Notes under the pieces: model-generated
The model's database searches: none
Seen by the model: only the letters and a program-made list of their open reading frames with translations
Told to the model about the DNA's origin: nothing
Translations under genes and position numbers: made by a program
From: Apium graveolens
Taxonomy: Eukaryota; Streptophyta; Magnoliopsida; Apiales; Apiaceae
Length of the DNA stretch: 64,000 bases
Reading direction: 5' to 3'
Assembly (NCBI RefSeq): GCF_009905375.1
Contig: NC_133655.1
Coordinates: forward strand, 38,955,437 to 39,019,436
Shown: positions 1 to 64,000 of the stretch, in pieces
How the letters are laid out: each line of letters begins with the position of its first letter
Position numbering within the stretch: position 1 is the first letter of the stretch

Positions 1-554
1 ACTCGAGTGACTTAAGAGAATCAGTAAGCGCAAAACAAGCGTTAGAGTCTAAGTTAGTTAAAGTATAGATTTACAAGTGACTTGGGTTTAATTCCAACTT
101 ACTTGTTGTTTATAGGTTACCAGACTCGTCCCGAGCCATTCGTAACCCCCAGTCGCTCAGGCAAGTTTTCTACCCGTTATACTGTTGTTGTGATGTAAAT
201 ATATGTATATGCATTATCTTGTGATAAGTGCATGATTGTTATTAGAAAATTTTACGATATATTGGAGCATGCTGATATGGTATATATGCATGTCTGTTTC
301 GTAATCTTGATATATATCTGTTGATTCAATTGATTCAGTTGATAATACCTATGCTAGAGGATAGCGGTAATTTGCATATACCCTTAGTATAGGGACCCAA
401 AGGTTAAAATATTTTCTAAAACCGGGAGTCGAGGATCCCGAGTAGGTTTTGTATATATGGATATAAATATATATATATATATACTTATATATATATATAT
501 GGTCATAGTTTTCAAAACTATTAATCGAATAAGGTTTATTCGATAACTTTAGCT

Positions 555-835
555 TTATTTTATTATTGAATATTATTTCGAATATTATTCGAAGGCGTAT
601 GACTCATTTATATTAAATGAAAATTATTTTGAATATTCATTCGAGGACTTATGACTCCTTTTATTTTATTAAATGAATATTATTTTGAATATTCATTCGA
701 GGACTTATGACTCCTTTTATTTTATTATCTGAATATTATTTGAATATTCATTCAAGGGCTTATGACTCAGTTGATATTATTTAATGAATATTATTTGAAT
801 ATTCATTTGAGGATCTATGACTCCGATTATTTGCT
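555..835 (+). repeat. Degenerate ~60 bp tandem repeat inside the LTR
   Basis: About five imperfect copies of a unit reading gaatattcattcgaggacttatgactc, split by AT-rich spacers, are seen. The same array is present in the complete LTRs near 27953 and 37706 with a tighter 54 bp period. The unit contains the inverted pair gaatatt/aatattc. It lies upstream of the putative leader exon and may be an enhancer-like or structural element of the LTR; that role is inference. Confidence 0.8.
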
Positions 836-2370
836 GAGATATATTCTTTATTTTATTAAAGAATAAGGTGTCAATAATCAAACTTATTTTCGATTATTCA
901 AATAAAGATAGTACTTTCATATAAGTATATCTTTGGTTATTTGATATCCATTTCAAGTATAAGTTTTAATACTTCTACTTCAATTATTTTTATAAAGATT
1001 ATTCTTTATGGGAATATTATTTAAATAATAATATTCAGTCATTTTCTAAATATTCTGGGGACTGATTTACTTCATTAAATCAGCTTTACTCCAAACACTC
1101 TATAAAATGTTTTGCGAGTCTTCAAAATGATTTTTAAAAGTTAGAGCGGATCCCAAAACTCATTTTTATATTTAAGATCCTCCTTTCGAAGGGGATTTAA
1201 ATACTCGCTCAAAACCTGAGGGATCCGGCTCTGTGGTGTGTTTTATATTCGCAACAAGGTTGCTGTTTTGATAAATGAATTGATTACTTACCCAACACTC
1301 GGGAAGTAAAATTCTTGGAACAAGTTAATCCATTAACAGGCATCGCCTGGGAAATATCGGTGAGTTCTCCTTTCCAAATAGATACGACTTATTGGTGGAG
1401 CCGTATCAACAAGTTTCTACTTGGGGAAAGTGGGGACGAGCTTTACGTTTCAGAGTCATGGATTTCATCTGAACTAGGAGTGGCGTAAGTGGCCGAGTAG
1501 CGCCGGCCCAGCCTTATTATATTGGCCCAAATGGCCTGGAAGTTCCGCTAAGGCGGTCCATTCCTTAGGAGTTCAGTGTTCGGTTGACAAGTAAATCCGA
1601 CAGGTTCTCCTCTACATGTAGAAAATGGCGGGGTTGTACTACTACGACTGATCATCGTAAGTGGTCTTTCTGGCGCAGCAAACTCTTGTAATGAGTTCAT
1701 CATCCAATTGGATAATTTCTGCAACACTACCCAGAGCACTTCGATAGAAAGGCTACGGTTGGGCGATTGTTGGGTGTTGGCAGGGTCAAGTTTTCAAAAT
1801 GATGTTTACATCAAATGAAGTATCTCGTAACTTCATTTTATTTTGATAATATTTTAAAGATTTAATCTAATCAAATCTTGTCTTATAGTCTCATCTATGT
1901 GATGAACTTTTGAAATTAATTATAACTTGAACGGTGGTAGTTCAAGTAGTATTTGGAAAAGATATAAGTATATTGGAGTATTTGGTAACTTCATCTTTTA
2001 AGTTTATATCTAATTAATAATTGTCTTATGTATGACAAAGATTTTCAGAAAAATGTTGAGACAAGGTTAGATATATGAGATCACCTTACAACGATATTTT
2101 TTTTTTACAGTTATACACTGGGACTTTGTGTATATTATGCTTGGAAGAGGACTTCCAATATTTTGAAAAGTATATATGTATATATATATATACTGAATAT
2201 TTTGCGACTTCATCGCATTAAGATATCAACTTGGTTCATTTCTTTTAACCAAGACTTTCATGAGTACTAAGAGAAGGCTCATATACTATTAATCATTATA
2301 CATATTATTTTGGTGGGCTTGCTGCTCACCCTTGCTTTCTTCTTTCATCACACAACAACAGATAGAAAGG

Positions 2371-2454
2371 ATGAATAGGACCAAGCTCCCGATTCGCAAG
2401 CGATTAGGAGACGTTCCGCAGTTTTCTAGAAGCATTGATGCCGCCGTAGCTGAG
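2371..2454 (+). CDS. Putative H3-tail-like leader exon in family-L LTR (copy 1)
   Basis: An ATG opens 28 codons starting MNRTKLPIRKR, ending in phase 0 at GAG followed by the donor-like gtagga at 2455. Compared with the histone H3 N-terminus counted after its initiator Met (A1 R2 T3 K4 Q5 T6 A7 R8 K9 S10), positions R2, T3, K4, R8 and K9 match in register. Against the copies at 29542 and 39293, four nucleotide changes in the first eleven codons are all synonymous (one Asn codon and two Arg codons), while two changes near the C-terminal end are not. No domain other than the basic N-terminus is seen. That it is spliced and translated is inference; the reading frame also stays open for about 21 codons past the donor. 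Confidence 0.5.
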
Positions 2455-2771
2455 GTAGGAGCTACCAATAGGCTAGACTTTCAACTTCTAATGTACCAGA
2501 TTTATGTATATTTATGAATTGTAATAATGGCAAAGAAATGTAAATTTTTTTTTTCAGAAAACCTTTTAAGGTGTATTGGCAGATAATTGTGGAATAGAAT
2601 GACTTGTGGTTATTTTTGGATGTTCATCTCTGAGACTATAACGTGTGGTGTGTGTGTTTATTGTGGGGTCACAGTACAGAGTAGTTGAGTAATTATTAAG
2701 ATTGGGTGTTATTAAGGGAAATGGAACTCATGACAACCCGGATCCCCGACCCCGGATTTGGGGGTGTTACA

Positions 2772-2993
2772 TTCTTGCAATTCAGCTGCCAATTCCTTCA
2801 TTTCAACTAGCGCCATACGATAGGGAGCTTTCGATACTGGTTCCGTTCCAGGAGCCAAATCAATCATAAACTCGATCTTTCTGTCTGGAGGTAGTCCAGG
2901 CAATTCATCAGGAAATACATCCAGAAAATCTCTTAGTATCGGAATATCCTCGATCTTTATGGATTTTTTCTCCACATCCATGACATGAGCCAA
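2772..2993 (-). pseudogene. G1 pol: start of reverse transcriptase, cut by LTR insertion
   Basis: Translated on the minus strand, this gives the protease-RT linker and RT N-terminus: motif [16 protein letters not shown], then APGTEPVSKAPYRM and KELAAELQE, matching the G3 copy at 62480-62650. The coding sequence then runs straight into the end of the family-L LTR at 2771, so the polymerase core is lost from this window; the rest presumably lies left of position 1. A TAG separates this block from the protease frame at about 3030. The product would have been the replicase of a Tekay-like chromovirus; this copy cannot encode it. Confidence 0.9.
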
Positions 2994-3029
2994 ATAAACT
3001 TCGCATCCTTGTCGTATTAATCTTCTCGC

Positions 3030-4133
3030 CTAAATAGTCGTTAGGAATTTCTTCTCTTGCCTCTTTCCTTTAAATATCACCTCTTCACCATCCTTGGTTC
3101 TTAACTTCACCTTTTTACTTTTATATTCTATTTGCGCTTCATGGTTTGACAACCAATCCATTCCTAGTATAACCTCAAATTCTCCAAACTTAAAGGGGAT
3201 TAAGTCAGCAGAATAGTGCCGACCTTCTATAGTCACATCACAATCGGGACAAACTTTACTAGCAATAACTTTCTCTTGATTTGCTACCTCTATAATCAAA
3301 TTAGGTTCTAGAGGATACGCAACACAATTTAACTTATCAAGAATACTTTCAGAGATAAAAGATCTAGTTGCTCCAGAATCCATCAAAACTTTTACTTCTA
3401 CTGAGTTAATAACAAGCATACCTGCTACCACGTCCACATCTTGCACTGCATCTTTCATTGTCATATTAAAGGTCCTAGCTCTGGGTTGAGCTGGTGCTGC
3501 TGGGAGAGACGGCGGTCCAGCAATCCTAAGAACATTAGCCTTCTGAACAGGCCCCTTGCAATCCCTGACTATATGGCCCACTTTACCACACTTGAAACAA
3601 GCTAAATCAGGCTTCCTCGCTCCACTTGGGCATTCTGAAGAGTAATGTCCCTTCTGGTTGTATTTAAAACATGTCACATCCAACTTATTACACCTTCCCG
3701 GGTGTCTCTTTCCAGAGTTCTTGCATTCTTGAATCTGGGGTCTGTTATCCTTCCCCGGTTGCCTAGCTTTCTGGAAACGGTTCTTCTGAGCTCCGTTACC
3801 GGGTTTAAACTTCTGAAATTTTTGGTTCTGACCTCCACCATTCATGCCAAACTTCCCTCTAAACTTTGAACTTCCTTGCTCTTTCTCTGAGCTTTTAAAT
3901 TTCCTCTTTCTTCCTTCATTTTCTCTCCTTGCAGCTTCACGCTCACCTTCCACTATCATTGTCTTTTGAACCAAGGCAGCATAATTCTTGATCTCTAACA
4001 ATGCTACTTGACTCCTAATCCACGGCTTAAGTCCCTGTTGGAATCTCTTAGCCTTCTTTGCTTCTGTATTCACATACTCAGGTACGAATCTAGACAACTC
4101 CGAGAATTTCACTTCATATTCCGCTACTGACAT
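3030..4133 (-). pseudogene. G1 gag C-terminal half and aspartic protease
   Basis: This 367-codon minus-strand frame begins within the gag capsid region (SVAEYEVKFSELSRFVPEY) and continues through a basic linker, the nucleocapsid and the protease. Three Cys/His clusters are visible; in the second (CFKYNQKGHYSSEC) the second cysteine is a tyrosine, whereas CFKCGKVGHIVRDC is intact. The protease carries the active-site triad in LMDSGATRSFISES and the downstream VILGMDWL. A TAA separates it from the preceding gag region at about 4138, and a TAG ends it where related elements read on into RT. Gag packages genomic RNA and the protease matures the polyprotein; both frames are broken here. Confidence 0.92.
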
Positions 4134-4139
4134 ATCCTC

Positions 4140-4572
4140 TTATCTAAGGTCCAGAAATTTCATTTCCAACTGATCTTGCATATAGCTCGGTAAATACTTC
4201 TCCAGAAACATTTCAGTGAACTTCTCCCATGTTAAGTCCTTAACCTTCCAACAACGCCTTTGAAGACTCCCACCCGAAACTTGCTTCATCTTTAAGGTAA
4301 TAACTTGCATACTGGGCTTTCTTGTCGTCCTTAACTTCTGCTAACTCAAAAGCTTTTTCCATTTCTCTCAACCATGACTGTGCTTTAATCAGGTCTGACA
4401 AACCTAAGAACTTTGGGGGATGAACAGATTGAAAGTGTTTGAAATTTCCAACTTTAGGGGCCACATGTTGTTGCAAAAGCTGAGCAAGTCTGCTCATCAT
4501 GGTGGTTTCTGGGTTTACTTTTGGGTCTTGGGTGGGAATTTCTTCTTCTTGGTGATCTGGTGAGTCGGCCAT
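4140..4572 (-). pseudogene. G1 gag N-terminal region, frameshifted
   Basis: The frame starts MADSPDHQEEEIPTQDPK, has the capsid-like segment PPKFLGLSDLIKAQSWLREMEKAFEL, and ends prematurely at 4240. From 4240 to 4140 a different frame continues with the capsid motif around DLTWEKFTEMFLEKYLPSYM, so a single-base insertion is the simplest break; a stop follows shortly after. This is the gag start corresponding to 60746 in G3. The gap between gag and the extra ORF (4573-5114) is non-coding. Confidence 0.88.
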
Positions 4573-5114
4573 TTCTTACAAACCTGATTGAGCAACTATT
4601 TAGCAATATGATGGCATGGCATATATAACAACAGTTTCTATAAAAATCTCTTTTGTGGGTTTTTAAGTTTTACCCAAGTTTGCACATGCAATCCTATTAC
4701 TACATAATTCTCATATCAGTGTTGTTTTATCATGGCACAAAATAGGGTTTTACGATCTTTAAACATGGTTATACGAAAACATGGTTGTATAGAAACATGA
4801 TATTTAGAACAGTTTATGAGATATTTCGGGTGCGCAATGGAAAACAAGACAATGGATTTATTTAAACAAGGGTACATAAAGATAAGTCTGGCTATCACAA
4901 GTTCTAAAATAAGGTACAATAATATAGCAAGGTTAAATAGAGGAAAAACTGGAAAATATCCCCCTATCTACCCCTAACTTCTAACAGCTACTGCTACAAC
5001 ATAGTTCTGAAATACAACAAGATAAATGAAAAAGGAATCCCGGCATCTGACCAAGTATCCCAAGCCTACTGGCGCTGAAAAACAACAATCTATGGGCTCA
5101 ACTAACCACCCCGT
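4573..5114 (-). other. Non-coding spacer between extra ORF and gag in G1
   Basis: No credible coding frame is visible on either strand; the 67-codon open frame here lacks any recognisable motif. G3 has a comparable spacer (60434-60745) in the same place. Confidence 0.6.
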
Positions 5115-5609
5115 CTAATCATCCAGAATCTCTCTCAACACAACCAACATCCAGTGAATGATCTTATGCAGCCTCCGAGCCTCAGCATCAGCATCACTAG
5201 TGGATGGTCCCTCATCCAATCTCCTCCTGGAAACCTGCTCCACCAACTGATAACTAGCTCTCCACTCCTCCATCACTACTGAAGTCCTCTGCCTAGAGTC
5301 TCGAATCAACCTATCCACCAAAGCTCCCAACTCGGGAATGCGGGAGTAAACAAAGTCTCGATCTTGGGCTAACTTGCCACCAACACTGACAGGTACAGTT
5401 TTAGGCATCTCAGACTCTGGCTCAGGGGCAGGGGTCTCTGAATCTGGTCTCAAGGGTGAAATCTGCATAGGGATATCACTACTCTCAGAAGGGTCCTCCT
5501 CTGGGTATGAACTAACATACACATGCTCCTCTGGAGAGGGTGGAATGGGGTCCACTGGGGTACCGATCAAACTAATCTCTGAGTCTGAGTCACTGCCACT
5601 ACTAGGATC
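5115..5609 (-). CDS. Extra ORF upstream of gag in G1 (putative exon 2)
   Basis: An uninterrupted 164-codon frame on the element's coding strand, between primer site and gag. It begins DPSSGSDSDSEISLIGT directly after a minus-strand acceptor-like tract (ttttgtgttttctctcag, AG at 5611-5610). The first third is rich in Ser, Asp, Glu and Pro; the C-terminal two thirds looks helical and charged (around RIPELGALVDRLIRDS and RRLHKIIHWMLVVLREILDD). The frame extends 8 codons upstream to an ATG, but the acceptor and its phase match the LTR leader exon at 20709-20629, so I treat it as exon 2. The G3 counterpart at 60077-60433 shares position, the SSGSD start and a helical tail, not close identity. No known domain recognised. 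It is open although gag and pol are broken. Confidence 0.6.
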   Translation of the reverse strand, partial: DPSSGSDSDSEISLIGTPVDPIPPSPEEHVYVSSYPEEDPSESSDIPMQISPLRPDSETPAPEPESEMPKTVPVSVGGKLAQDRDFVYSRIPELGALVDRLIRDSRQRTSVVMEEWRASYQLVEQVSRRRLDEGPSTSDADAEARRLHKIIHWMLVVLREILDD

Positions 5610-5838
5610 CTGAGAGAAAACACAAAACAGCAACCAAGAAACAATGTTAGGGTTAAATAAAGCTTCCAGCTAACTCACGCCCTAACTCTAGTTTCCACTG
5701 CACTAATAAACAGTTTTCTTATACTATACCTAATACTCTAACTAAACTCTATATGAGTCGAACTCTCTCGCGATATACATATACCCAAAATACCCCCTTT
5801 TAATTACTCCTAACTTATCTCAGGGACTAGATCCTGTA

Positions 5839-5850
5839 GCTCTGATACCA
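5839..5850 (-). promoter_or_regulatory. G1 primer-binding site (tRNA-iMet type)
   Basis: The minus strand reads tggtatcagagc, complementary to the 3' end of initiator tRNA-Met as in most plant LTR elements, three bases from the LTR end at 5854. It fixes the element's orientation. Confidence 0.93.
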
Positions 5851-5853
5851 ACT

Positions 5854-5969
5854 TGTGACGCCCTCAATCTCGGGGTTAGGAAATGAGGACCCACACACCT
5901 TAATTCTAATAATTAAATATGCATAAACCCCGATTTAATACTAAAAGGATCAAACATGATAAAGTATGA
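5854..5969 (-). mobile_element. G1 5' LTR, 3' end fragment
   Basis: On the minus strand this is the last part of the LTR, ending gggcgtcaca next to the primer site. It is interrupted at tatga (5965-5969) by the copia array and resumes at 20476. Its terminal cgtcaca is a perfect inverted match to the other LTR end, tgtgacg, at 24430. Confidence 0.9.
5965..5969. repeat. TSD of the copia array, left copy (tatga)
   Basis: The five bases tatga are repeated at 20471-20475, immediately after the third copia LTR, and are followed here by tgttgga, the first seven bases of the copia LTR. Confidence 0.9.
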
Positions 5970-5999
5970 TGTTGGATAAACCCCGATTAAATACTAAAA
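5970..5999. other. LTR stub plus templated filler at a deletion junction
   Basis: Positions 5970-5976 are tgttgga, the exact start of the copia LTR. Positions 5976-5999 repeat 5923-5946 of the neighbouring G1 LTR with one mismatch over 24 bases. At 6000 copia internal sequence resumes. This looks like repair of a break inside an outermost LTR, with a patch copied from about 50 bp away. Confidence 0.8.
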
Positions 6000-6045
6000 T
6001 TTTTACCACAGATCTATATGCATATAACCTATGCTATGATACCAT
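6000..6045 (-). mobile_element. Copia internal remnant with mutated primer site
   Basis: These bases match the primer-proximal internal sequence found before LTR2 (12375-12420) and LTR3 (18762-18807). The primer site at 6033-6044 has one mismatch (gctatgatacca on + instead of gctctgatacca). It shows that a further copia unit once lay to the left of LTR1. Confidence 0.85.
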
Positions 6046-7707
6046 TGTTGGATTTTTAAACGCAGCGAGGCATGGCAAAACACTTTTACACATACAAAAT
6101 CCAAATAAAAGCATATAAATCGTGAATAAAAATTCGAGGGATCGAATCTAACCTTTTAAAATTAATTCGGAGACAACGATCAGAGATCCTTAGCAGTTGC
6201 TCCTCAAGTGTGAAGCACTCCACCGGTATCCACCAAGAAAACGACTTTTAGGAGGAGGAGGAGGTGGAGAGAATTTGGTTTTCTGAAACTTTTGGGTTTC
6301 TCGGGTTCAAATAAAATAGGGTCTATAATAGTGTATTTATAGGCAAAATTTTTAGCTGAAATTTTCCCATAAATATTATTATTATTATCCCATTTATTAT
6401 TCTCATTAATAATTAAAACACCTTTTAATCATTAATCCTTTTTCTAAACACTTTAGAAATAATTCTCTCTCTTGATTTAATTTCCAAAAATTAAATCCTT
6501 AATTAATAATATTAAGAACTTTTCTTAATTAATTTATAATCAATTAAATCTCATTTAATCAATTATTAAATTTGCCAATTAATTATTTATTTCACAAATA
6601 AATAATTATTAGCCATTATTAATTAATTCCTCCACCATAAAATCATTCTCTTTTTATGGTGTGACCCTGTAGGTTCAATATTAAGCCGGTAGTAGAAATA
6701 AATAATAATAAAACTATTTTATCATTATTTATATAAATTCTCTAATTTATTAAATATGATTAATTAATTAATCACATTTATTCTACATCGTGATTGATGC
6801 TTCTCAACATATCGCGACTATCCGGATAATATGAATTCACTGCTTAGAATACCAAGAACCTGTCAGTGAATAGTTACCGTACAATAAACTCCTTCTACCC
6901 TACAATGTCCCGATTAAATACAAGGCATGGATCTCGTGTCAAGCCTATCTAATTCAATCACTTGCTTACCATTTACTACGCGTAGTTCTATGCAAATTAG
7001 AAACTCCTTTCTAATTTCATTCACTCTGGCCAGAGATTCCTGAACTAGCATAAGTGGATCAGCCTTGAACATTCGCTTCCTTCACTGGAAGGGGTAGATC
7101 CTTTATTGATCATACACTATCTTCGTGTACAAATTCCTATACCCAGAAGAGCCCTAATAATTGTCCCTGGAGACTAAGAACTAAACCAAAGCATAGTTCA
7201 GTGTACACAAGATGACTATGATGACCTCAAGTCTAAGGATACTTGTACAACTATCACTAGGTGAACAACTGCTGACACGTGAGTGAACTCCATCAGTTTT
7301 TCAGCTGGGCGAGTCATGTTCAGTGAACTTATTCTATAATAAGCACCTACATACTACCTATAGTGTCACCACACAAATGTCTATGAGAACAGACATCCTT
7401 CATAATGAAGCAAGCATAGTATGTACCGATCTTTGCGGATTATTAATTACCAGTTAGTAATCCTATGACCAGGAACTATTTAAGTTTAGAGTTATCATCT
7501 TTTTAGGTCTCACTATTATGATCTCATCATAATCCATAAAAAGCTTTACTCTAAACAATGGTATATCTTATTTAAACACTTAAATAGATAAAGCCCGTAA
7601 TAAAAACAAAACAAGTCTTTTATTAATATCAATGAAATCAAAACAGATTACATAAAAGTTATTCCTAAATCCTAATACATGATTGGACTTAGGACATATT
7701 CCTTTCA
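6046..7707 (-). mobile_element. Copia array LTR1 (1662 bp)
   Basis: It starts tgttggattttta and ends cctttca on the + strand and matches LTR2 and LTR3 along its length. A TATA-like cctataaatacac on the minus strand lies at 6343-6331. It is the 3' LTR of internal unit 1, with the polypurine tract adjacent at 7708. Confidence 0.95.
6331..6343 (-). promoter_or_regulatory. TATA box of copia LTR1
   Basis: Minus strand cctataaatacac, conserved at 12706-12718 in LTR2 and 19093-19105 in LTR3. The downstream minus-strand sequence is the likely transcription start region. Confidence 0.6.
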
Positions 7708-7722
7708 ATCTCCTACTTGTAC
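7708..7722 (-). promoter_or_regulatory. Copia unit 1 polypurine tract
   Basis: The minus strand reads a purine-rich tract (agtaggagat) up to the LTR start tgaaagg. Unit 2 has agtgggagat at the same place (14083-14097). It would prime plus-strand DNA synthesis. Confidence 0.8.
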
Positions 7723-7779
7723 TAAAGCCAATCACTCTGGTATCTAATACCCATCTTGTCTCTATGACGATCAAAGTGA

Positions 7780-8330
7780 CTTTCATAAAGTAGCTTTGTG
7801 AGTGGGTCTGCTATGTTGTTATGTGTGTCAACTCTATTTCAATACAATACAAGAAATGTTACCGCGCTCCCACTAACCCTTTTGTAGACGCATGGTTCAT
7901 CTTCGTTTTTGATAAAATCAAACTCTTTGATTATCTCATCAAAATGAATGTTCCATCTTTCGAGAAGCCTGCTTTAAACCACATATGGTTCGCAGCAGCT
8001 TACACACTAGGTTTTCATTTCTCTTGGAAAGAAAACCATCTGGCTAATTGCCAGATCTCATAGTCATAGTAAGCAGCATTCGCAAGCAAAATTCGAACTG
8101 ATTTTAACAGGGCTACAGGTAAAAGGTTTCATCAAAGTCAATCCATTGCCTTTGTTTGAATTCTTTTGCCACAAGCATGGCCTTAAAGGTCTCCACCTGG
8201 CCATCTGCTATAATCTATCTTTTGTATACCGTATACATAGATTCCATTCTAGATTTCATGGCACTATGCCATTTCTCTGAGTCAACACTACTCATAGCCT
8301 CATTATAGGTCACAGGGTCGTCATCATCAG
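7780..8330 (-). pseudogene. Copia unit 1 reverse transcriptase remnant, internally deleted
   Basis: Scattered minus-strand segments of a copia RT are readable in changing frames: an N-terminal AMSSVDSEKWH-like block, VETFKAR, the FKQRQ region, a GLKQASR-like motif and the NEDEPCVYK stretch. They are followed at once by the C-terminal tail of the polyprotein (ADPLTKLLYESHF-like). The palm segment that should carry the catalytic Tyr-x-Asp-Asp and the whole RNase H are absent. Unit 2 has the same junction. Confidence 0.8.
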
Positions 8331-9270
8331 ATGATTGACAACTCATTGTCATTCTCAATGACAAGGCCATAATACCTCTCAGGTTGGCGAGACACTCTCC
8401 CTAATCTATGAATGGGCTGTTCCACAAAAGGTTTCTCAGTCAGAACAGGTGTTTCCACTTGATCCGTAGTAGTTTGTGCTTCTTGAACTTCATCAAGTTC
8501 AATTTTGCTCCCACTGTTTCCTTCAAGGATAAACTCCTTTTCCAAGAAGGTAGCATGTCTGGAGACAAACACCCGATGATCGTGCAAAAGTAATACCCTA
8601 AAGTCTCTTTAGGATATCCCACAAAACTACATTTTCCGGATCGATATTCCAGCTTATCTGGGTCAACTTTCTTGACATAAGCTGGACATCCCCAAATCTT
8701 AACGTGTTTAAGATTCGGTTTCCTTACTTTCCATATCTCATACGGAGTTTGAGGAACAGATTTGGAAAGCACCTTATTCAGTAAATATGCTGAGGTTTCC
8801 AATGCATAACCCCATAGGAATACTGGAAGATTTGCATAGCTCATCATGGACCGAACTATGTCTAACAAAGTTCGATTTCTCCTTTCAGATACCAATCTGG
8901 AGGAGTCCACTGGGAGACTATACCATTTACTTTGAGATAATCTAGAAACACTCCATTAAAGTATTCACCACCTCGATCTAATCGAAGAATTATAATACTA
9001 TGTTTGGTTGTTTCTCCACTTCATACTTATATTCTTTGAACTTTTCAAAGGCCTCAGACTTGTGTTTCATCAAACACATATCCGAATCCAGATCTATCAT
9101 CTATGAAAGTAATGAAGTATGAAAATCCACCCATGGCTTGCGTAGACATTGGTCCACATACAACTGTGTGTACCATTCCTAGCAAATTTGCAGCCCTCTC
9201 TCCATGTCCACTAAATGGAGACTGCAGTGCCACTATGATGTGAGATTTTCATCATCCCTTTTCTTTTATT
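8327..9270 (-). pseudogene. Copia unit 1 integrase and linker, frameshifted
   Basis: Minus-strand translation gives the end of the integrase core and its [18 protein letters not shown]-terminal motif in one frame (8910-8585); after a missing base near 8582 a second frame (8587-8327) continues through [14 protein letters not shown] and the PERYYGLVIEND linker. The base is present in unit 2 at the same place, so this lesion is private to unit 1. Further upstream (8990-9270) the catalytic core is recognisable but frameshifted. Integrase inserts the cDNA into the genome; this copy cannot. Confidence 0.88.
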
Positions 9271-9623
9271 AGTTTGTTCAATCTGAAGTAAATTATGTCA
9301 CATATATTCAGACCATTGTTTAAAGTACCACATCCACAAAGAATATTATCTCTAAGAATAGAACATTCATTATTCTCAATAATAAATGAAAAATCCACCC
9401 AAGTCTAACATGGGAATAATATTCCTCACAATCGAGGGAACAAAATAACAATTATTTCAAACAATAGTCTTGCCCGTAGGCATATGTAAATGAAATGATT
9501 CTACATCTTCAGCAACAACTCTTGCTCCATTTCCCATCAGTAGAATCACCTCCTCTTCCTCAAGAGTCCTACTTCTCCTTGGTCCCTTCAACAAATTACA
9601 GATATGAGAACCACAGGCGGTAT
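9271..9623 (-). pseudogene. Copia unit 1 protease region remnant
   Basis: Beyond the gag stop, a shifted frame (about 9640-9590) shows the copia protease core around WVLDTACGSHIC. The rest is degenerate. The frameshift between gag and protease is shared with unit 2. Confidence 0.7.
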
Positions 9624-10502
9624 CTAATACCCAAGTAGAAATGACATATTCACTTCTATCATGAACATACCTGAATCAGAAGCGGTAGTCTCACTACCCC
9701 TTTTCTTCAATTCTGCAAGGTAAACCTTGCAGTTCCTCTTCCAGTGCCCCACCTTGTTACAGTAAAAGCAAACAACTTTGCTCTCGGGGTCTTCAGCTTT
9801 TGGTCGAACCGGCATTTTCTCACCTACTTTCTTCTTCTTGGAAGAGTTCCTCTTCCTTTTCTTAGGATTGGAACCTTCATCAATTAGAAGAACAGAACTC
9901 TTCTTAGGGGGAAAATTCGATTCCGCAGTCTTCAACATGTTGTGGAGTTCAGGCAGGCTGACATCCAACTTATTCATGTGAAAGTTCACAACAAACTGCG
10001 AGAACGAACTTGGAAGCGATTGCAAGACCAAGTCTTGGCTCAGCTCCCCATCCATGGCAAAACCAAGTTGTCCAAGACGTTCAATCAAATTGATCATCTT
10101 AAGTACATGGTCATTCACAGATGATCCCTCAGACATCCTACAACCGAACAGCTCCTTCGATATCTCATATCGAGCTGTCCTCCCTGCCACATCATATAAC
10201 TCTTGTAGATGCATGAGGATAGTGTGAGCATCCATATGCACATGTTGCTTCTGTAGCTCAATGTTCATGGAAGCTAGCATGATGCATTGAGCAACATTTG
10301 CATCATCTATCCACTTACGATACACAACATGTTCATCATTATGCGCATCGCTAGCAGGTTCAGTAGGCTTAGGTGAGTCAATCACGTATTCCAGCTTTTC
10401 AATCCTGAGAACAATTCTCAAGTTTCGAAGCCAGTCAGCATAATTAGGACCAGTCAATTTGTGAGCATCCATTATGCTCCTGAGTGATAGTGCAGAAGAC
10501 AT
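9624..10502 (-). CDS. Copia unit 1 gag
   Basis: An open frame of about 292 codons from the ATG giving MSSALSLRSIMDAHKL (an upstream in-frame ATG at 10535 adds 11 hydrophobic residues; the MSS start fits copia gag better). The order is an N-terminal gag domain with KLTGPNYADWLRNLRIVLR, a UBN2-like helical central part (HMDAHTILMHLQELYD), a basic stretch around KKRKRNSSKKKK that could act as a nuclear signal, and one zinc knuckle (CFYCNKVGHWKRNC). It differs from unit 2 by a small number of residues. The frame ends in a frameshift where protease should continue, so gag would be made alone. Gag forms the particle and binds RNA. Confidence 0.92.
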   Translation of the reverse strand: MSSALSLRSIMDAHKLTGPNYADWLRNLRIVLRIEKLEYVIDSPKPTEPASDAHNDEHVVYRKWIDDANVAQCIMLASMNIELQKQHVHMDAHTILMHLQELYDVAGRTARYEISKELFGCRMSEGSSVNDHVLKMINLIERLGQLGFAMDGELSQDLVLQSLPSSFSQFVVNFHMNKLDVSLPELHNMLKTAESNFPPKKSSVLLIDEGSNPKKRKRNSSKKKKVGEKMPVRPKAEDPESKVVCFYCNKVGHWKRNCKVYLAELKKRGSETTASDSGMFMIEVNMSFLLGY

Positions 10503-10535
10503 AACGTACAAAGTAAATCTGTAAATGATAAACAC

Positions 10536-11720
10536 ATAACAACACTTAGCAAATATTCGATTTCATTTCAAAACACTATATGAATCGGGTCTTTATTCAT
10601 AAGTGGCTCCCACTAGTTTTCCTAATTTATTCAACTCCCTACGTGAAAAATTAAGCATTCATAATGCTAGTGGGAATAGGGATCCTACATTCCATTACAC
10701 GACCCCGGCTGTAGCACGAACCGCCATGTAATGTTCAATAGGCAGACAACTCTTGTCAATTATATCTCATGTTATTCCCTAATCAAACTTTCGCCTCTTG
10801 AATAATTGAGTCTCGGCTGTAGCACGACAAACTCAATATTCTAAGTCAAGTCTAACCCAACATTCCGTACAGTTGAATCAGTCCCCAAAGGCCCACGGCT
10901 GTAGCACGTACCGACCTTTAGATTCTTATTCAATGTACACATCTCTATGTAATAGACAAGTATTTCTTATTTCGAAATCAAACCCCTCAGCTATAGCACG
11001 AACCGACAATGATTCAAAAATAAGAACTACTTTTCTATCATGTTGGAAGGCTATGACCGACACAAGCCCGTTGTATCATTGGCCAATTACTACTTTATAT
11101 TATTTAATTTTAGAGGGATTATATTATGTTACAATCATAATCATATTATAAAGAAATTCTTCCTTTTAAATTAAATATTTCAAATCAATAATCAGTAATT
11201 AGACGATTCCCAGATCGGGTGGAGCATTGTCAAGAGGCGTCACTTAATAACCCTTTCTTATAGATAGAAATCTGTTGTTGACAGAATCATCCTTTCTCTC
11301 ATATCGAAAATTCATATTCAATTATGTGTTTCATAAACACAAGAATCACATGATTGTATTCATAATATTATTATTAAGGTTATGAAACAATTTCACTATA
11401 CTAGGTTGTCTAACAAACGCCTTATGTTCATTCAAGTTCACCTAAATCTATCATCGCATGATAAACTAAGCATATATCACATATATAAACATGAATAAAC
11501 ATCAAGGTAGGCATGTTACATCATCTAGCACATTCGTCTAAGCAATATACATCTCTATGTATCACATGAAGTATTTAAAAGCAATTTAAACAGTTAAAAA
11601 CAGCTTAAAAACACTTCTGTTAGCTATAAACAGTTCGAAACAATTTCCTAAAGTATCATATAATATACCATTAGAAGCGTCTCGAAAATACGAATCCAAC
11701 GGCACCAAAATCGCCCAATT
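10536..11720 (-). other. Copia unit 1 gag leader with spaced 13-mer repeats
   Basis: This non-coding stretch upstream of gag holds four copies of a 13-mer, + strand cggctgtagcacg, at 10706, 10814, 10896 and 10988 (the last with two changes). Start-to-start spacings of 108, 82 and 92 bp are identical in unit 2. I see no credible coding frame. The motif may be an RNA packaging, translation or protein-binding element; this is inference. Confidence 0.75.
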
Positions 11721-11728
11721 CTGAGCTC

Positions 11729-11960
11729 CCACGCGCCCTCACGCGCCCCGAGAAGATTCCCCACGCGCCGCCACGCGCACACGCGCTGTCAGGCGCGTGT
11801 CAGACCTCCCCCACGCGCGCCCACGCGCCCACGCGCCCCTAACCCCTATGCTGACGTCAGCATGACGTCATCTGATGACGTCAGCATGATGTCAGCATGA
11901 CGTCACCAGCGCGTGTCTTCCACGCGCCGCGCGTGGCACGCCAGCGCGTGAGCCCCACGC
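11729..11960. repeat. GC-rich acgcgcc repeats and TGACGTCA palindromes, unit 1
   Basis: A sharp GC-rich island in AT-rich DNA. It contains many copies of cacgcgcc, then four perfect palindromes TGACGTCA at 11852, 11863, 11876 and 11898, plus one variant tgatgtca. TGACGTCA is the known core of bZIP/TGA-type factor sites. It lies within the element's leader, downstream of the LTR promoter. Confidence 0.85.
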
Positions 11961-12407
11961 GCGCGTGGTCGACGCACGGTCCTTCGCATGTTTACGTCAG
12001 TCGCCGCCTTCCTCGCACGGATTTCCGTGCCGCCGCCTCTGATTCTTCTCTGTCCTTTACTGATAGCCGTGCAACACACAAACAACAGACAAGCAACAGG
12101 AGATGCAATATATATATATACTTACTAACAATTATATATATATATATATGATTATTTAATACGAATTTAATTGTTAGAACTTCAAAAATTCATAATAAAA
12201 AATCTATACATCCTAAAATTATGAAAAAAAATACCCAGACGATCTACAAACTTGTAGAACCCAGATCAACATTCAAAATTATTCTGAGAAACGATTTCTC
12301 ATCAGACAAAATTAATCCATGATATAACTTGTAAAAATCATAATTAATTCATACAAGCACATAAAATTCTGAAATTTTTACCACAGATCTATATGCATAT
12401 AACCTAT
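11961..12407 (-). other. Copia unit 1 leader, primer-proximal part
   Basis: AT-rich non-coding DNA between the GC-rich island and the primer site, with a TA microsatellite around 12105-12150. It matches 18340-18794 in unit 2, where the microsatellite is shorter. Confidence 0.75.
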
Positions 12408-12419
12408 GCTCTGATACCA
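12408..12419 (-). promoter_or_regulatory. Copia unit 1 primer-binding site
   Basis: Minus strand tggtatcagagc, one base from the start of LTR2; complementary to initiator tRNA-Met. Confidence 0.93.
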
Positions 12420-12420
12420 T

Positions 12421-14082
12421 TGTTGGATTTTTAAATGCAGCGAGGCATGGCAAAACACTTTTACACATACAAAATCCAAATAAAAGCATATAAATCGTGA
12501 ATAAAAATTCGAGGGATCGAAACTAACCTTTTAAAATTAATTCGGAGACAACGATCAGAGATCCTTAGCAGTTGCTCCTCAAGTATGAAGCACTCCACTG
12601 GTATCCACCAAGAAAACGACTTTTAGGAGGAGGAGGAGGTGGAGAGAATTTGGTTTTCTGAAACTTTTGGGTTTCTCGGGTTCAAATAAAATAGGGTCTA
12701 TAATAGTGTATTTATAGGCAAAATTTTCAGCTGAAATTTTCCCATAAATATTATTATTATTATCCCATTTATTATTCTCATTAATAATTAAAACACCTTT
12801 TAATCATTAATCCTTTTTCTAAACACTTTAGAAATAATTCTCTCTCTTGATTTAATTTCCAAAAATTAAATTCTTAATTAATAATACTAAGAAATTTTCT
12901 TAATTAATTTATAATCTATTAAATCTCATTTAATCAATTATTAAATTTGCCAATTAATTATTTATTTCACAAATAAAAAATTATTAGCCATTATTAATTA
13001 ATTCCTCCACCATAAAATCATTCTCTTTTTATGGTGTGACCCTGTAGGTTCAATATTAAGCCGGTAGTAGAAATAAATAATAATAAAACTATTTTATCAT
13101 TATTTATATAAATTCTCTAATTTATTAAATATGATTAATTAATTAATCACATTTATTCTACATCGTGAGTGATGCTTCTCAACATATCGCGACTATCCGG
13201 ATAATATGAATTCACTGCTTAGAATACCAAGAATCTGTCAGTGAATAGTTACCGTACAATAAACTCCTTCTACCCTACAATGTCCTGATTAAATACAAGG
13301 CATGGATCTCGTGTCAAGCCTATCTAATTCAATCACTTGCTTACCATTTACTATGCGTAGTTCTATGCAAATTAGAAACTCCTTTCTAATTTCATTCACT
13401 CTGGCCAGAGATTCCTGAACTAGCATAAGTGGATCAGCCTTGAACATTCGCTTCCTTCACTGGAAGGGGTAGATCCTTTATTGATCATACACTATCTTCG
13501 TGTACAAATTCCTATACCCAGAAGAGCCCTAATAATTGTCCCTGGAGACTAAGAACTAAACCAAAGCATAGTTCAGTGTACACAAGATGACTATGATGAC
13601 CTCAAGTCTAAGGATACTTGTACAACTATCACTAGGTGAACAACTGCTGACATGTGAGTGAACTCCATCAGGTGTTCAGCTGGGCGAGTCATGTGCAGTG
13701 AACTTATTCTATAATAAGCACCTACATACTACCTATAGTGTCACCACACAAATGTCTATGAGAACAGACATCCTTCATAATGAAGCAAGCATAGTATGTA
13801 CCGATCTTTGCGGATTATTAATTACCAGTTAGTAATCCTATGACCAGGAACTATTTAAGTTTAGAGTTATCATCTTTTTAGGTCTCACTATTATGATCTC
13901 ATCATAATCCATAAAAAGCTTTACTCTAAACTATGGTATATCTTAATTAAACACTTAAATAGATAAAGCCCGTAATAAAAACAAAACAAGTCTTTTATTA
14001 ATATCAATGAAATCAAAACAGATTACATAAAAGTTATTCCTAAATCCTAATACATGATTGGACTTAGGACATATTCCTTTCA
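12421..14082 (-). mobile_element. Copia array LTR2 (1662 bp), shared by both units
   Basis: It starts tgttgga and ends cctttca. It serves as 5' LTR of unit 1 (primer site at 12408) and 3' LTR of unit 2 (polypurine tract at 14083). A single LTR between two internal regions is the mark of recombination between LTRs, not of two separate insertions. Confidence 0.95.
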
Positions 14083-14700
14083 ATCTCCCACTTGTACTAA
14101 AGCCAATCACTCTGGTATCTAATACCCATCTTGTCTCTATGACGATCAAAGTGACTTTCATAAAGTAGCTTTGTGAGTGGGTCTGCTATGTTGTTATGTG
14201 TGTAAACTCTATTTCAATACAATACAAGAAATGTTACCGCGCTCCCACTAACCCTTTTGTAGACGCATGGTTCATCTTCGTTTTTGATAAAATCAAACTC
14301 TTTGATTGTCTCATCAAAACGAATGTTCCATCTTTCGAGAAGCCTGCTTTAAACCACATATGGTTCACAGCAGCTTACACACTAGGTTTTCATTTCTCTT
14401 GGAAAGAAAACCATCTGGCTAATTGCCAGATCTCATAGTCGTAGTAAGCAGCATTCGCAAGCAAAATTCGAACTGATTTTAACAGGGCTACAGGTAAAAG
14501 GTTTTATCAAAGTCAATCCATTGCCTTTGTTTGAATTCTTTTGCCACAATCCTGGCCTTAAAGGTCTCCACCTGGCCATCTGCTATAATCTATCTTTTGT
14601 ATACCGTATACATAGATTCCATTCTGGATTTCATGGCACTATGTCATTTCTCTGAGTCAACACTACTCATAGCCTCATTATAGGTCACAGGGTCGTCATC
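14083..14700 (-). pseudogene. Copia unit 2 reverse transcriptase remnant, internally deleted
   Basis: Same content and same deletion as unit 1: RT N-terminal pieces and the NEDEPCVYK region, then directly the polyprotein tail beside the polypurine tract at 14083-14097. The catalytic aspartates and RNase H are missing. Confidence 0.8.
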
Positions 14701-14701
14701 A

Positions 14702-15640
14702 TCAAATGATTGCTAACTCATTGTCATTCTCAATGACAAGGCAATAATACCTCTCAGGTTGGCGAGACACTCTCCCTGATCTATGAATGGGCTGTTCCAC
14801 AAAAGGTTGTTCAGTCAGAACAGGTGTTTCCACTTGATCCGTAGTAGTTTGTGCTTCTTGAACTTCATCAAGTTCAATTTTGCTCCCACTGTTTCCTTCA
14901 AGGATAAACTCCTTTTCCAAGAAGGTAGCATGTCTGGAGACAAACACCCGATGATCGGTGCAAAAGTAATACCCTAAAGTCTCTTTAGGATATCCCACAA
15001 AACTACATTTTCCGGATCGATATTCCAGCTTATCTGGGTCAACTTTCTTGACATAAGCTGGACATCCCCAAATCTTAACGTGTTTAAGATTCGGTTTCCT
15101 TACTTTCCATATCTCATACGGAGTTTGAGGAACAGATTTGGAAAGCACCTTATTCAGTAAATATGCTGAGGTTTCCAATGCATAACCCCATAAGAATACT
15201 GGAAGATTTGCATAGCTCATCATGGACCGAACTATGTCTAACAAAGTTCGATTTCTCCTTTCAGATACCAATCTGGAGGAGTCCACTGGGAGACTATACC
15301 ATTTACTTTGAGATAATCTAGAAACACTCCATTAAAGTATTCACCACCTCGATCTAATCGAAGAATTATAATACTATGTTTGGTTGTTTCTCCACTTCAT
15401 ACTTATATTCTTTGAACTTTTCAAAGGCCTCAGACTTGTGTTTCATCAAACACATATCCGAATCCAGATCTATCATCTATGAAAGTAATGAAGTATGAAA
15501 ATCCACCCATGGCTTGCATAGAGATTGGTCCACATACAACTGTGTGTACCATTCCTAACAATTTTCCGGCCCTCTCTCCATGTCCACTAAATGGAGACTG
15601 CAGTGCCACTATGATGTGAGATTTTCATCATCCCTTTTCT
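14702..15640 (-). pseudogene. Copia unit 2 integrase and linker
   Basis: The 194-codon frame 15286-14702 is unbroken from [19 protein letters not shown] through the [17 protein letters not shown] motif to the PERYY linker, ending before the RT remnant. Upstream (15290-15640) the integrase core is readable in other frames (GGFSYFITFIDDRSGFGYV with the first Asp, then LDRGGEYF with the second) but interrupted by frameshifts. So the C-terminal half is better preserved than in unit 1, yet the enzyme is still non-functional. Confidence 0.88.
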
Positions 15641-15999
15641 TTTATTAGTTTGTTCAATCTGAAGTAAATTATGTCACATATATTCAGACCATTGTTTAAA
15701 GTACCACGTCCACAAAGAATATTATCTCTAAGAATAGAACATTCATTATTCTCAATAATAAATGAAAAATCCACCCAAGTCTAACATGGGAATAATATTC
15801 CTCATAATCGAGGGAACAAAATAACAATTATTTCAAACAATAGTCTTGCCCGTAGGCATATGTAAATAAAATGATTCTACATCTTCAGCAGCAACTCTTG
15901 CTCCATTTTCCATCAGTAGAATCACCTCCTCTTCCTCAAGAGTCCTACTTCTCCTTGGTCCCTGTAACAAATTGCAGATATGAGAACCACAGGCGGTAT
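15641..15999 (-). pseudogene. Copia unit 2 protease region remnant
   Basis: Degenerate protease-to-integrase sequence; the DTACGSHIC protease core is readable just past the gag stop in a shifted frame, as in unit 1. Confidence 0.65.
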
Positions 16000-16878
16000 C
16001 TAATACCCAAGTAGAAATGACATATTCACTTCTATCATGAACATACCTGAATCAGAAGCGGCAGTCTCACTACCCTTCTTCTTCAATTCTGCAAGGTAAA
16101 CCTTGCAGTTCCTCTTCCAGTGCCCCACCTTGTTACAGTGAAAGCAAACAACTTTGCTCTCGGGGTCTTCAGCTTTTGGTGGAACCGGCATTTTCTCACC
16201 TACTTTCTTCTTCTTGGAAGAGTTCCTCTTCCTTTTCTTAGGATTGGAACCTTCATCAATTAGAAGAACAGAACTCTTCTTAGGGGGAAAATTCGATTCC
16301 GCAGTCTTCAACATGTTGTGGAGTTCAGGCAGGCTGACATCCAACTTATTCATGTGAAAGTTCACAACAAACTGCGAGAACAAACTCGGAAGCGATTGCA
16401 AGACCAAGTCTTGGCTCAGCTCCCCATCCATGGCAAAACCAAGTTGTCCAAGACGTTCAATCAAATTGATCATCTTAAGTACATGGTCATTCACAGATGA
16501 TCCCTCAGACATCCTACAACTGAACAGCTCCTTCGATATCTCATATCGAGCTGTCCTCCCTACCACATCATACAACTCTTGTAGATGCATGAGGATAGTG
16601 TGAGCATCCATATGCTCATGTTGCTTCTGTAGCTCAATGTTCATGGAAGCTAGTATGATGCATTGAGCAACATTTACATCATCTATCCACTTACGATACA
16701 CAACATGTTCATCATTATGCGCATCGCTAGCAGGTTCAGTAGGATTAGGTGAGTCAATCACGTATTCCAGCTTCTCAATCCTGAGAACAATTCTCAAGTT
16801 TCGAAGCCAGTCAGCATAATTAGGACCAGTCAATTTGTGAGCATCCATTATGCTCCTGAGTGATAGTGTAGAAGACAT
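16000..16878 (-). CDS. Copia unit 2 gag
   Basis: Near-identical to the gag of unit 1: MSSTLSLRSIMDAHKL start, UBN2-like core, basic KKRKRNSSKKKK patch and zinc knuckle CFHCNKVGHWKRNC. It ends at the same frameshift. The intact gag next to broken pol in both copies fits a non-autonomous element that supplies gag and depends on other copies for enzyme. An upstream in-frame ATG at 16911 is less likely to be used. Confidence 0.92.
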   Translation of the reverse strand: MSSTLSLRSIMDAHKLTGPNYADWLRNLRIVLRIEKLEYVIDSPNPTEPASDAHNDEHVVYRKWIDDVNVAQCIILASMNIELQKQHEHMDAHTILMHLQELYDVVGRTARYEISKELFSCRMSEGSSVNDHVLKMINLIERLGQLGFAMDGELSQDLVLQSLPSLFSQFVVNFHMNKLDVSLPELHNMLKTAESNFPPKKSSVLLIDEGSNPKKRKRNSSKKKKVGEKMPVPPKAEDPESKVVCFHCNKVGHWKRNCKVYLAELKKKGSETAASDSGMFMIEVNMSFLLGY

Positions 16879-16911
16879 AACGTACAAAGTAAATCTGTAA
16901 ATGATAAACAC

Positions 16912-18101
16912 ATAACAACACTTAGCAAATATTCGATTTCATTTCAAAACACTATATGAATCGGGTCTTTATTCATAAGTGGCTCCCACTAGTTTTCCTA
17001 ATTTATTCAACCCCCTACGTGAAAAATTAAGCATTCATAATGCTAGTGGGAATAGGGATCCTACATTCCATTACACGACCCCGGCTGTAGCACGAACCGC
17101 CATGTAATGTTCAATAGTCAGACAACTCTTGTCAATTACATCTCATGTTATTCCCTAATCAAACTTTAGCCTCTTGAATAATTGAGTCTCGGCTGTAGCA
17201 CGACAAACTCAATATTCTAAGTCAAGTCTAACCCAACATTCCGTACAGTTGAATCAGTCCCCAAAGGCCCACGGCTGTAGCACGTACCGACCTTTAGATT
17301 CTTATTCAATGTACACATCTCTATGTAATAGACAAGTATTTCTTATTTCGAAATCAAAGCCCTCGGCTGTAGCACGAACCGACAATGATTCAAAAATAAG
17401 AACTACTTTTCTATCATGTTGGAAGGCTATGACCGACACAAGCCCGTTGTATCATTGGCCAATTACTACTTGATATTATTTAATTTTAGAGGGATTATAT
17501 TATGTTACAATCATAATCATATTATAAAGAAATTCTTCCTTTTAAATTAAATATTTCAAATCAATAATCAATAATCAGACGATTCCCAGATCGGGTGGAG
17601 CATTGTCAAGAGGCGTCACTTAATAACCCTTTCTTACAGATAGAAATCTGTTGTTGACAGAATCATCCTTTCTCTCATATCGAAAATTCATATTCAATTA
17701 CGTGTTTCATAAACACAAGAATCTCATGATTATATTCATAATATTATTATTAAGGTTATGAAACAATTTCACTATACTAGGTTGTCTAACAAACGCCTTA
17801 TGTTCATTCAAGTTCACCTAAATCTATCATCGCATGATAAACTAAGTATATATCACATATATAAACATGAATAAACATCAAGGTAGGCATGTTACATCAT
17901 CTAGCACATTCGTCTAAGCAATATACATCTCTATGTATCACATGAAGTATTTAAAAGCAATTTAAACAGTTAAAAACAGCTTAAAAATACTTCTGTTAGC
18001 TATAAACAGTTCGAAACAATTTCCTAAAATATCATATAATATACCATTAGAAGCGTCTCGAAAATACGAATCCAACGGCACCAAAATCGCCCAATTCTGA
18101 G
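16912..18101 (-). other. Copia unit 2 gag leader with spaced 13-mer repeats
   Basis: Non-coding. The 13-mer cggctgtagcacg (+ strand) occurs at 17082, 17190, 17272 and 17364, all four perfect, with the same spacing as unit 1. Confidence 0.75.
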
Positions 18102-18340
18102 CTCCCACGCGCCCTCACGCGCCCCGAAAAGATTCCCCACGCGCCGCCACGCGCACACGCGCTGTCAGGCGCATGTCAGACCTCCCCCCACGCGCGCCCA
18201 CGCGCCCACGCGCCTCACGCGCCCACGCGCCTCACGCGCCCCTAACCCCTATGCTGACGTCAGCATGACGTCATCTGATGACGTCAGCATGACGTCACCA
18301 GTGCGTGTCTTCCACGCGCCGCGCGTGGCACGCCAGCGCG
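18102..18340. repeat. GC-rich acgcgcc repeats and TGACGTCA palindromes, unit 2
   Basis: Same island as in unit 1, but with extra cacgcgcc copies near 18200-18240 and four TGACGTCA palindromes at 18255, 18266, 18279 and 18290. The copy-number difference shows that the array is unstable. Confidence 0.85.
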
Positions 18341-18794
18341 TGAGCCCCACCCGCGCATGGTCGACGCGCGGTCCTTCGCCTGTTTACGTCAGTCGCCGCC
18401 TTCCTTGCACGGATTTCCGTGCCGCCGCCTCTGATTCTTCTCTGTCCTTTACTGACAGCCGTGCAATACACAAACAACAGACAAGCAACAGGAGATGCAA
18501 TATATATATGTACTTACTAACAATTATATATATATGATTATTTAATACGAATTTAATTGTTAGAACTTCAAAAATTCATAATAAAAAATCTATACATCCT
18601 AAAATTATGAAAAAAAATACCCAGACGATCTACAACACTTGTAGAACCCAGATCAACATTCAAAATTATTCTGAGAAACGATTTCTCATCAGACAAAATG
18701 AATCCATGTTATAACTTGTAAAAATCATAATTAATTCATACAAGCACATAAAATTCTGAAATTTTTACCACAGATCTATATGCATATAACCTAT

Positions 18795-18806
18795 GCTCTG
18801 ATACCA
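18795..18806 (-). promoter_or_regulatory. Copia unit 2 primer-binding site
   Basis: Minus strand tggtatcagagc, one base from LTR3. Confidence 0.93.
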
Positions 18807-18807
18807 T

Positions 18808-20470
18808 TGTTGGATTTTTAAACGTAGCGAGGCATGGCAAAACACTTTTACACATACAAAATCCAAATAAAAGTATATAAATCGTGAATAAAAATTCGAG
18901 GGATCGAATCTAACCTTTTAAAATTAATTCGGAGACAACGATCAGAGATCCTTAGCAGTTGCTCCTCAAGTGTGAAGCACTCCACCGGTATCCACCAAGA
19001 AAACGACTTTTAGGAGGAGGAGGAGGTGGAGAGAATTTGGTTTTCTGAAACTTTTGGGTTTCTCGGGTTCAAATAAAATAGGGTCTATAATAGTGTATTT
19101 ATAGGCAAAATTTTCAGCTGAAATTTTCCCATAAATATTATTATTATTATCCCATTTATTATTCTCATTAATAATTAAAACACCTTTTAATCATTAATCC
19201 TTTTTCTAAACACTTTAGAAAATAATTCTCTCTCTTGATTTAATTTCCAAAAATTAAATCCTTAATTAATAATATTAAGAACTTTTCTTAATTAATTTAT
19301 AATGAATTAAATCTCATTTAATCAATTATTAAATTTGCCAATTAATTATTTATTTCACAAATAAATAATTATTAGCCATTATTAATTAATTCCTCCACCA
19401 TAAAATCATTCTCTTTTTATGGTGTGACCCTGTAGGTTCAATATTAAGCCGGTAGTAGAAATAAATAATAATAAAACTATTTTATCATTATTTATATAAA
19501 TTCTCTAATTTATTAAATATGATTAATTAATTAATCACATTTATTCTACATCGTGAGTGATGCTTCTCAACATATCGCGACTATCCGGATAATATGAATT
19601 CACTGCTTAGAATACCAAGAACATGTCAGTGAATAGTTACCGTACAATAAACTCCTTCTACCCTACAATGTCCCGATTAAATACCAGGCATGGATCTCGT
19701 GTCAAGCCTATCTAATTCAATCACTTGCTTACCATTTACTATGCATAGTTCTATGCAAATTAGAAACTCCTTTCTAATTTCATTCACTCTGGCCAGAGAT
19801 TCCTGAACTAGCATAAGTGGATCAGCCTTGAACATTCGCTTCCTTCACTGGAAGGGGTAGATCCTTTATTGATCATACACTATCTTCGTGTACAAATTCC
19901 TATACCCAGAAGAGCCCTAATAATTGTCCCTGGAGACTAAGAACTAAACCAAAGCATAGTTCAGTGTACACAAGATGACTATGATGACCTCAAGTCTAAG
20001 GATACTTGTACAACTATCACTAGGTGAACAACTGCTGACACGTGAGTGAACTCCATCAGTTGTTCAGCTGGGCGAGTCATGTTCAGTGAACTTATTCTAT
20101 AATAAGCACCTACATACTAGCTATAGTGTCACCACACAAATGTCTATGAGAACAGACATCCTTCATAATGAAGCAAGCATAGTATGTACCGATCTTTGCG
20201 GATTATTAATTACCAGTTAGTAATCCTATGACCAGGAACTATTTAAGTTTAGAGTTATCATCTTTTTAGGTCTCACTATTATGATCTCATCATAATCCAT
20301 AAAAAGCTTTACTCTAAACTATGGTATATCTTATTTAAACACTTAAATAGATAAAGCCCGTAATAAAAACAAAACAAGTCTTTTATTAATATCAATGAAA
20401 TCAAAACAGATTACATAAAAGTTATTCCTAAATCCTAATACACGATTGGACTTAGGACATATTCCTTTCA
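18808..20470 (-). mobile_element. Copia array LTR3 (1663 bp), outermost 5' LTR
   Basis: It starts tgttgga and ends cctttca, then the TSD tatga at 20471. TATA-like sequence at 19093-19105. It is the promoter LTR for transcription of the array on the minus strand. Confidence 0.95.
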
Positions 20471-20475
20471 TATGA
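20471..20475. repeat. TSD of the copia array, right copy (tatga)
   Basis: Matches 5965-5969 and closes the copia insertion; G1 LTR sequence resumes directly after it. Confidence 0.9.
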
Positions 20476-20628
20476 GACAAGATTACAACTACCAATCATA
20501 AAATATAACTTACAACCCCAAAATATTATTAAATAGACAATATCGATTCCGGCTGAGAACTGACAAATAACTCATTGTATCTTTACAGATTTCCTTCTAG
20601 GCGCGTGCTCACTCAAAAATACCACTAC

Positions 20629-20709
20629 CTGCTCTGACAACCGGAAGCCCTCAACACGATAGGGACCACCAGGTACGCTCTTACGAGCAGTCCGCCTAAG
20701 CCTGGCCAT
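20629..20709 (-). CDS. Putative H3-tail-like leader exon in G1 LTR
   Basis: Minus-strand ATG at 20709 opens 27 codons starting MARLRRTARKSVPGGPYR and ends in phase 0 at CAG followed by donor-like gtagtg (GT at 20628-20627). With Met removed, as expected when Ala is second, it aligns with histone H3 at A1, R2, T6, A7, R8, K9 and S10; R replaces K4, and a GG pair and R17 follow as in H3. It is in phase with the extra ORF exon at 5609, across an intron of about 510 nt once the copia array is discounted; the intron contains the LTR end and primer site. A 10-codon ORF from the ATG at 20728 overlaps the start out of frame and could dampen translation. Confidence 0.55.
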
Positions 20710-23379
20710 CTTCTTGCTTAACTGCCATGGTTAGATTAAAACAAAACATATGAGTATAAAACTCAACAAGTAACTATAAAGCAGTTCTACGATATCAAAT
20801 TCATAATATACTTTACCAAACTCAGGGCATTCTACTTTATTTGTTCTAGGTGGCAGATTTCCAGCTTTAGGGTCAAGGAAAGGTTATGAAGGATAATGTG
20901 GGGCTTTCAAGGAACAAGGCTCAATGCAGAATGAAAGCTGACATTCATCACAAATCATTAAAGGATCAGAATAGATCTTTCAGAAAGAGGAAAGCAACGG
21001 TATTTCACTTATATGGAATCAAATTTTATGATCAACGGATTAAAATTAGGGTTCTCGAGCTTTAAGCTTCACATCAACACAATCAACTCTTTTCAAAACA
21101 ATATAAACCATTTTCATTTTGAAGAATCAATTTACTGAATAAAAAGTTTTAGTTCCCTTTTAAATAATCAATTAGAACCCTTGATTGGATCACTTTTATC
21201 TTTCCATTTCATTATAATACGGGTGATCAGCCCGTACCGACCTCCATCCGGTCTTTAAGGTACCAATCAGCATAATTTCAGCCTTAAGTTGGACTAGCCC
21301 TGCTAGCCTCTTACCATGACTGGACTAATCCCACTAGCCTCTTACGTCCCAATCCAATCCATTAGGAATTCGTTTGGAAAACCTTGAGTTGGAAAAAAAA
21401 ACAAATAGGTTTTCTAAAATCCATTTTATCATTACCAAGAATATGAAATCATTCAGACTCTTTCGAGTTAAAACTCATTCTTAAGTCAAATTTTAAGAAA
21501 ACAGAGTTCAGGGAGTGATTCAAAGATAAGCAATGAACAATTCTTAAGGATTCTGTAACAAGGATAACAAGGTACTTAAGTTAGAAGGATCAACATATGT
21601 TTAGGGATCAATAGGGTGATCAGGAAGGTATCATTAAATAGGGTTCACAAGGATAATTATAGGGTTCAATACAATTCATGGCTTAATAAATAACTTGAAC
21701 AGAAAGGACATGCTACCAAAGGGTTGAATCAATAAGCTTATCAATAACAGTTTATCAAGATCGAACACAGGGTATCTCAAGTAATTAACAGGGGTTCATT
21801 AAGTAACAATTCCATACTCTACATGGTATGCACAATAACCTCTCTATAACCATTTTCACAAGTAATGAGAGTTACTTGCCTGAATTTGCTTTCCTGAAGG
21901 TTGAACTACTGCCACCTAGTATACCCTTTCCTTTCCTAGCCCGAATGCCCTCACGCTCTGAATCTACAATAAAAACCAAAATCCTAATCAGTTCTCAACT
22001 CTCATTCCCGAAACGATCACTTAATACGATAACTCGATTATATTCTTGACCCGAGTATACGAATATAGCTTATACACATAAGCACATAGCACATCACACG
22101 ACATATAACTTTACTCTTAACCTTTTACACCTTTATAGACTCGATCACCGTCTTATAAACATCCTTATCTCATTCGAAGTCAAATCATACTTTATATTAG
22201 TACACATAGCTCTTTTTACTAGAAATTCTTATACGAATAAACAAACGGCAAAACTTGCAGTATCGATCCTAAAGTCATCTTTAAACCGACACGACAACCA
22301 TAGAGAATACAAATAAATCTCCTCATTTCTTTATACTTTAATTCGAACCAAATATAGCCAATTAAGCAAAGATCTCACATACAATCCTTAATTAATCTCT
22401 ATGATCAAAACAAGCATCTAAATTAGAATTGACCACTTTTTAAGTACTATAGATCATTCGGACTTAACCATAATCATAATCAAACCAAAACATGCATTAA
22501 CAATTCCTCTTTTAAATCAACATGCAATCTCATTACTTTCTAGTTGAACCTTAATTATACCAAAATCAAGTCACAAAATCAATTCTCCTTTTTATTAGCA
22601 CAAGGTCGAACAAAAACCTTCACCATGCATTCCCAAATTTTGCATCCAATCAAATATACAAATCCAATTATCATAGAATCATTATTATCAATTAACATAC
22701 TTAAATCACAGAAGAAGATAACCCTTTTTGGTACATGCATGCAAACATTAAGTAATTTTATCATCCAAACTTTCTAATTAATCACTAATTTCCAAGAATG
22801 AACATCAACAAGTCATGATCATTACTAAAAATCAATTTTGATCTTCTAAAAACCAAGATCCCATTCGGGTTTTTCAAAAAAAACAACACATGCAGATGAT
22901 TTTCTTAATCCTTAAATCACAAATCATCCTAATATCAACCCATAATCAAAATCAAATCAACAACTTCTAAAAACCAAGACCATTCGGGTTTTCAAAATCA
23001 ACACATGTAATAATCAAAAGAACAAGTTTGATGTAGTAGAGTTCAGTGGTTACATCATTACTCACCACCGGTTCACCGGAGTTCATCACCGGTGGCGGTG
23101 GCCTCACAGTGGTGCCCTCATTCATGGGTATCCTACCGTAAAACCTCCGATTATTTCTAAAATTAGAAAAACAAACACATACAAGACATGATCACCACAA
23201 GTTCACTTCATCTTGATCTTATAAAGCAATAATTCGGCATAGCCGAACCTACACACACACACAACCCACATGCAAGTATCAAACTATACGTGCAATAGGA
23301 TTAAAGCTCATATATGGAACAAGAATGAATTTCTATGGAAGAATCTATAAAAAAAATCAAGTGTAGAAGAGTGATATAC

Positions 23380-23490
23380 CGAGTGGAATAGAGAGAGAGA
23401 GAAGAGAGAGCTTCGAGAGTGAGAGAGATGAGGGAAAAAGAGAGAATGAGAGTGTGGCCGGTTGGAAAAGAGAGGAAGGAGGAGGAAAGG
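23380..23490 (-). promoter_or_regulatory. Pyrimidine-rich leader region of G1 LTR
   Basis: On the minus strand this is a long CT-rich stretch just downstream of the TATA box, typical of plant transcript leaders. On + it reads gagagag tracts. Confidence 0.5.
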
Positions 23491-23492
23491 AG

Positions 23493-23502
23493 TTTATATA
23501 AG
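23493..23502 (-). promoter_or_regulatory. TATA box of G1 LTR
   Basis: Minus strand cttatataaa, followed by the CT-rich stretch. About 0.9 kb into the LTR on the minus strand, a reasonable place for the U3 promoter. Confidence 0.6.
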
Positions 23503-24430
23503 CTTAGAGGGCAGGGGCATTTTAGTAATTAACTAATTCCCTCCTTTGTTTGATTAACCCTTTTCTTTTACTTAATTAAGATAAAAATCAAATATAAAAT
23601 ATACCTTTCTCGGAAACTCGAAAATTATTGCAATTGACAATTTTAATACGTAGATCTCGAAATTAGCGTTTCAATCATTACTCATAATAGATTTTTGATC
23701 GAATGGTTGATTTTATATGATTTTCGCAAGTTCGTGCTAATAATAACATTTTTCCACATAAAAATCAATTTAAAATGCAATATCTATCAAATAAATCCAT
23801 TAATTATTTTTAGAAAGTCCTTAGGACTATTATGAAGATAACAAAATAAATCCCATATTTTTATCTTACTCGGATAATTTTATAAAATGCGTGAAGGTTA
23901 AATAAACCTTTATCTAAATCAAATAATTCCTTTGAATTTATAAAAATATCACAGAGCACATAGTCATGCACACAGACAAGAAATCACACATATACGATCA
24001 CAAAACGACTCAGGTCTGATCATAGAATTTATCCTTCTTTAATTCTTTACACCTTTTTACGCGTACCGGGTCACGTTCAGCCTGACGGCCCGACGCTCAG
24101 CGTTTCGATTACGCTTCTCATTATCACTATTGACCGACACGTCACTTAGGACGGAATACTTAATTTAAACATTCATTTCACTCAATCACACACAATTCTC
24201 ATTTTATATTCCTTATATCCTTATTAGGACGGGTTCCGTTCTACCTGATGGCCCGCCACCACAGCTTAACTCCTAAGCTGTCTCTTTAAATTGGAACGTT
24301 TTTACTTATGCTCCTATATTCTAATATACAACAAAGACAATTAATCAACACTTAATCACATAATTATGATCACATCAAATAAAACATACTTTATTGACTT
24401 AATTGCGTCGAAAAATTATCAGTCGTCACA

Positions 24431-24726
24431 AGTATTCTACTCTTTATAGAATACTTCTTCATGCATATCTTTTCTTATGTTTGTCTTGATCTTCTTTCCT
24501 TTCAATCAGCCACCTTCCTTATCTGAAAGCCTCCTTAAGTTCTGATATTATCTCCTGATAAATATCTCCTGATAACTTAAGTTCTAACAACTTAAGTTCT
24601 GATATCTTAAGTCCTGACTTCAGTATAAGTACTGATTTCCAGCTAAGTACTAATTTGTCCTGTTAAGTAAGATCTGAAAACTAAATATAAATCATATTAG
24701 ACATGACATCACAAATATATCTAACA
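24431..24726 (-). mobile_element. Copia-type LTR fragment interrupted by G1
   Basis: On the minus strand it begins TGTTAGATATATTTGTGATG, typical of a copia LTR start, and carries repeated cttaagttctgat-like units (24530-24620). It is cut at 24430 by G1. It interrupts the LINE zinc-binding domain at 24727, so it inserted into the LINE before G1 inserted into it. The family resembles SIRE/Maximus-type LTRs, but I am not sure. Confidence 0.6.
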
Positions 24727-25650
24727 AAAACCAAACACGACGAGTCCACAAACATTCAAAAAGCATGTGTTCCACAGTTTCATCTGTATCATTACAAATA
24801 AGATAAACTGAAGAGGATGGACACTTTCTTCTGAACAAGTTATTTTTTGTTACTAATGCTTTGGAGCATAGCTTCCGCATGAATGTTTTGATCTTTGGCT
24901 GAGCCAAAATTGACCAAATTAGATCAAAAGATTTATCAGGGATGAACGAAGACGAAGATAGATCAATAACACGACTCCTACATTGGTCTAATGCATTACT
25001 GAATAAATCCCATTTTTAGAGAAATGCCAAACCAACCTATCGCTGACGTCAGTATGACTTAAAGGAATAATTTTTATTTTTTCTACTATCTGAAGAGAGA
25101 CATGATCCTTCAATTTCTGAATATTCCATGTCCCGATACTGATCAATTCAAAAATAAAAGATGAATTGTTAAAAAGACCTTTGGCATCATGAATACAGAA
25201 GTTTGAAAGAGAGACACGATCCTTCAATTACTGAATATTCCATGTCCCGACAGTGATAAAGTCGGAAATAAAAGATAAATTGTTAAAAAGACCTTTGACA
25301 TCTTGAATGCAGATTTTTGAAGAGGTAGGAATCCAACTATCACACCAATACCTAATACTCTTACCATTTCCAACCTGCCGGACACCAGCCACCATAATTC
25401 TCATGGCCTGCTAGAGACAACTCCAAATCCATGAAGCTTTCGGTCCCCTAAGAGCCGTAAGATTTTTTTTTTGAGAAAAGTAGATACCTTTCAGAACACA
25501 AGCCCAAAAAGAAGAAGCATTAATGACAAGTCTCCATCATTGCTTTGCTAACAAAGCAAGATTGAAAGGTCTTTAAAATCAACCCAAAATCAAACCAAAA
25601 ATAATGTCAAATAGTTCATAATAATTTTTTATTATTGTCATGTTTGCTAG
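24727..25650 (-). pseudogene. L1-like LINE remnant: thumb and zinc-binding region
   Basis: Minus-strand fragments match the C-terminal part of plant L1-type polyproteins: ALLAKQWWRLVIN near 25560, GPKASWIWSCLQQAMRIMV near 25420, NGKSIRYWCDSWIP near 25350, then RLVWHFSKNGIYSV near 25000 and the zf-RVT-like C-x-DTDETVEHMLFECLWTRRVW near 24760. It has stops and frameshifts and a tandem duplication (25101-25328). The copia LTR truncates it at 24727. The upstream RT core is not seen in the window. Confidence 0.85.
25101..25328 (-). repeat. 114 bp in-frame tandem duplication in the LINE
   Basis: Positions 25101-25214 and 25215-25328 are two similar copies (both begin ca(t/c)gatccttcaatt). 114 bp is 38 codons, so the frame is preserved. 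Divergence between the copies shows that it is old. Confidence 0.85.
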
Positions 25651-25750
25651 TATCCTTATATTACTCGATCTTCCATGTCCTAGACAAGTTTATTGAAGCC
25701 CCATAAAAATATTAAGATTAACGTTTCTCAAATAAATGGCCTCCTAAGAC
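25651..25750. other. Unassigned flank left of the family-L element
   Basis: About 100 bp with no recognised feature, probably degenerate LINE or host DNA; it continues at 39694 after the insertion. Confidence 0.5.
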
Positions 25751-25755
25751 ATTTT
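25751..25755. repeat. TSD of family-L element, left copy (cattt)
   Basis: The bases cattt precede the LTR start tgtaataacc and recur at 39689-39693. Confidence 0.93.
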
Positions 25756-27860
25756 GTAATAACCCCAATTTTTGGAAATTTTTGAAACCCTTATGAATAG
25801 TGTTTTTTCTGAATGAGAAAACTTTTCATGCCACACTATGTAGGGGTTCTGTTATGGATATTCTGAGATTTTATTAGTACTCTATATGGTATATAAGTGT
25901 ATGTAAAGATCGTCAGAATCCAATTCCGAACACTTTGATTTTTCCCGAAAATCCACTAGATACGGAAAGAATTGAGTATAAGGTAACATGATTAAAAGGA
26001 TTTAAATTCAAGGATTATAAGAGAGGATCATAAAAGGAATATAATGTATTGAGAAAGGTTAAGGGAACCCAAGTAATAAGATCCCGGGTATGATCCCTCA
26101 AACGATAAACGAGAACGAAAGTTAAGTGAACCGTATAACAGATCAGCGGTCATTAGCCAAGTAATTAAGAGCTAATCAAAGAGGTTAGTGATGATGATGT
26201 CACCACACCAACAAGAAGATGACAAGTGTGGGAAGATGACATAGGAGGATGACATAAGCATGACCAAAGGGAAGGTATTGTTGGTTGATTTCAAGCCACA
26301 CAAATTTTACCATGGTTAAAAGGTAATTAACAAAACAAAAGGATATCAACCAAGCTTTTTATGCACAAAGATCAAGAAAACAAAGCAAGCTTCTCTCTCC
26401 CCCCTTTTCATCTTCTTCATTTCGAATTTTTCACCAAAATGGTGAATTAGAAATTCAAAACACAAGCTATACTCCATGGAAAATTATAAGGTTTGTTTCT
26501 TTAGATCCTATATTTCATAACTAAGAAGAGCAAGTAGTTTGAGTGCTTGAATCAAAGGTTTTCTATCTCAAACAAATCATTTTAGTTTAGGGTGAATAGT
26601 AACTTTCAAGAACAAATTTGTGATTCTTGATTTTATTTGCAAGGTCAAAGTAGCTTAAGCATATATTAAGGCTTCCATGGACATTCCAAGGATCTTTCAT
26701 GGATTAAAAGCTTCAAGGAAGGTATAATCTCTTAACCAAGATTTGTTATTGAATGTTAAGAGCATAATATGAGTAATATAGTTCATGAGAGGCTTGATGG
26801 TTGTGTATGTAGAGATTAGTTGGTTTTGGGTTGTTTTTGGAGTTGTAAATCTTGGTTGTTGATTAATGAACTTAAGTGTAGTTTAAATTCATGATAAAGA
26901 ATAGTATAAATTGTTAATGTTGAGTTGTTGGGGCTGTTATGATAAAGTATGGATGGAGTTTTGATTGGGTTGTGAATTGGGATTGATTGGTGGTTGAATT
27001 GGTTGGTAAAATTTTGGGAAATCGCGTAAACATAGCCGTCGTAATGTCCGATTTTCTTTGGACTGTTTTTGTGCATAACATTAGGACCCGAGAACCCCCT
27101 GCTAGATTATGACCACTGCCATGTTTAGATAGCTCATGTTACGAGCTTCGTTTTGATATGTAGTTCGTTTGATTCCGATGTACGGTTTAGGAAAAACGAC
27201 CGTTTTAAGTAACGGCGTTTCGCGAACGAAACATTTCCCCTCGCCTTACTTTGAAACCTTGGTTAAAGACCTTAAAGGACTAATTGGAGTATGAAACAAT
27301 TATGTAAGGTGGATTAGGTAGTTGGTAAGGTACTCGCGAAAGAATCGCCATAAAACCCTTAATGGTTAATTTATTAAAAATGGTGGAGCCGAGAGTACTC
27401 GAGCGACTTAAGTAAACCGTTAAGCGCGAAAGCGAACATTAGGACTCTAAATGGTTAAAGTCTAGTTTCTTAAGCGACCGGGGTTTAATTCCGACTTATG
27501 TTGTTGTTCATAGGTTATCGGACCCACTCTAAGCGTAAGTCTATCCGGGAGTACTCAGGCAAGTATTCTATCCGTTATACTGTTGTTGTGATGTATACAC
27601 TTGTATATGCATTATCTTGCAATAGATGCATGTTGGTTATTTAGCAAATTCTTGCGATATATTGTAGCATGTGATATGGTATATATGCATGCCTGTTTCA
27701 TATTCTTGAAATATATATCTGTTGGTTCAGTTGATAATACCTATGCTAGAGGATAGCGGTATCTTGCATATACCCTTAGTATAGGGACCCAAAGGTGAAA
27801 ATATTTTCTAAAACCGAGAGTCGAGGATCCCGAGTAGATTTTGTATATATATGGATATGG

Positions 27861-27894
<34 letters not shown>

Positions 27895-27952
27895 GGTTAT
27901 AGTTTTCCAAACTATTAATCGAATAAGGTTTATTCGATAACTTTAAACTTTA

Positions 27953-28150
27953 TTATTTATTGAATATTATTTGAATATTCATTCGAGGACTTATGACTCT
28001 TTTATATTATTTATTGAATATTATTTGAATATTCATTTGAGGGCTTATGACTCTTTTATATTATTTATTGAATATTATTTGAATATTCATTCGAGGGCTT
28101 ATGACTCTTTTATATTATTAGTGAATATTATTGAATATTCATTTGAGGAT
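27953..28150 (+). repeat. 54 bp tandem repeat in family-L 5' LTR
   Basis: About four copies of a 54 bp unit containing gaatattcattcgagg and cttatgactc; because 54 is divisible by three, a repetitive 18-residue frame appears, but it is unlikely to be coding. Copied at 37706-37903 in the other LTR. Confidence 0.85.
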
Positions 28151-29541
28151 CTATGACTCCGATTATTTGCTGAAATATATTCTTTATTTTATTAAAGAAT
28201 AAGGTGTTAATAATCAAACTTATTTTCGATTATTCAAATAAAGATAATACTTTCATATAAGTATATCTTTGGTTATTTAATGTTTATTTCAAGTATAAGT
28301 TTTAATACTTCTACTTCAATTATTTTTATAAAGATTATTCTTTATGGGAATATTATTTAATTAATAATATTCAGATATTTTCTAATATTCTGGGGACTGA
28401 TTTACTTCATTAAATCAGCCTTACTCCAAACACTCTTTAAAGTGTTTTCGAGTCTTCAAAATGATTTTTAAAAGTCAGAGCGGATCCCAAAACTCATTTT
28501 TATATTTAAGATCTTCCTTTTTAAAGGGGATTTAAATACTCGCTCAAAACCTGGGGAATCCGGCTCTGTGGTGTATTTTGTATTCGCAACGAGGTTGCAG
28601 ATTTGGTAAATGAATTGATTACTTGCCCAACGTTCGGGAAGTAAGCCCATCTCATTGAGTCGGCATAAGCGACAGGCCGGGGTACGGTCTATTATTGTGT
28701 AAGTGGCTGGGTGGCAGTCCATCAACGCGTGAGGGGCCGGGGTACGGTCTAGCGCGAGGTCCTAATGCGGCCAGGGTGATGACCGGTGAGGAATTCATCC
28801 ATCTACAGTAGAAAAGGTTACTTATTGGTATCTTTGCCTGATCAGCGAGATATCGGGTTTATGCCAAAATTCTTTTCCTTTCCAAAATTCATTGGATGTT
28901 TCAAACTCTGTTCATACTTTACATAACAGAGGTTCCAGGAAATGTTTAAGAGATATATATATGTGGATATATATATATCGGGACTAAATAAAGTATCTCG
29001 TAACTTTATTTCATTCAATAATATTTCAAAGATTGAATCTATTCAAATCTTGTCTTGTAGTCTCATCTATGTGATGAACTTTTGAAACTGATTATAACTT
29101 GAACGGTGGTAGTTCAAGTAGTATTGGGAAAGATATAAGTATATTGGGGTATTTGGTAACCTCATCTTTTAAACTTATATCTAATTAATAATTGTCTTAT
29201 GAATGACAAAGATTTTCAGAAAAACGTTGAGACAAGGTTAGATATATGAGATCACCTTGCAACGATATTTTTTTTATACAGTTATACACTGGGACTTTGT
29301 GTATATTATGCATGGAAGAGGACTTCCAATATTTTGAAAAGTATATATGTATATATATATATACTGAATATTTTGCGACTTCATCGCATTAAGATATCAA
29401 CTTGGTTCATTTCTTTTGACCAAGACTTTCATGAGTACTATGAGAAGGCTCATATATTGTTAATCATTATACATATTATTTTGGTGGGCTTGCTGCTCAC
29501 CCTTGCTTTCTTCTTTCATCACACAACATCAGATAGACAAG

Positions 29542-29625
29542 ATGAACCGGACCAAGCTCCCGATTCGCAAGAGGTTAGGAGACGTTCCGCAGTTTTCTAG
29601 AAGCACTGATGCCGCCATAGCTGAG
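29542..29625 (+). CDS. Putative H3-tail-like leader exon, family-L 5' LTR
   Basis: 28 codons starting MNRTKLPIRKR and ending at GAG before donor-like gtagga at 29626. It is the copy that would lie on the genomic RNA's 5' side. A possible in-phase acceptor is the AG at 30162-30163, joining to an acidic frame that ends at 30331; the tract before that AG is weak in pyrimidines, so this is uncertain. Asn after Met suggests that Met is retained, unlike in H3. Confidence 0.45.
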
Positions 29626-29941
29626 GTAGGAACTACCAATAGGCTAGGCTTTCAACTTTTGATGTATCAGATTATGTATATTTATGAATTGTAATAATGG
29701 CAAAGAAATGTAAATTTATTCAGAAACCTGTTTAAGGTGTATTGGCATATAATTGTGGAATAAAACGACTTGTGATTATTTTTGGATATTCATCTCTGAG
29801 ACTATAACTTGTGGTGTGTGTGTTTATTGTGGGGTCACAGTACAGAGTAGTTGATTATTTATTAAGATTGGGTGTTGTTAAGGGAAATGGAACTCGTGAC
29901 AACCCGGATCCCCGACCCCGGATTTGGGGGTGTTACAGAAA

Positions 29942-29953
29942 TGGTATCAGAGC
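29942..29953 (+). promoter_or_regulatory. Family-L primer-binding site
   Basis: tggtatcagagc, four bases after the LTR end, complementary to initiator tRNA-Met. Confidence 0.95.
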
Positions 29954-30109
29954 TAAGCGTTATAAACCTCAGAGATGATGGGACGTTAAGATAATAAGTT
30001 CACTAAGATAATAAGAACTCTTGCCAAGTTCATAGTCGGACTACCTAACGTAGTACTGACAGTTAAAACCCTTATGGGAACCCTTATAAATGTAGCGATA
30101 GAAGCGTAG

Positions 30110-30331
30110 TTCGTTATCGTATATGGTAGCGGGACTCTGAACCCTGAAGTTGAGGAACATCAGCGCGATGATGTTTTATTACTAATTGGAGATCGGATTG
30201 TGGATCCGATAGAGTGTCCTAATGCAGGACCGGATGATGTTGATATTGAGAATTTAGCGGTTGAGGATGTTGTCCTAGAAGGGATAGTTGTTGAGGAGGA
30301 TCCCATGGAGGATCCTGACAAGAATGAATAA
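30110..30331 (+). pseudogene. Acidic open frame after primer site, possible extra-ORF relic
   Basis: A stop-free frame of 73 codons without its own suitable ATG, rich in Asp and Glu (PDDVDIENLAVEDVV, then EEDPMEDPDKNE and a stop). It sits where G1 and G3 have their extra ORF. No sequence match beyond acidity is visible. It could be the family-L exon 2, or chance. Confidence 0.35.
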
Positions 30332-30399
30332 AGGACCACTGAGGAATTGATGACCATGGTTAGGGCAACTACCAGAGGTAGGATTGGCCGGTCACTACC

Positions 30400-31195
30400 G
30401 GAGGTTCGTTCAAGTTTGTAAAGATAGTAACCCCTTTAACGCGGCTTACTCGTAAGACTGAGAAGTTCGAATGGACAGAGAAATGCGAGAACAGCTTTTA
30501 AGAACTGAAGCAGAGGTTGGTGATGGCCCCTATGCTGGCATTGCCGGATGGAAAAGGAGATTTTGTGAAGTGTAGTGACGCTTCGCACAAGGGCTTAGGG
30601 TGCGTGCTTATGCAGCACGGTAAGGTAATCGCGTACATGTCAAGACAATTAAGGTAATATGAAATTCGATATCCCCGCCCATGAGCTTAGGCTCGTGGCA
30701 ATAGTTTTACCCTAAAGATTGGAGGCACTACTTGTATGGAGAGAAGTGCGAGAATTACCTAAGCCATAAGTGCTCTAGTACATTCTTACGTAGAAAGAGC
30801 TCAACATACGCCAGAGGAGGCGGTTAGAGCTAATCAAGAATTATGATTGGGAGATTCCTTATCATTCGGGGAAAGCCAATATGGTGGCTGATGCCCTTGG
30901 TAAAAAGGAGAGACTCAAGATGATAATGTCTTTTGGAGAGTTTATAAGAGATTTTGAGAAAATGGAAATAGTAGTGAAGGTAACCGGAGCCGGTACCGAA
31001 AAGCTGTTTGAGATAGCAATACAGCCCGAATTATTGGAAAAGAACATATTGTGCCAGTAAAAGTGATGAATGAAGGTAGAGAGCCAACAAATAAATATGA
31101 GATTAATACCGAGAAAGATGATAAGGGAATAATGAGGTATTCCTACAGAATTTGGGTTCCAAATGTTCAAGAGCTTAAGGATGAGATCTTAGATG
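30400..31195 (+). pseudogene. Family-L pol fragment: RT end, RNase H, integrase start
   Basis: Readable in shifting frames: TRKTEKFEWTEKCENSF at the RT/RNase H border, then the RNase H start [20 protein letters not shown] (catalytic Asp present), the GKANMVADALGKKERLKM linker near 30870, and an integrase N-terminal stretch RYSYRIWVPNVQELKDEIL near 31140. Several stops and frameshifts break it. It lies directly after the leader, upstream of gag-like sequence: an abnormal order. Confidence 0.85.
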
Positions 31196-31439
31196 ACAGC
31201 TAGTTTGAGGAATAAGATTTAGAGCAAACCCTGAACGTGATAGTCAGGGAGGTCGCCATCAAGATAGAAAGAACCCATAACATAATGAAGTGAAAATGAG
31301 GATTTAAAATATGAAGGATGACCCCGATTATGGGGAGGAGGAGGAAATGTTCAGACTTAAGAAACAGAAGTCGAGTAAGGAAAGGAGACCCGAGACGGTA
31401 CTCCTATATGATAATTTATGGCCCTTTCTAGACAGAACT

Positions 31440-31760
31440 TAGACTATTATTCCCACCCACCACCCTGAGGAAACAATGCGGTGAGAAATTCTTTCAGGAC
31501 CTTTAAATCGCTAAGCTCTCAGAGTTCCAAGGAACAAGCTGACCCAGTCGAGGCAAGAGCCTGGCTAAAGGAAATGCAGGAATCATTTGAGATTTTAAAT
31601 AATTGACGAATCACAAAAGAGTGTTTTTGTCACTTACCCTCCTAAGAGAGAGACCACCCGCTGGTAAAAGGCCAAGGAAGGCACGGAGCCAGAGGTTAGA
31701 ATAAACTGATTTAAGTTCAGTCAATTGTTTTCGGGAAAGTAATTCCCAAAGATAAGGAGA
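31440..31760 (+). pseudogene. Family-L gag-like fragment, out of order
   Basis: A gag capsid-like stretch is readable around DPVEARAWLKEMQESFEI (near 31540) and further pieces up to 31750, in more than one frame. It lies downstream of RNase H and integrase start, whereas gag should precede pol. Probably a chimera or rearranged element. Confidence 0.6.
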
Positions 31761-34700
31761 TAGTGTAAAAGCTTTAGAGCCAGAACAAAGGCAGACGAGT
31801 ATGATGAATTATGAATCTAAGCTGTAAAAGTTGTTAAGATTCGTTCTGAAGACGCGAATCCAGAATGACGGGATATTTGAAATCAATGCTTATGTTGTGT
31901 TGGTTCATGAAATAATGATAAGAGAAAGGAAAATAAAAAGAAACTGAAGTGGAAAGGAATATAAAGGCAATAGAGTTTGAGGAATGATAAAGGAATTGGG
32001 TATGAGGAAACCCTAAAGACTCGTAGCAATAGAAATAGAAAAGTATGTAATCGTCAGGATGAGGGTGATTCACCATGAGTTAAAATTGCTGGGTGAAGGC
32101 ATAAGAGATACATATATATTATCCCCTGTAAGTTGGGAAGATTCGAGGAAACCTTGAGATAATTCGAAGGATAAATAATGAGACGCGGATAGACTGAGGA
32201 GACAAGAAAGTAAGAATTAAGAAAATTGGGTGAAGGAAGTGACCTTCAAGAAGGTAAAGTGTAAGACCGGTGGCATGATACCCAGAAAGGGAGACGCCAG
32301 ATATGAAAGATATCCCAACATTGAGATGACTGTTGAGATAAACAACAAAAGTAAATAAGGAATTATTAAGAAGAAGTTCACGTTGAACATGACCAATATC
32401 TTCCAGAACATCCATGTTATCATTACCAAATCAAGAAAGAAAAGTGGATGACCATTTTTATCTTTTGGAGGCCATATGGATTGACCTCAATTTGAATAAG
32501 GATGCTATTATGAAGTTAGGTATAGACTATCGAGGTGGGAATGATTGAATAAGACACTCTTATCAGGGATATATGACTTGATTTATCCATGGAAGGATGC
32601 AGGTACCTTTTAAAGGTGGAATTAAGGATAGAACATCGGTAACTTAAAATGAATCCTAGGGGAATGCATAAAGGTTGGAATTTCACCCTTAATAGGGACA
32701 GTATGAGTTTTGACAGTATGATTTGGAAAGGGTTAATGTAGCAACAACCTTTAAGAATCAGTGGAGAAATTTTTCAGAAGTATATAGACAATGGTTCTAG
32801 TAATAGTAAATGGTATTTTAATATGCCCTGTATCTAGGGAATACAGGAGGAACGATTGAAGGATAACCTTAGAGGTTTTACAAGGAGAAAGGAAATATTC
32901 GAAATTCTCAAGAATAAAAATGTTGATAAAGGAAATATGACATAATTATAATGATGCCAAGTGGGGCACGTGTTAAACCACGAGAAAGTATGGATCGAAC
33001 CAGTAAAGGTCGAAATTATTCAGGGCAATTAGGACTTAAGATAAAAGATGTTCTAAGTATGATTGAGAGTCAGTCGTGACAGTGATTAACCTCTAAAGAC
33101 TGAAGCAATAACTTATGGAAAAATGGTGATATTTTTTTTTTACTCATCAGATTTTAAGGAATACATCTTCATAAAAGCAGTGATTGAAATAAGGTAGAAA
33201 ATTTATTTGGAGGTGGTTAAAATGACATTGACTATAAGGAAATTTTAATATCAGGAAAGGCCAAAGAGGTGGCCGACACTTTAAAGGTAAGAGGATAATT
33301 ATAGGCGCGTGTGCCAAAAGAATACAGTGATGATGGTTCAAAATGTGAAGGTTGAATTATGGTTTGGAAGATTGACATTCCTTCTGATGACTGTGCAATA
33401 CCCAACCGTAATAGTAGTTGGTAAAGGTTTAATTCGTGTAATCGCCATGAACGGGCTATCTATCTTAGAAGGTCCTATCTTGAGATAATCCAGGACCATG
33501 TTTCAAAAAGGACTAGATGAACCCTTGAGTTAATTCTTCTATTTAGGGCGTATGATTAAGAATGGTATTAACCTACTATCGTTGCTTTGATTGAAACTCT
33601 TCTGCACTTTTATCTGCTTCATGTCATGTATGTATGTCAGGATCAGGAGTGTTCTTCATAAATCAGGAATGGTGATTATGTTACCTCCTTAGAATGATTT
33701 GATACGACATGTATAGACTCCGTATGGTTAGATATTAAGATTTTATGGAAAAGTGAATAACGACAGTAGGTCAGTGGTGGACCATAGTAAGGCAGCAATG
33801 ATTCTGCGAGTAGTGAGCTGATTACAACCATGAGAGTTGTATTGGAATGGATGTTGAGATTGAGTACCACTAATCGGGTCGTGGTAGTGTATAAGTTATC
33901 ATTGATAGACTAATTAAGTAGAGTATCTACCTAGTGAATTATTATTCTTTCTTATCAATAGAGAGTCGTATTATTATACGAGGAAGGTTGCGGTGCAAGT
34001 ATAGAATTCAAGTAACGATGATGTCTAGAATGAGATCCCAGATTCGATTTTCGATGTCGAGGGAGTTTCAAAGGTAATTGTGTATAAGCTCGAGGAAGGG
34101 CATGGGTCCATAGAATGATGGACGGGTTAGCGAAAATATTTAGGCACGTGAAATGCGATGCTATAATACTTGATGTTGATATAAATACATATATGTTTTG
34201 TTCTTCTATGACAAACCTCTATAGTTCAGAGGTAGATTCCAAGCCAGATATTTTATGGCAATATTTTTTTACATATATACAATTCTCTTCAGTTCGTTCT
34301 TTTCTCTTCTTTTCATTTCATGTAAGCTGAGAAGAACAACCCTTCCAGAAGGGGAGGTATTGCCGAATGACTATCTATCTGTGTGATAGAAGCCGAGTAG
34401 GATACCAGCTATTGTTTAATTGCTTGTCAAGTACTAAAGGCTGGCCACCTTCTGTACTAACTATGCGATATAACAAGTGTTCATGATCATAGTGATCTCT
34501 CAACAAATTCCTTTACTTCTATATGATTGATCAAATTTTAGAAAATAGAAACATCTGAAAAAGGAGTAGTAAAGTTATGGCGGTATTCATAATGGAAGCA
34601 CATTCGTGATACTAAGGTTGGCATGGTTATTAAAAGGTTATAGAATGCTAACGAGCAAAAGTATAACCAGTATAATATTAGGAACGGAAGGTAGTAGCGA
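31761..34700 (+). other. Family-L interior without intact coding sequence
   Basis: Nearly 3 kb of purine-rich + strand with no long frame. One short block near 33240-33290 (GKAKEVADTL) looks like a second copy of the RNase H-integrase linker already seen near 30870, which supports a chimeric origin. Apart from that I recognise nothing. Confidence 0.6.
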
Positions 34701-34724
34701 TTACGAACTCGAAAAGAATGGGTA

Positions 34725-35480
34725 TTGAGAAGCAAAAGCTCTAATGCTAAAAGCTATAATGAGAGTCTGTGCAATAGACTTGAAAGAAATTGGAATGATC
34801 ACTTAACACGGATTGAGTTTTCTTACGACAATAGATCATATGTCAGTATTGAGATATCGCCTTATGAGATCCTTGAGGGAAGACAATATCGATCTCCCTT
34901 ATGTTAGGATGAAGTTGTAGAGCGCAAGATGCTCGGACCAGCAGTGGTCTAAAGGACCAAGGATATGATAGATCTAATCAGAGGACGGCTGGTAGTAGCC
35001 CAAGATGGACATAAGAAGTATGTTGATTTGACACGAAAGGATAAAGAGTACGAAATAGGGGACCTAGTAATGTTATAGGTATCCCTTGGAAAGGATTGAT
35101 GAAGCTCGGAAAGAAAGGAAAGCTAAGTCTACAATTTGTTGGACCCTCGGATATATTAAGACGTTTGGGAGGTTAGCATATGAGCTAGCCTTACCCCCGA
35201 ACCTGCAACAAGTTCATAACGTATTCCACGTATCAATGTTAAGGAAGAGTAATTCGAATGCCAGATAAATAGGGGCATATGAGCACATAGACATGCAACC
35301 CGACGTAACCTATATGGAGCAACCAGGAAGGGTATAGAGTGAAAAAGGAACAAGTGCTTAGGAGAAGGGTTATCAAACTAGGCAGAGTTTGGTGGTAGGA
35401 CCACAATATGGGAAAATTTACTTGAGAGTTAGAAAGTGCAATGCTAAGAGAGTATCCCTGTTCATTTTCTATCTGATTCC
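34725..35480 (+). pseudogene. Family-L integrase C-terminal half and chromodomain-like tail
   Basis: Frames show the end of the integrase core (NDHLTRIEFSYDNRSY, GRQYRSPLC), then KDKEYEIGDLVML, a stop, the VSPWKGLMKLGKKGKLS block and LPPNLQQVHNVFHVSMLRK, and after a frameshift the remains of a chromodomain-like tail near 35340-35460. This arrangement matches G2's tail and the Tekay/Del-type chromovirus layout. Stops make it non-functional. Confidence 0.85.
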
Positions 35481-35496
35481 GGGACGGAATCCTTTT

Positions 35497-35509
35497 AAGG
35501 AGGGGAGAC
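35497..35509 (+). promoter_or_regulatory. Family-L polypurine tract
   Basis: aaggaggggagac directly before the 3' LTR start at 35510. Confidence 0.9.
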
Positions 35510-37615
35510 TGTAATAACCCCAATTTTTGGAAATTTTTGAAACCCTTATGAATAGTGTTTTTTCTGAATGAGAAAACTTTTCATGCCACACTATGTAGGG
35601 GTTCTGTTATGGATATTCTGAGATTTTATTAGTACTCTATATGGTATATAAGTGTATGTAAAGATCGTCAGAATCCAATTCCGAACACTTTGATTTTTCC
35701 CGAAAATCCACTAGATACGGAAAGAATTGAGTATAAGGTAACATGATTAAAAGGATTTAAATTCAAGGATTATAAGAGAGGATCATAAAAGGAATATAAT
35801 GTATTGAGAAAGGTTAAGGGAACCCAAGTAATAAGATCCCGGGTATGATCCCTCAAACGATAAACGAGAACGAAAGTTAAGTGAACCGTATAACAGATCA
35901 GCGGTCATTAGCCAAGTAATTAAGAGCTAATCAAAGAGGTTAGTGATGATGATGTCACCACACCAACAAGAAGATGACAAGTGTGGGAAGATGACATAGG
36001 AGGATGACATAAGCATGACCAAAGGGAAGGTATTGTTGGTTGATTTCAAGCCACACAAATTTTACCATGGTTAAAAGGTAATTAACAAAACAAAAGGATA
36101 TCAACCAAGCTTTTTATGCACAAAGATCAAGAAAACAAAGCAAGCTTCTCTCTCCCCCCTTTTCATCTTCTTCATTTCGAATTTTTCACCAAAATGGTGA
36201 ATTAGAAATTCAAAACACAAGCTATACTCCATGAAAAATTATAAGGTTTGTTTCTTTAGATCCTATATTTCATAACTAAGAAGAGCAAGTAGTTTGAGTG
36301 CTTGAATCAAAGGTTTTCTATCTCAAACAAATCATTTTAGTTTAGGGTGAATAGTAACTTTCAAGAACAAATTTGTGATTCTTGATTTTATTTGCAAGGT
36401 CAAAGTAGCTTAAGCATATATTAAGGCTTCCATGGACATTCCAAGGATCTTTCATGGATTAAAAGCTTCAAGGAAGGTATAATCTCTTAACCAAGATTTG
36501 TTATTGAATGTTAAGAGCATAATATGAGTAATATAGTTCATGAGAGGCTTGATGGTTGTGTATGTAGAGATTAGTTGGTTTTGGGTTGTTTTTGGAGTTG
36601 TAAATCTTGGTTGTTGATTAATGAACTTAAGTGTAGTTTAAATTCATGATAAAGAATAGTATAAATTGTTAATGTTGAGTTGTTGGGGCTGTTATGATAA
36701 AGTATGGATGGAGTTTTGATTGGGTTGTGAATTGGGATTGATTGGTGGTTGAATTGGTTGGTAAAATTTTGGGAAATCGCGTAAACATAGCCGTCGTAAT
36801 GTCCGATTTTCTTTGGACTGTTTTTGTGCATAACATTAGGACCCGAGAACCCCCTGCTAGATTATGACCACTGCCATTTTTAGATAGCTCATGTTACGAG
36901 CTTCGTTTTGATATGTAGTTCGTTTGATTCCGATGTACGGTTTAGCAAAAACGACCGTTTTAAGTAACGGCGTTTCGCGAACGAAACATTTCCCCTCGCC
37001 TTACTTTGAAACCTTGGTTAAAGACCTTAAAGGACTAATTGGAGTATGAAACAATTATGTAAGGTGGATTAGGTAGTTGGTAAGGTACTCGCGAAAGAAT
37101 CGCCATAAAACCCTTAATGGTTAATTTATTAAAAATGGTGGAGCCGAGAGTACTCGAGCGACTTAAGTAAACCGTTAAGCGCGAAAGCGAACATTAGGAC
37201 TCTAAATGGTTAAAGTCTAGTTTCTTAAGCGACCGGGGTTTAATTCCGACTTATGTTGTTGTTCATAGGTTATCGGACCCACTCTAAGCGTAAGTCTATC
37301 CGGGAGCACTCAGGCAAGTATTCTATCCGTTATACTGTTGTTGTGATGTATACACTTGTATATGCATTATCTTGCGATAGATGCATGTTGGTTATTTAGC
37401 AAATTCTTGCGATATATTGTAGCATGTGATATGGTATATATGCATGCCTGTTTCATATTCTTGAAATATATATCTGTTGGTTCAGTTGATAATACCTATG
37501 CTAGAGGATAGCGGTATCTTGCATATACCCTTAGTATAGGGACCCAAAGGTGAAAATATTTTCTAAAACCGGGAGTCGAGGATCCCGAGTAGATTTTGTA
37601 TATATATGGATATGG

Positions 37616-37647
<32 letters not shown>

Positions 37648-37705
37648 GGTTATAGTTTTCCAAACTATTAATCGAATAAGGTTTATTCGATAACTTTAAA
37701 CTTTA

Positions 37706-37903
37706 TTATTTATTGAATATTATTTGAATATTCATTCGAGGACTTATGACTCTTTTATATTATTTATTGAATATTATTTGAATATTCATTTGAGGGCTTA
37801 TGACTCTTTTATATTATTTATTGAATATTATTTGAATATTCATTCGAGGGCTTATGACTCTTTTATATTATTAGTGAATATTATTGAATATTCATTTGAG
37901 GAT
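37706..37903 (+). repeat. 54 bp tandem repeat in family-L 3' LTR
   Basis: Same array as at 27953-28150. Confidence 0.85.
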
Positions 37904-39292
37904 CTATGACTCCGATTATTTGCTGAAATATATTCTTTATTTTATTAAAGAATAAGGTGTTAATAATCAAACTTATTTTCGATTATTCAAATAAAGATAA
38001 TACTTTCATATAAGTATATCTTTGGTTATTTAATGTTTATTTCAAGTATAAGTTTTAATACTTCTACTTCAATTATTTTTATAAAGATTATTCTTTATGG
38101 GAATATTATTTAATTAATAATATTCAGATATTTTCTAATATTCTGGGGACTGATTTACTTCATTAAATCAGCCTTACTCCAAACACTCTTTAAAGTGTTT
38201 TCGAGTCTTCAAAATGATTTTTAAAAGTCAGAGCGGATCCCAAAACTCATTTTTATATTTAAGATCTTCCTTTTTAAAGGGGATTTAAATACTCGCTCAA
38301 AACCTGGGGAATCCGGCTCTGTGGTGTATTTTATATTCGCAACGAGGTTGCAGATTTGGTAAATGAATTGATTACTTGCCCAACGTTCGGGAAGTAAGCC
38401 CATCTCATTGAGTCGGCATAAGCGACAGGCCGGGGTACGGTCTATTATTGTGTAAGTGGCTGGGTGGAAGTCCATCAACGCGTGAGGGGCCGGGGTACGG
38501 TCTAGCGCGAGGTCCTAATGCGGCCAGGGTGATGACCGGTGAGGAATTCATCCATCTACAGTAGAAAAGGTTACTTATTGGTATCTTTGCCTGATCAGCG
38601 AGATATCGGGTTTATGCCAAAATTCTTTTCCTTTCAAAAATTCATTGGATGTTTCAAACTCTGTTCATACTTTACATAACATAGGTTCCAGGAAATGTTT
38701 AAGAGATATATATATGTGGATATATATATATCGGGACTAAATAAAGTATCTCGTAACTTTATTTCATTCAATAATATTTCAAAGATTGAATCTATTCAAA
38801 TCTTGTCTTGTAGTCTCATCTATGTGATGAACTTTTGAAACTGATTATAACTTGAACGGTGGTAGTTCAAGTAGTATTGGGAAAGATATAAGTATATTGG
38901 GGTATTTGGTAACCTCATCTTTTAAACTTATATCTAATTAATAATTGTCTTATGAATGACAAAGATTTTCAGAAAAACGTTGAGACAAGGTTAGATATAT
39001 GAGATCACCTTGCAACGATATTTTTTTTATACAGTTATACACTGGGACTTTGTGTATATTGTGCATGGAAGAGGACTTCCAATATTTTGAAAAGTATATA
39101 TGTATATATATATACTGAATATTTTGCGACTTCATCGCATTAAGATATCAACTTGGTTCATTTCTTTTGACCAAGACTTTCATGAGTACTATGAGAAGGC
39201 TCATATATTGTTAATCATTATACATATTATTTTGGTGGGCTTGCTGCTCACCCTTGCTTTCTTCTTTCATCACACAACATCAGATAGACAAG

Positions 39293-39376
39293 ATGAACCG
39301 GACCAAGCTCCCGATTCGCAAGAGGTTAGGAGACGTTCCGCAGTTTTCTAGAAGCACTGATGCCGCCATAGCTGAG
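39293..39376 (+). CDS. Putative H3-tail-like leader exon, family-L 3' LTR
   Basis: Identical to the exon at 29542. In a 3' LTR it has no primer site or coding region downstream, so it would matter only as the template for the next 5' LTR or if transcription reads out into flanking DNA. Confidence 0.4.
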
Positions 39377-39688
39377 GTAGGAACTACCAATAGGCTAGGC
39401 TTTCAACTTTTGATGTATCAGATTATGTATATTTATGAATTGTAATAATGGCAAAGAAATGTAAATTTATTCAGAAACCTGTTTAAGGTGTATTGGCATA
39501 TAATTGTGGAATAAAACAACTTGTGATTATTTTTGGATATTCATCTCTGAGACTATAACTTGTGGTGTGTGTGTTTATTGTGGGGTCACAGTACAGAGTA
39601 GTTGATTATTTATTAAGATTGGGTGTTGTTAAGGGAAATGGAACTCGTGACAACCCGGATCCCCGACCCCGGATTTGGGGGTGTTACA

Positions 39689-39693
39689 CATTT
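39689..39693. repeat. TSD of family-L element, right copy (cattt)
   Basis: Matches 25751-25755. Confidence 0.93.
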
Positions 39694-40247
39694 AACCTTC
39701 ATCGTTAAATTTAAGATACGAGTAGAGTTTTCCTTGTTCTTATAGAGTCCTAAAGTAGGCTGACGTGTAAGTTCTATGACACCATTCTTCAAACGAGGAT
39801 AGAGAAGATCTGGATGTGCTGGTTGAAATTAAAATTAATGTTTGGATATAAGTTGAAATGAATTATTAGGGATATGACATCCTCTTCTTGTGAAAACACT
39901 AATGACGTGTGGGGTTGATTCACTTAAGATGATATAAGAGATAGATGAGGAAGTGGGTTTGAGAAATCCCATCCACAAAGGTTGTATTAACTTCCACACC
40001 AGCTATACCCATTTCAAAATCTAATATTTTAGGGGAGATGAAAACCCAATAGTTTTGTTTGAAATAAAAGTCATTTCTCCATACCTTTCTTTTTCAGGAA
40101 TATTGCAGTGCGATTCATGTCTGGAAGGATGTAAGCGCCTCAAGGAAGATCACTCCCATCATAAAAATCCCGAAATAGCTCACACATATCACTTTTAATG
40201 TTCATGAAGAATGTGACAGTTGAAAGGTATAAAACAAGACTTATAAT
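39694..40247 (-). other. Unidentified flank with weak coding character
   Basis: A short minus-strand stretch near 40200-40140 reads DMCELFRDFYDGSDLPRGA, loosely like the segment before the RT core in L1-type LINEs, which would fit the LINE remnant on the other side of the insertion. The rest shows stops in all frames. Not identified with confidence. Confidence 0.3.
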
Positions 40248-40600
40248 TGTTGGGTTTAAACCCAATAAGTAATATGGGCTTGGTGATAAACAATTATTAT
40301 CATAATGAGAATGGATAATAATTATATGGGTAGACAATAATTATCATAATCGGACTGGATAATAAATGATGGGTTGACAATTATTATTGTAATTGGATTA
40401 GGGATATCTTGTTGGCTATGTTTCGGATGGCTATATATACATAATCATATTATGTTTGATAGGTGCACTTAAGAGATGTAGTCGTCTTAGGTATCGTACG
40501 GGAGATGCTTGAGCATTAGTTGTTTCATGTATCAGTTTGGGACATCATTGAGGTGTTATGTATTGATGTATTATTAATATTTATTTAGATTAGTAATACA
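40248..40600 (+). mobile_element. Possible solo LTR or TRIM-like element
   Basis: The stretch opens tgttgggtttaaaccca, typical of copia LTR starts, and contains a TATA-like ctatatatac near 40430 followed by short leader-like sequence. I could not find a clear CA end or a target duplication, so the right boundary is a guess. Confidence 0.35.
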
Positions 40601-40637
40601 AGTTTGGATGTGTGATAACCGCATTTTTCTTGGTTAA

Positions 40638-40638
40638 A

Positions 40639-40672
<34 letters not shown>
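40638..40672. repeat. AC/AT microsatellite
   Basis: A run of ac dinucleotides followed by at dinucleotides. Confidence 0.95.
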
Positions 40673-40814
40673 TGAAGTGATTTAAATTATTTTAGTTATA
40701 AAATAAATATTTTATAACATGAATGGTTAAAAAAACAAAACTTTTAATGGTGTCCAAACTTTTGTAATGTATATTACTTTTTTGACTATATATTTTAAAA
40801 TATGTGTAGTTACT

Positions 40815-40822
40815 ATATAAAT
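40815..40822. repeat. hAT TSD, left copy (atataaat)
   Basis: Exact 8 bp match to 41439-41446; eight bases is the usual hAT duplication length. Confidence 0.85.
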
Positions 40823-41438
40823 CAGTAATCTAAAAATCGGTCTAGGCGGCCGCCTAGGCGGCGCCTAGGCGCTAGGCTGTGGTAAAACGCCCCAACTCGA
40901 GCCTAGGCGGTAATTTAGACGTTTTTTTAAAAAATCGGGTTAAATTCGGGATTAGGCGGGCTAGAGGGTCAAAAATCGGTCCTAGGTGGAAAATAACTAA
41001 AAAATAATTTTTTTATGTATTTATAATTTTAAATCATTAATTTCATAATTTCACGCAATATCATGTCAATTTCTAATATAAAGTATTGATAAGAAGTAAG
41101 AAGTAATCTAATATATTTATTTTTTCACTTAAAATATAAAAATGATATATTGTAATTAGTTTAAAAGTGTGAATTAAAATATAGTTAATATTATAAACTC
41201 AATAACTAGTACATAACAAATGTCAAATATGTAGATATTGTTTAATATCATTCTAATTTCTTTTTTTAAACAAATATTTGACATATTGATCATTATATAA
41301 TTATAAAAATTAAAAATAATATTAATATTCGTCCGATTAATTTTCCGATTGATCGGTCCGATTAATCTCCGACTTGCCGATTAATCTCTCGAAGGTACCC
41401 TCACCGCCCTGGCACGCCTAGCGATTTCTGGAACACTG
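40823..41438. mobile_element. Non-autonomous hAT transposon (616 bp)
   Basis: Terminal inverted repeats cagtaatctaaaaatcg and, read inward from the other end, cagtgttccagaaatcg match at 13 of 17 positions. The element is flanked by the 8 bp duplication atataaat. It has no transposase frame. The left subterminal part is a GC-rich cluster of cctaggcgg/ctaggcgc motifs and the right subterminal part has four ccgattaat-like repeats, plausible transposase-binding sites. It would need a hAT transposase supplied in trans. Confidence 0.85.
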
Positions 41439-41446
41439 ATATAAAT
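41439..41446. repeat. hAT TSD, right copy (atataaat)
   Basis: Partner of 40815-40822. Confidence 0.85.
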
Positions 41447-43330
41447 ATATTTATTTAATTAGTATGTATATAAAGACTTCAGTCAAAAACTACCATTAGT
41501 GAAGATATACATCAGTTTAAAATAGTGGTCACGTACCATTATTCTAGGAACACGTTAAACTAATTATGTATATAAATATGCGTACTTGTTTCACTTATAA
41601 TTTTTGTACAGGTTCTTCTTAATAAGGTACCTCTTATTCTATTATATTTTCTTATGTGTTTCTTGTTTTATTAAAACATCTCTCTCGTGTAGTTATTTGA
41701 TATTAAACTGCCGATTGATATTATAGTAATGCATGTATATATAGGTCTCAGTAGGTGTCTCTTCTTTTTCTTTTCTTTTCAATCTATATGTTTTGTAATA
41801 CTTACATATATAATATATCATGTATTGTTAGTTGTCATGATTTGCATTTAGTTGTATAACATGTTATTACTTTGGTATTTATGTTAAATTGTATAAATAT
41901 GTTACATGTGATTGATGTTAAATTCCGTAAATGTGTTACTATCTCACAAAACCAGTTTACATAAGTAGTTAAAATTATTAATATTTAAATGTTTTATTCT
42001 GTTGTTCTAATAAATTAATGTTATTAGTTTGAATATATGCAAAAGAATGAGTACATTGTATATTTGTTTAAATCATTTATGGGTATAAAAAAGGATTTAT
42101 AGTTATGTTTAGTTTTTGTTGATTTGATTTTATATAAATAACTGTATTTATGCTAATATTTATTTTGACAAAAGAATACATATACTTTTATTTGGGTGTG
42201 TATTTTTAGAATGAGTATTGTATTTTTAACATAATTTAAAGTAGTTTGTGGTTGTAATTTTTATTATTTAATTATTGTAGTCAACCAAATATATAAAATT
42301 TATTGAGTTAAATGTAATTCTTTGTGTTGGTTAAGAATTATTTATTTATGTGTATGGATGGTCATGACCTAGCTGTAACTGTATAATTAATATTCTATTA
42401 GTCATATATATGTTATTAATTATTGGGAGTTAATTTCATGATTGTTACATGTTTTTTTCTTATGTGTAGTTTTATAATAAAGATTTCTTATTTGTTTACT
42501 TTAGGCTTATCCCCCAGCATATATCTAGAAATTGTGTATTTGGTGATTTTTCAACTAAGCTAAGTAAACTTTTCACACTTTTATTTTTATTTGAAATCTT
42601 TTAGATATTTTTGCACTGCTTTTGTTTTAAAATTTATGGATCAAGTACCATGTTTTAGAAATAAGAATTCCCAGTGAGCTCTGACTTATGAACCAGTTAG
42701 TAATGGCGTATAATTCCAGAACTAGCCTTTGATACCTTATTAGGGAGTGCTACTTATGATACCTTCGGGAGCACACACTCTATGATACCTTAGTAAGGGG
42801 TGCATTATTGACATAAATTATGAACTTTTGATACTGTATCACCAGGTATTTGTGGCCTTAGCGAGCTGTGGAATTAAATTATGTTTTATGTTATATGGAA
42901 TTTTGGAGAATGATTTTGGTTTTATAAAATTATGATACTTGATCCACTAGTGTAAAATTATTTTTTTACTGGGCTCTTTGGTTCATTACTTACAAATTTT
43001 CAGGTGCTTAACTTTTGGGACATCTTAAAGGCGGACTTGATTTGAGCTTGTTTTATAATAATGTTTATTACGACCGGTATCTTCGTGTAATATTATTTGT
43101 GGATTTGGTATAATATTAAAGCCGAATGAAAATATATTCAATGATTGTACGTTTGTGTGAGTGAAAATTTCTGCATTATAAATTTGTTTTATGTAGTATA
43201 TGATTTTTCAAAGCAAGAGTTTATTTAATTTCTTTATTTTTTGATTTATAAGGAATATTCTAAGCCTTGGAAATTTTTTCTTTTAAAAGGTATTTTGTTC
43301 ACAAATTTTGAAAATGATTTTATAAACTCT
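41447..43330. other. AT-rich DNA, probable degenerate LTR sequence
   Basis: No coding frame. The part from about 42500 to 43100 has the arrangement of a gypsy LTR 3' region, with gataccttattagg-like repeats near 42730-42800, but no primer site or clear end follows. I cannot assign it to an element. Confidence 0.4.
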
Positions 43331-43984
43331 CTAAAAATCCAAGTTATTTTATGGTATAAATTTTATAATTTTTGAACTTGTATTTTATTTTATAAAAATA
43401 AATCATTATAAATTTTAGTCATATTTAGCAAATTACAAGAAAGCCCTTGCATGCAAACCACCCTCTTATTCTTTTCAAGGACAAAGAGGACAATTCCAAC
43501 CCCACTAACTCTTATTTTCTAGCCAATTTCCTTCTTTACCCTTGCATGCAAATTGAACCAAGTTCAAGTGGAAGGCTAATCATGTCAATTCCTAATTCCA
43601 CTCACTTTTGCCAATACAAAAACCATAAAACAAGCAAAGACATGATCATTTCACTTCACTCACCACTACAATTTCTCCTCCTTTCCCCCCTCCCTCCCTC
43701 TCTCACTCTCGGCTTTTAGCCGAAACCCCCCTCCCCATTTTTTTTCTTCACTCCTCAACCAAGCTTCTACTCTTTACACAAGTAAATGTTACTTCCCATA
43801 CCATGATCACTCATATTTCAAAGAGTTTGGAGTAGAAAGTTTAAGTTTAAAGGTTGCATGTAAAGGTTTTAGTGAAACTCAAAATACAACCTTGATTCTT
43901 GTGAGTTTAGGGTTGTTTTTGAGAGGACTACAAGGAATGGATAAGTGCCAAGTCTTGAGAAGGAAACTCTTGATGATTAAATGG

Positions 43985-44035
43985 CCCTTCCCATCCATTT
44001 CATTCGGCCATGACCATATGGGAGCCGAATGAATG
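43985..44035. other. Inverted repeat cattcggc...gccgaatg
   Basis: An 8 bp stem with a loop of about 15 bases, within the G3 LTR; could form a small hairpin. Confidence 0.6.
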
Positions 44036-44492
44036 GTCCTTGAGATCATTCTTGTTGTTTTGCTCAAATTTTGCATGTTTATGTGATAATGACTTGAATT
44101 TTGTGGTGAAAATTTGATAAAACTCCTTGCATGCTAAGTGATCATCTAGGTATAGCTCATGCTAGGCTTGCATGTCAATTTTATGATAGAATATATGTAG
44201 AAAATGTGTTGTTTTGGTTTGCAAAACCCGAGGACATGCATGCATGTGGATTTCTCTTAGAATGTTGTAAGATTTTGATCATTTGGAAAGATTTTGTTAG
44301 TGAGCCTTAATTTCAGTAGGAATAATGTGTTAATATTGATTTATGCTTCTTGTTTCATGGTAATAATTCGTGGTTATCTTTTATAAAATGCATATCTTGT
44401 GGTTTCAAAAACTTAATGAGTGGTAAGTTAAGAAATGTGATCTCTTTTATTTTGCCATAATTGTACCTTAGGTAAGGATGATCTCACCCAAG

Positions 44493-44497
44493 GTTAT
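44493..44497. repeat. TSD of G2, left copy (gttat)
   Basis: Matches 57358-57362. Confidence 0.93.
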
Positions 44498-47400
44498 TGT
44501 GGCGCCCTCCAAACCCGGGTCAGAAGTTTGGGGTCCACAACACATACACAAAATATAAACCTGTATATAAAATATTATTTGCAAGGACCCTGCTTTACTT
44601 AACCACGGATCGTAACAGGTTAAAGTATGAAGATAAGCCACAACCTTAACTTTTAATACAACGTACCAAATCCCATTAATTTAATTTACAACTGATATGA
44701 AATTATTCTTACAACCTTACTATCTCACTACTGCATTAAGCTCCTGCTAGCTCGATCAATCATAATCTGGAATCCTAGCTCGAATATTGAACTGGGAAAC
44801 CTCGCTATCAACCGTATCCTTCTTAACTGTAGAATACATAAAAAGATTCGCAAGAGTGAGCTAACTAGCTCAGCAAGTCATATTATCAATAACTGAGGTT
44901 AAACAATAATAAACGAGATGATTCAAAGGAATCAAGTTTCCTGTTAAACAGTCAATAGAATTGGATATTCATTTTAAGTTTTTAAAACCAAGGTTAGGCT
45001 GCTGATCAGTCACGCACTAACCCCGAGCAAACCACACAACACTGCTCTAACTACTGGATCCAAGGCACACGTTGGCCTAACTTGACCATCGATATGGTCT
45101 GACCACGAATCTGGTCCACACAAAGAAAACTATCCAATTCTAAAGCATTTCAATATGATAAACAATAGAGTTCAATAAAACCAGATCATAATCAATAACC
45201 ATAAAACATTTGTAAAAGTGCATGGTAAAATTTCATAGTTACCAAAAAGGGTATGTCAAAATACATAAAAGAAGTGGCCTCCAGCCGGTAGGATAATCGG
45301 ATATTAGATGAATAGTATTTTTACAAGGTTTTAGTACTTTGATATCACAAGGTATGGTTGAGTATAAAAGTTTCTGTATGTGTAAACAATTCTGTTCCAG
45401 TTTTTGGTATATATGATGGATAGATATTTATGGAGTAGTATCTTATTTGTGTGGTTTAGTATCTGGTAAATCAACAAGAAATGGTTTACAAAGAATAAGG
45501 CTTACGGCTCAAAGATCAAATGTTGTGGCTCAGGTTCAAGGTTGAAGGATTCAAAATGTGTACAGTATAAAACAAAATTATTTTGGGTATTAACAATATG
45601 TCACAAGAGAATTTAGAAATATTTGCATTGTATCTTGAGAAAGGTTTAGAAATACTTGCCTTATCATAATCGATTTCAACTTCACTTGTACTTGTCTAAT
45701 GACCCCATTCAACAATCACTCGTCTGCTTCTCCTATGCCTCGCTTCTATCCTCTGATCACTTGTTGTATTTTCTACATGTAAATTCTATTTTCTGATCAC
45801 CTGCTTCTCTTTCTTACGCCTTTCTTACTCGGATAGGCATCATAAGTATCTATTAATATTTAACTCATACCATTCTATTCGACATACACTTCTATCTACC
45901 CTTCGTTTTACCCAAATCCGATTAACGGCTTAAAAGTTATGCTATAAACAAGTTATCACCGAACATATAGACCGATAGTCAACTAACAAGTCACGTATAA
46001 CACATAACACGTCAAATAATCAATGACATCTCATTTATAAAGAAGTCTCGGATCATAAACAGGCTTTCGGGTATTTAAAATGATTTTTAAAACATTTTTC
46101 GGAATTAAAACGGGTCATTGGATCAATTTCAGAGTAATAAACAAGGGTTGGTTGGCCAATTCTGGCTTCGAAACAATTTTATAATAATTATCGAGCCTTG
46201 GAACTAATTTAATATAATATTTTAAAGCTCGAAACTATTTTTCAGAATTTTTAAATCATTTTTAAATAATTAACTCTAATTAAATAATTAATTAAAATCA
46301 ATTAATAATTAATTAAATCAATTAATCAATTAATTTTCAAATTAATGGACTAATTAATCAATTAAAAATTAACTGAAATTAATTAAATAATTAATTCAGA
46401 TTTATTTTTGGATTAAAAATAATTTTTGGAATTAAAATAATGATTTTTGAAATTAAAATAATCATTTTCGGATTTTTCTGAAATTAAAAACAATTTAAAA
46501 AATAATTTATAAAAAGAAATCCGAAATTTGAAAGAATTCAAAACAGAAATTCAGAATTTTTAAAGTTCTGGAAACTTCAGGTACTAACTTGCAAAAATGC
46601 CAAAAACACTTCTGATTTAGGGAACTTTTGGATCAAAACCGGGTCAAACCGGGTCGGAATTCCGAGTCACCAAGAACAGAAACGGGTCGCGAAGAACCCA
46701 GTTTCCGGTGACCGGAAAATAACCCCGGCGAGCCCCGATTCGATCAAAAACGGCATGGTTTTACACGATTCAGGTGGGGTTTTCGTTCCAAATCACGACA
46801 GGAGTTCAAATCAAACCACAAACAAACCAAATGATATCTGGAAACAAAAATCCGGCCAAAAACTTCAAGAACACCGGCGAGAACTTCAAATCACAACTCA
46901 CTCCTCTACAGGCCTCGTCGATTTGCACAACTTATACGAATCGATTACAAATTTCAAGGGGAACAAAACCCACCCCTCTAGAACGTCTATCAATTCTGAA
47001 ATAAGAAACCCCCAAATCGAATTGAAAACATTCAAAGTAATATAAACCCTAATTTCTAAATTCCGAGAATCAAACCCAAAATTAAACATGTTATTGAACT
47101 CCAAATTTGAAGTATAATATATCAAAATGATCAGGAAAACAAGCTCTACAACATACCATCATCAAATCATTCAAACCATCATCCGTACAAAAATTCATAA
47201 TTTAAATACCAAGAAATTCGAATATAAATAATTAAATAGGAAATCACCTGATGTTTCTGGGTTGAAATTGATGGAAGATTTGGGTTCTAGATTTCAGTAG
47301 CTTCGTTTTGAATATATGTACGCCAAAATCGGACATCGATAACGCCTTCGAATTTGTGTTTGATTATGAAGCACAAAATATAATTATAGTATTTTCTCTG

Positions 47401-48151
47401 TAAAAACTCTGTAAATACTGTTTGCAATTGATTTCCGGTACAAAATAAAATACGGTAGAGGCTATTTATAATTACGGAAAATTAGTATCCCGTTGGATCA
47501 TTCCAGATATAAAACGGTACGTTTATTTATAAAAACTGATCCAAACGGTAGCGATTTTCGTGATAATTATCCAAATCAGTACAATTTGTACTGCGGTCTT
47601 GGTCTCAGCGCCTGGTTACACGTATTATGAAGTGATAATTGTAATAGTTTAATAAAAAGCTCCCGTTTATCGAAAATACGAGTTTTATTGATTTACCGAA
47701 ACGAATATTGTATCGAAAATGTTGCGCTGGGACCCGCGCAGGACAAACCGTACGCCGGATCGAAAAAGTCAAAACATGGAATATGCTCAGAATATTACAA
47801 TTGGGTTAGGAAGGAGTTCTCGGAAGAGTTTCGGGTTCTAAAAACGTAACAATGGATGACGTCGGTTGGTTCCCGTTTTTATAAAATAGATTTTAAATAC
47901 CTGGAAAAAGATTTTACAAAATTCATATGATTCCTATATATTCATAAATCAACATAAAAATAATTAGGAAGATATGACAATTATCTATATTTTATTTGGA
48001 ACATATATAAAAATTGAAACACTTAATTAATAACATTTTTTTAAACATTCAAACACATTTAACACTTAAATAATTCACAGAATAGATACTGAATACATAT
48101 AATAATTATCTATTAGCAAAAATAATTGCACGATATATCCCGGATATTACA
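44498..48151 (-). mobile_element. G2 3' LTR (left, 3654 bp)
   Basis: On + it starts tgtggcgccctcc and ends tattaca. It has exactly the same length as the right LTR (53704-57357) and differs from it by a few dozen substitutions, more than the family-L pair. A TATA-like ttataaatagcc lies on the minus strand near 47474-47462. Next to it, at 48152, is the polypurine tract. Confidence 0.96.
44756..44839 (-). other. G2 LTR short ORF at the leader-exon position, no H3 likeness
   Basis: At the equivalent place in the G2 LTR a minus-strand ATG opens 27 codons (MYSTVKKDTVDSEV...) and a stop. The first ten residues do not match histone H3. Its middle (VSQFNIR) resembles the family-L exon (VPQFSRS) slightly. 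No convincing donor is visible. It is a useful negative comparison. Confidence 0.35.
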
Positions 48152-48170
48152 TCCTTCCCCCTTAAAAGGA
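48152..48170 (-). promoter_or_regulatory. G2 polypurine tract
   Basis: The minus strand reads ttttaagggggaagga up to the LTR start tgtaatatcc. Confidence 0.92.
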
Positions 48171-48188
48171 TTCTGTCCTCAGTATCTC

Positions 48189-48620
48189 CTAAGAAAACAA
48201 ATGAGGACACTTTGCTCTCATATCACTTTCTAATTCCCAGGTTGACTCTTCAACCTTTGGGTTTCTCCATAATACTGTTACTAACTTTACCACTTTATTT
48301 CTTAATACTTTCTCTCTTTCCTCTAGAATCTCTATCGGACTCTCTACATATGACAAATCTGCCTGAAGCTCTATCGGCTCATATTCTATTACATACCTGA
48401 AGTCTGGATTATACTTCTTAAGCATCGATACATGAAAAATATTATGAATGTGCTCCATGTGCGGAGGTAACGTTAACTCGAAAGCTATTTTTCCAACGTG
48501 CTTTAAAATTTTAAAAGGTCCGACATATCTTAGGCTCGGTTTTTCTTTCTTTCCAAACCTCGTTAATCCCTTCCATGGCGATACTTTCAGTAGTACTAAG
48601 CTTCCTTCTTCGAATTCCAT
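48189..48620 (-). pseudogene. G2 integrase C-terminal domain and chromodomain-like tail
   Basis: An open frame of 143 codons: FEEGSLVLLKVSPWKGLTRFG, the GPFKILKHVGKIAFEL block and LPPHMEHIHNIFHVSML of the integrase C-terminus, then about 40 residues with VLWRNPKVEESTWELESDM, the signature of the chromodomain-like tail in Tekay/Del chromoviruses. In other chromoviruses chromodomains bind modified histone H3 and steer integration to heterochromatin; whether this tail does so is not known from the sequence. Open here, but upstream integrase is broken by stops. Confidence 0.88.
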
Positions 48621-49510
48621 GTCTTTCCTTGATTGATCTGTTTATTTCCTTTGACGGTCTGGTACGACTATCAATCTCTCCTGGATAACTTCGACAACTT
48701 TCTTTGTCTGCTGTACTAATTCAGGTCCAAGTATTTTGCGCTCTACTACTCCGTCTTAATACACTGGAGATCTGTATTGGCGATCATAAAGGGCTTCTTA
48801 GGGTGACATCCCGAAACTAGCGTGATAACTGTTGTTGCAAGCAATTTCTATCAGAGGTAAATGCTCGCCCCAATTTTCTTTGAAATCAATAGCACAAACA
48901 CGTAATAAGTCTTATATTGTCTGGATTATTTTTTCACGTTGGCCATCCGTCTGTGGGTGATAATCTGTACTCATATTCAATCTTGTTCCTAAACATTCTT
49001 GAAAACTCTTCCAAAATCTCGAATTAAATCTTGGATCTCGATCAGATATGATAGACAAAGGGATTTCATGACGAACTACACTTTTTTTCAGGCATCTATG
49101 GATCAACTTATCGAGTGAAAATCTTTCGTTTATAGGCAGAAAATGAGCTGACTTAGTAAATCTATCCACTATAAGCCAAATGGCATCATGATTAGTTTTT
49201 GTGCTTGGTAACCCCACCTATGAAATCCATGGTGATATGCTCCCACTTCCACTCTGGAACTTTCAATGACTGTAGCAATCCACTTGATCTCTGATGCTCT
49301 ACTTTAACTCTGTTGACATATATAACATCTGCTAATTCATTCTACAATTCCCCGCTTCATATTTAACCACCTATAATTTTCTTTAAATCTCTATACATCT
49401 TGGTACTCCCTGAATGGATTGAATACTTCGAATTATGAGCTGCCTATAAAATTTCATCCTTCAGTTCCATCACTGGTGGAATCCAAGTTCTAGAAGAAAA
49501 CCTAAGAATA
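48621..49510 (-). pseudogene. G2 integrase zinc-binding and catalytic core
   Basis: From 49510 down: HHCC-type N-terminus remnants (SKYSIHSGSTKMYRDLKK, then [30 protein letters not shown]), then the core frame 49217-48912 with IVDRFTKSAHFLPI (first Asp), IISDRDPRF (second Asp) and YHPQTDGQREK (Glu). A further degraded link (QYRSPVY, stop, VVERKILGPELVQQ) leads to the C-terminal domain. Several stops and shifts interrupt it. Confidence 0.85.
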
Positions 49511-50010
49511 CCTTGATCGTCCTTTTTGCGTGCACTATTCTTCCCATACTAAATGATTTATATCCTGATCTACTACCTCTTCCTGACACTTCTTTATCTT
49601 CTCTAACAATCCCGACTGAAAAGTTATACTTATACATTCTTACTCCTTTTTGGATCATGCACTCTGACTTCCAATTCCAACTTCTAGAATTCCATAGATA
49701 ATTCTTCTGGTACAGTCTTTATGTTCATTCTCTCTCCTTCTTGCTCATCTCTTGCCACTACATTTGCTTTTCCTCGAGAGTTCATACTTCAACTCTTATG
49801 GTCCGTATATATTTCACATCTTTCTCTATACTTATAATATTTCCCAATCTTTCAAACGAATATTATTGTTGCTTTTAATTCCCAGTTATGAGTAGGGTCC
49901 TTCTGTTCATAAGGTTTCGGTTGTCTGGATGCATATGCAATAACTTTAATATTTTACGTCAACACACATCCTATTCCCTTACGAGAAGTATCACTATAAG
50001 CTACCAAATC
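49511..50010 (-). pseudogene. G2 RNase H remnant
   Basis: Minus-strand pieces [40 protein letters not shown] and CEIYTDHKS are clear RNase H motifs with the catalytic Asp residues, but stops and a deletion before the integrase linker break the frame. Confidence 0.8.
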
Positions 50011-51050
50011 TCCCTAATACTTTCAAAGTGATAAAATAGGTGTTATAATCATTCTTTCATTTAACTTCGCAAAACTTTCCCCACCCTTCTCCATTTCACA
50101 TAACCTTCTTGCTTTTCCTGGTTAGCTTCATCCAAAATATTGTAATTTTTAAGAAATCTTACACAAATTTCCAATAATAACTAGCCCATGATAAAACTTC
50201 TTACTTTTGTTGGTGCTTCTGGTCTTTCTTCATTCATATTATCTTTAAATTTTCTGCTGAATCCCCTTTTTGTCTCCTCCTTACTGACTGTCTATACTAA
50301 GAATTATACTTCCTGCCATTAAAGTTTTCACCTGGTAAACTCTTTTATACCACTTCTTTCTTCTTTAACTCCTCAGCTATCATTGTATAGGTTGCATGGT
50401 TCTTCTTAAGTAACACCATCCAACTAACATTTCTAGAATTTTATAACCACAATACTGAGTTCTGGAAATTATCTTTGATATGTCCATAAGTTCAATCTTC
50501 ACTTGGTGATATACCTAGTCTTAAATCAATCTTATAAAAATACCTTGCTTCATTCATATAATTAAATAAATCATTGGTTCGAGGTAACCGATATTTGCTC
50601 TTGAGGGTAAACTCGTTGAGCTTTCGCTAACACATAATCTCATACTTTCATTTTTCTTATTAATACATTATGTCGGTGCACTTTAGGGGGTACGCTAGGT
50701 CCAGTTGCTTTTTCTTCTAATTATCTCCTGCATTTGCTCTGGTAACTCCTTTATTTTTATCTGGTGTCATTCTGTGTGGGGCTTTGGACACTGGCTTCAT
50801 TTCAAGTGCTAAATCAATCATAAACGCATTTTCTTTATCTAAAGGAAATATTGGTAACTCATCTGGAAATATATCTTGAGACTGTAAAATCTTCAAGTTC
50901 GGTTTGCTCCTGACTCTTATTTATAATCGCCATAGCACGTATATTTCGGTTACCGTAATCCTAAATCATTCTTAACAAGTTCTTTACTTTCCTTTGTCCT
51001 TTAAACTTCTTCATGTTCTCATTTGACATCTTCAAAACTATCTTCCATCA
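50011..51050 (-). pseudogene. G2 reverse transcriptase remnant
   Basis: Heavily decayed. Recognisable pieces on the minus strand are SKAPHRMTPDKIKEL near 50800, VYHQVKIE near 50490, and EERPEAPTKVRSF near 50230. No FxDD catalytic motif could be read. A protease-end-like piece (KKFKGQRKVKNLL) lies near 50990. Confidence 0.7.
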
Positions 51051-53688
51051 CGACAGTCTACCTGGGCATCACACTTGAATAGTTAATCCACTCCTTAGAA
51101 TAATGTCAAATCCTCTTATCTCAAATGATATTAATTCTTTGCAACTAATTGCCAGAAATATCGATTCCGCCATTGGTACTTACTTATTCAATAACTGCAC
51201 GTTCTTAACTTGCTAGTCCTTTGGTCATAAACTTATTGATTCAAAAAGATAATTCATCTGATTAATAAAACCTTGAGAGATATATAATCAAGTTGCTACC
51301 ACATCTTTCAATACTTTAACGCATAAGGTATTCGCATTAATCTTCCACGTCATCACATCCATATTCTAAATATCGTATCGCAAATTCTCGTTCTCGAAGA
51401 CGTATCTCTTATTAAAGTAGATTCCTTTGACTGTTAATGCATCCCTGGCTAGGGCAAGTGATTTATAATTCTCACCATATGCCCTTGTTTCCTTTCCATG
51501 CATGAGAGATAAATGAGACTTTGCCTGCTGGGTGTATAATACGTTGACTTTTGTTTGAAATGCTCTCGCAAAGAGCAACGGTACAACGAAACTACTAGAA
51601 GGATTCACAATTTTAATAAACTTAGAATTAAAAAGAAAGAAGAAGTAATGATTTGAATATGAATGAGACAACCATATAGTACTTAAGATGGCCAGTCTTT
51701 CATACCGTATGGCATACAGCACATGATTAAGTGGCGTCCCACCCGACTCTTTATCATTCAGACAAGTGTCTCATCATAACACTGTTTGTCTCAATCAGAA
51801 AACAAAACTCAAGGGGAATAATTAAGTTTGAAAGGAATGCAAAATCCTCTGTTTTGATATCATCAGAAAGAATTTATTAAGAAAAGGAGTTCATACATTT
51901 TTAGGAATTAAAAAGGCATATACGCTATAATGTTGAGGATAAGAATGATACCATTGGTCACCATCCACATTCCACTTGTATTCATCTTTCGAGTTTGATC
52001 GATCATATCCCAATTGCATCGTATAACAACTTTAGAAGTATGCTAAAATGCCTTTGCAACTAAGCATTATGGTAGATTCTTACTTGTAACGTCGCAACTA
52101 CACATGTAATACTTTAACAATTCGATCGAAATGGCATTCTTATCAAATAACCTTGAGTTTCCTCTTTTTAATTTGGAATAACCATGAATCATTCAACATA
52201 GCGATCATTTTATTAACAATATTCTTCCTTTAGAAAAGTCTGGAAATTTTCCCAATCTTTTTCGGTCATGCTCAAGCTTCCGTTTAATTAATGAATTCTT
52301 TGAACTCTAATAATCCCAGTAATTGGATGAATAGTTACTCCGTACACTGGTTCTGTTGTTAATCCTATCAGACAATACTTGCACCCACTTCTACATAATC
52401 ACAGGTTACCTCGTTCTCCAAATTAACAATACTGAGTCTGAAACAACATCCTTCCAAATAATTTGGGTCTTTTAACAAACAAGAAACTCAAGTAATAATT
52501 TGACAACCAAGGTTTAAAACTTATTTTATTCAAAAAGGCTTTTAGAAATTTTGTGAGGAAAAATCTTTTTTTTTTCTTTTCTTTTTTTTTCGAAAACTTG
52601 TTAAATTTTTTTGAAAATTTTGAAAATCACACCTCTGGTTGTTCTCACTATATGAGTTGGTTGTTGTCCTTCTTATGACCAAATACCAAGTTAAAGAACG
52701 ATCCCTCAAAGGTCCATTCACTTCCATTTATCTCCTCTCTTTCATTGGGGTCTATTACTTTCCTTAATCAATAAAAACTTCCGTTGCCGTTGCACGTTAT
52801 CTTATTCGTAGCTTCACATTAAGGCTCCCATACTGGTAGTACTCCCGCTAACCACTCTGCAATCATTAGGTGGAACAGACTATCCAATAGTCAACAAGTC
52901 AGCTAATGTCACATCATCTTGTTTAAATATATATCACATCATTACAACATCATTAATTTCAAGAAATCTTCAGATCCCTAATCTCCTCTAACTTTCTCTC
53001 TTCAACACTTATCTACTCCATTTCACAAGCTAGTCATGAGTGGCCTAGTTACTAACAACTTCTTGTAACCTGATAACAGCTATCCTCTGAAATACTTAAA
53101 TCTTCTTTCTAAACTCCTTCTCACCTCAATTTGTATCTCAATACTCACCATTTACTGCAGCTATCGAGTCTCTTCTCGCAAATACTGTTGTTTCACTGGA
53201 AAGGTTTTTTTTTTTTAACTGAGGATATAAAATATGGTGTTTAGTAAACAGAAAAGATACATCCATAGTTGAATGTTCAATAGAACAAGAAGAAGCAAAT
53301 GAAGATTCTTGAATAGGTAGTCTCATATCAAAAGATGATAGAATAGCGTTGAATAACTTGGAGAGGCGCAACTGTCATAACAGAAGGTAGTACCACTAAT
53401 ACCGATGGAAGAACAAGGCGGAAATCGAATCGGGAAGAAGATGACGATCCTTAAATGGAAAGCTCCAAACGATCAGTTGATGTAGGGAAATCAGGATCTG
53501 TCATTGCCGTTGCCTGGATATCACGTCGCGAGTTAAGAATCCCGAATCGCAACACGAATCGTGCTGGGGACCTACTATACAGTCGCACTCAACCTCACGA
53601 TGGCTTATCTTTCTATTTCCTATTCCTAATCCTAAACCTTTACCCAATGCCGACTATCTAGGCTTGTTTCAGTGACTTATAACCTGTA
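51051..53688 (-). other. G2 interior where gag should lie; nothing recognisable
   Basis: No zinc knuckle, capsid motif or protease active site can be read. A 118-codon frame at 51366-51722 (minus) has no motif that I recognise and may be chance. This suggests that gag was lost or replaced, as in LARD-type non-autonomous elements. Confidence 0.5.
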
Positions 53689-53700
53689 GCTCTGATACCA
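53689..53700 (-). promoter_or_regulatory. G2 primer-binding site
   Basis: Minus strand tggtatcagagc, three bases from LTR start 53704; complementary to initiator tRNA-Met. Confidence 0.95.
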
Positions 53701-53703
53701 ACC

Positions 53704-56700
53704 TGTGGCGCCCTCCAAACCCGGGTCAGAATTTTGGGGTCCACAACACATACATAAAATATAAACCTGTATATAAAATATTATTTGCAAGGACCCTGCT
53801 TTACTTAACCACGGATCGTAATAGGTTAAACTATGAAAACAAGCCACAACCTTAACTTTTATTACAACGTACCAAATCCCACTAATTTAATTTACAACTG
53901 ATATGAAATTATTCTTACAACCTTACTATCTCACTACTGCATTAAGCTCCTGCTAGCTCGATCAATCATAATCTGGAATCCTAGCTCGAATATTGAACTG
54001 GGAAACCTCGCTATCAACCGTATCCTTCTTAACTGTAGAATACATAAAAAGATTCGCAAGAGTGAGCTAACTAGCTCAGCAAGTCATATTATCAATAACT
54101 GAGGTTAAACAATAATAAATGAGGTGATTCAAAGGAATCAAGTTTCATGTTAAACAGTCAATAGAATTGGATATTCATTTTAAGTTTTTAAAACCAAGGT
54201 TAGGCTGCTGATCAGTCACGCACTAACCCCGAGCAAAGCACACAGCACTGCTCTAACTACTAGATCCAAGGCACACGTTGGCCTAACTTGACCATCAATA
54301 TGGTCTGACCACGAATCTGGTCCACACAAAGAAAACTATCCAATTCTAAAGCATTTCAATATGATAAACAATAGAGTTCAATAAAACCAGATCATAATCA
54401 ATAACCATAAAACATTTGTAAAAGAGCATGGTAAAAATTCATATTTACCAAAAAGGGTATGTCAAAATACATAAAAGAAGTGGCCTCCAGCCGGTAGGAT
54501 AATCGGATATTAGATGAATAGTGTTTTTACAAGGTTTTAGTACTTTGATATCACAAGGTATGGTTGAGTATAAAAGTTTCTGTATGTGTAAACAATTCTG
54601 TTCCAGTGTTTGGTATATATGATGGATATATATTTATGGAGTAGTATCTTATTTGTGTGGTTTAGTATCTGGTAAATCAACAAGAAATGGTTTACAAAGA
54701 ATAAGGCTTACGGCTCAAAGATCAAATATTGTGGCTCAGGTTCAAGGCTGAAGGATTCAAAATGTGTACAGTATAAAACAGAATTATTTTGGGTATTAAC
54801 AATATGTCACAAGAGAATTTAGAAATATTTGCATTGTATCTTGAGAAAGGTTTAGAAATACTTGCCTTATCATAATTGATTTTAACTTCACTTGTACTTG
54901 TCTAATGACCCCATTCAACAATCACTCGTCTGCTTCTCCTATGCCTCGCTTCTATCCTCTGATCACTTGTTGTATTTTATACATGTAAATTCTATTTTCT
55001 GATCACCTGCTTCTCTTTCTTACGCCTTTCTTACTCTGCTAGGCATCATAAGTATCTATTAATATTTAACTCATACCATTCTATTCGACATACACTTCTA
55101 TCTACCCTTCGTTTTACCCAAATCCGATTAACGGATTAAAAGTTATGCTATAAACAAGTAATCACCGAACATATAGACCGACAGTCAACCATCAAGTCAC
55201 GTATAACACATAACACGTCAAATAATCAATGACATCTCATTTATAAAGAAGTCTCGGATCATAAACAGGCTTTCGGGTATTTAAAATGATTTTTAAAACA
55301 TTTTTCGGAATTAAAACGGGTCGTTGGATCAATTTCAGAGTAATAAACAAGGTTCGGTTGGCCAATTCTGGCTTCGAAACAATTTTATAATAATTATCGA
55401 GCCTTGGAACTAATTTAAAATAATATTTTAAAGCTCGAAACTATTTTTCAGAATTTTTAAATCATTTTTAAATAATTAACTCTAATTAAATAATTAATTA
55501 AAATTAATTAATAATTAATTAAATCAATGAATCAATTAATTTTCGAATTAATTGACTAATTAATCAATTAAAAATTAACTGAAATTAATTAAATAATTAA
55601 TTCAGATTTATTTTTGGATTAAAAATAATTTTTGGAATTAAAATAATGATTTTTGAAATTAAAATAATCATTTTCGGATTTTTCTGAAATTAAAAATAAT
55701 TTTAAAAATAATTTATAAAAAGAAATCCGAAATTTGAATGAATTCAAAACAGAAATCCAGAATTTTTAAAGTTCTGGAAACTTCAGGTACTAACTTGCAA
55801 AAATGCCAAAAATACTTCTGATTTAGGGAACTTTTGGATCAAAACCGGGTCAAACCGGGTCGGAATTCCGGGTCACCAAGAACAGAAACGGGTCGCGAAG
55901 AACCCAGTTTATGGTGACCGGAAAATAACCCCGGCGAGCCCCGATTCGATCAAAAACGGCATGGTTTTACATGATTCAGGTGGGGTTTTCGTTCCAAATC
56001 ACGACAGGAGTTCAAATCAAACCACAAACAAACCAAATGATATCTGGAAACAAAAATCCGGCCAAAAACTTCAAGAACACCGGCGAGAACTTCAAATCAC
56101 AACTCACTCCTCTACAGGCCTCGTCGATTTGCACAACTTATACGAATCGATTACAAATTTCAAGGGGAACAAAACCCACCCCTCTAGAACGTCTATCAAT
56201 TCCGAAATAAGAAACCCCCAAATCGAATTGAAAACATTCAAAGTAATATAAACCCCAATTTCTAAATTCCGAGAATCAAACCCAAAATTAAACATGTTAT
56301 TGAACTTCAAATTTGAAGTATAATATATCAAAATGATCAGAAAAACAAGCTCTACAACATACCATCATCAAATCATTCAAACCATCATCCGTACAAAAAT
56401 TCATAATTTAAATACCAAGAAATTCGAATATAAATAATTAAATAGGAAATCACCTGATGTTTCTGGGTTGAAATTGATGGAAGATTTGGACTCTAGATTT
56501 CAGTAACTTCGTTTTGAATATATGTACGCCAAAATCGGACACCGATAACGCCTTCGAATTTGTGTTTGATTATGAAGAACAAAATATAATTATAGTATTT
56601 TCCCTGTAAAAACTCTGTAAATACTGTTTGCAATTGATTTCCGGTACAAAATAAAATACGGTAGAGGCTATTTATAATTACGGAAAATTAGTATCCCGTT

Positions 56701-57357
56701 GGATCATTCCAGATATAAAACGGTACGTTTATTTATAAAAACTGATCCAAACGGTAGCGGTTTTCGTGATAATTATCCAAATCAGTACAATTTGTACTGC
56801 GGTCTTGGTCTCAGCGCCTGGTTACACGTATTACGAAGTGATAATTGTAATAGTTTAATAAAAAGCTCCCGTTTATCGAAAATACGAGTTTTATTGATTT
56901 ACCGAAACGAATATTGTATCGAAAATATTGCGCGGGGACCCGCGCAGGACAAACCGTACGCCTGATCGAAAAAGTCAAAACACAGAATATGCTCGGAATA
57001 TTACAATTAGGTTAGGAAGGAGTTCTCGGAAGAGTTTCGGGTTCTAAAAACGTAACAACGGATGACGTCGGTTGGTTCCCGTTTTTATAAAATAGATTTT
57101 AAATACCTGGAAAAAGATTTTATAAAATTCATATGATTCCTATATATTCATAAATCAACATAAAAATAATTAGGAAGATATGAAAATTATCTATATTTTA
57201 TTTGGAACATATATAAAAATTGAAACACTTAATTAATAATATTTTTTTAAACATTCAAACACATTTAACACTTAAATAATTCACAGAATATATACTGAAT
57301 ACATATAATAATTATCTATTAGCAAAAATAATTGCACGATATATCCCGGATATTACA
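53704..57357 (-). mobile_element. G2 5' LTR (right, 3654 bp)
   Basis: Partner of 44498-48151. TATA-like ttataaatagcc on the minus strand near 56680-56668. Followed by TSD gttat. Confidence 0.96.
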
Positions 57358-57362
57358 GTTAT
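57358..57362. repeat. TSD of G2, right copy (gttat)
   Basis: Matches 44493-44497 and shows that G2 inserted into the G3 LTR. Confidence 0.93.
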
Positions 57363-59939
57363 TTTGAGAATAAGGGAGTTAGTTCAGTAGATTACCATGT
57401 ATAAGTCTTGGTTTAAGTATTGGGATGTTGGTAGTTGAGTTTGTCAAGTCAAAACCTTGGAGAAATGAGAGTTATAGTTTCTGCAGAAAATCAGTTTAGT
57501 ACCTTGAGGTTTAGAGTGAGTTTTGACCATGTCATTGATGTGCATTTTGAGGGCCAAGCCACCAGAAGTTAGTATTGGGAGTATATAAAAGGTTTTAGGA
57601 GTTGGTTGGAGGTTTGCATGTCTTTTGGTTAGGTGCACAAGTAGAATAACAAAATCTGTCCAGCAGGGGACAGTTTTGTTGCAACTTAGAAATAGGAAGA
57701 TTTGACCATGTCATGGGTAGGCCCTCATTAGGCCCTATTGGGCCTTAGTTAGAGGGAGTGTCAGAGAAGTTTTTCCAATCATAGTTCATAGGATATGAGT
57801 TAGAACCATGTGTCACAAGTTAATTCAAGTCAGGGCGTTTTCTGCCCAAAAAAACAGGGGAACCTTGGACTTTTAGCTTAGGCCCAAGAAGGCCCAAGCC
57901 AGGCCCTTGAGCCACATCAAGTTTGTGAGATGCCCTTAGGTCAAGAGAGTCTTGTGTAAAAGTTTTGAAGGAAAACTTGTAGTTTAAGAGTGCCTAATGC
58001 ACTCAAGAAACTTGTCATTCTGAAATTTGCACCAGTGAGCGCTTTCACTTATCACATAGTTTTAGAACACTTAGAAGTGAGTAATAGGTCGACCACCATA
58101 GTTGTAAGATGGTATAAGGTCAGTAGAGCTAAAGGCACAAGTGAAGGTCAATAGGTTTTGGATAATTTTGGAAAGGCACATCGAGTTAGGAAGCCAAAAT
58201 TAGAAGACCTTGTCTAGTTTAGCGACCAAGTGACTTAAGATGTGAGTCGAGATCATCCAAGCCTAGTGTTGCATTATCGTATATATGGTGTTATTTGGTG
58301 TTAATATATGATATGTGAATATGTGGCTATGTGTGTACTTTTGTAATTTAAAAGTGAATATAAAATTAAGTGCGTATAGGCCTAAGTGCCATCCGTGTTT
58401 AATTTCAAGTTGTAAATAGGTTAAGATGGTAAGAATATATTATAATGAGGATTATTATTATTATGTAGGATCTCGAGACGAGGGAAAACTTTCCATAAAG
58501 GTTGAGTGAAGCTCCAGTTGCTCCTACCAGTCAGACCAGACCAGCCTTTCTCAAGGAAAGTGATTCAACTTGACCTTCGTATTTACTATAAACAGTTCAT
58601 ATATATATTGATGCAATTATCCTGAGTCATTTGATATGTTTTAAATCAAGCGTATCTTTCGTTTATCTTTGAATTATATAGAAATGCCATGAACCCTCGA
58701 GTATGTATTGCAAGTAGTTCAAAAGCCTTTTCATGATAGTTAAATGCCATGATAAAATGAAGAGTTGATATATTACTTGATTGATCCTCTTGATTAACAT
58801 GCTGATGATTCCTAAGTATTGATATCTCGTCATGATACTTGAATCCCTATAGAACCTTATCTTGAACCCTGAAAGTCAGAAACTTATCAAAGTGATCCCT
58901 CATTGGTTGATACCCCTCTTTCTTATCCTAAAGCTTGACAACTCTGATATATCCTGAGCTAAAGAATCATTTCTTCATACCTTAACATCCATAGTATTCA
59001 TAAAGCTTATCTTCTTGATGATCCAACACCTGTACCTTGACGAGAAGCCATTGCTTTAAGCCCAGTTTGGCATTACCCCTTTATATTATCCATTAGTCTC
59101 ACTAAATTTTCCTGTCCAAGTTCTGACATATGAAAACCTTTTGGTCACCCTAATAGAGTAAAATTTTGTAAATCATGGCCCTGAGATTTAGTACCATATT
59201 TCCCGTGTTTCGAGTTGATCTATAATCCCTTGATAAAAATGTTTACTGTTAAAAGAGATTTTGTTATAATTCGGCATCAGTTTTTGAAATAAATAAAATA
59301 TGGGTTTTCAGTCCCAAAGGGGGATAAATGTTTTCCTTAAATAGTGGATCTGGACTGAGACGCGAGTCCTTTCCACACTGATATTAGGCTTAAAAGTTGC
59401 ATAGGGATTCCCGTTAATGTTTTAGAACCCAGCGAGGTTCGGGACTACTTCGCTGCTGATCACCGGCTGTAATCCGTAGCGTCATAAAATGATTTTGATT
59501 AAGACATAATTTTAAAATTGTTTTGATACAAGCAAAATGATGCCATCTCATATAGTTTTATCTCTTGTTACCATTGGTTATGTCTTTCCATTGTCATTCT
59601 TTAATGTATATCTCGATTTATGTTTTGTGTCATACTGTTAGCACTTGTTGATCATTTGGCTCACTCCTTGCTTTACCCTGATATTATAGCTAGCAGCTAT
59701 GGTTAGATTCAAGCAGACTGCCCGTAAGACCTGTGATGCTGATGCTTATGTTCAAGCTCAGGTATAATAAGTAATAATAGTTTGTGTGAGGACTCGGTAC
59801 TTTTAATCAGATGTAATAGTTGGTAGTGTTGGGCTGTTCCAAACCCTAAACTGTAAGATCTTGGAGTTGGTTGTGTATTCTTCTTTTAAAATGTTGTAAT
59901 AGTTATATTTAATTTGCTGTTTAAGTTGGGGGCGTGACA
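57363..59939 (+). mobile_element. G3 5' LTR, second part
   Basis: Runs from the G2 insertion to the LTR end gggggcgtgaca at 59939. It contains the H3-tail-like exon at 59699. The preceding module ttggctcactccttgctttaccctga resembles the module before the family-L exon, so the two LTRs share a common design at this point. Confidence 0.85.
59699..59761 (+). CDS. Putative H3-tail-like leader exon in G3 LTR
   Basis: ATG opens 21 codons, starting MVRFKQTARKT and ending in phase 0 at CAG before donor-like gtataa (GT at 59762). After Met, residues R2, K4, Q5, T6, A7, R8 and K9 equal histone H3, and T replaces S10, so the block KQTARK that carries the H3K4 and H3K9 methylation sites is identical. 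The DNA aagcagactgcccgtaag is also close to typical plant H3 coding sequence, which raises the possibility of capture from a host H3 gene. An acceptor-like AG at 60075-60076 would remove a 315 nt intron that includes the LTR end and primer site. It is too short to be found by ordinary gene prediction. Confidence 0.55.
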
Positions 59940-59944
59940 GGTTT

Positions 59945-59956
59945 TGGTATCAGAGC
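59945..59956 (+). promoter_or_regulatory. G3 primer-binding site
   Basis: tggtatcagagc, five bases after the LTR end; complementary to initiator tRNA-Met. It lies inside the putative intron. Confidence 0.95.
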
Positions 59957-60076
59957 TACGGTTTAGAGTCCCTGGACAGCCCCAATAGGTTATAGGATAT
60001 GTGTGTAGGTTATAGATAATATGCGAGAGAGTAGGTTAAGTAAATTATTATTCATACTCCTCTTATTGGTTGTCAG

Positions 60077-60433
60077 TAACGGGCGCATTCCTCGTCATCC
60101 TCTGGGTCGGACGACACTATTGCTTTCACAGTGTATGCTGAGTTGATGCGCGAGTTCGACATGCTTCAGGGCAAGTATGACCGACTGGTAGACCGACTGA
60201 AGAACGTGTATCCGGACAGTCAAAACTACGAAGGGAAGCCCAAGGAGCAGATGACCGCGGTACTTGAGACCTTGGTTCAGTACGTCAACACTAAGCTTGA
60301 AGAGATGCCAGCGCACCGGGACCGTACCAGCCAGTATGTCATTCAGATGGTGGCGGAAGAGCTCCAGAGCATTGTGAAGACGCTTCGAGAGGAAAAGACT
60401 ACCAAGCCCCGTTCACATGGAGTGGAGCCTTAG
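60077..60433 (+). CDS. Extra ORF upstream of gag in G3 (putative exon 2)
   Basis: After the tract tactcctcttattggttgtcag the frame gives one stop codon (TAA at 60077), then HSSSSGSDDT, YAELMREFDMLQGKYDRLVDRL and a helical, charged C-terminus ending at 60433. From the first ATG (60131) it is 100 codons. The frame is in phase with the leader exon at 59699. The Ser/Asp start and the following helix parallel the G1 exon at 5609-5115. The region around LQGKYDRLVDRLKNV suggests a coiled coil. No known domain. The TAA could be a C-to-T mutation, like others in this element, or the acceptor may differ. Confidence 0.55.
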
Positions 60434-60745
60434 TTCTTCCCATTTACCTTTCATGTTGTTGTACTATCAGACTCTATGGAATCCCCAGTTGTTTCCGTTG
60501 TTTCCTTTAAATAAGCCTGTTATTCCTAGAATCAGACCTTGTCCTAATCCTATGTATTGTGACCTTTAAAATTTCAATAATTATGTGTTATTGTTCCGTT
60601 TGCTCTCAACTGTTATTTTATGTTTTTATCATCATATCTGCTTAATTTGGAAACTTGACCCCATATGTAAATGAGAATGCCATGCGATACCCTCAAATCG
60701 TTTTATCATTCATATCTGTTTTGACACAACTCTTATTTCAGGATC
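60434..60745 (+). other. Spacer between extra ORF and gag in G3
   Basis: Non-coding. It ends in ctcttatttcag directly before the gag start, an acceptor-like tract, so gag too might be reached by splicing. Confidence 0.5.
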
Positions 60746-62365
60746 ATGCCTCCCAAAAAGAAGAACCCAACAACCACATCCACCATAGACCCAAATATTC
60801 TTCGACTACTGGAAACTTTGCAACAGCAAACCAATGCTATAGCTCAACAACAACTAACTCTTCAACAACGAATTGAAAACCAAGATAACCGTAAGCCACA
60901 CCAACCACCTGAACCACCAGTACCACCTAGACAAATTGTCACTTTCAAGGATTTTCAGAATATGAATCCACCTGCATTTCATGATACCACTGATCCAGTG
61001 ATAGCTAACACATGGATCAAGGAGATGGAAAGGGCTTTTGAGTTGGTACAGTTAGGAGACGATCAGAAGACGCCGTATTCTACTTACTTCTTGAAGGGAG
61101 AAGTCATCTATTGGTGGGAATCAGTAAAAGCTATGGAAGTCACTCAGCAGGTTTCTTGGGAAAGATTTAAGAAGTTATTTCTGGATAAGTATTACCCTAA
61201 GTACATGCAGAATCACATGGAGCTAAAATTTCTTGAGTTGAAGCAAGGGAACATGACTGTATTGGAGTATGAGAAGAAGTTCACTGAGTTGTCAAGGTTT
61301 GTGACAAAGTATACCAGCACTGAGGAGGAAAAAGCAAAGAAATTTCAGCAAGGATTGGAGCCTTGGATTAGAGATAGGGTGGCTATGTTTGAGCTTGAAA
61401 CTTATGCGGGAGTAGTACAGAAAGCTGCTCTGATTGAGAATAATGGGATGCAGTCGAGGAAAGAGAGGGATAACAAGAAGAGGAAGGTTCCATTTTATGG
61501 AGAAAAGTCTAAAGCCGGAAGTTTACAAGGTCGGAATGTAAAGATGATTGGTTTCCAGAAGGGCGGAAATTTTCAAAAGAAAGGAAATTTGGGTAAAAGG
61601 CAAGAATCGAAGGGGAACAATCAGGCAAGCCAAGGGCAAGTTGGAGAAAACAGGTTCCAGAGGCCAGAATGCAAGCACTGCGGAAGAAGGCACCCCGGAG
61701 TGTGTAATAAGCTGAGCATGACATACTACAGGTGCAATCAGAAGGGACATTTGGCGAATGAGTGCAAGATGCCGAAGCCAGGAGTTACGTGTTACAAGTG
61801 TGGGAAGACTAGACACATAGCTAGGGAGTGCAAGGCAACCGGACCAGTCAAAGCTCTGATGAATGTGGCAAGTACCAGTGCAAGCGTGCCAGCTGAGGTA
61901 TTGGCATTACCTCCACTACCTACACCAACCCCGCAAGCAACAACAAGGACATTTGATTTGAAGATGAAGGATGATGTACAGAATTCGGAGGTGATAGCAG
62001 ATACACTTTTACTCAATAATGTCAAACCTAAAGTATTGATTGATTCGGGAGCAACAAGATCTTTCATATCAGAATCTTTTGTTGATAAGTTTCAATGTGA
62101 GAAAATGATTATGAGTGAGGTAGTAAATTTGGTAATTGCGAACCAAGAGAAGATTCCTGTGAATCAATTTTGTCCAAAGTGTGAGATTGATATTTCGGGG
62201 TATAAGTTCTCAGCCGACTTGATACTCTTCAAGTTGGGAGAGTTTGACATAATTTTAGGAATGGATTGGTTAGGAGAGAATAACGCTCAGATTAATTGTA
62301 AGACCAAGAGAGTGTACTTAAAGATGAAGAGTGGAGAGAAGGTAGTATTTAAGGGGCAGAGGTAA
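60746..62365 (+). CDS. G3 gag-protease (539 codons, premature end)
   Basis: Starts MPPKKKNPTTTSTIDPNILR, with a Gln-rich N-terminus (residues 25-50), the retrotransposon gag capsid domain (about 60-230; FQNMNPPAFHDTTDP, WERFKKLFLDKYYPKYM, EYEKKFTELSRF), a basic linker, zinc-knuckle region (about 310-370) and an aspartic protease with DSGATRSF at about 433 and IILGMDWL near 500. In the knuckles, the first cysteine of one is Tyr (YYRCNQKGHLANEC) and in the next the Gly before His is Arg (CYKCGKTRHIAREC). It ends at a TAA where the frame continues in phase into RT. Gag forms the particle and binds RNA; the protease matures the polyprotein. Tekay-like chromovirus. Confidence 0.93.
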   Translation: MPPKKKNPTTTSTIDPNILRLLETLQQQTNAIAQQQLTLQQRIENQDNRKPHQPPEPPVPPRQIVTFKDFQNMNPPAFHDTTDPVIANTWIKEMERAFELVQLGDDQKTPYSTYFLKGEVIYWWESVKAMEVTQQVSWERFKKLFLDKYYPKYMQNHMELKFLELKQGNMTVLEYEKKFTELSRFVTKYTSTEEEKAKKFQQGLEPWIRDRVAMFELETYAGVVQKAALIENNGMQSRKERDNKKRKVPFYGEKSKAGSLQGRNVKMIGFQKGGNFQKKGNLGKRQESKGNNQASQGQVGENRFQRPECKHCGRRHPGVCNKLSMTYYRCNQKGHLANECKMPKPGVTCYKCGKTRHIARECKATGPVKALMNVASTSASVPAEVLALPPLPTPTPQATTRTFDLKMKDDVQNSEVIADTLLLNNVKPKVLIDSGATRSFISESFVDKFQCEKMIMSEVVNLVIANQEKIPVNQFCPKCEIDISGYKFSADLILFKLGEFDIILGMDWLGENNAQINCKTKRVYLKMKSGEKVVFKGQR

Positions 62366-63382
62366 GAGCAACTATTTCTTACAATTGTTCAGGCTAAGAA
62401 GCTACTTAGAAAAGGTTGTGAGTCGTTCCTAGCTTATGTAGTGGATTCGGAAAAAGGCAGCCCCAGCATGGAAGATATCCCTGTAGTTAACGAGTTCCCG
62501 GATGTGTTTCCCGACGAACTACCAGGCTTACCACCAGATCAACAAATCGAGTTCGAGATCAACCTTGCTCCAGGAACGGAACCAGTTTTAAAGGCCCCAT
62601 ATAGGATGACACCAGCAGAAATGAAAGAGTTGGCGAGCCAGCTACAAGAATTGTTGGATAAGGCAGTGATACGGCCAAGTGCGTCGCCATGGGGAGCACC
62701 TGTTCTGTTTGTAAAGAAGAAAGATGGGAGTATGCGTCTATGCATAGATTATCGGGAGTTGAATAAGGTAACGATCAAGAACCGCTACCCGCTACCAAGG
62801 ATAGATGACCTTTTTGATCAGTTGAAAGGAGTAAAATGCTTTTCAAAGATTGACTTGAGATTGGGATACCATCAATTATAGATCAAAGAAGAAGATGTTC
62901 CCAAGACCGCATTCAGGACCAGATATGGGCATTATGAATTCCTAGTAATGCCGTTTGGACTGACCAACGCTCCGTCCATATTTATGGATCTGATGAATCG
63001 GGTATTTAAGAAGTATTTGGACAAATTTGTCGTGGTATTTATTGATGACATCCTTATTTATTCTAAGTCGGAAGAAGAACATAAGCAGCACCTCTGGATA
63101 GCATTAGAGATACTCCGACAAGAGAAGTTGTATACCAAGTTTACCAAATGTGAGTTTTGGTTAAAGGAAGTTCAATTTTTGGGACATGTTATTGGAAATG
63201 AGGGAGTTAAAGTGGATCCGTCAAAGATTGAGGCAGTTATGAGTTGGGAGAGGCCAAAGACTCCTACGGAAGTGCGAAGTTTTCTAGGATTGGCCGGATA
63301 CTATAGAAGATTCGTCAAGGATTTCTCGAAGATTGCCACGCCATTGACCAAGTTAACCAGAAAGAATCAAAAGTTTGAATGA
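62366..63382 (+). pseudogene. G3 reverse transcriptase, two stops
   Basis: In frame with gag-protease after one [37 protein letters not shown], the finger motif [34 protein letters not shown], then a TAG at 62879. The palm follows with [20 protein letters not shown] and the catalytic FIDD in [11 protein letters not shown] (both Asp present), GHVIGNEGV and the connection motif [19 protein letters not shown]. It ends at a TGA (63380) where relatives have Trp. Only these point changes stand between this copy and an open RT frame. The enzyme copies genomic RNA into cDNA. Confidence 0.93.
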
Positions 63383-63760
63383 AGTGCAGAATGTGAAGAT
63401 AGCTTTCAAGAGTTAAATCAGAAGTTGGTAACAGCTCCGGTGTTGGTACTTCCAGATGATCAAGGGAACTTTGTAATATTCAGCAACGCTTCACATAAGG
63501 GTTTGGGTTGTGTGTTGATGCAACACAGTAAAGTGATCGCATATGCGTCAAGACAGTTGAAACCGCATGAGTTAAAGTACCCGACGCATGACTTGGAACT
63601 AGCCGCCATAGTGTTCGCACTTAAGATTTGGAGACATTACCTCTACGGAGAGAAGTGTGAAATCTACACGGATCACAAGAGTTTAAAGTACATTTTTACT
63701 CAGAAAGAGCTCTATATGAGGCAGAGGAGATGGCTGGAATTGACTGTTCGATAAATTACC
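63383..63760 (+). pseudogene. G3 RNase H, catalytic Asp to Asn, frameshift
   Basis: The frame reads [29 protein letters not shown], where the first catalytic aspartate of the family is Asn (codon 63485-63487). [19 protein letters not shown] and [17 protein letters not shown] are normal. The frame ends near 63754 through a small deletion with frameshift before the YHPGKAN linker. The enzyme would degrade the RNA strand of the hybrid; loss of the Asp should abolish this. Confidence 0.9.
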
Positions 63761-64000
63761 ATCCTGGAAAGGCGAATGTAGTTGCCGATGCTCTGAGTAG
63801 GAAGGAGAGACTGAATATGATGATAACATCAAAAGAGTTATCTGAAGAAATCAAAAGATTGGAATTGGAATTTTGTGCTTATGGAAAAGTCGAGGAAGTT
63901 TGTCGTGCAATGACCTTTCAGCCAACACTAGTGGAAAAGATAAAGAAGTGTCAAGAAGAAGTAATGAGGAAAGAGAAGAATCAGTTATCTGGAGAGGAGA
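63755..64000 (+). pseudogene. G3 RNase H-integrase linker, cut by window end
   Basis: In a shifted frame: [24 protein letters not shown], then EIKRLELEF, a linker typical of Ty3/gypsy polyproteins. Integrase and the 3' LTR lie beyond the window. Confidence 0.85.

Follow-up and report, generated by a model that had tools for sequence, protein, structure and literature searches.

A start codon near the end of a long terminal repeat (LTR) in celery opens a short frame that reads like the tail of histone H3, and the question raised by this locus is whether the element makes use of that likeness or has it for some other reason. The locus lies in a 64-kb window, by which we mean the whole stretch of 64,000 nucleotides that was analysed. 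The ATG at 59699 on the + strand opens MVRFKQTARKTCDADAYVQAQ, encoded by 59699-59761, and translation of 59699-59770 gives MVRFKQTARKTCDADAYVQAQV followed by two stops. Counted from Met, 8 of 10 residues are identical to the H3 start MARTKQTARK; the initial annotation had counted seven matches in the nine residues that follow Met, KQTARK included, and this was confirmed, as was its placement of the peptide near the LTR end, which lies at 59939. The frame also meets, in phase 0, the GT donor at 59762 at which it had been said to stop, and this donor and an acceptor-like AG at 59688-59689 flank the exon. The claim built on these observations, an H3-tail mimic in the LTR of this element (family A below), is partly supported. 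Absent from that annotation is the likely role of the peptide as coding exon 1 of a protein of the ORF0/5'aORF type, one that occurs in several families. Judging from sequence, we give about an even chance to the reading that the peptide is the LTR-carried first exon of a spliced accessory protein, likely ORF0/5'aORF, whose N-terminus is likely an H3-tail mimic that would occupy readers, methylases or demethylases of the host. The family A features are as follows.

59690..59761, + strand: LTR exon 1, a 9-nt leader (LAA in gene models) and the H3-tail-like start MVRFKQTARKTCDADAYVQAQ
59762..60076, + strand: predicted intron, GT...AG, which excises the LTR end and the primer site
59930-59939, + strand: LTR end GGGCGTGACA, within the predicted intron
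59945-59956, + strand: primer binding site TGGTATCAGAGC, within the predicted intron, 246 bases 3' of the ATG
60080..60433, + strand: exon 2 frame, 117 aa, a Ser/acid-rich linker and then three predicted helices
60746..62365, + strand: gag-protease frame (Retrotrans_gag, zf-CCHC, RVP_2)
62441..63751, + strand: reverse transcriptase and RNase H in stop-broken pieces, continuing beyond the window

Because the window holds a single family A LTR, with the element continuing beyond the window edge, there is no LTR pair to compare, and the 3' end and the primer site serve to define this LTR.

The H3-like start is found elsewhere in the window. Among 2461 window ATGs on both strands, five open peptides with at least 6 of 10 matches to MARTKQTARK: 59699 in family A, 20709 (- strand) in family C, and 29542, 39293 and 2371 (+ strand) in family B. 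Each of the five belongs to an LTR and lies about 240 to 395 bases 5' of the LTR end when the element nested in family C is excluded, and the frame of each peptide reaches a phase-0 [GC]AG/GT donor. The exon is thereby present in three of the four gypsy-type LTR families and in five of the seven LTR copies of the window. The family C peptide, MARLRRTARKS (MARLRRTARKSVPGG), has 7 of 10 matches to H3 and that of family B, MNRTKLPIRKR, has 6 of 10 at each of its three positions. The features of families B, C and D are these.

20629..20709, - strand: family C LTR exon 1, MARLRRTARKSVPGGPYRVEGFRLSEQ and then a GT donor; present in 21 of 53 retrieved proteins
5115..5609, - strand: family C exon 2, 164 aa, preceded by a TTTTCTCTCAG acceptor
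5839..5850, - strand: family C primer binding site
29542..29625, + strand: family B 5' LTR exon 1, MNRTKLPIRKRLGDVPQFSRSTDAAIAE and then a GT donor, in the LTR at 25755-29937
39293..39376, + strand: family B 3' LTR exon 1 copy, in the LTR at 35510-39688
2371..2454, + strand: third family B LTR exon 1 copy, without a primer site downstream
30110..30328, + strand: tentative candidate for family B exon 2, 73 aa and acidic
53704..57357, - strand: family D LTR, with the upstream motif GCTCACTCTTGC at 54067 and without an H3-like exon

The two family B LTRs (25755-29937 and 35510-39688; 4.2 kb) are 99.6% identical, with a primer site after the 5' LTR only. The internal region of this element (25755-39688) is full of stops; the element probably inserted recently and is unable to move without help. 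The family C LTR is interrupted by a nested element at 5986-20470. By self-comparison this nested element is a tandem recombinant, with three near-identical repeats of ~1.72 kb (5986-7707, about 12361-14082 and 18748-20470) and two internal copies. The family D element (44498-57357, - strand) was inserted beside or within the family A LTR; its LTRs of 3654 bp are 97.9% identical and GTTAT stands on both flanks. The ATG peptide scan found no H3-like peptide in either family D LTR, although family D has the upstream motif and the primer site too.

That motif, GCTCACYC(C)TTGC, occurs in the LTRs of three families: in A at 59659 (+), in B at 29495 (+), 39246 (+) and 2324 (+), and in D at 54067 (-) and 44861 (-). 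In families A and B it precedes the start codon by 40 to 47 bases, and in family D it has a like position; the exact motif is absent from family C. It is possibly part of a 3' splice site, and it may be a branch point.

A fourth H3-like type, family E, is known from a model protein alone. The celery gene model P0050 starts MARLQQTQRKRVGSVPRLPDDVVAAIAAE and carries MARLQQTQRKR (7 of 10 matches to H3) spliced onto the family A exon; past residue 8 it resembles family B (RKR.G.VP, then AAIA.E). Across families A, B, C and E the majority residues are MARLKQTARK. R2, R8 and K9 are common to all four types, and K4 is confined to A and B. The R-x-K-x-x-x-R-K register on which the earlier claim was staked also occurs in two further LTR families of the window, with the qualification that its first lysine, K4, is R in family C and Q in family E.

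The elements themselves are likely Tekay/Del-type chromoviruses (Ty3/gypsy), an assignment made by structure and LTR ends and not by a reverse transcriptase tree. The site TGGTATCAGAGC, which we take to be a tRNA-iMet primer binding site, is present in all four families of the window, at 59945 (A), 29942 (B), 5850 on the - strand (C) and 53700 on the - strand (D). Family A follows the gypsy order, from a gag that bears CCHC knuckles through protease and reverse transcriptase to RNase H. In family C the only such piece recognised covers zinc knuckle and protease, and the integrase end of family D matches SH3_Tf2-1 and scores 16.1 bits for Pfam Chromo, under the cut-off of 25.1. Among the grass elements, the LTRs of RIRE8 and Retrosat2 end in GGGCGTGACA (PMC3485330), and Retrosat2, RIRE3 and RIRE8 are filed under Tekay (PMC11728184). 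An extra frame lies between LTR and gag both in family A (60080-60433, ahead of gag at 60746) and in family C (5609-5115 on the - strand, ahead of a gag-like frame at about 4575). By this position, the spliced accessory protein is likely the ORF0/5'aORF of Tekay-type chromoviruses.

Celery gene models bear on the splicing. We sorted the 53 retrieved proteins by the downstream half of each exon, which gave 5 with the family A exon, 21 with C, 15 with B and 1 with E; chance matches in P0015 and P0038 were excluded from these counts. The junction 59762/60076, which had been singled out for a check, is used by three of the five family A models (P0006, P0051 and P0052). P0006 (AgCh_013390) reads ...MVIFKQTARKTCDANAYVRAQ-QRAHSSSSSG..., with exon 1 joined to the exon 2 frame. 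The joined exons 1 and 2 of family C match all 191 aa of the celery RefSeq protein P0009 (LOC141682795 isoform X3) at 92%, and the family C junction is used in 4 of the 21 proteins with that exon (P0009, P0014, P0016 and P0017). LAAM opens the exon in three of the five family A models (P0006, P0050 and P0053) and LSKKM does so in 9 of the 21 family C proteins; the acceptor in these models lies 9 to 12 bases upstream of the ATG, so an upstream leader exon is likely. Transcripts in which the H3-like exon 1 is joined to exon 2 are predicted by models that may, for RefSeq and AgCh alike, be partly ab initio.

Most retrieved models splice the exon onto other, mostly unrelated exons, which points to prediction noise. 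In P0021 and P0020 the H3-like exon is fused to ribosomal-protein / ARF-like frames, as seen from precomputed Pfam matches and by eye. It may be that these and other chimeric models are annotation noise, or that they are real LTR-driven chimeras.

Could the likeness be a chance resemblance in a non-functional LTR frame? An in-frame stop at 60077-60079 opens exon 2 of the window's family A copy, which is therefore probably dead, and its pol is broken, as such a reading would expect; related models are without that stop. Simulation speaks against chance. In 60 first-order simulated windows we found four 6/10 peptides and zero at 7 or 8, and in 200 further simulated windows eight 6/10 peptides, none above and none with an in-frame donor (an in-frame AG/GT 33 to 93 bases 3' of the ATG), where the real window has five. 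The looser pattern M.R.K...RK did not separate them in this way: it matched four times across 60 simulated windows and four times in the real window, three of the latter being the family B copies. Given the simulations, and since the exon turns up again in other families and among celery models, we regard chance as the least credible explanation, with hardly any weight.

A serious alternative, if one that we think fairly unlikely, is that the peptide is a basic leader of ORF0 for nuclear localisation or nucleic-acid binding, its H3 likeness being a by-product of a K/R/T/A-rich ancestral sequence. All four peptides are basic, and a nuclear-localisation signal is predicted in the sunflower Tekay 5'aORF (PMC11728184). 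We shuffled residues 2-11 of each peptide 300,000 times with composition kept. The observed identity was reached in 0.014% of shuffles for A, 0.075% for B, 0.019% for C and 0.085% for E, under 0.1% in each family, and the joint match of the four peptides in 0/300,000, a figure that is not a product of independent events because the families may share an ancestor. The H3 match is made by residue order, not by composition, and a nuclear-localisation signal has no reason for a Met start in H3 register. If the families do share one ancestor, the matches are not independent, and to that extent the leader explanation gains. No alignment above shuffled controls was found in any of the six pairs of LTR segments from families A, B, C and D; each segment began 250 bases 5' of the exon and ran through it to the LTR end (the C segment ends at the nested element).

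Over the first 11 codons, the family B copies at 29542 and 2371 show four base differences, none of which alters the amino acid; over the other 17 codons they show two, both replacing. Since 25.6% of random changes in the block would be silent, four silent of four has p about 0.004 (0.017 by codon), with small numbers and a block boundary set afterwards; amino-acid constraint on the first 11 family B codons is accordingly suggestive only. Among the family C exon proteins, R2 and R8-K9 are present in 21/21 and TARK in 20/21. The register persists in other family A copies, as the mimic claim had anticipated, with K4 and R8-K9 in 5/5 celery models and R2 in 4/5, and R8-K9 is kept in 14 of the 15 family B exon proteins (P0020 lost R8-K9, and P0048 lost R2 and K4). 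These within-family figures are biased upward, because the proteins were retrieved by similarity to the queries.

It is also conceivable, and in our view improbable, that the exon goes back to the start of a host H3 gene taken up by the element, the remnant being kept as a convenient splice donor exon without any mimic function. Families A and C have the codons ACT GCY CGT AAG in common, and in family C TARKS is followed two residues on by GG, near the GG of H3, as a captured gene might leave them. Set against this, no family is H3-like beyond residue 10 to 14 although the frame is open to the donor, R2, R8 and K9 are common to four types, and the changes in the block between the two B copies are all silent. 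A mimic of the H3 tail, carried by a spliced first exon, remains our preferred account of the same observations.

The reach of the exon beyond celery was surveyed by several routes. All 38 of 38 database matches were named Apium graveolens, and viral contigs gave no relative by exon scan, by two primer-site patterns or by reverse transcriptase scan. The genome-contig scan returned two loci, L008 and L009, the second distant at 27% identity. L008 (1-3565) is a plant gypsy fragment with a primer site at about 1236 in the Labilibacter sediminis assembly NZ_VCHY01000050.1, where it is probably contamination; no + strand ATG peptide in it scored above 4/10 against H3. Rfam gave no match on 57358-61000.

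Family A exon 2 has eight relatives, seven proteins from JGI/ENA contigs and one celery model. AlphaFold gave a mean pLDDT of 64 for family A exon 2, modelled without exon 1, and of 60 for the family C protein P0009, whose residues 1-52 are below 50; at this low confidence, both are modelled as a loose N-terminal part and three helices. Pfam returned nothing over cut-off for family A exon 2 and no match for P0009 or P0051. Both families have a Ser/acid linker and three helices, yet profiles built from the exon-2 alignments of A and C matched with a probability of 1.5%, so homology between them is not shown. Fold searches of the PDB with A exon 2 and the C protein found none at E <= 0.001 and no histone fold among the matches listed. 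The best viral-library fold match for the C protein, a herpesvirus US11-type protein (E 0.0078, TM 0.26), was taken as noise. The three exon peptides of 21-28 aa matched nothing among PDB sequences at E <= 10, the queries perhaps being too short.

We propose the following route for the preferred reading. Transcription would start upstream in the LTR, and the intron spanning the LTR end and primer site would be excised. Since that intron removes both, the protein would be made from subgenomic RNA only, and the primer site used in reverse transcription would stay in unspliced RNA. The helical part may hold the protein together or to a partner, and the H3-like tail would compete with H3 for a pocket, for example in an H3K9 methyltransferase of the SUVH type or a demethylase of the LSD1 type. 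Occupation of the pocket would weaken silencing of the element. The constancy of R2, R8 and K9 favours an H3K9-type pocket over an H3K4 one. In each family the H3 match starts at Met, in H3 register. N-terminal aminopeptidase removes Met before V or A and not before N; the second residue is V in family A, A in families C and E, and N in family B. A free H3-like N-terminus is therefore not expected in family B, where Met stays by this rule.

A different binding partner would be the element's own integrase chromodomain, for which the peptide would be a ligand linking the ORF0 protein to the integration complex. The integrase tail of family D is chromodomain-like at the sub-threshold Pfam score given above, but group II chromodomains are without the aromatic cage (PMC12786077), and the family A integrase lies outside the window. 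We consider this very improbable. The wider proposal, that Tekay-type elements carry a maintained LTR-encoded H3 mimic, spliced over the primer site onto ORF0, as a general anti-silencing weapon, is one we advance tentatively and rate at a little under even.

If the mimic is real, it would be the first H3 mimic of an LTR retrotransposon and would give a function to the long-orphan ORF0. An H3-like start that is hidden in the LTR and seen only after splicing would explain why it had been missed. There would also be a concrete class of targets, the readers, writers and erasers of the H3 tail, and resistance to silencing would be testable. Should the celery models be real transcripts, LTR splice donors would graft H3-like tails onto host genes. 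A literature search for H3 or histone mimics in retrotransposons, or for spliced frames of LTR elements, had no such report among the matches listed, most subscription papers and bioRxiv lying outside its scope.

Several known systems share parts of what is proposed here. GFI1 blocks the LSD1 pocket with its N-terminal SNAG peptide, a mimic of the H3 tail (PMC5896174). SNAG of GFI1/SNAI1 is thus an N-terminal H3 mimic like the one proposed, in animal transcription factors; for the celery peptide, binding is something we infer. Plant transposons encode anti-silencing proteins, among them VANC (PMC10398659, PMC5735166), which differs from the protein considered here in binding DNA sequence-specifically and in belonging to another transposon group. 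As a transposon accessory protein that counters silencing, VANC of the Arabidopsis VANDAL transposons otherwise resembles our proposal. We know of no H3-like tail in VANC. Influenza NS1 is a viral protein with a tail that copies H3; this mimic is C-terminal and belongs to an animal virus, not to an LTR element.

The nearest systems are the accessory frames of related elements. ORF0 is known in Retrosat2, RIRE3 and RIRE8, in grasses only per the authors, with hydrolase-type functions predicted (PMC3485330). Like family A, these grass elements have an extra frame beside gag-pol, and RIRE8 and Retrosat2 share its LTR end GGGCGTGACA; their LTRs are of about 3 kb and the fast-diverging protein is without assured function (PMC3485330). 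In the portions of that text available, histones and introns go unmentioned and splicing appears in a reference only. The 5'aORF of sunflower Tekay group 2 likewise adds a frame on the 5' side; its product is for the most part disordered, has three helices apart from one another and is predicted to be nuclear; it differs in its length of 402 aa and its C-terminal nuclear-localisation signal (PMC11728184). A word search of the sunflower text found no mention of histones, splicing, introns or mimicry, and an LTR exon for ORF0/5'aORF is not described in the available parts of PMC3485330 or PMC11728184. On the literature found, ORF0/5'aORF is already known, without an agreed function, and the H3-like LTR exon would be the new part.
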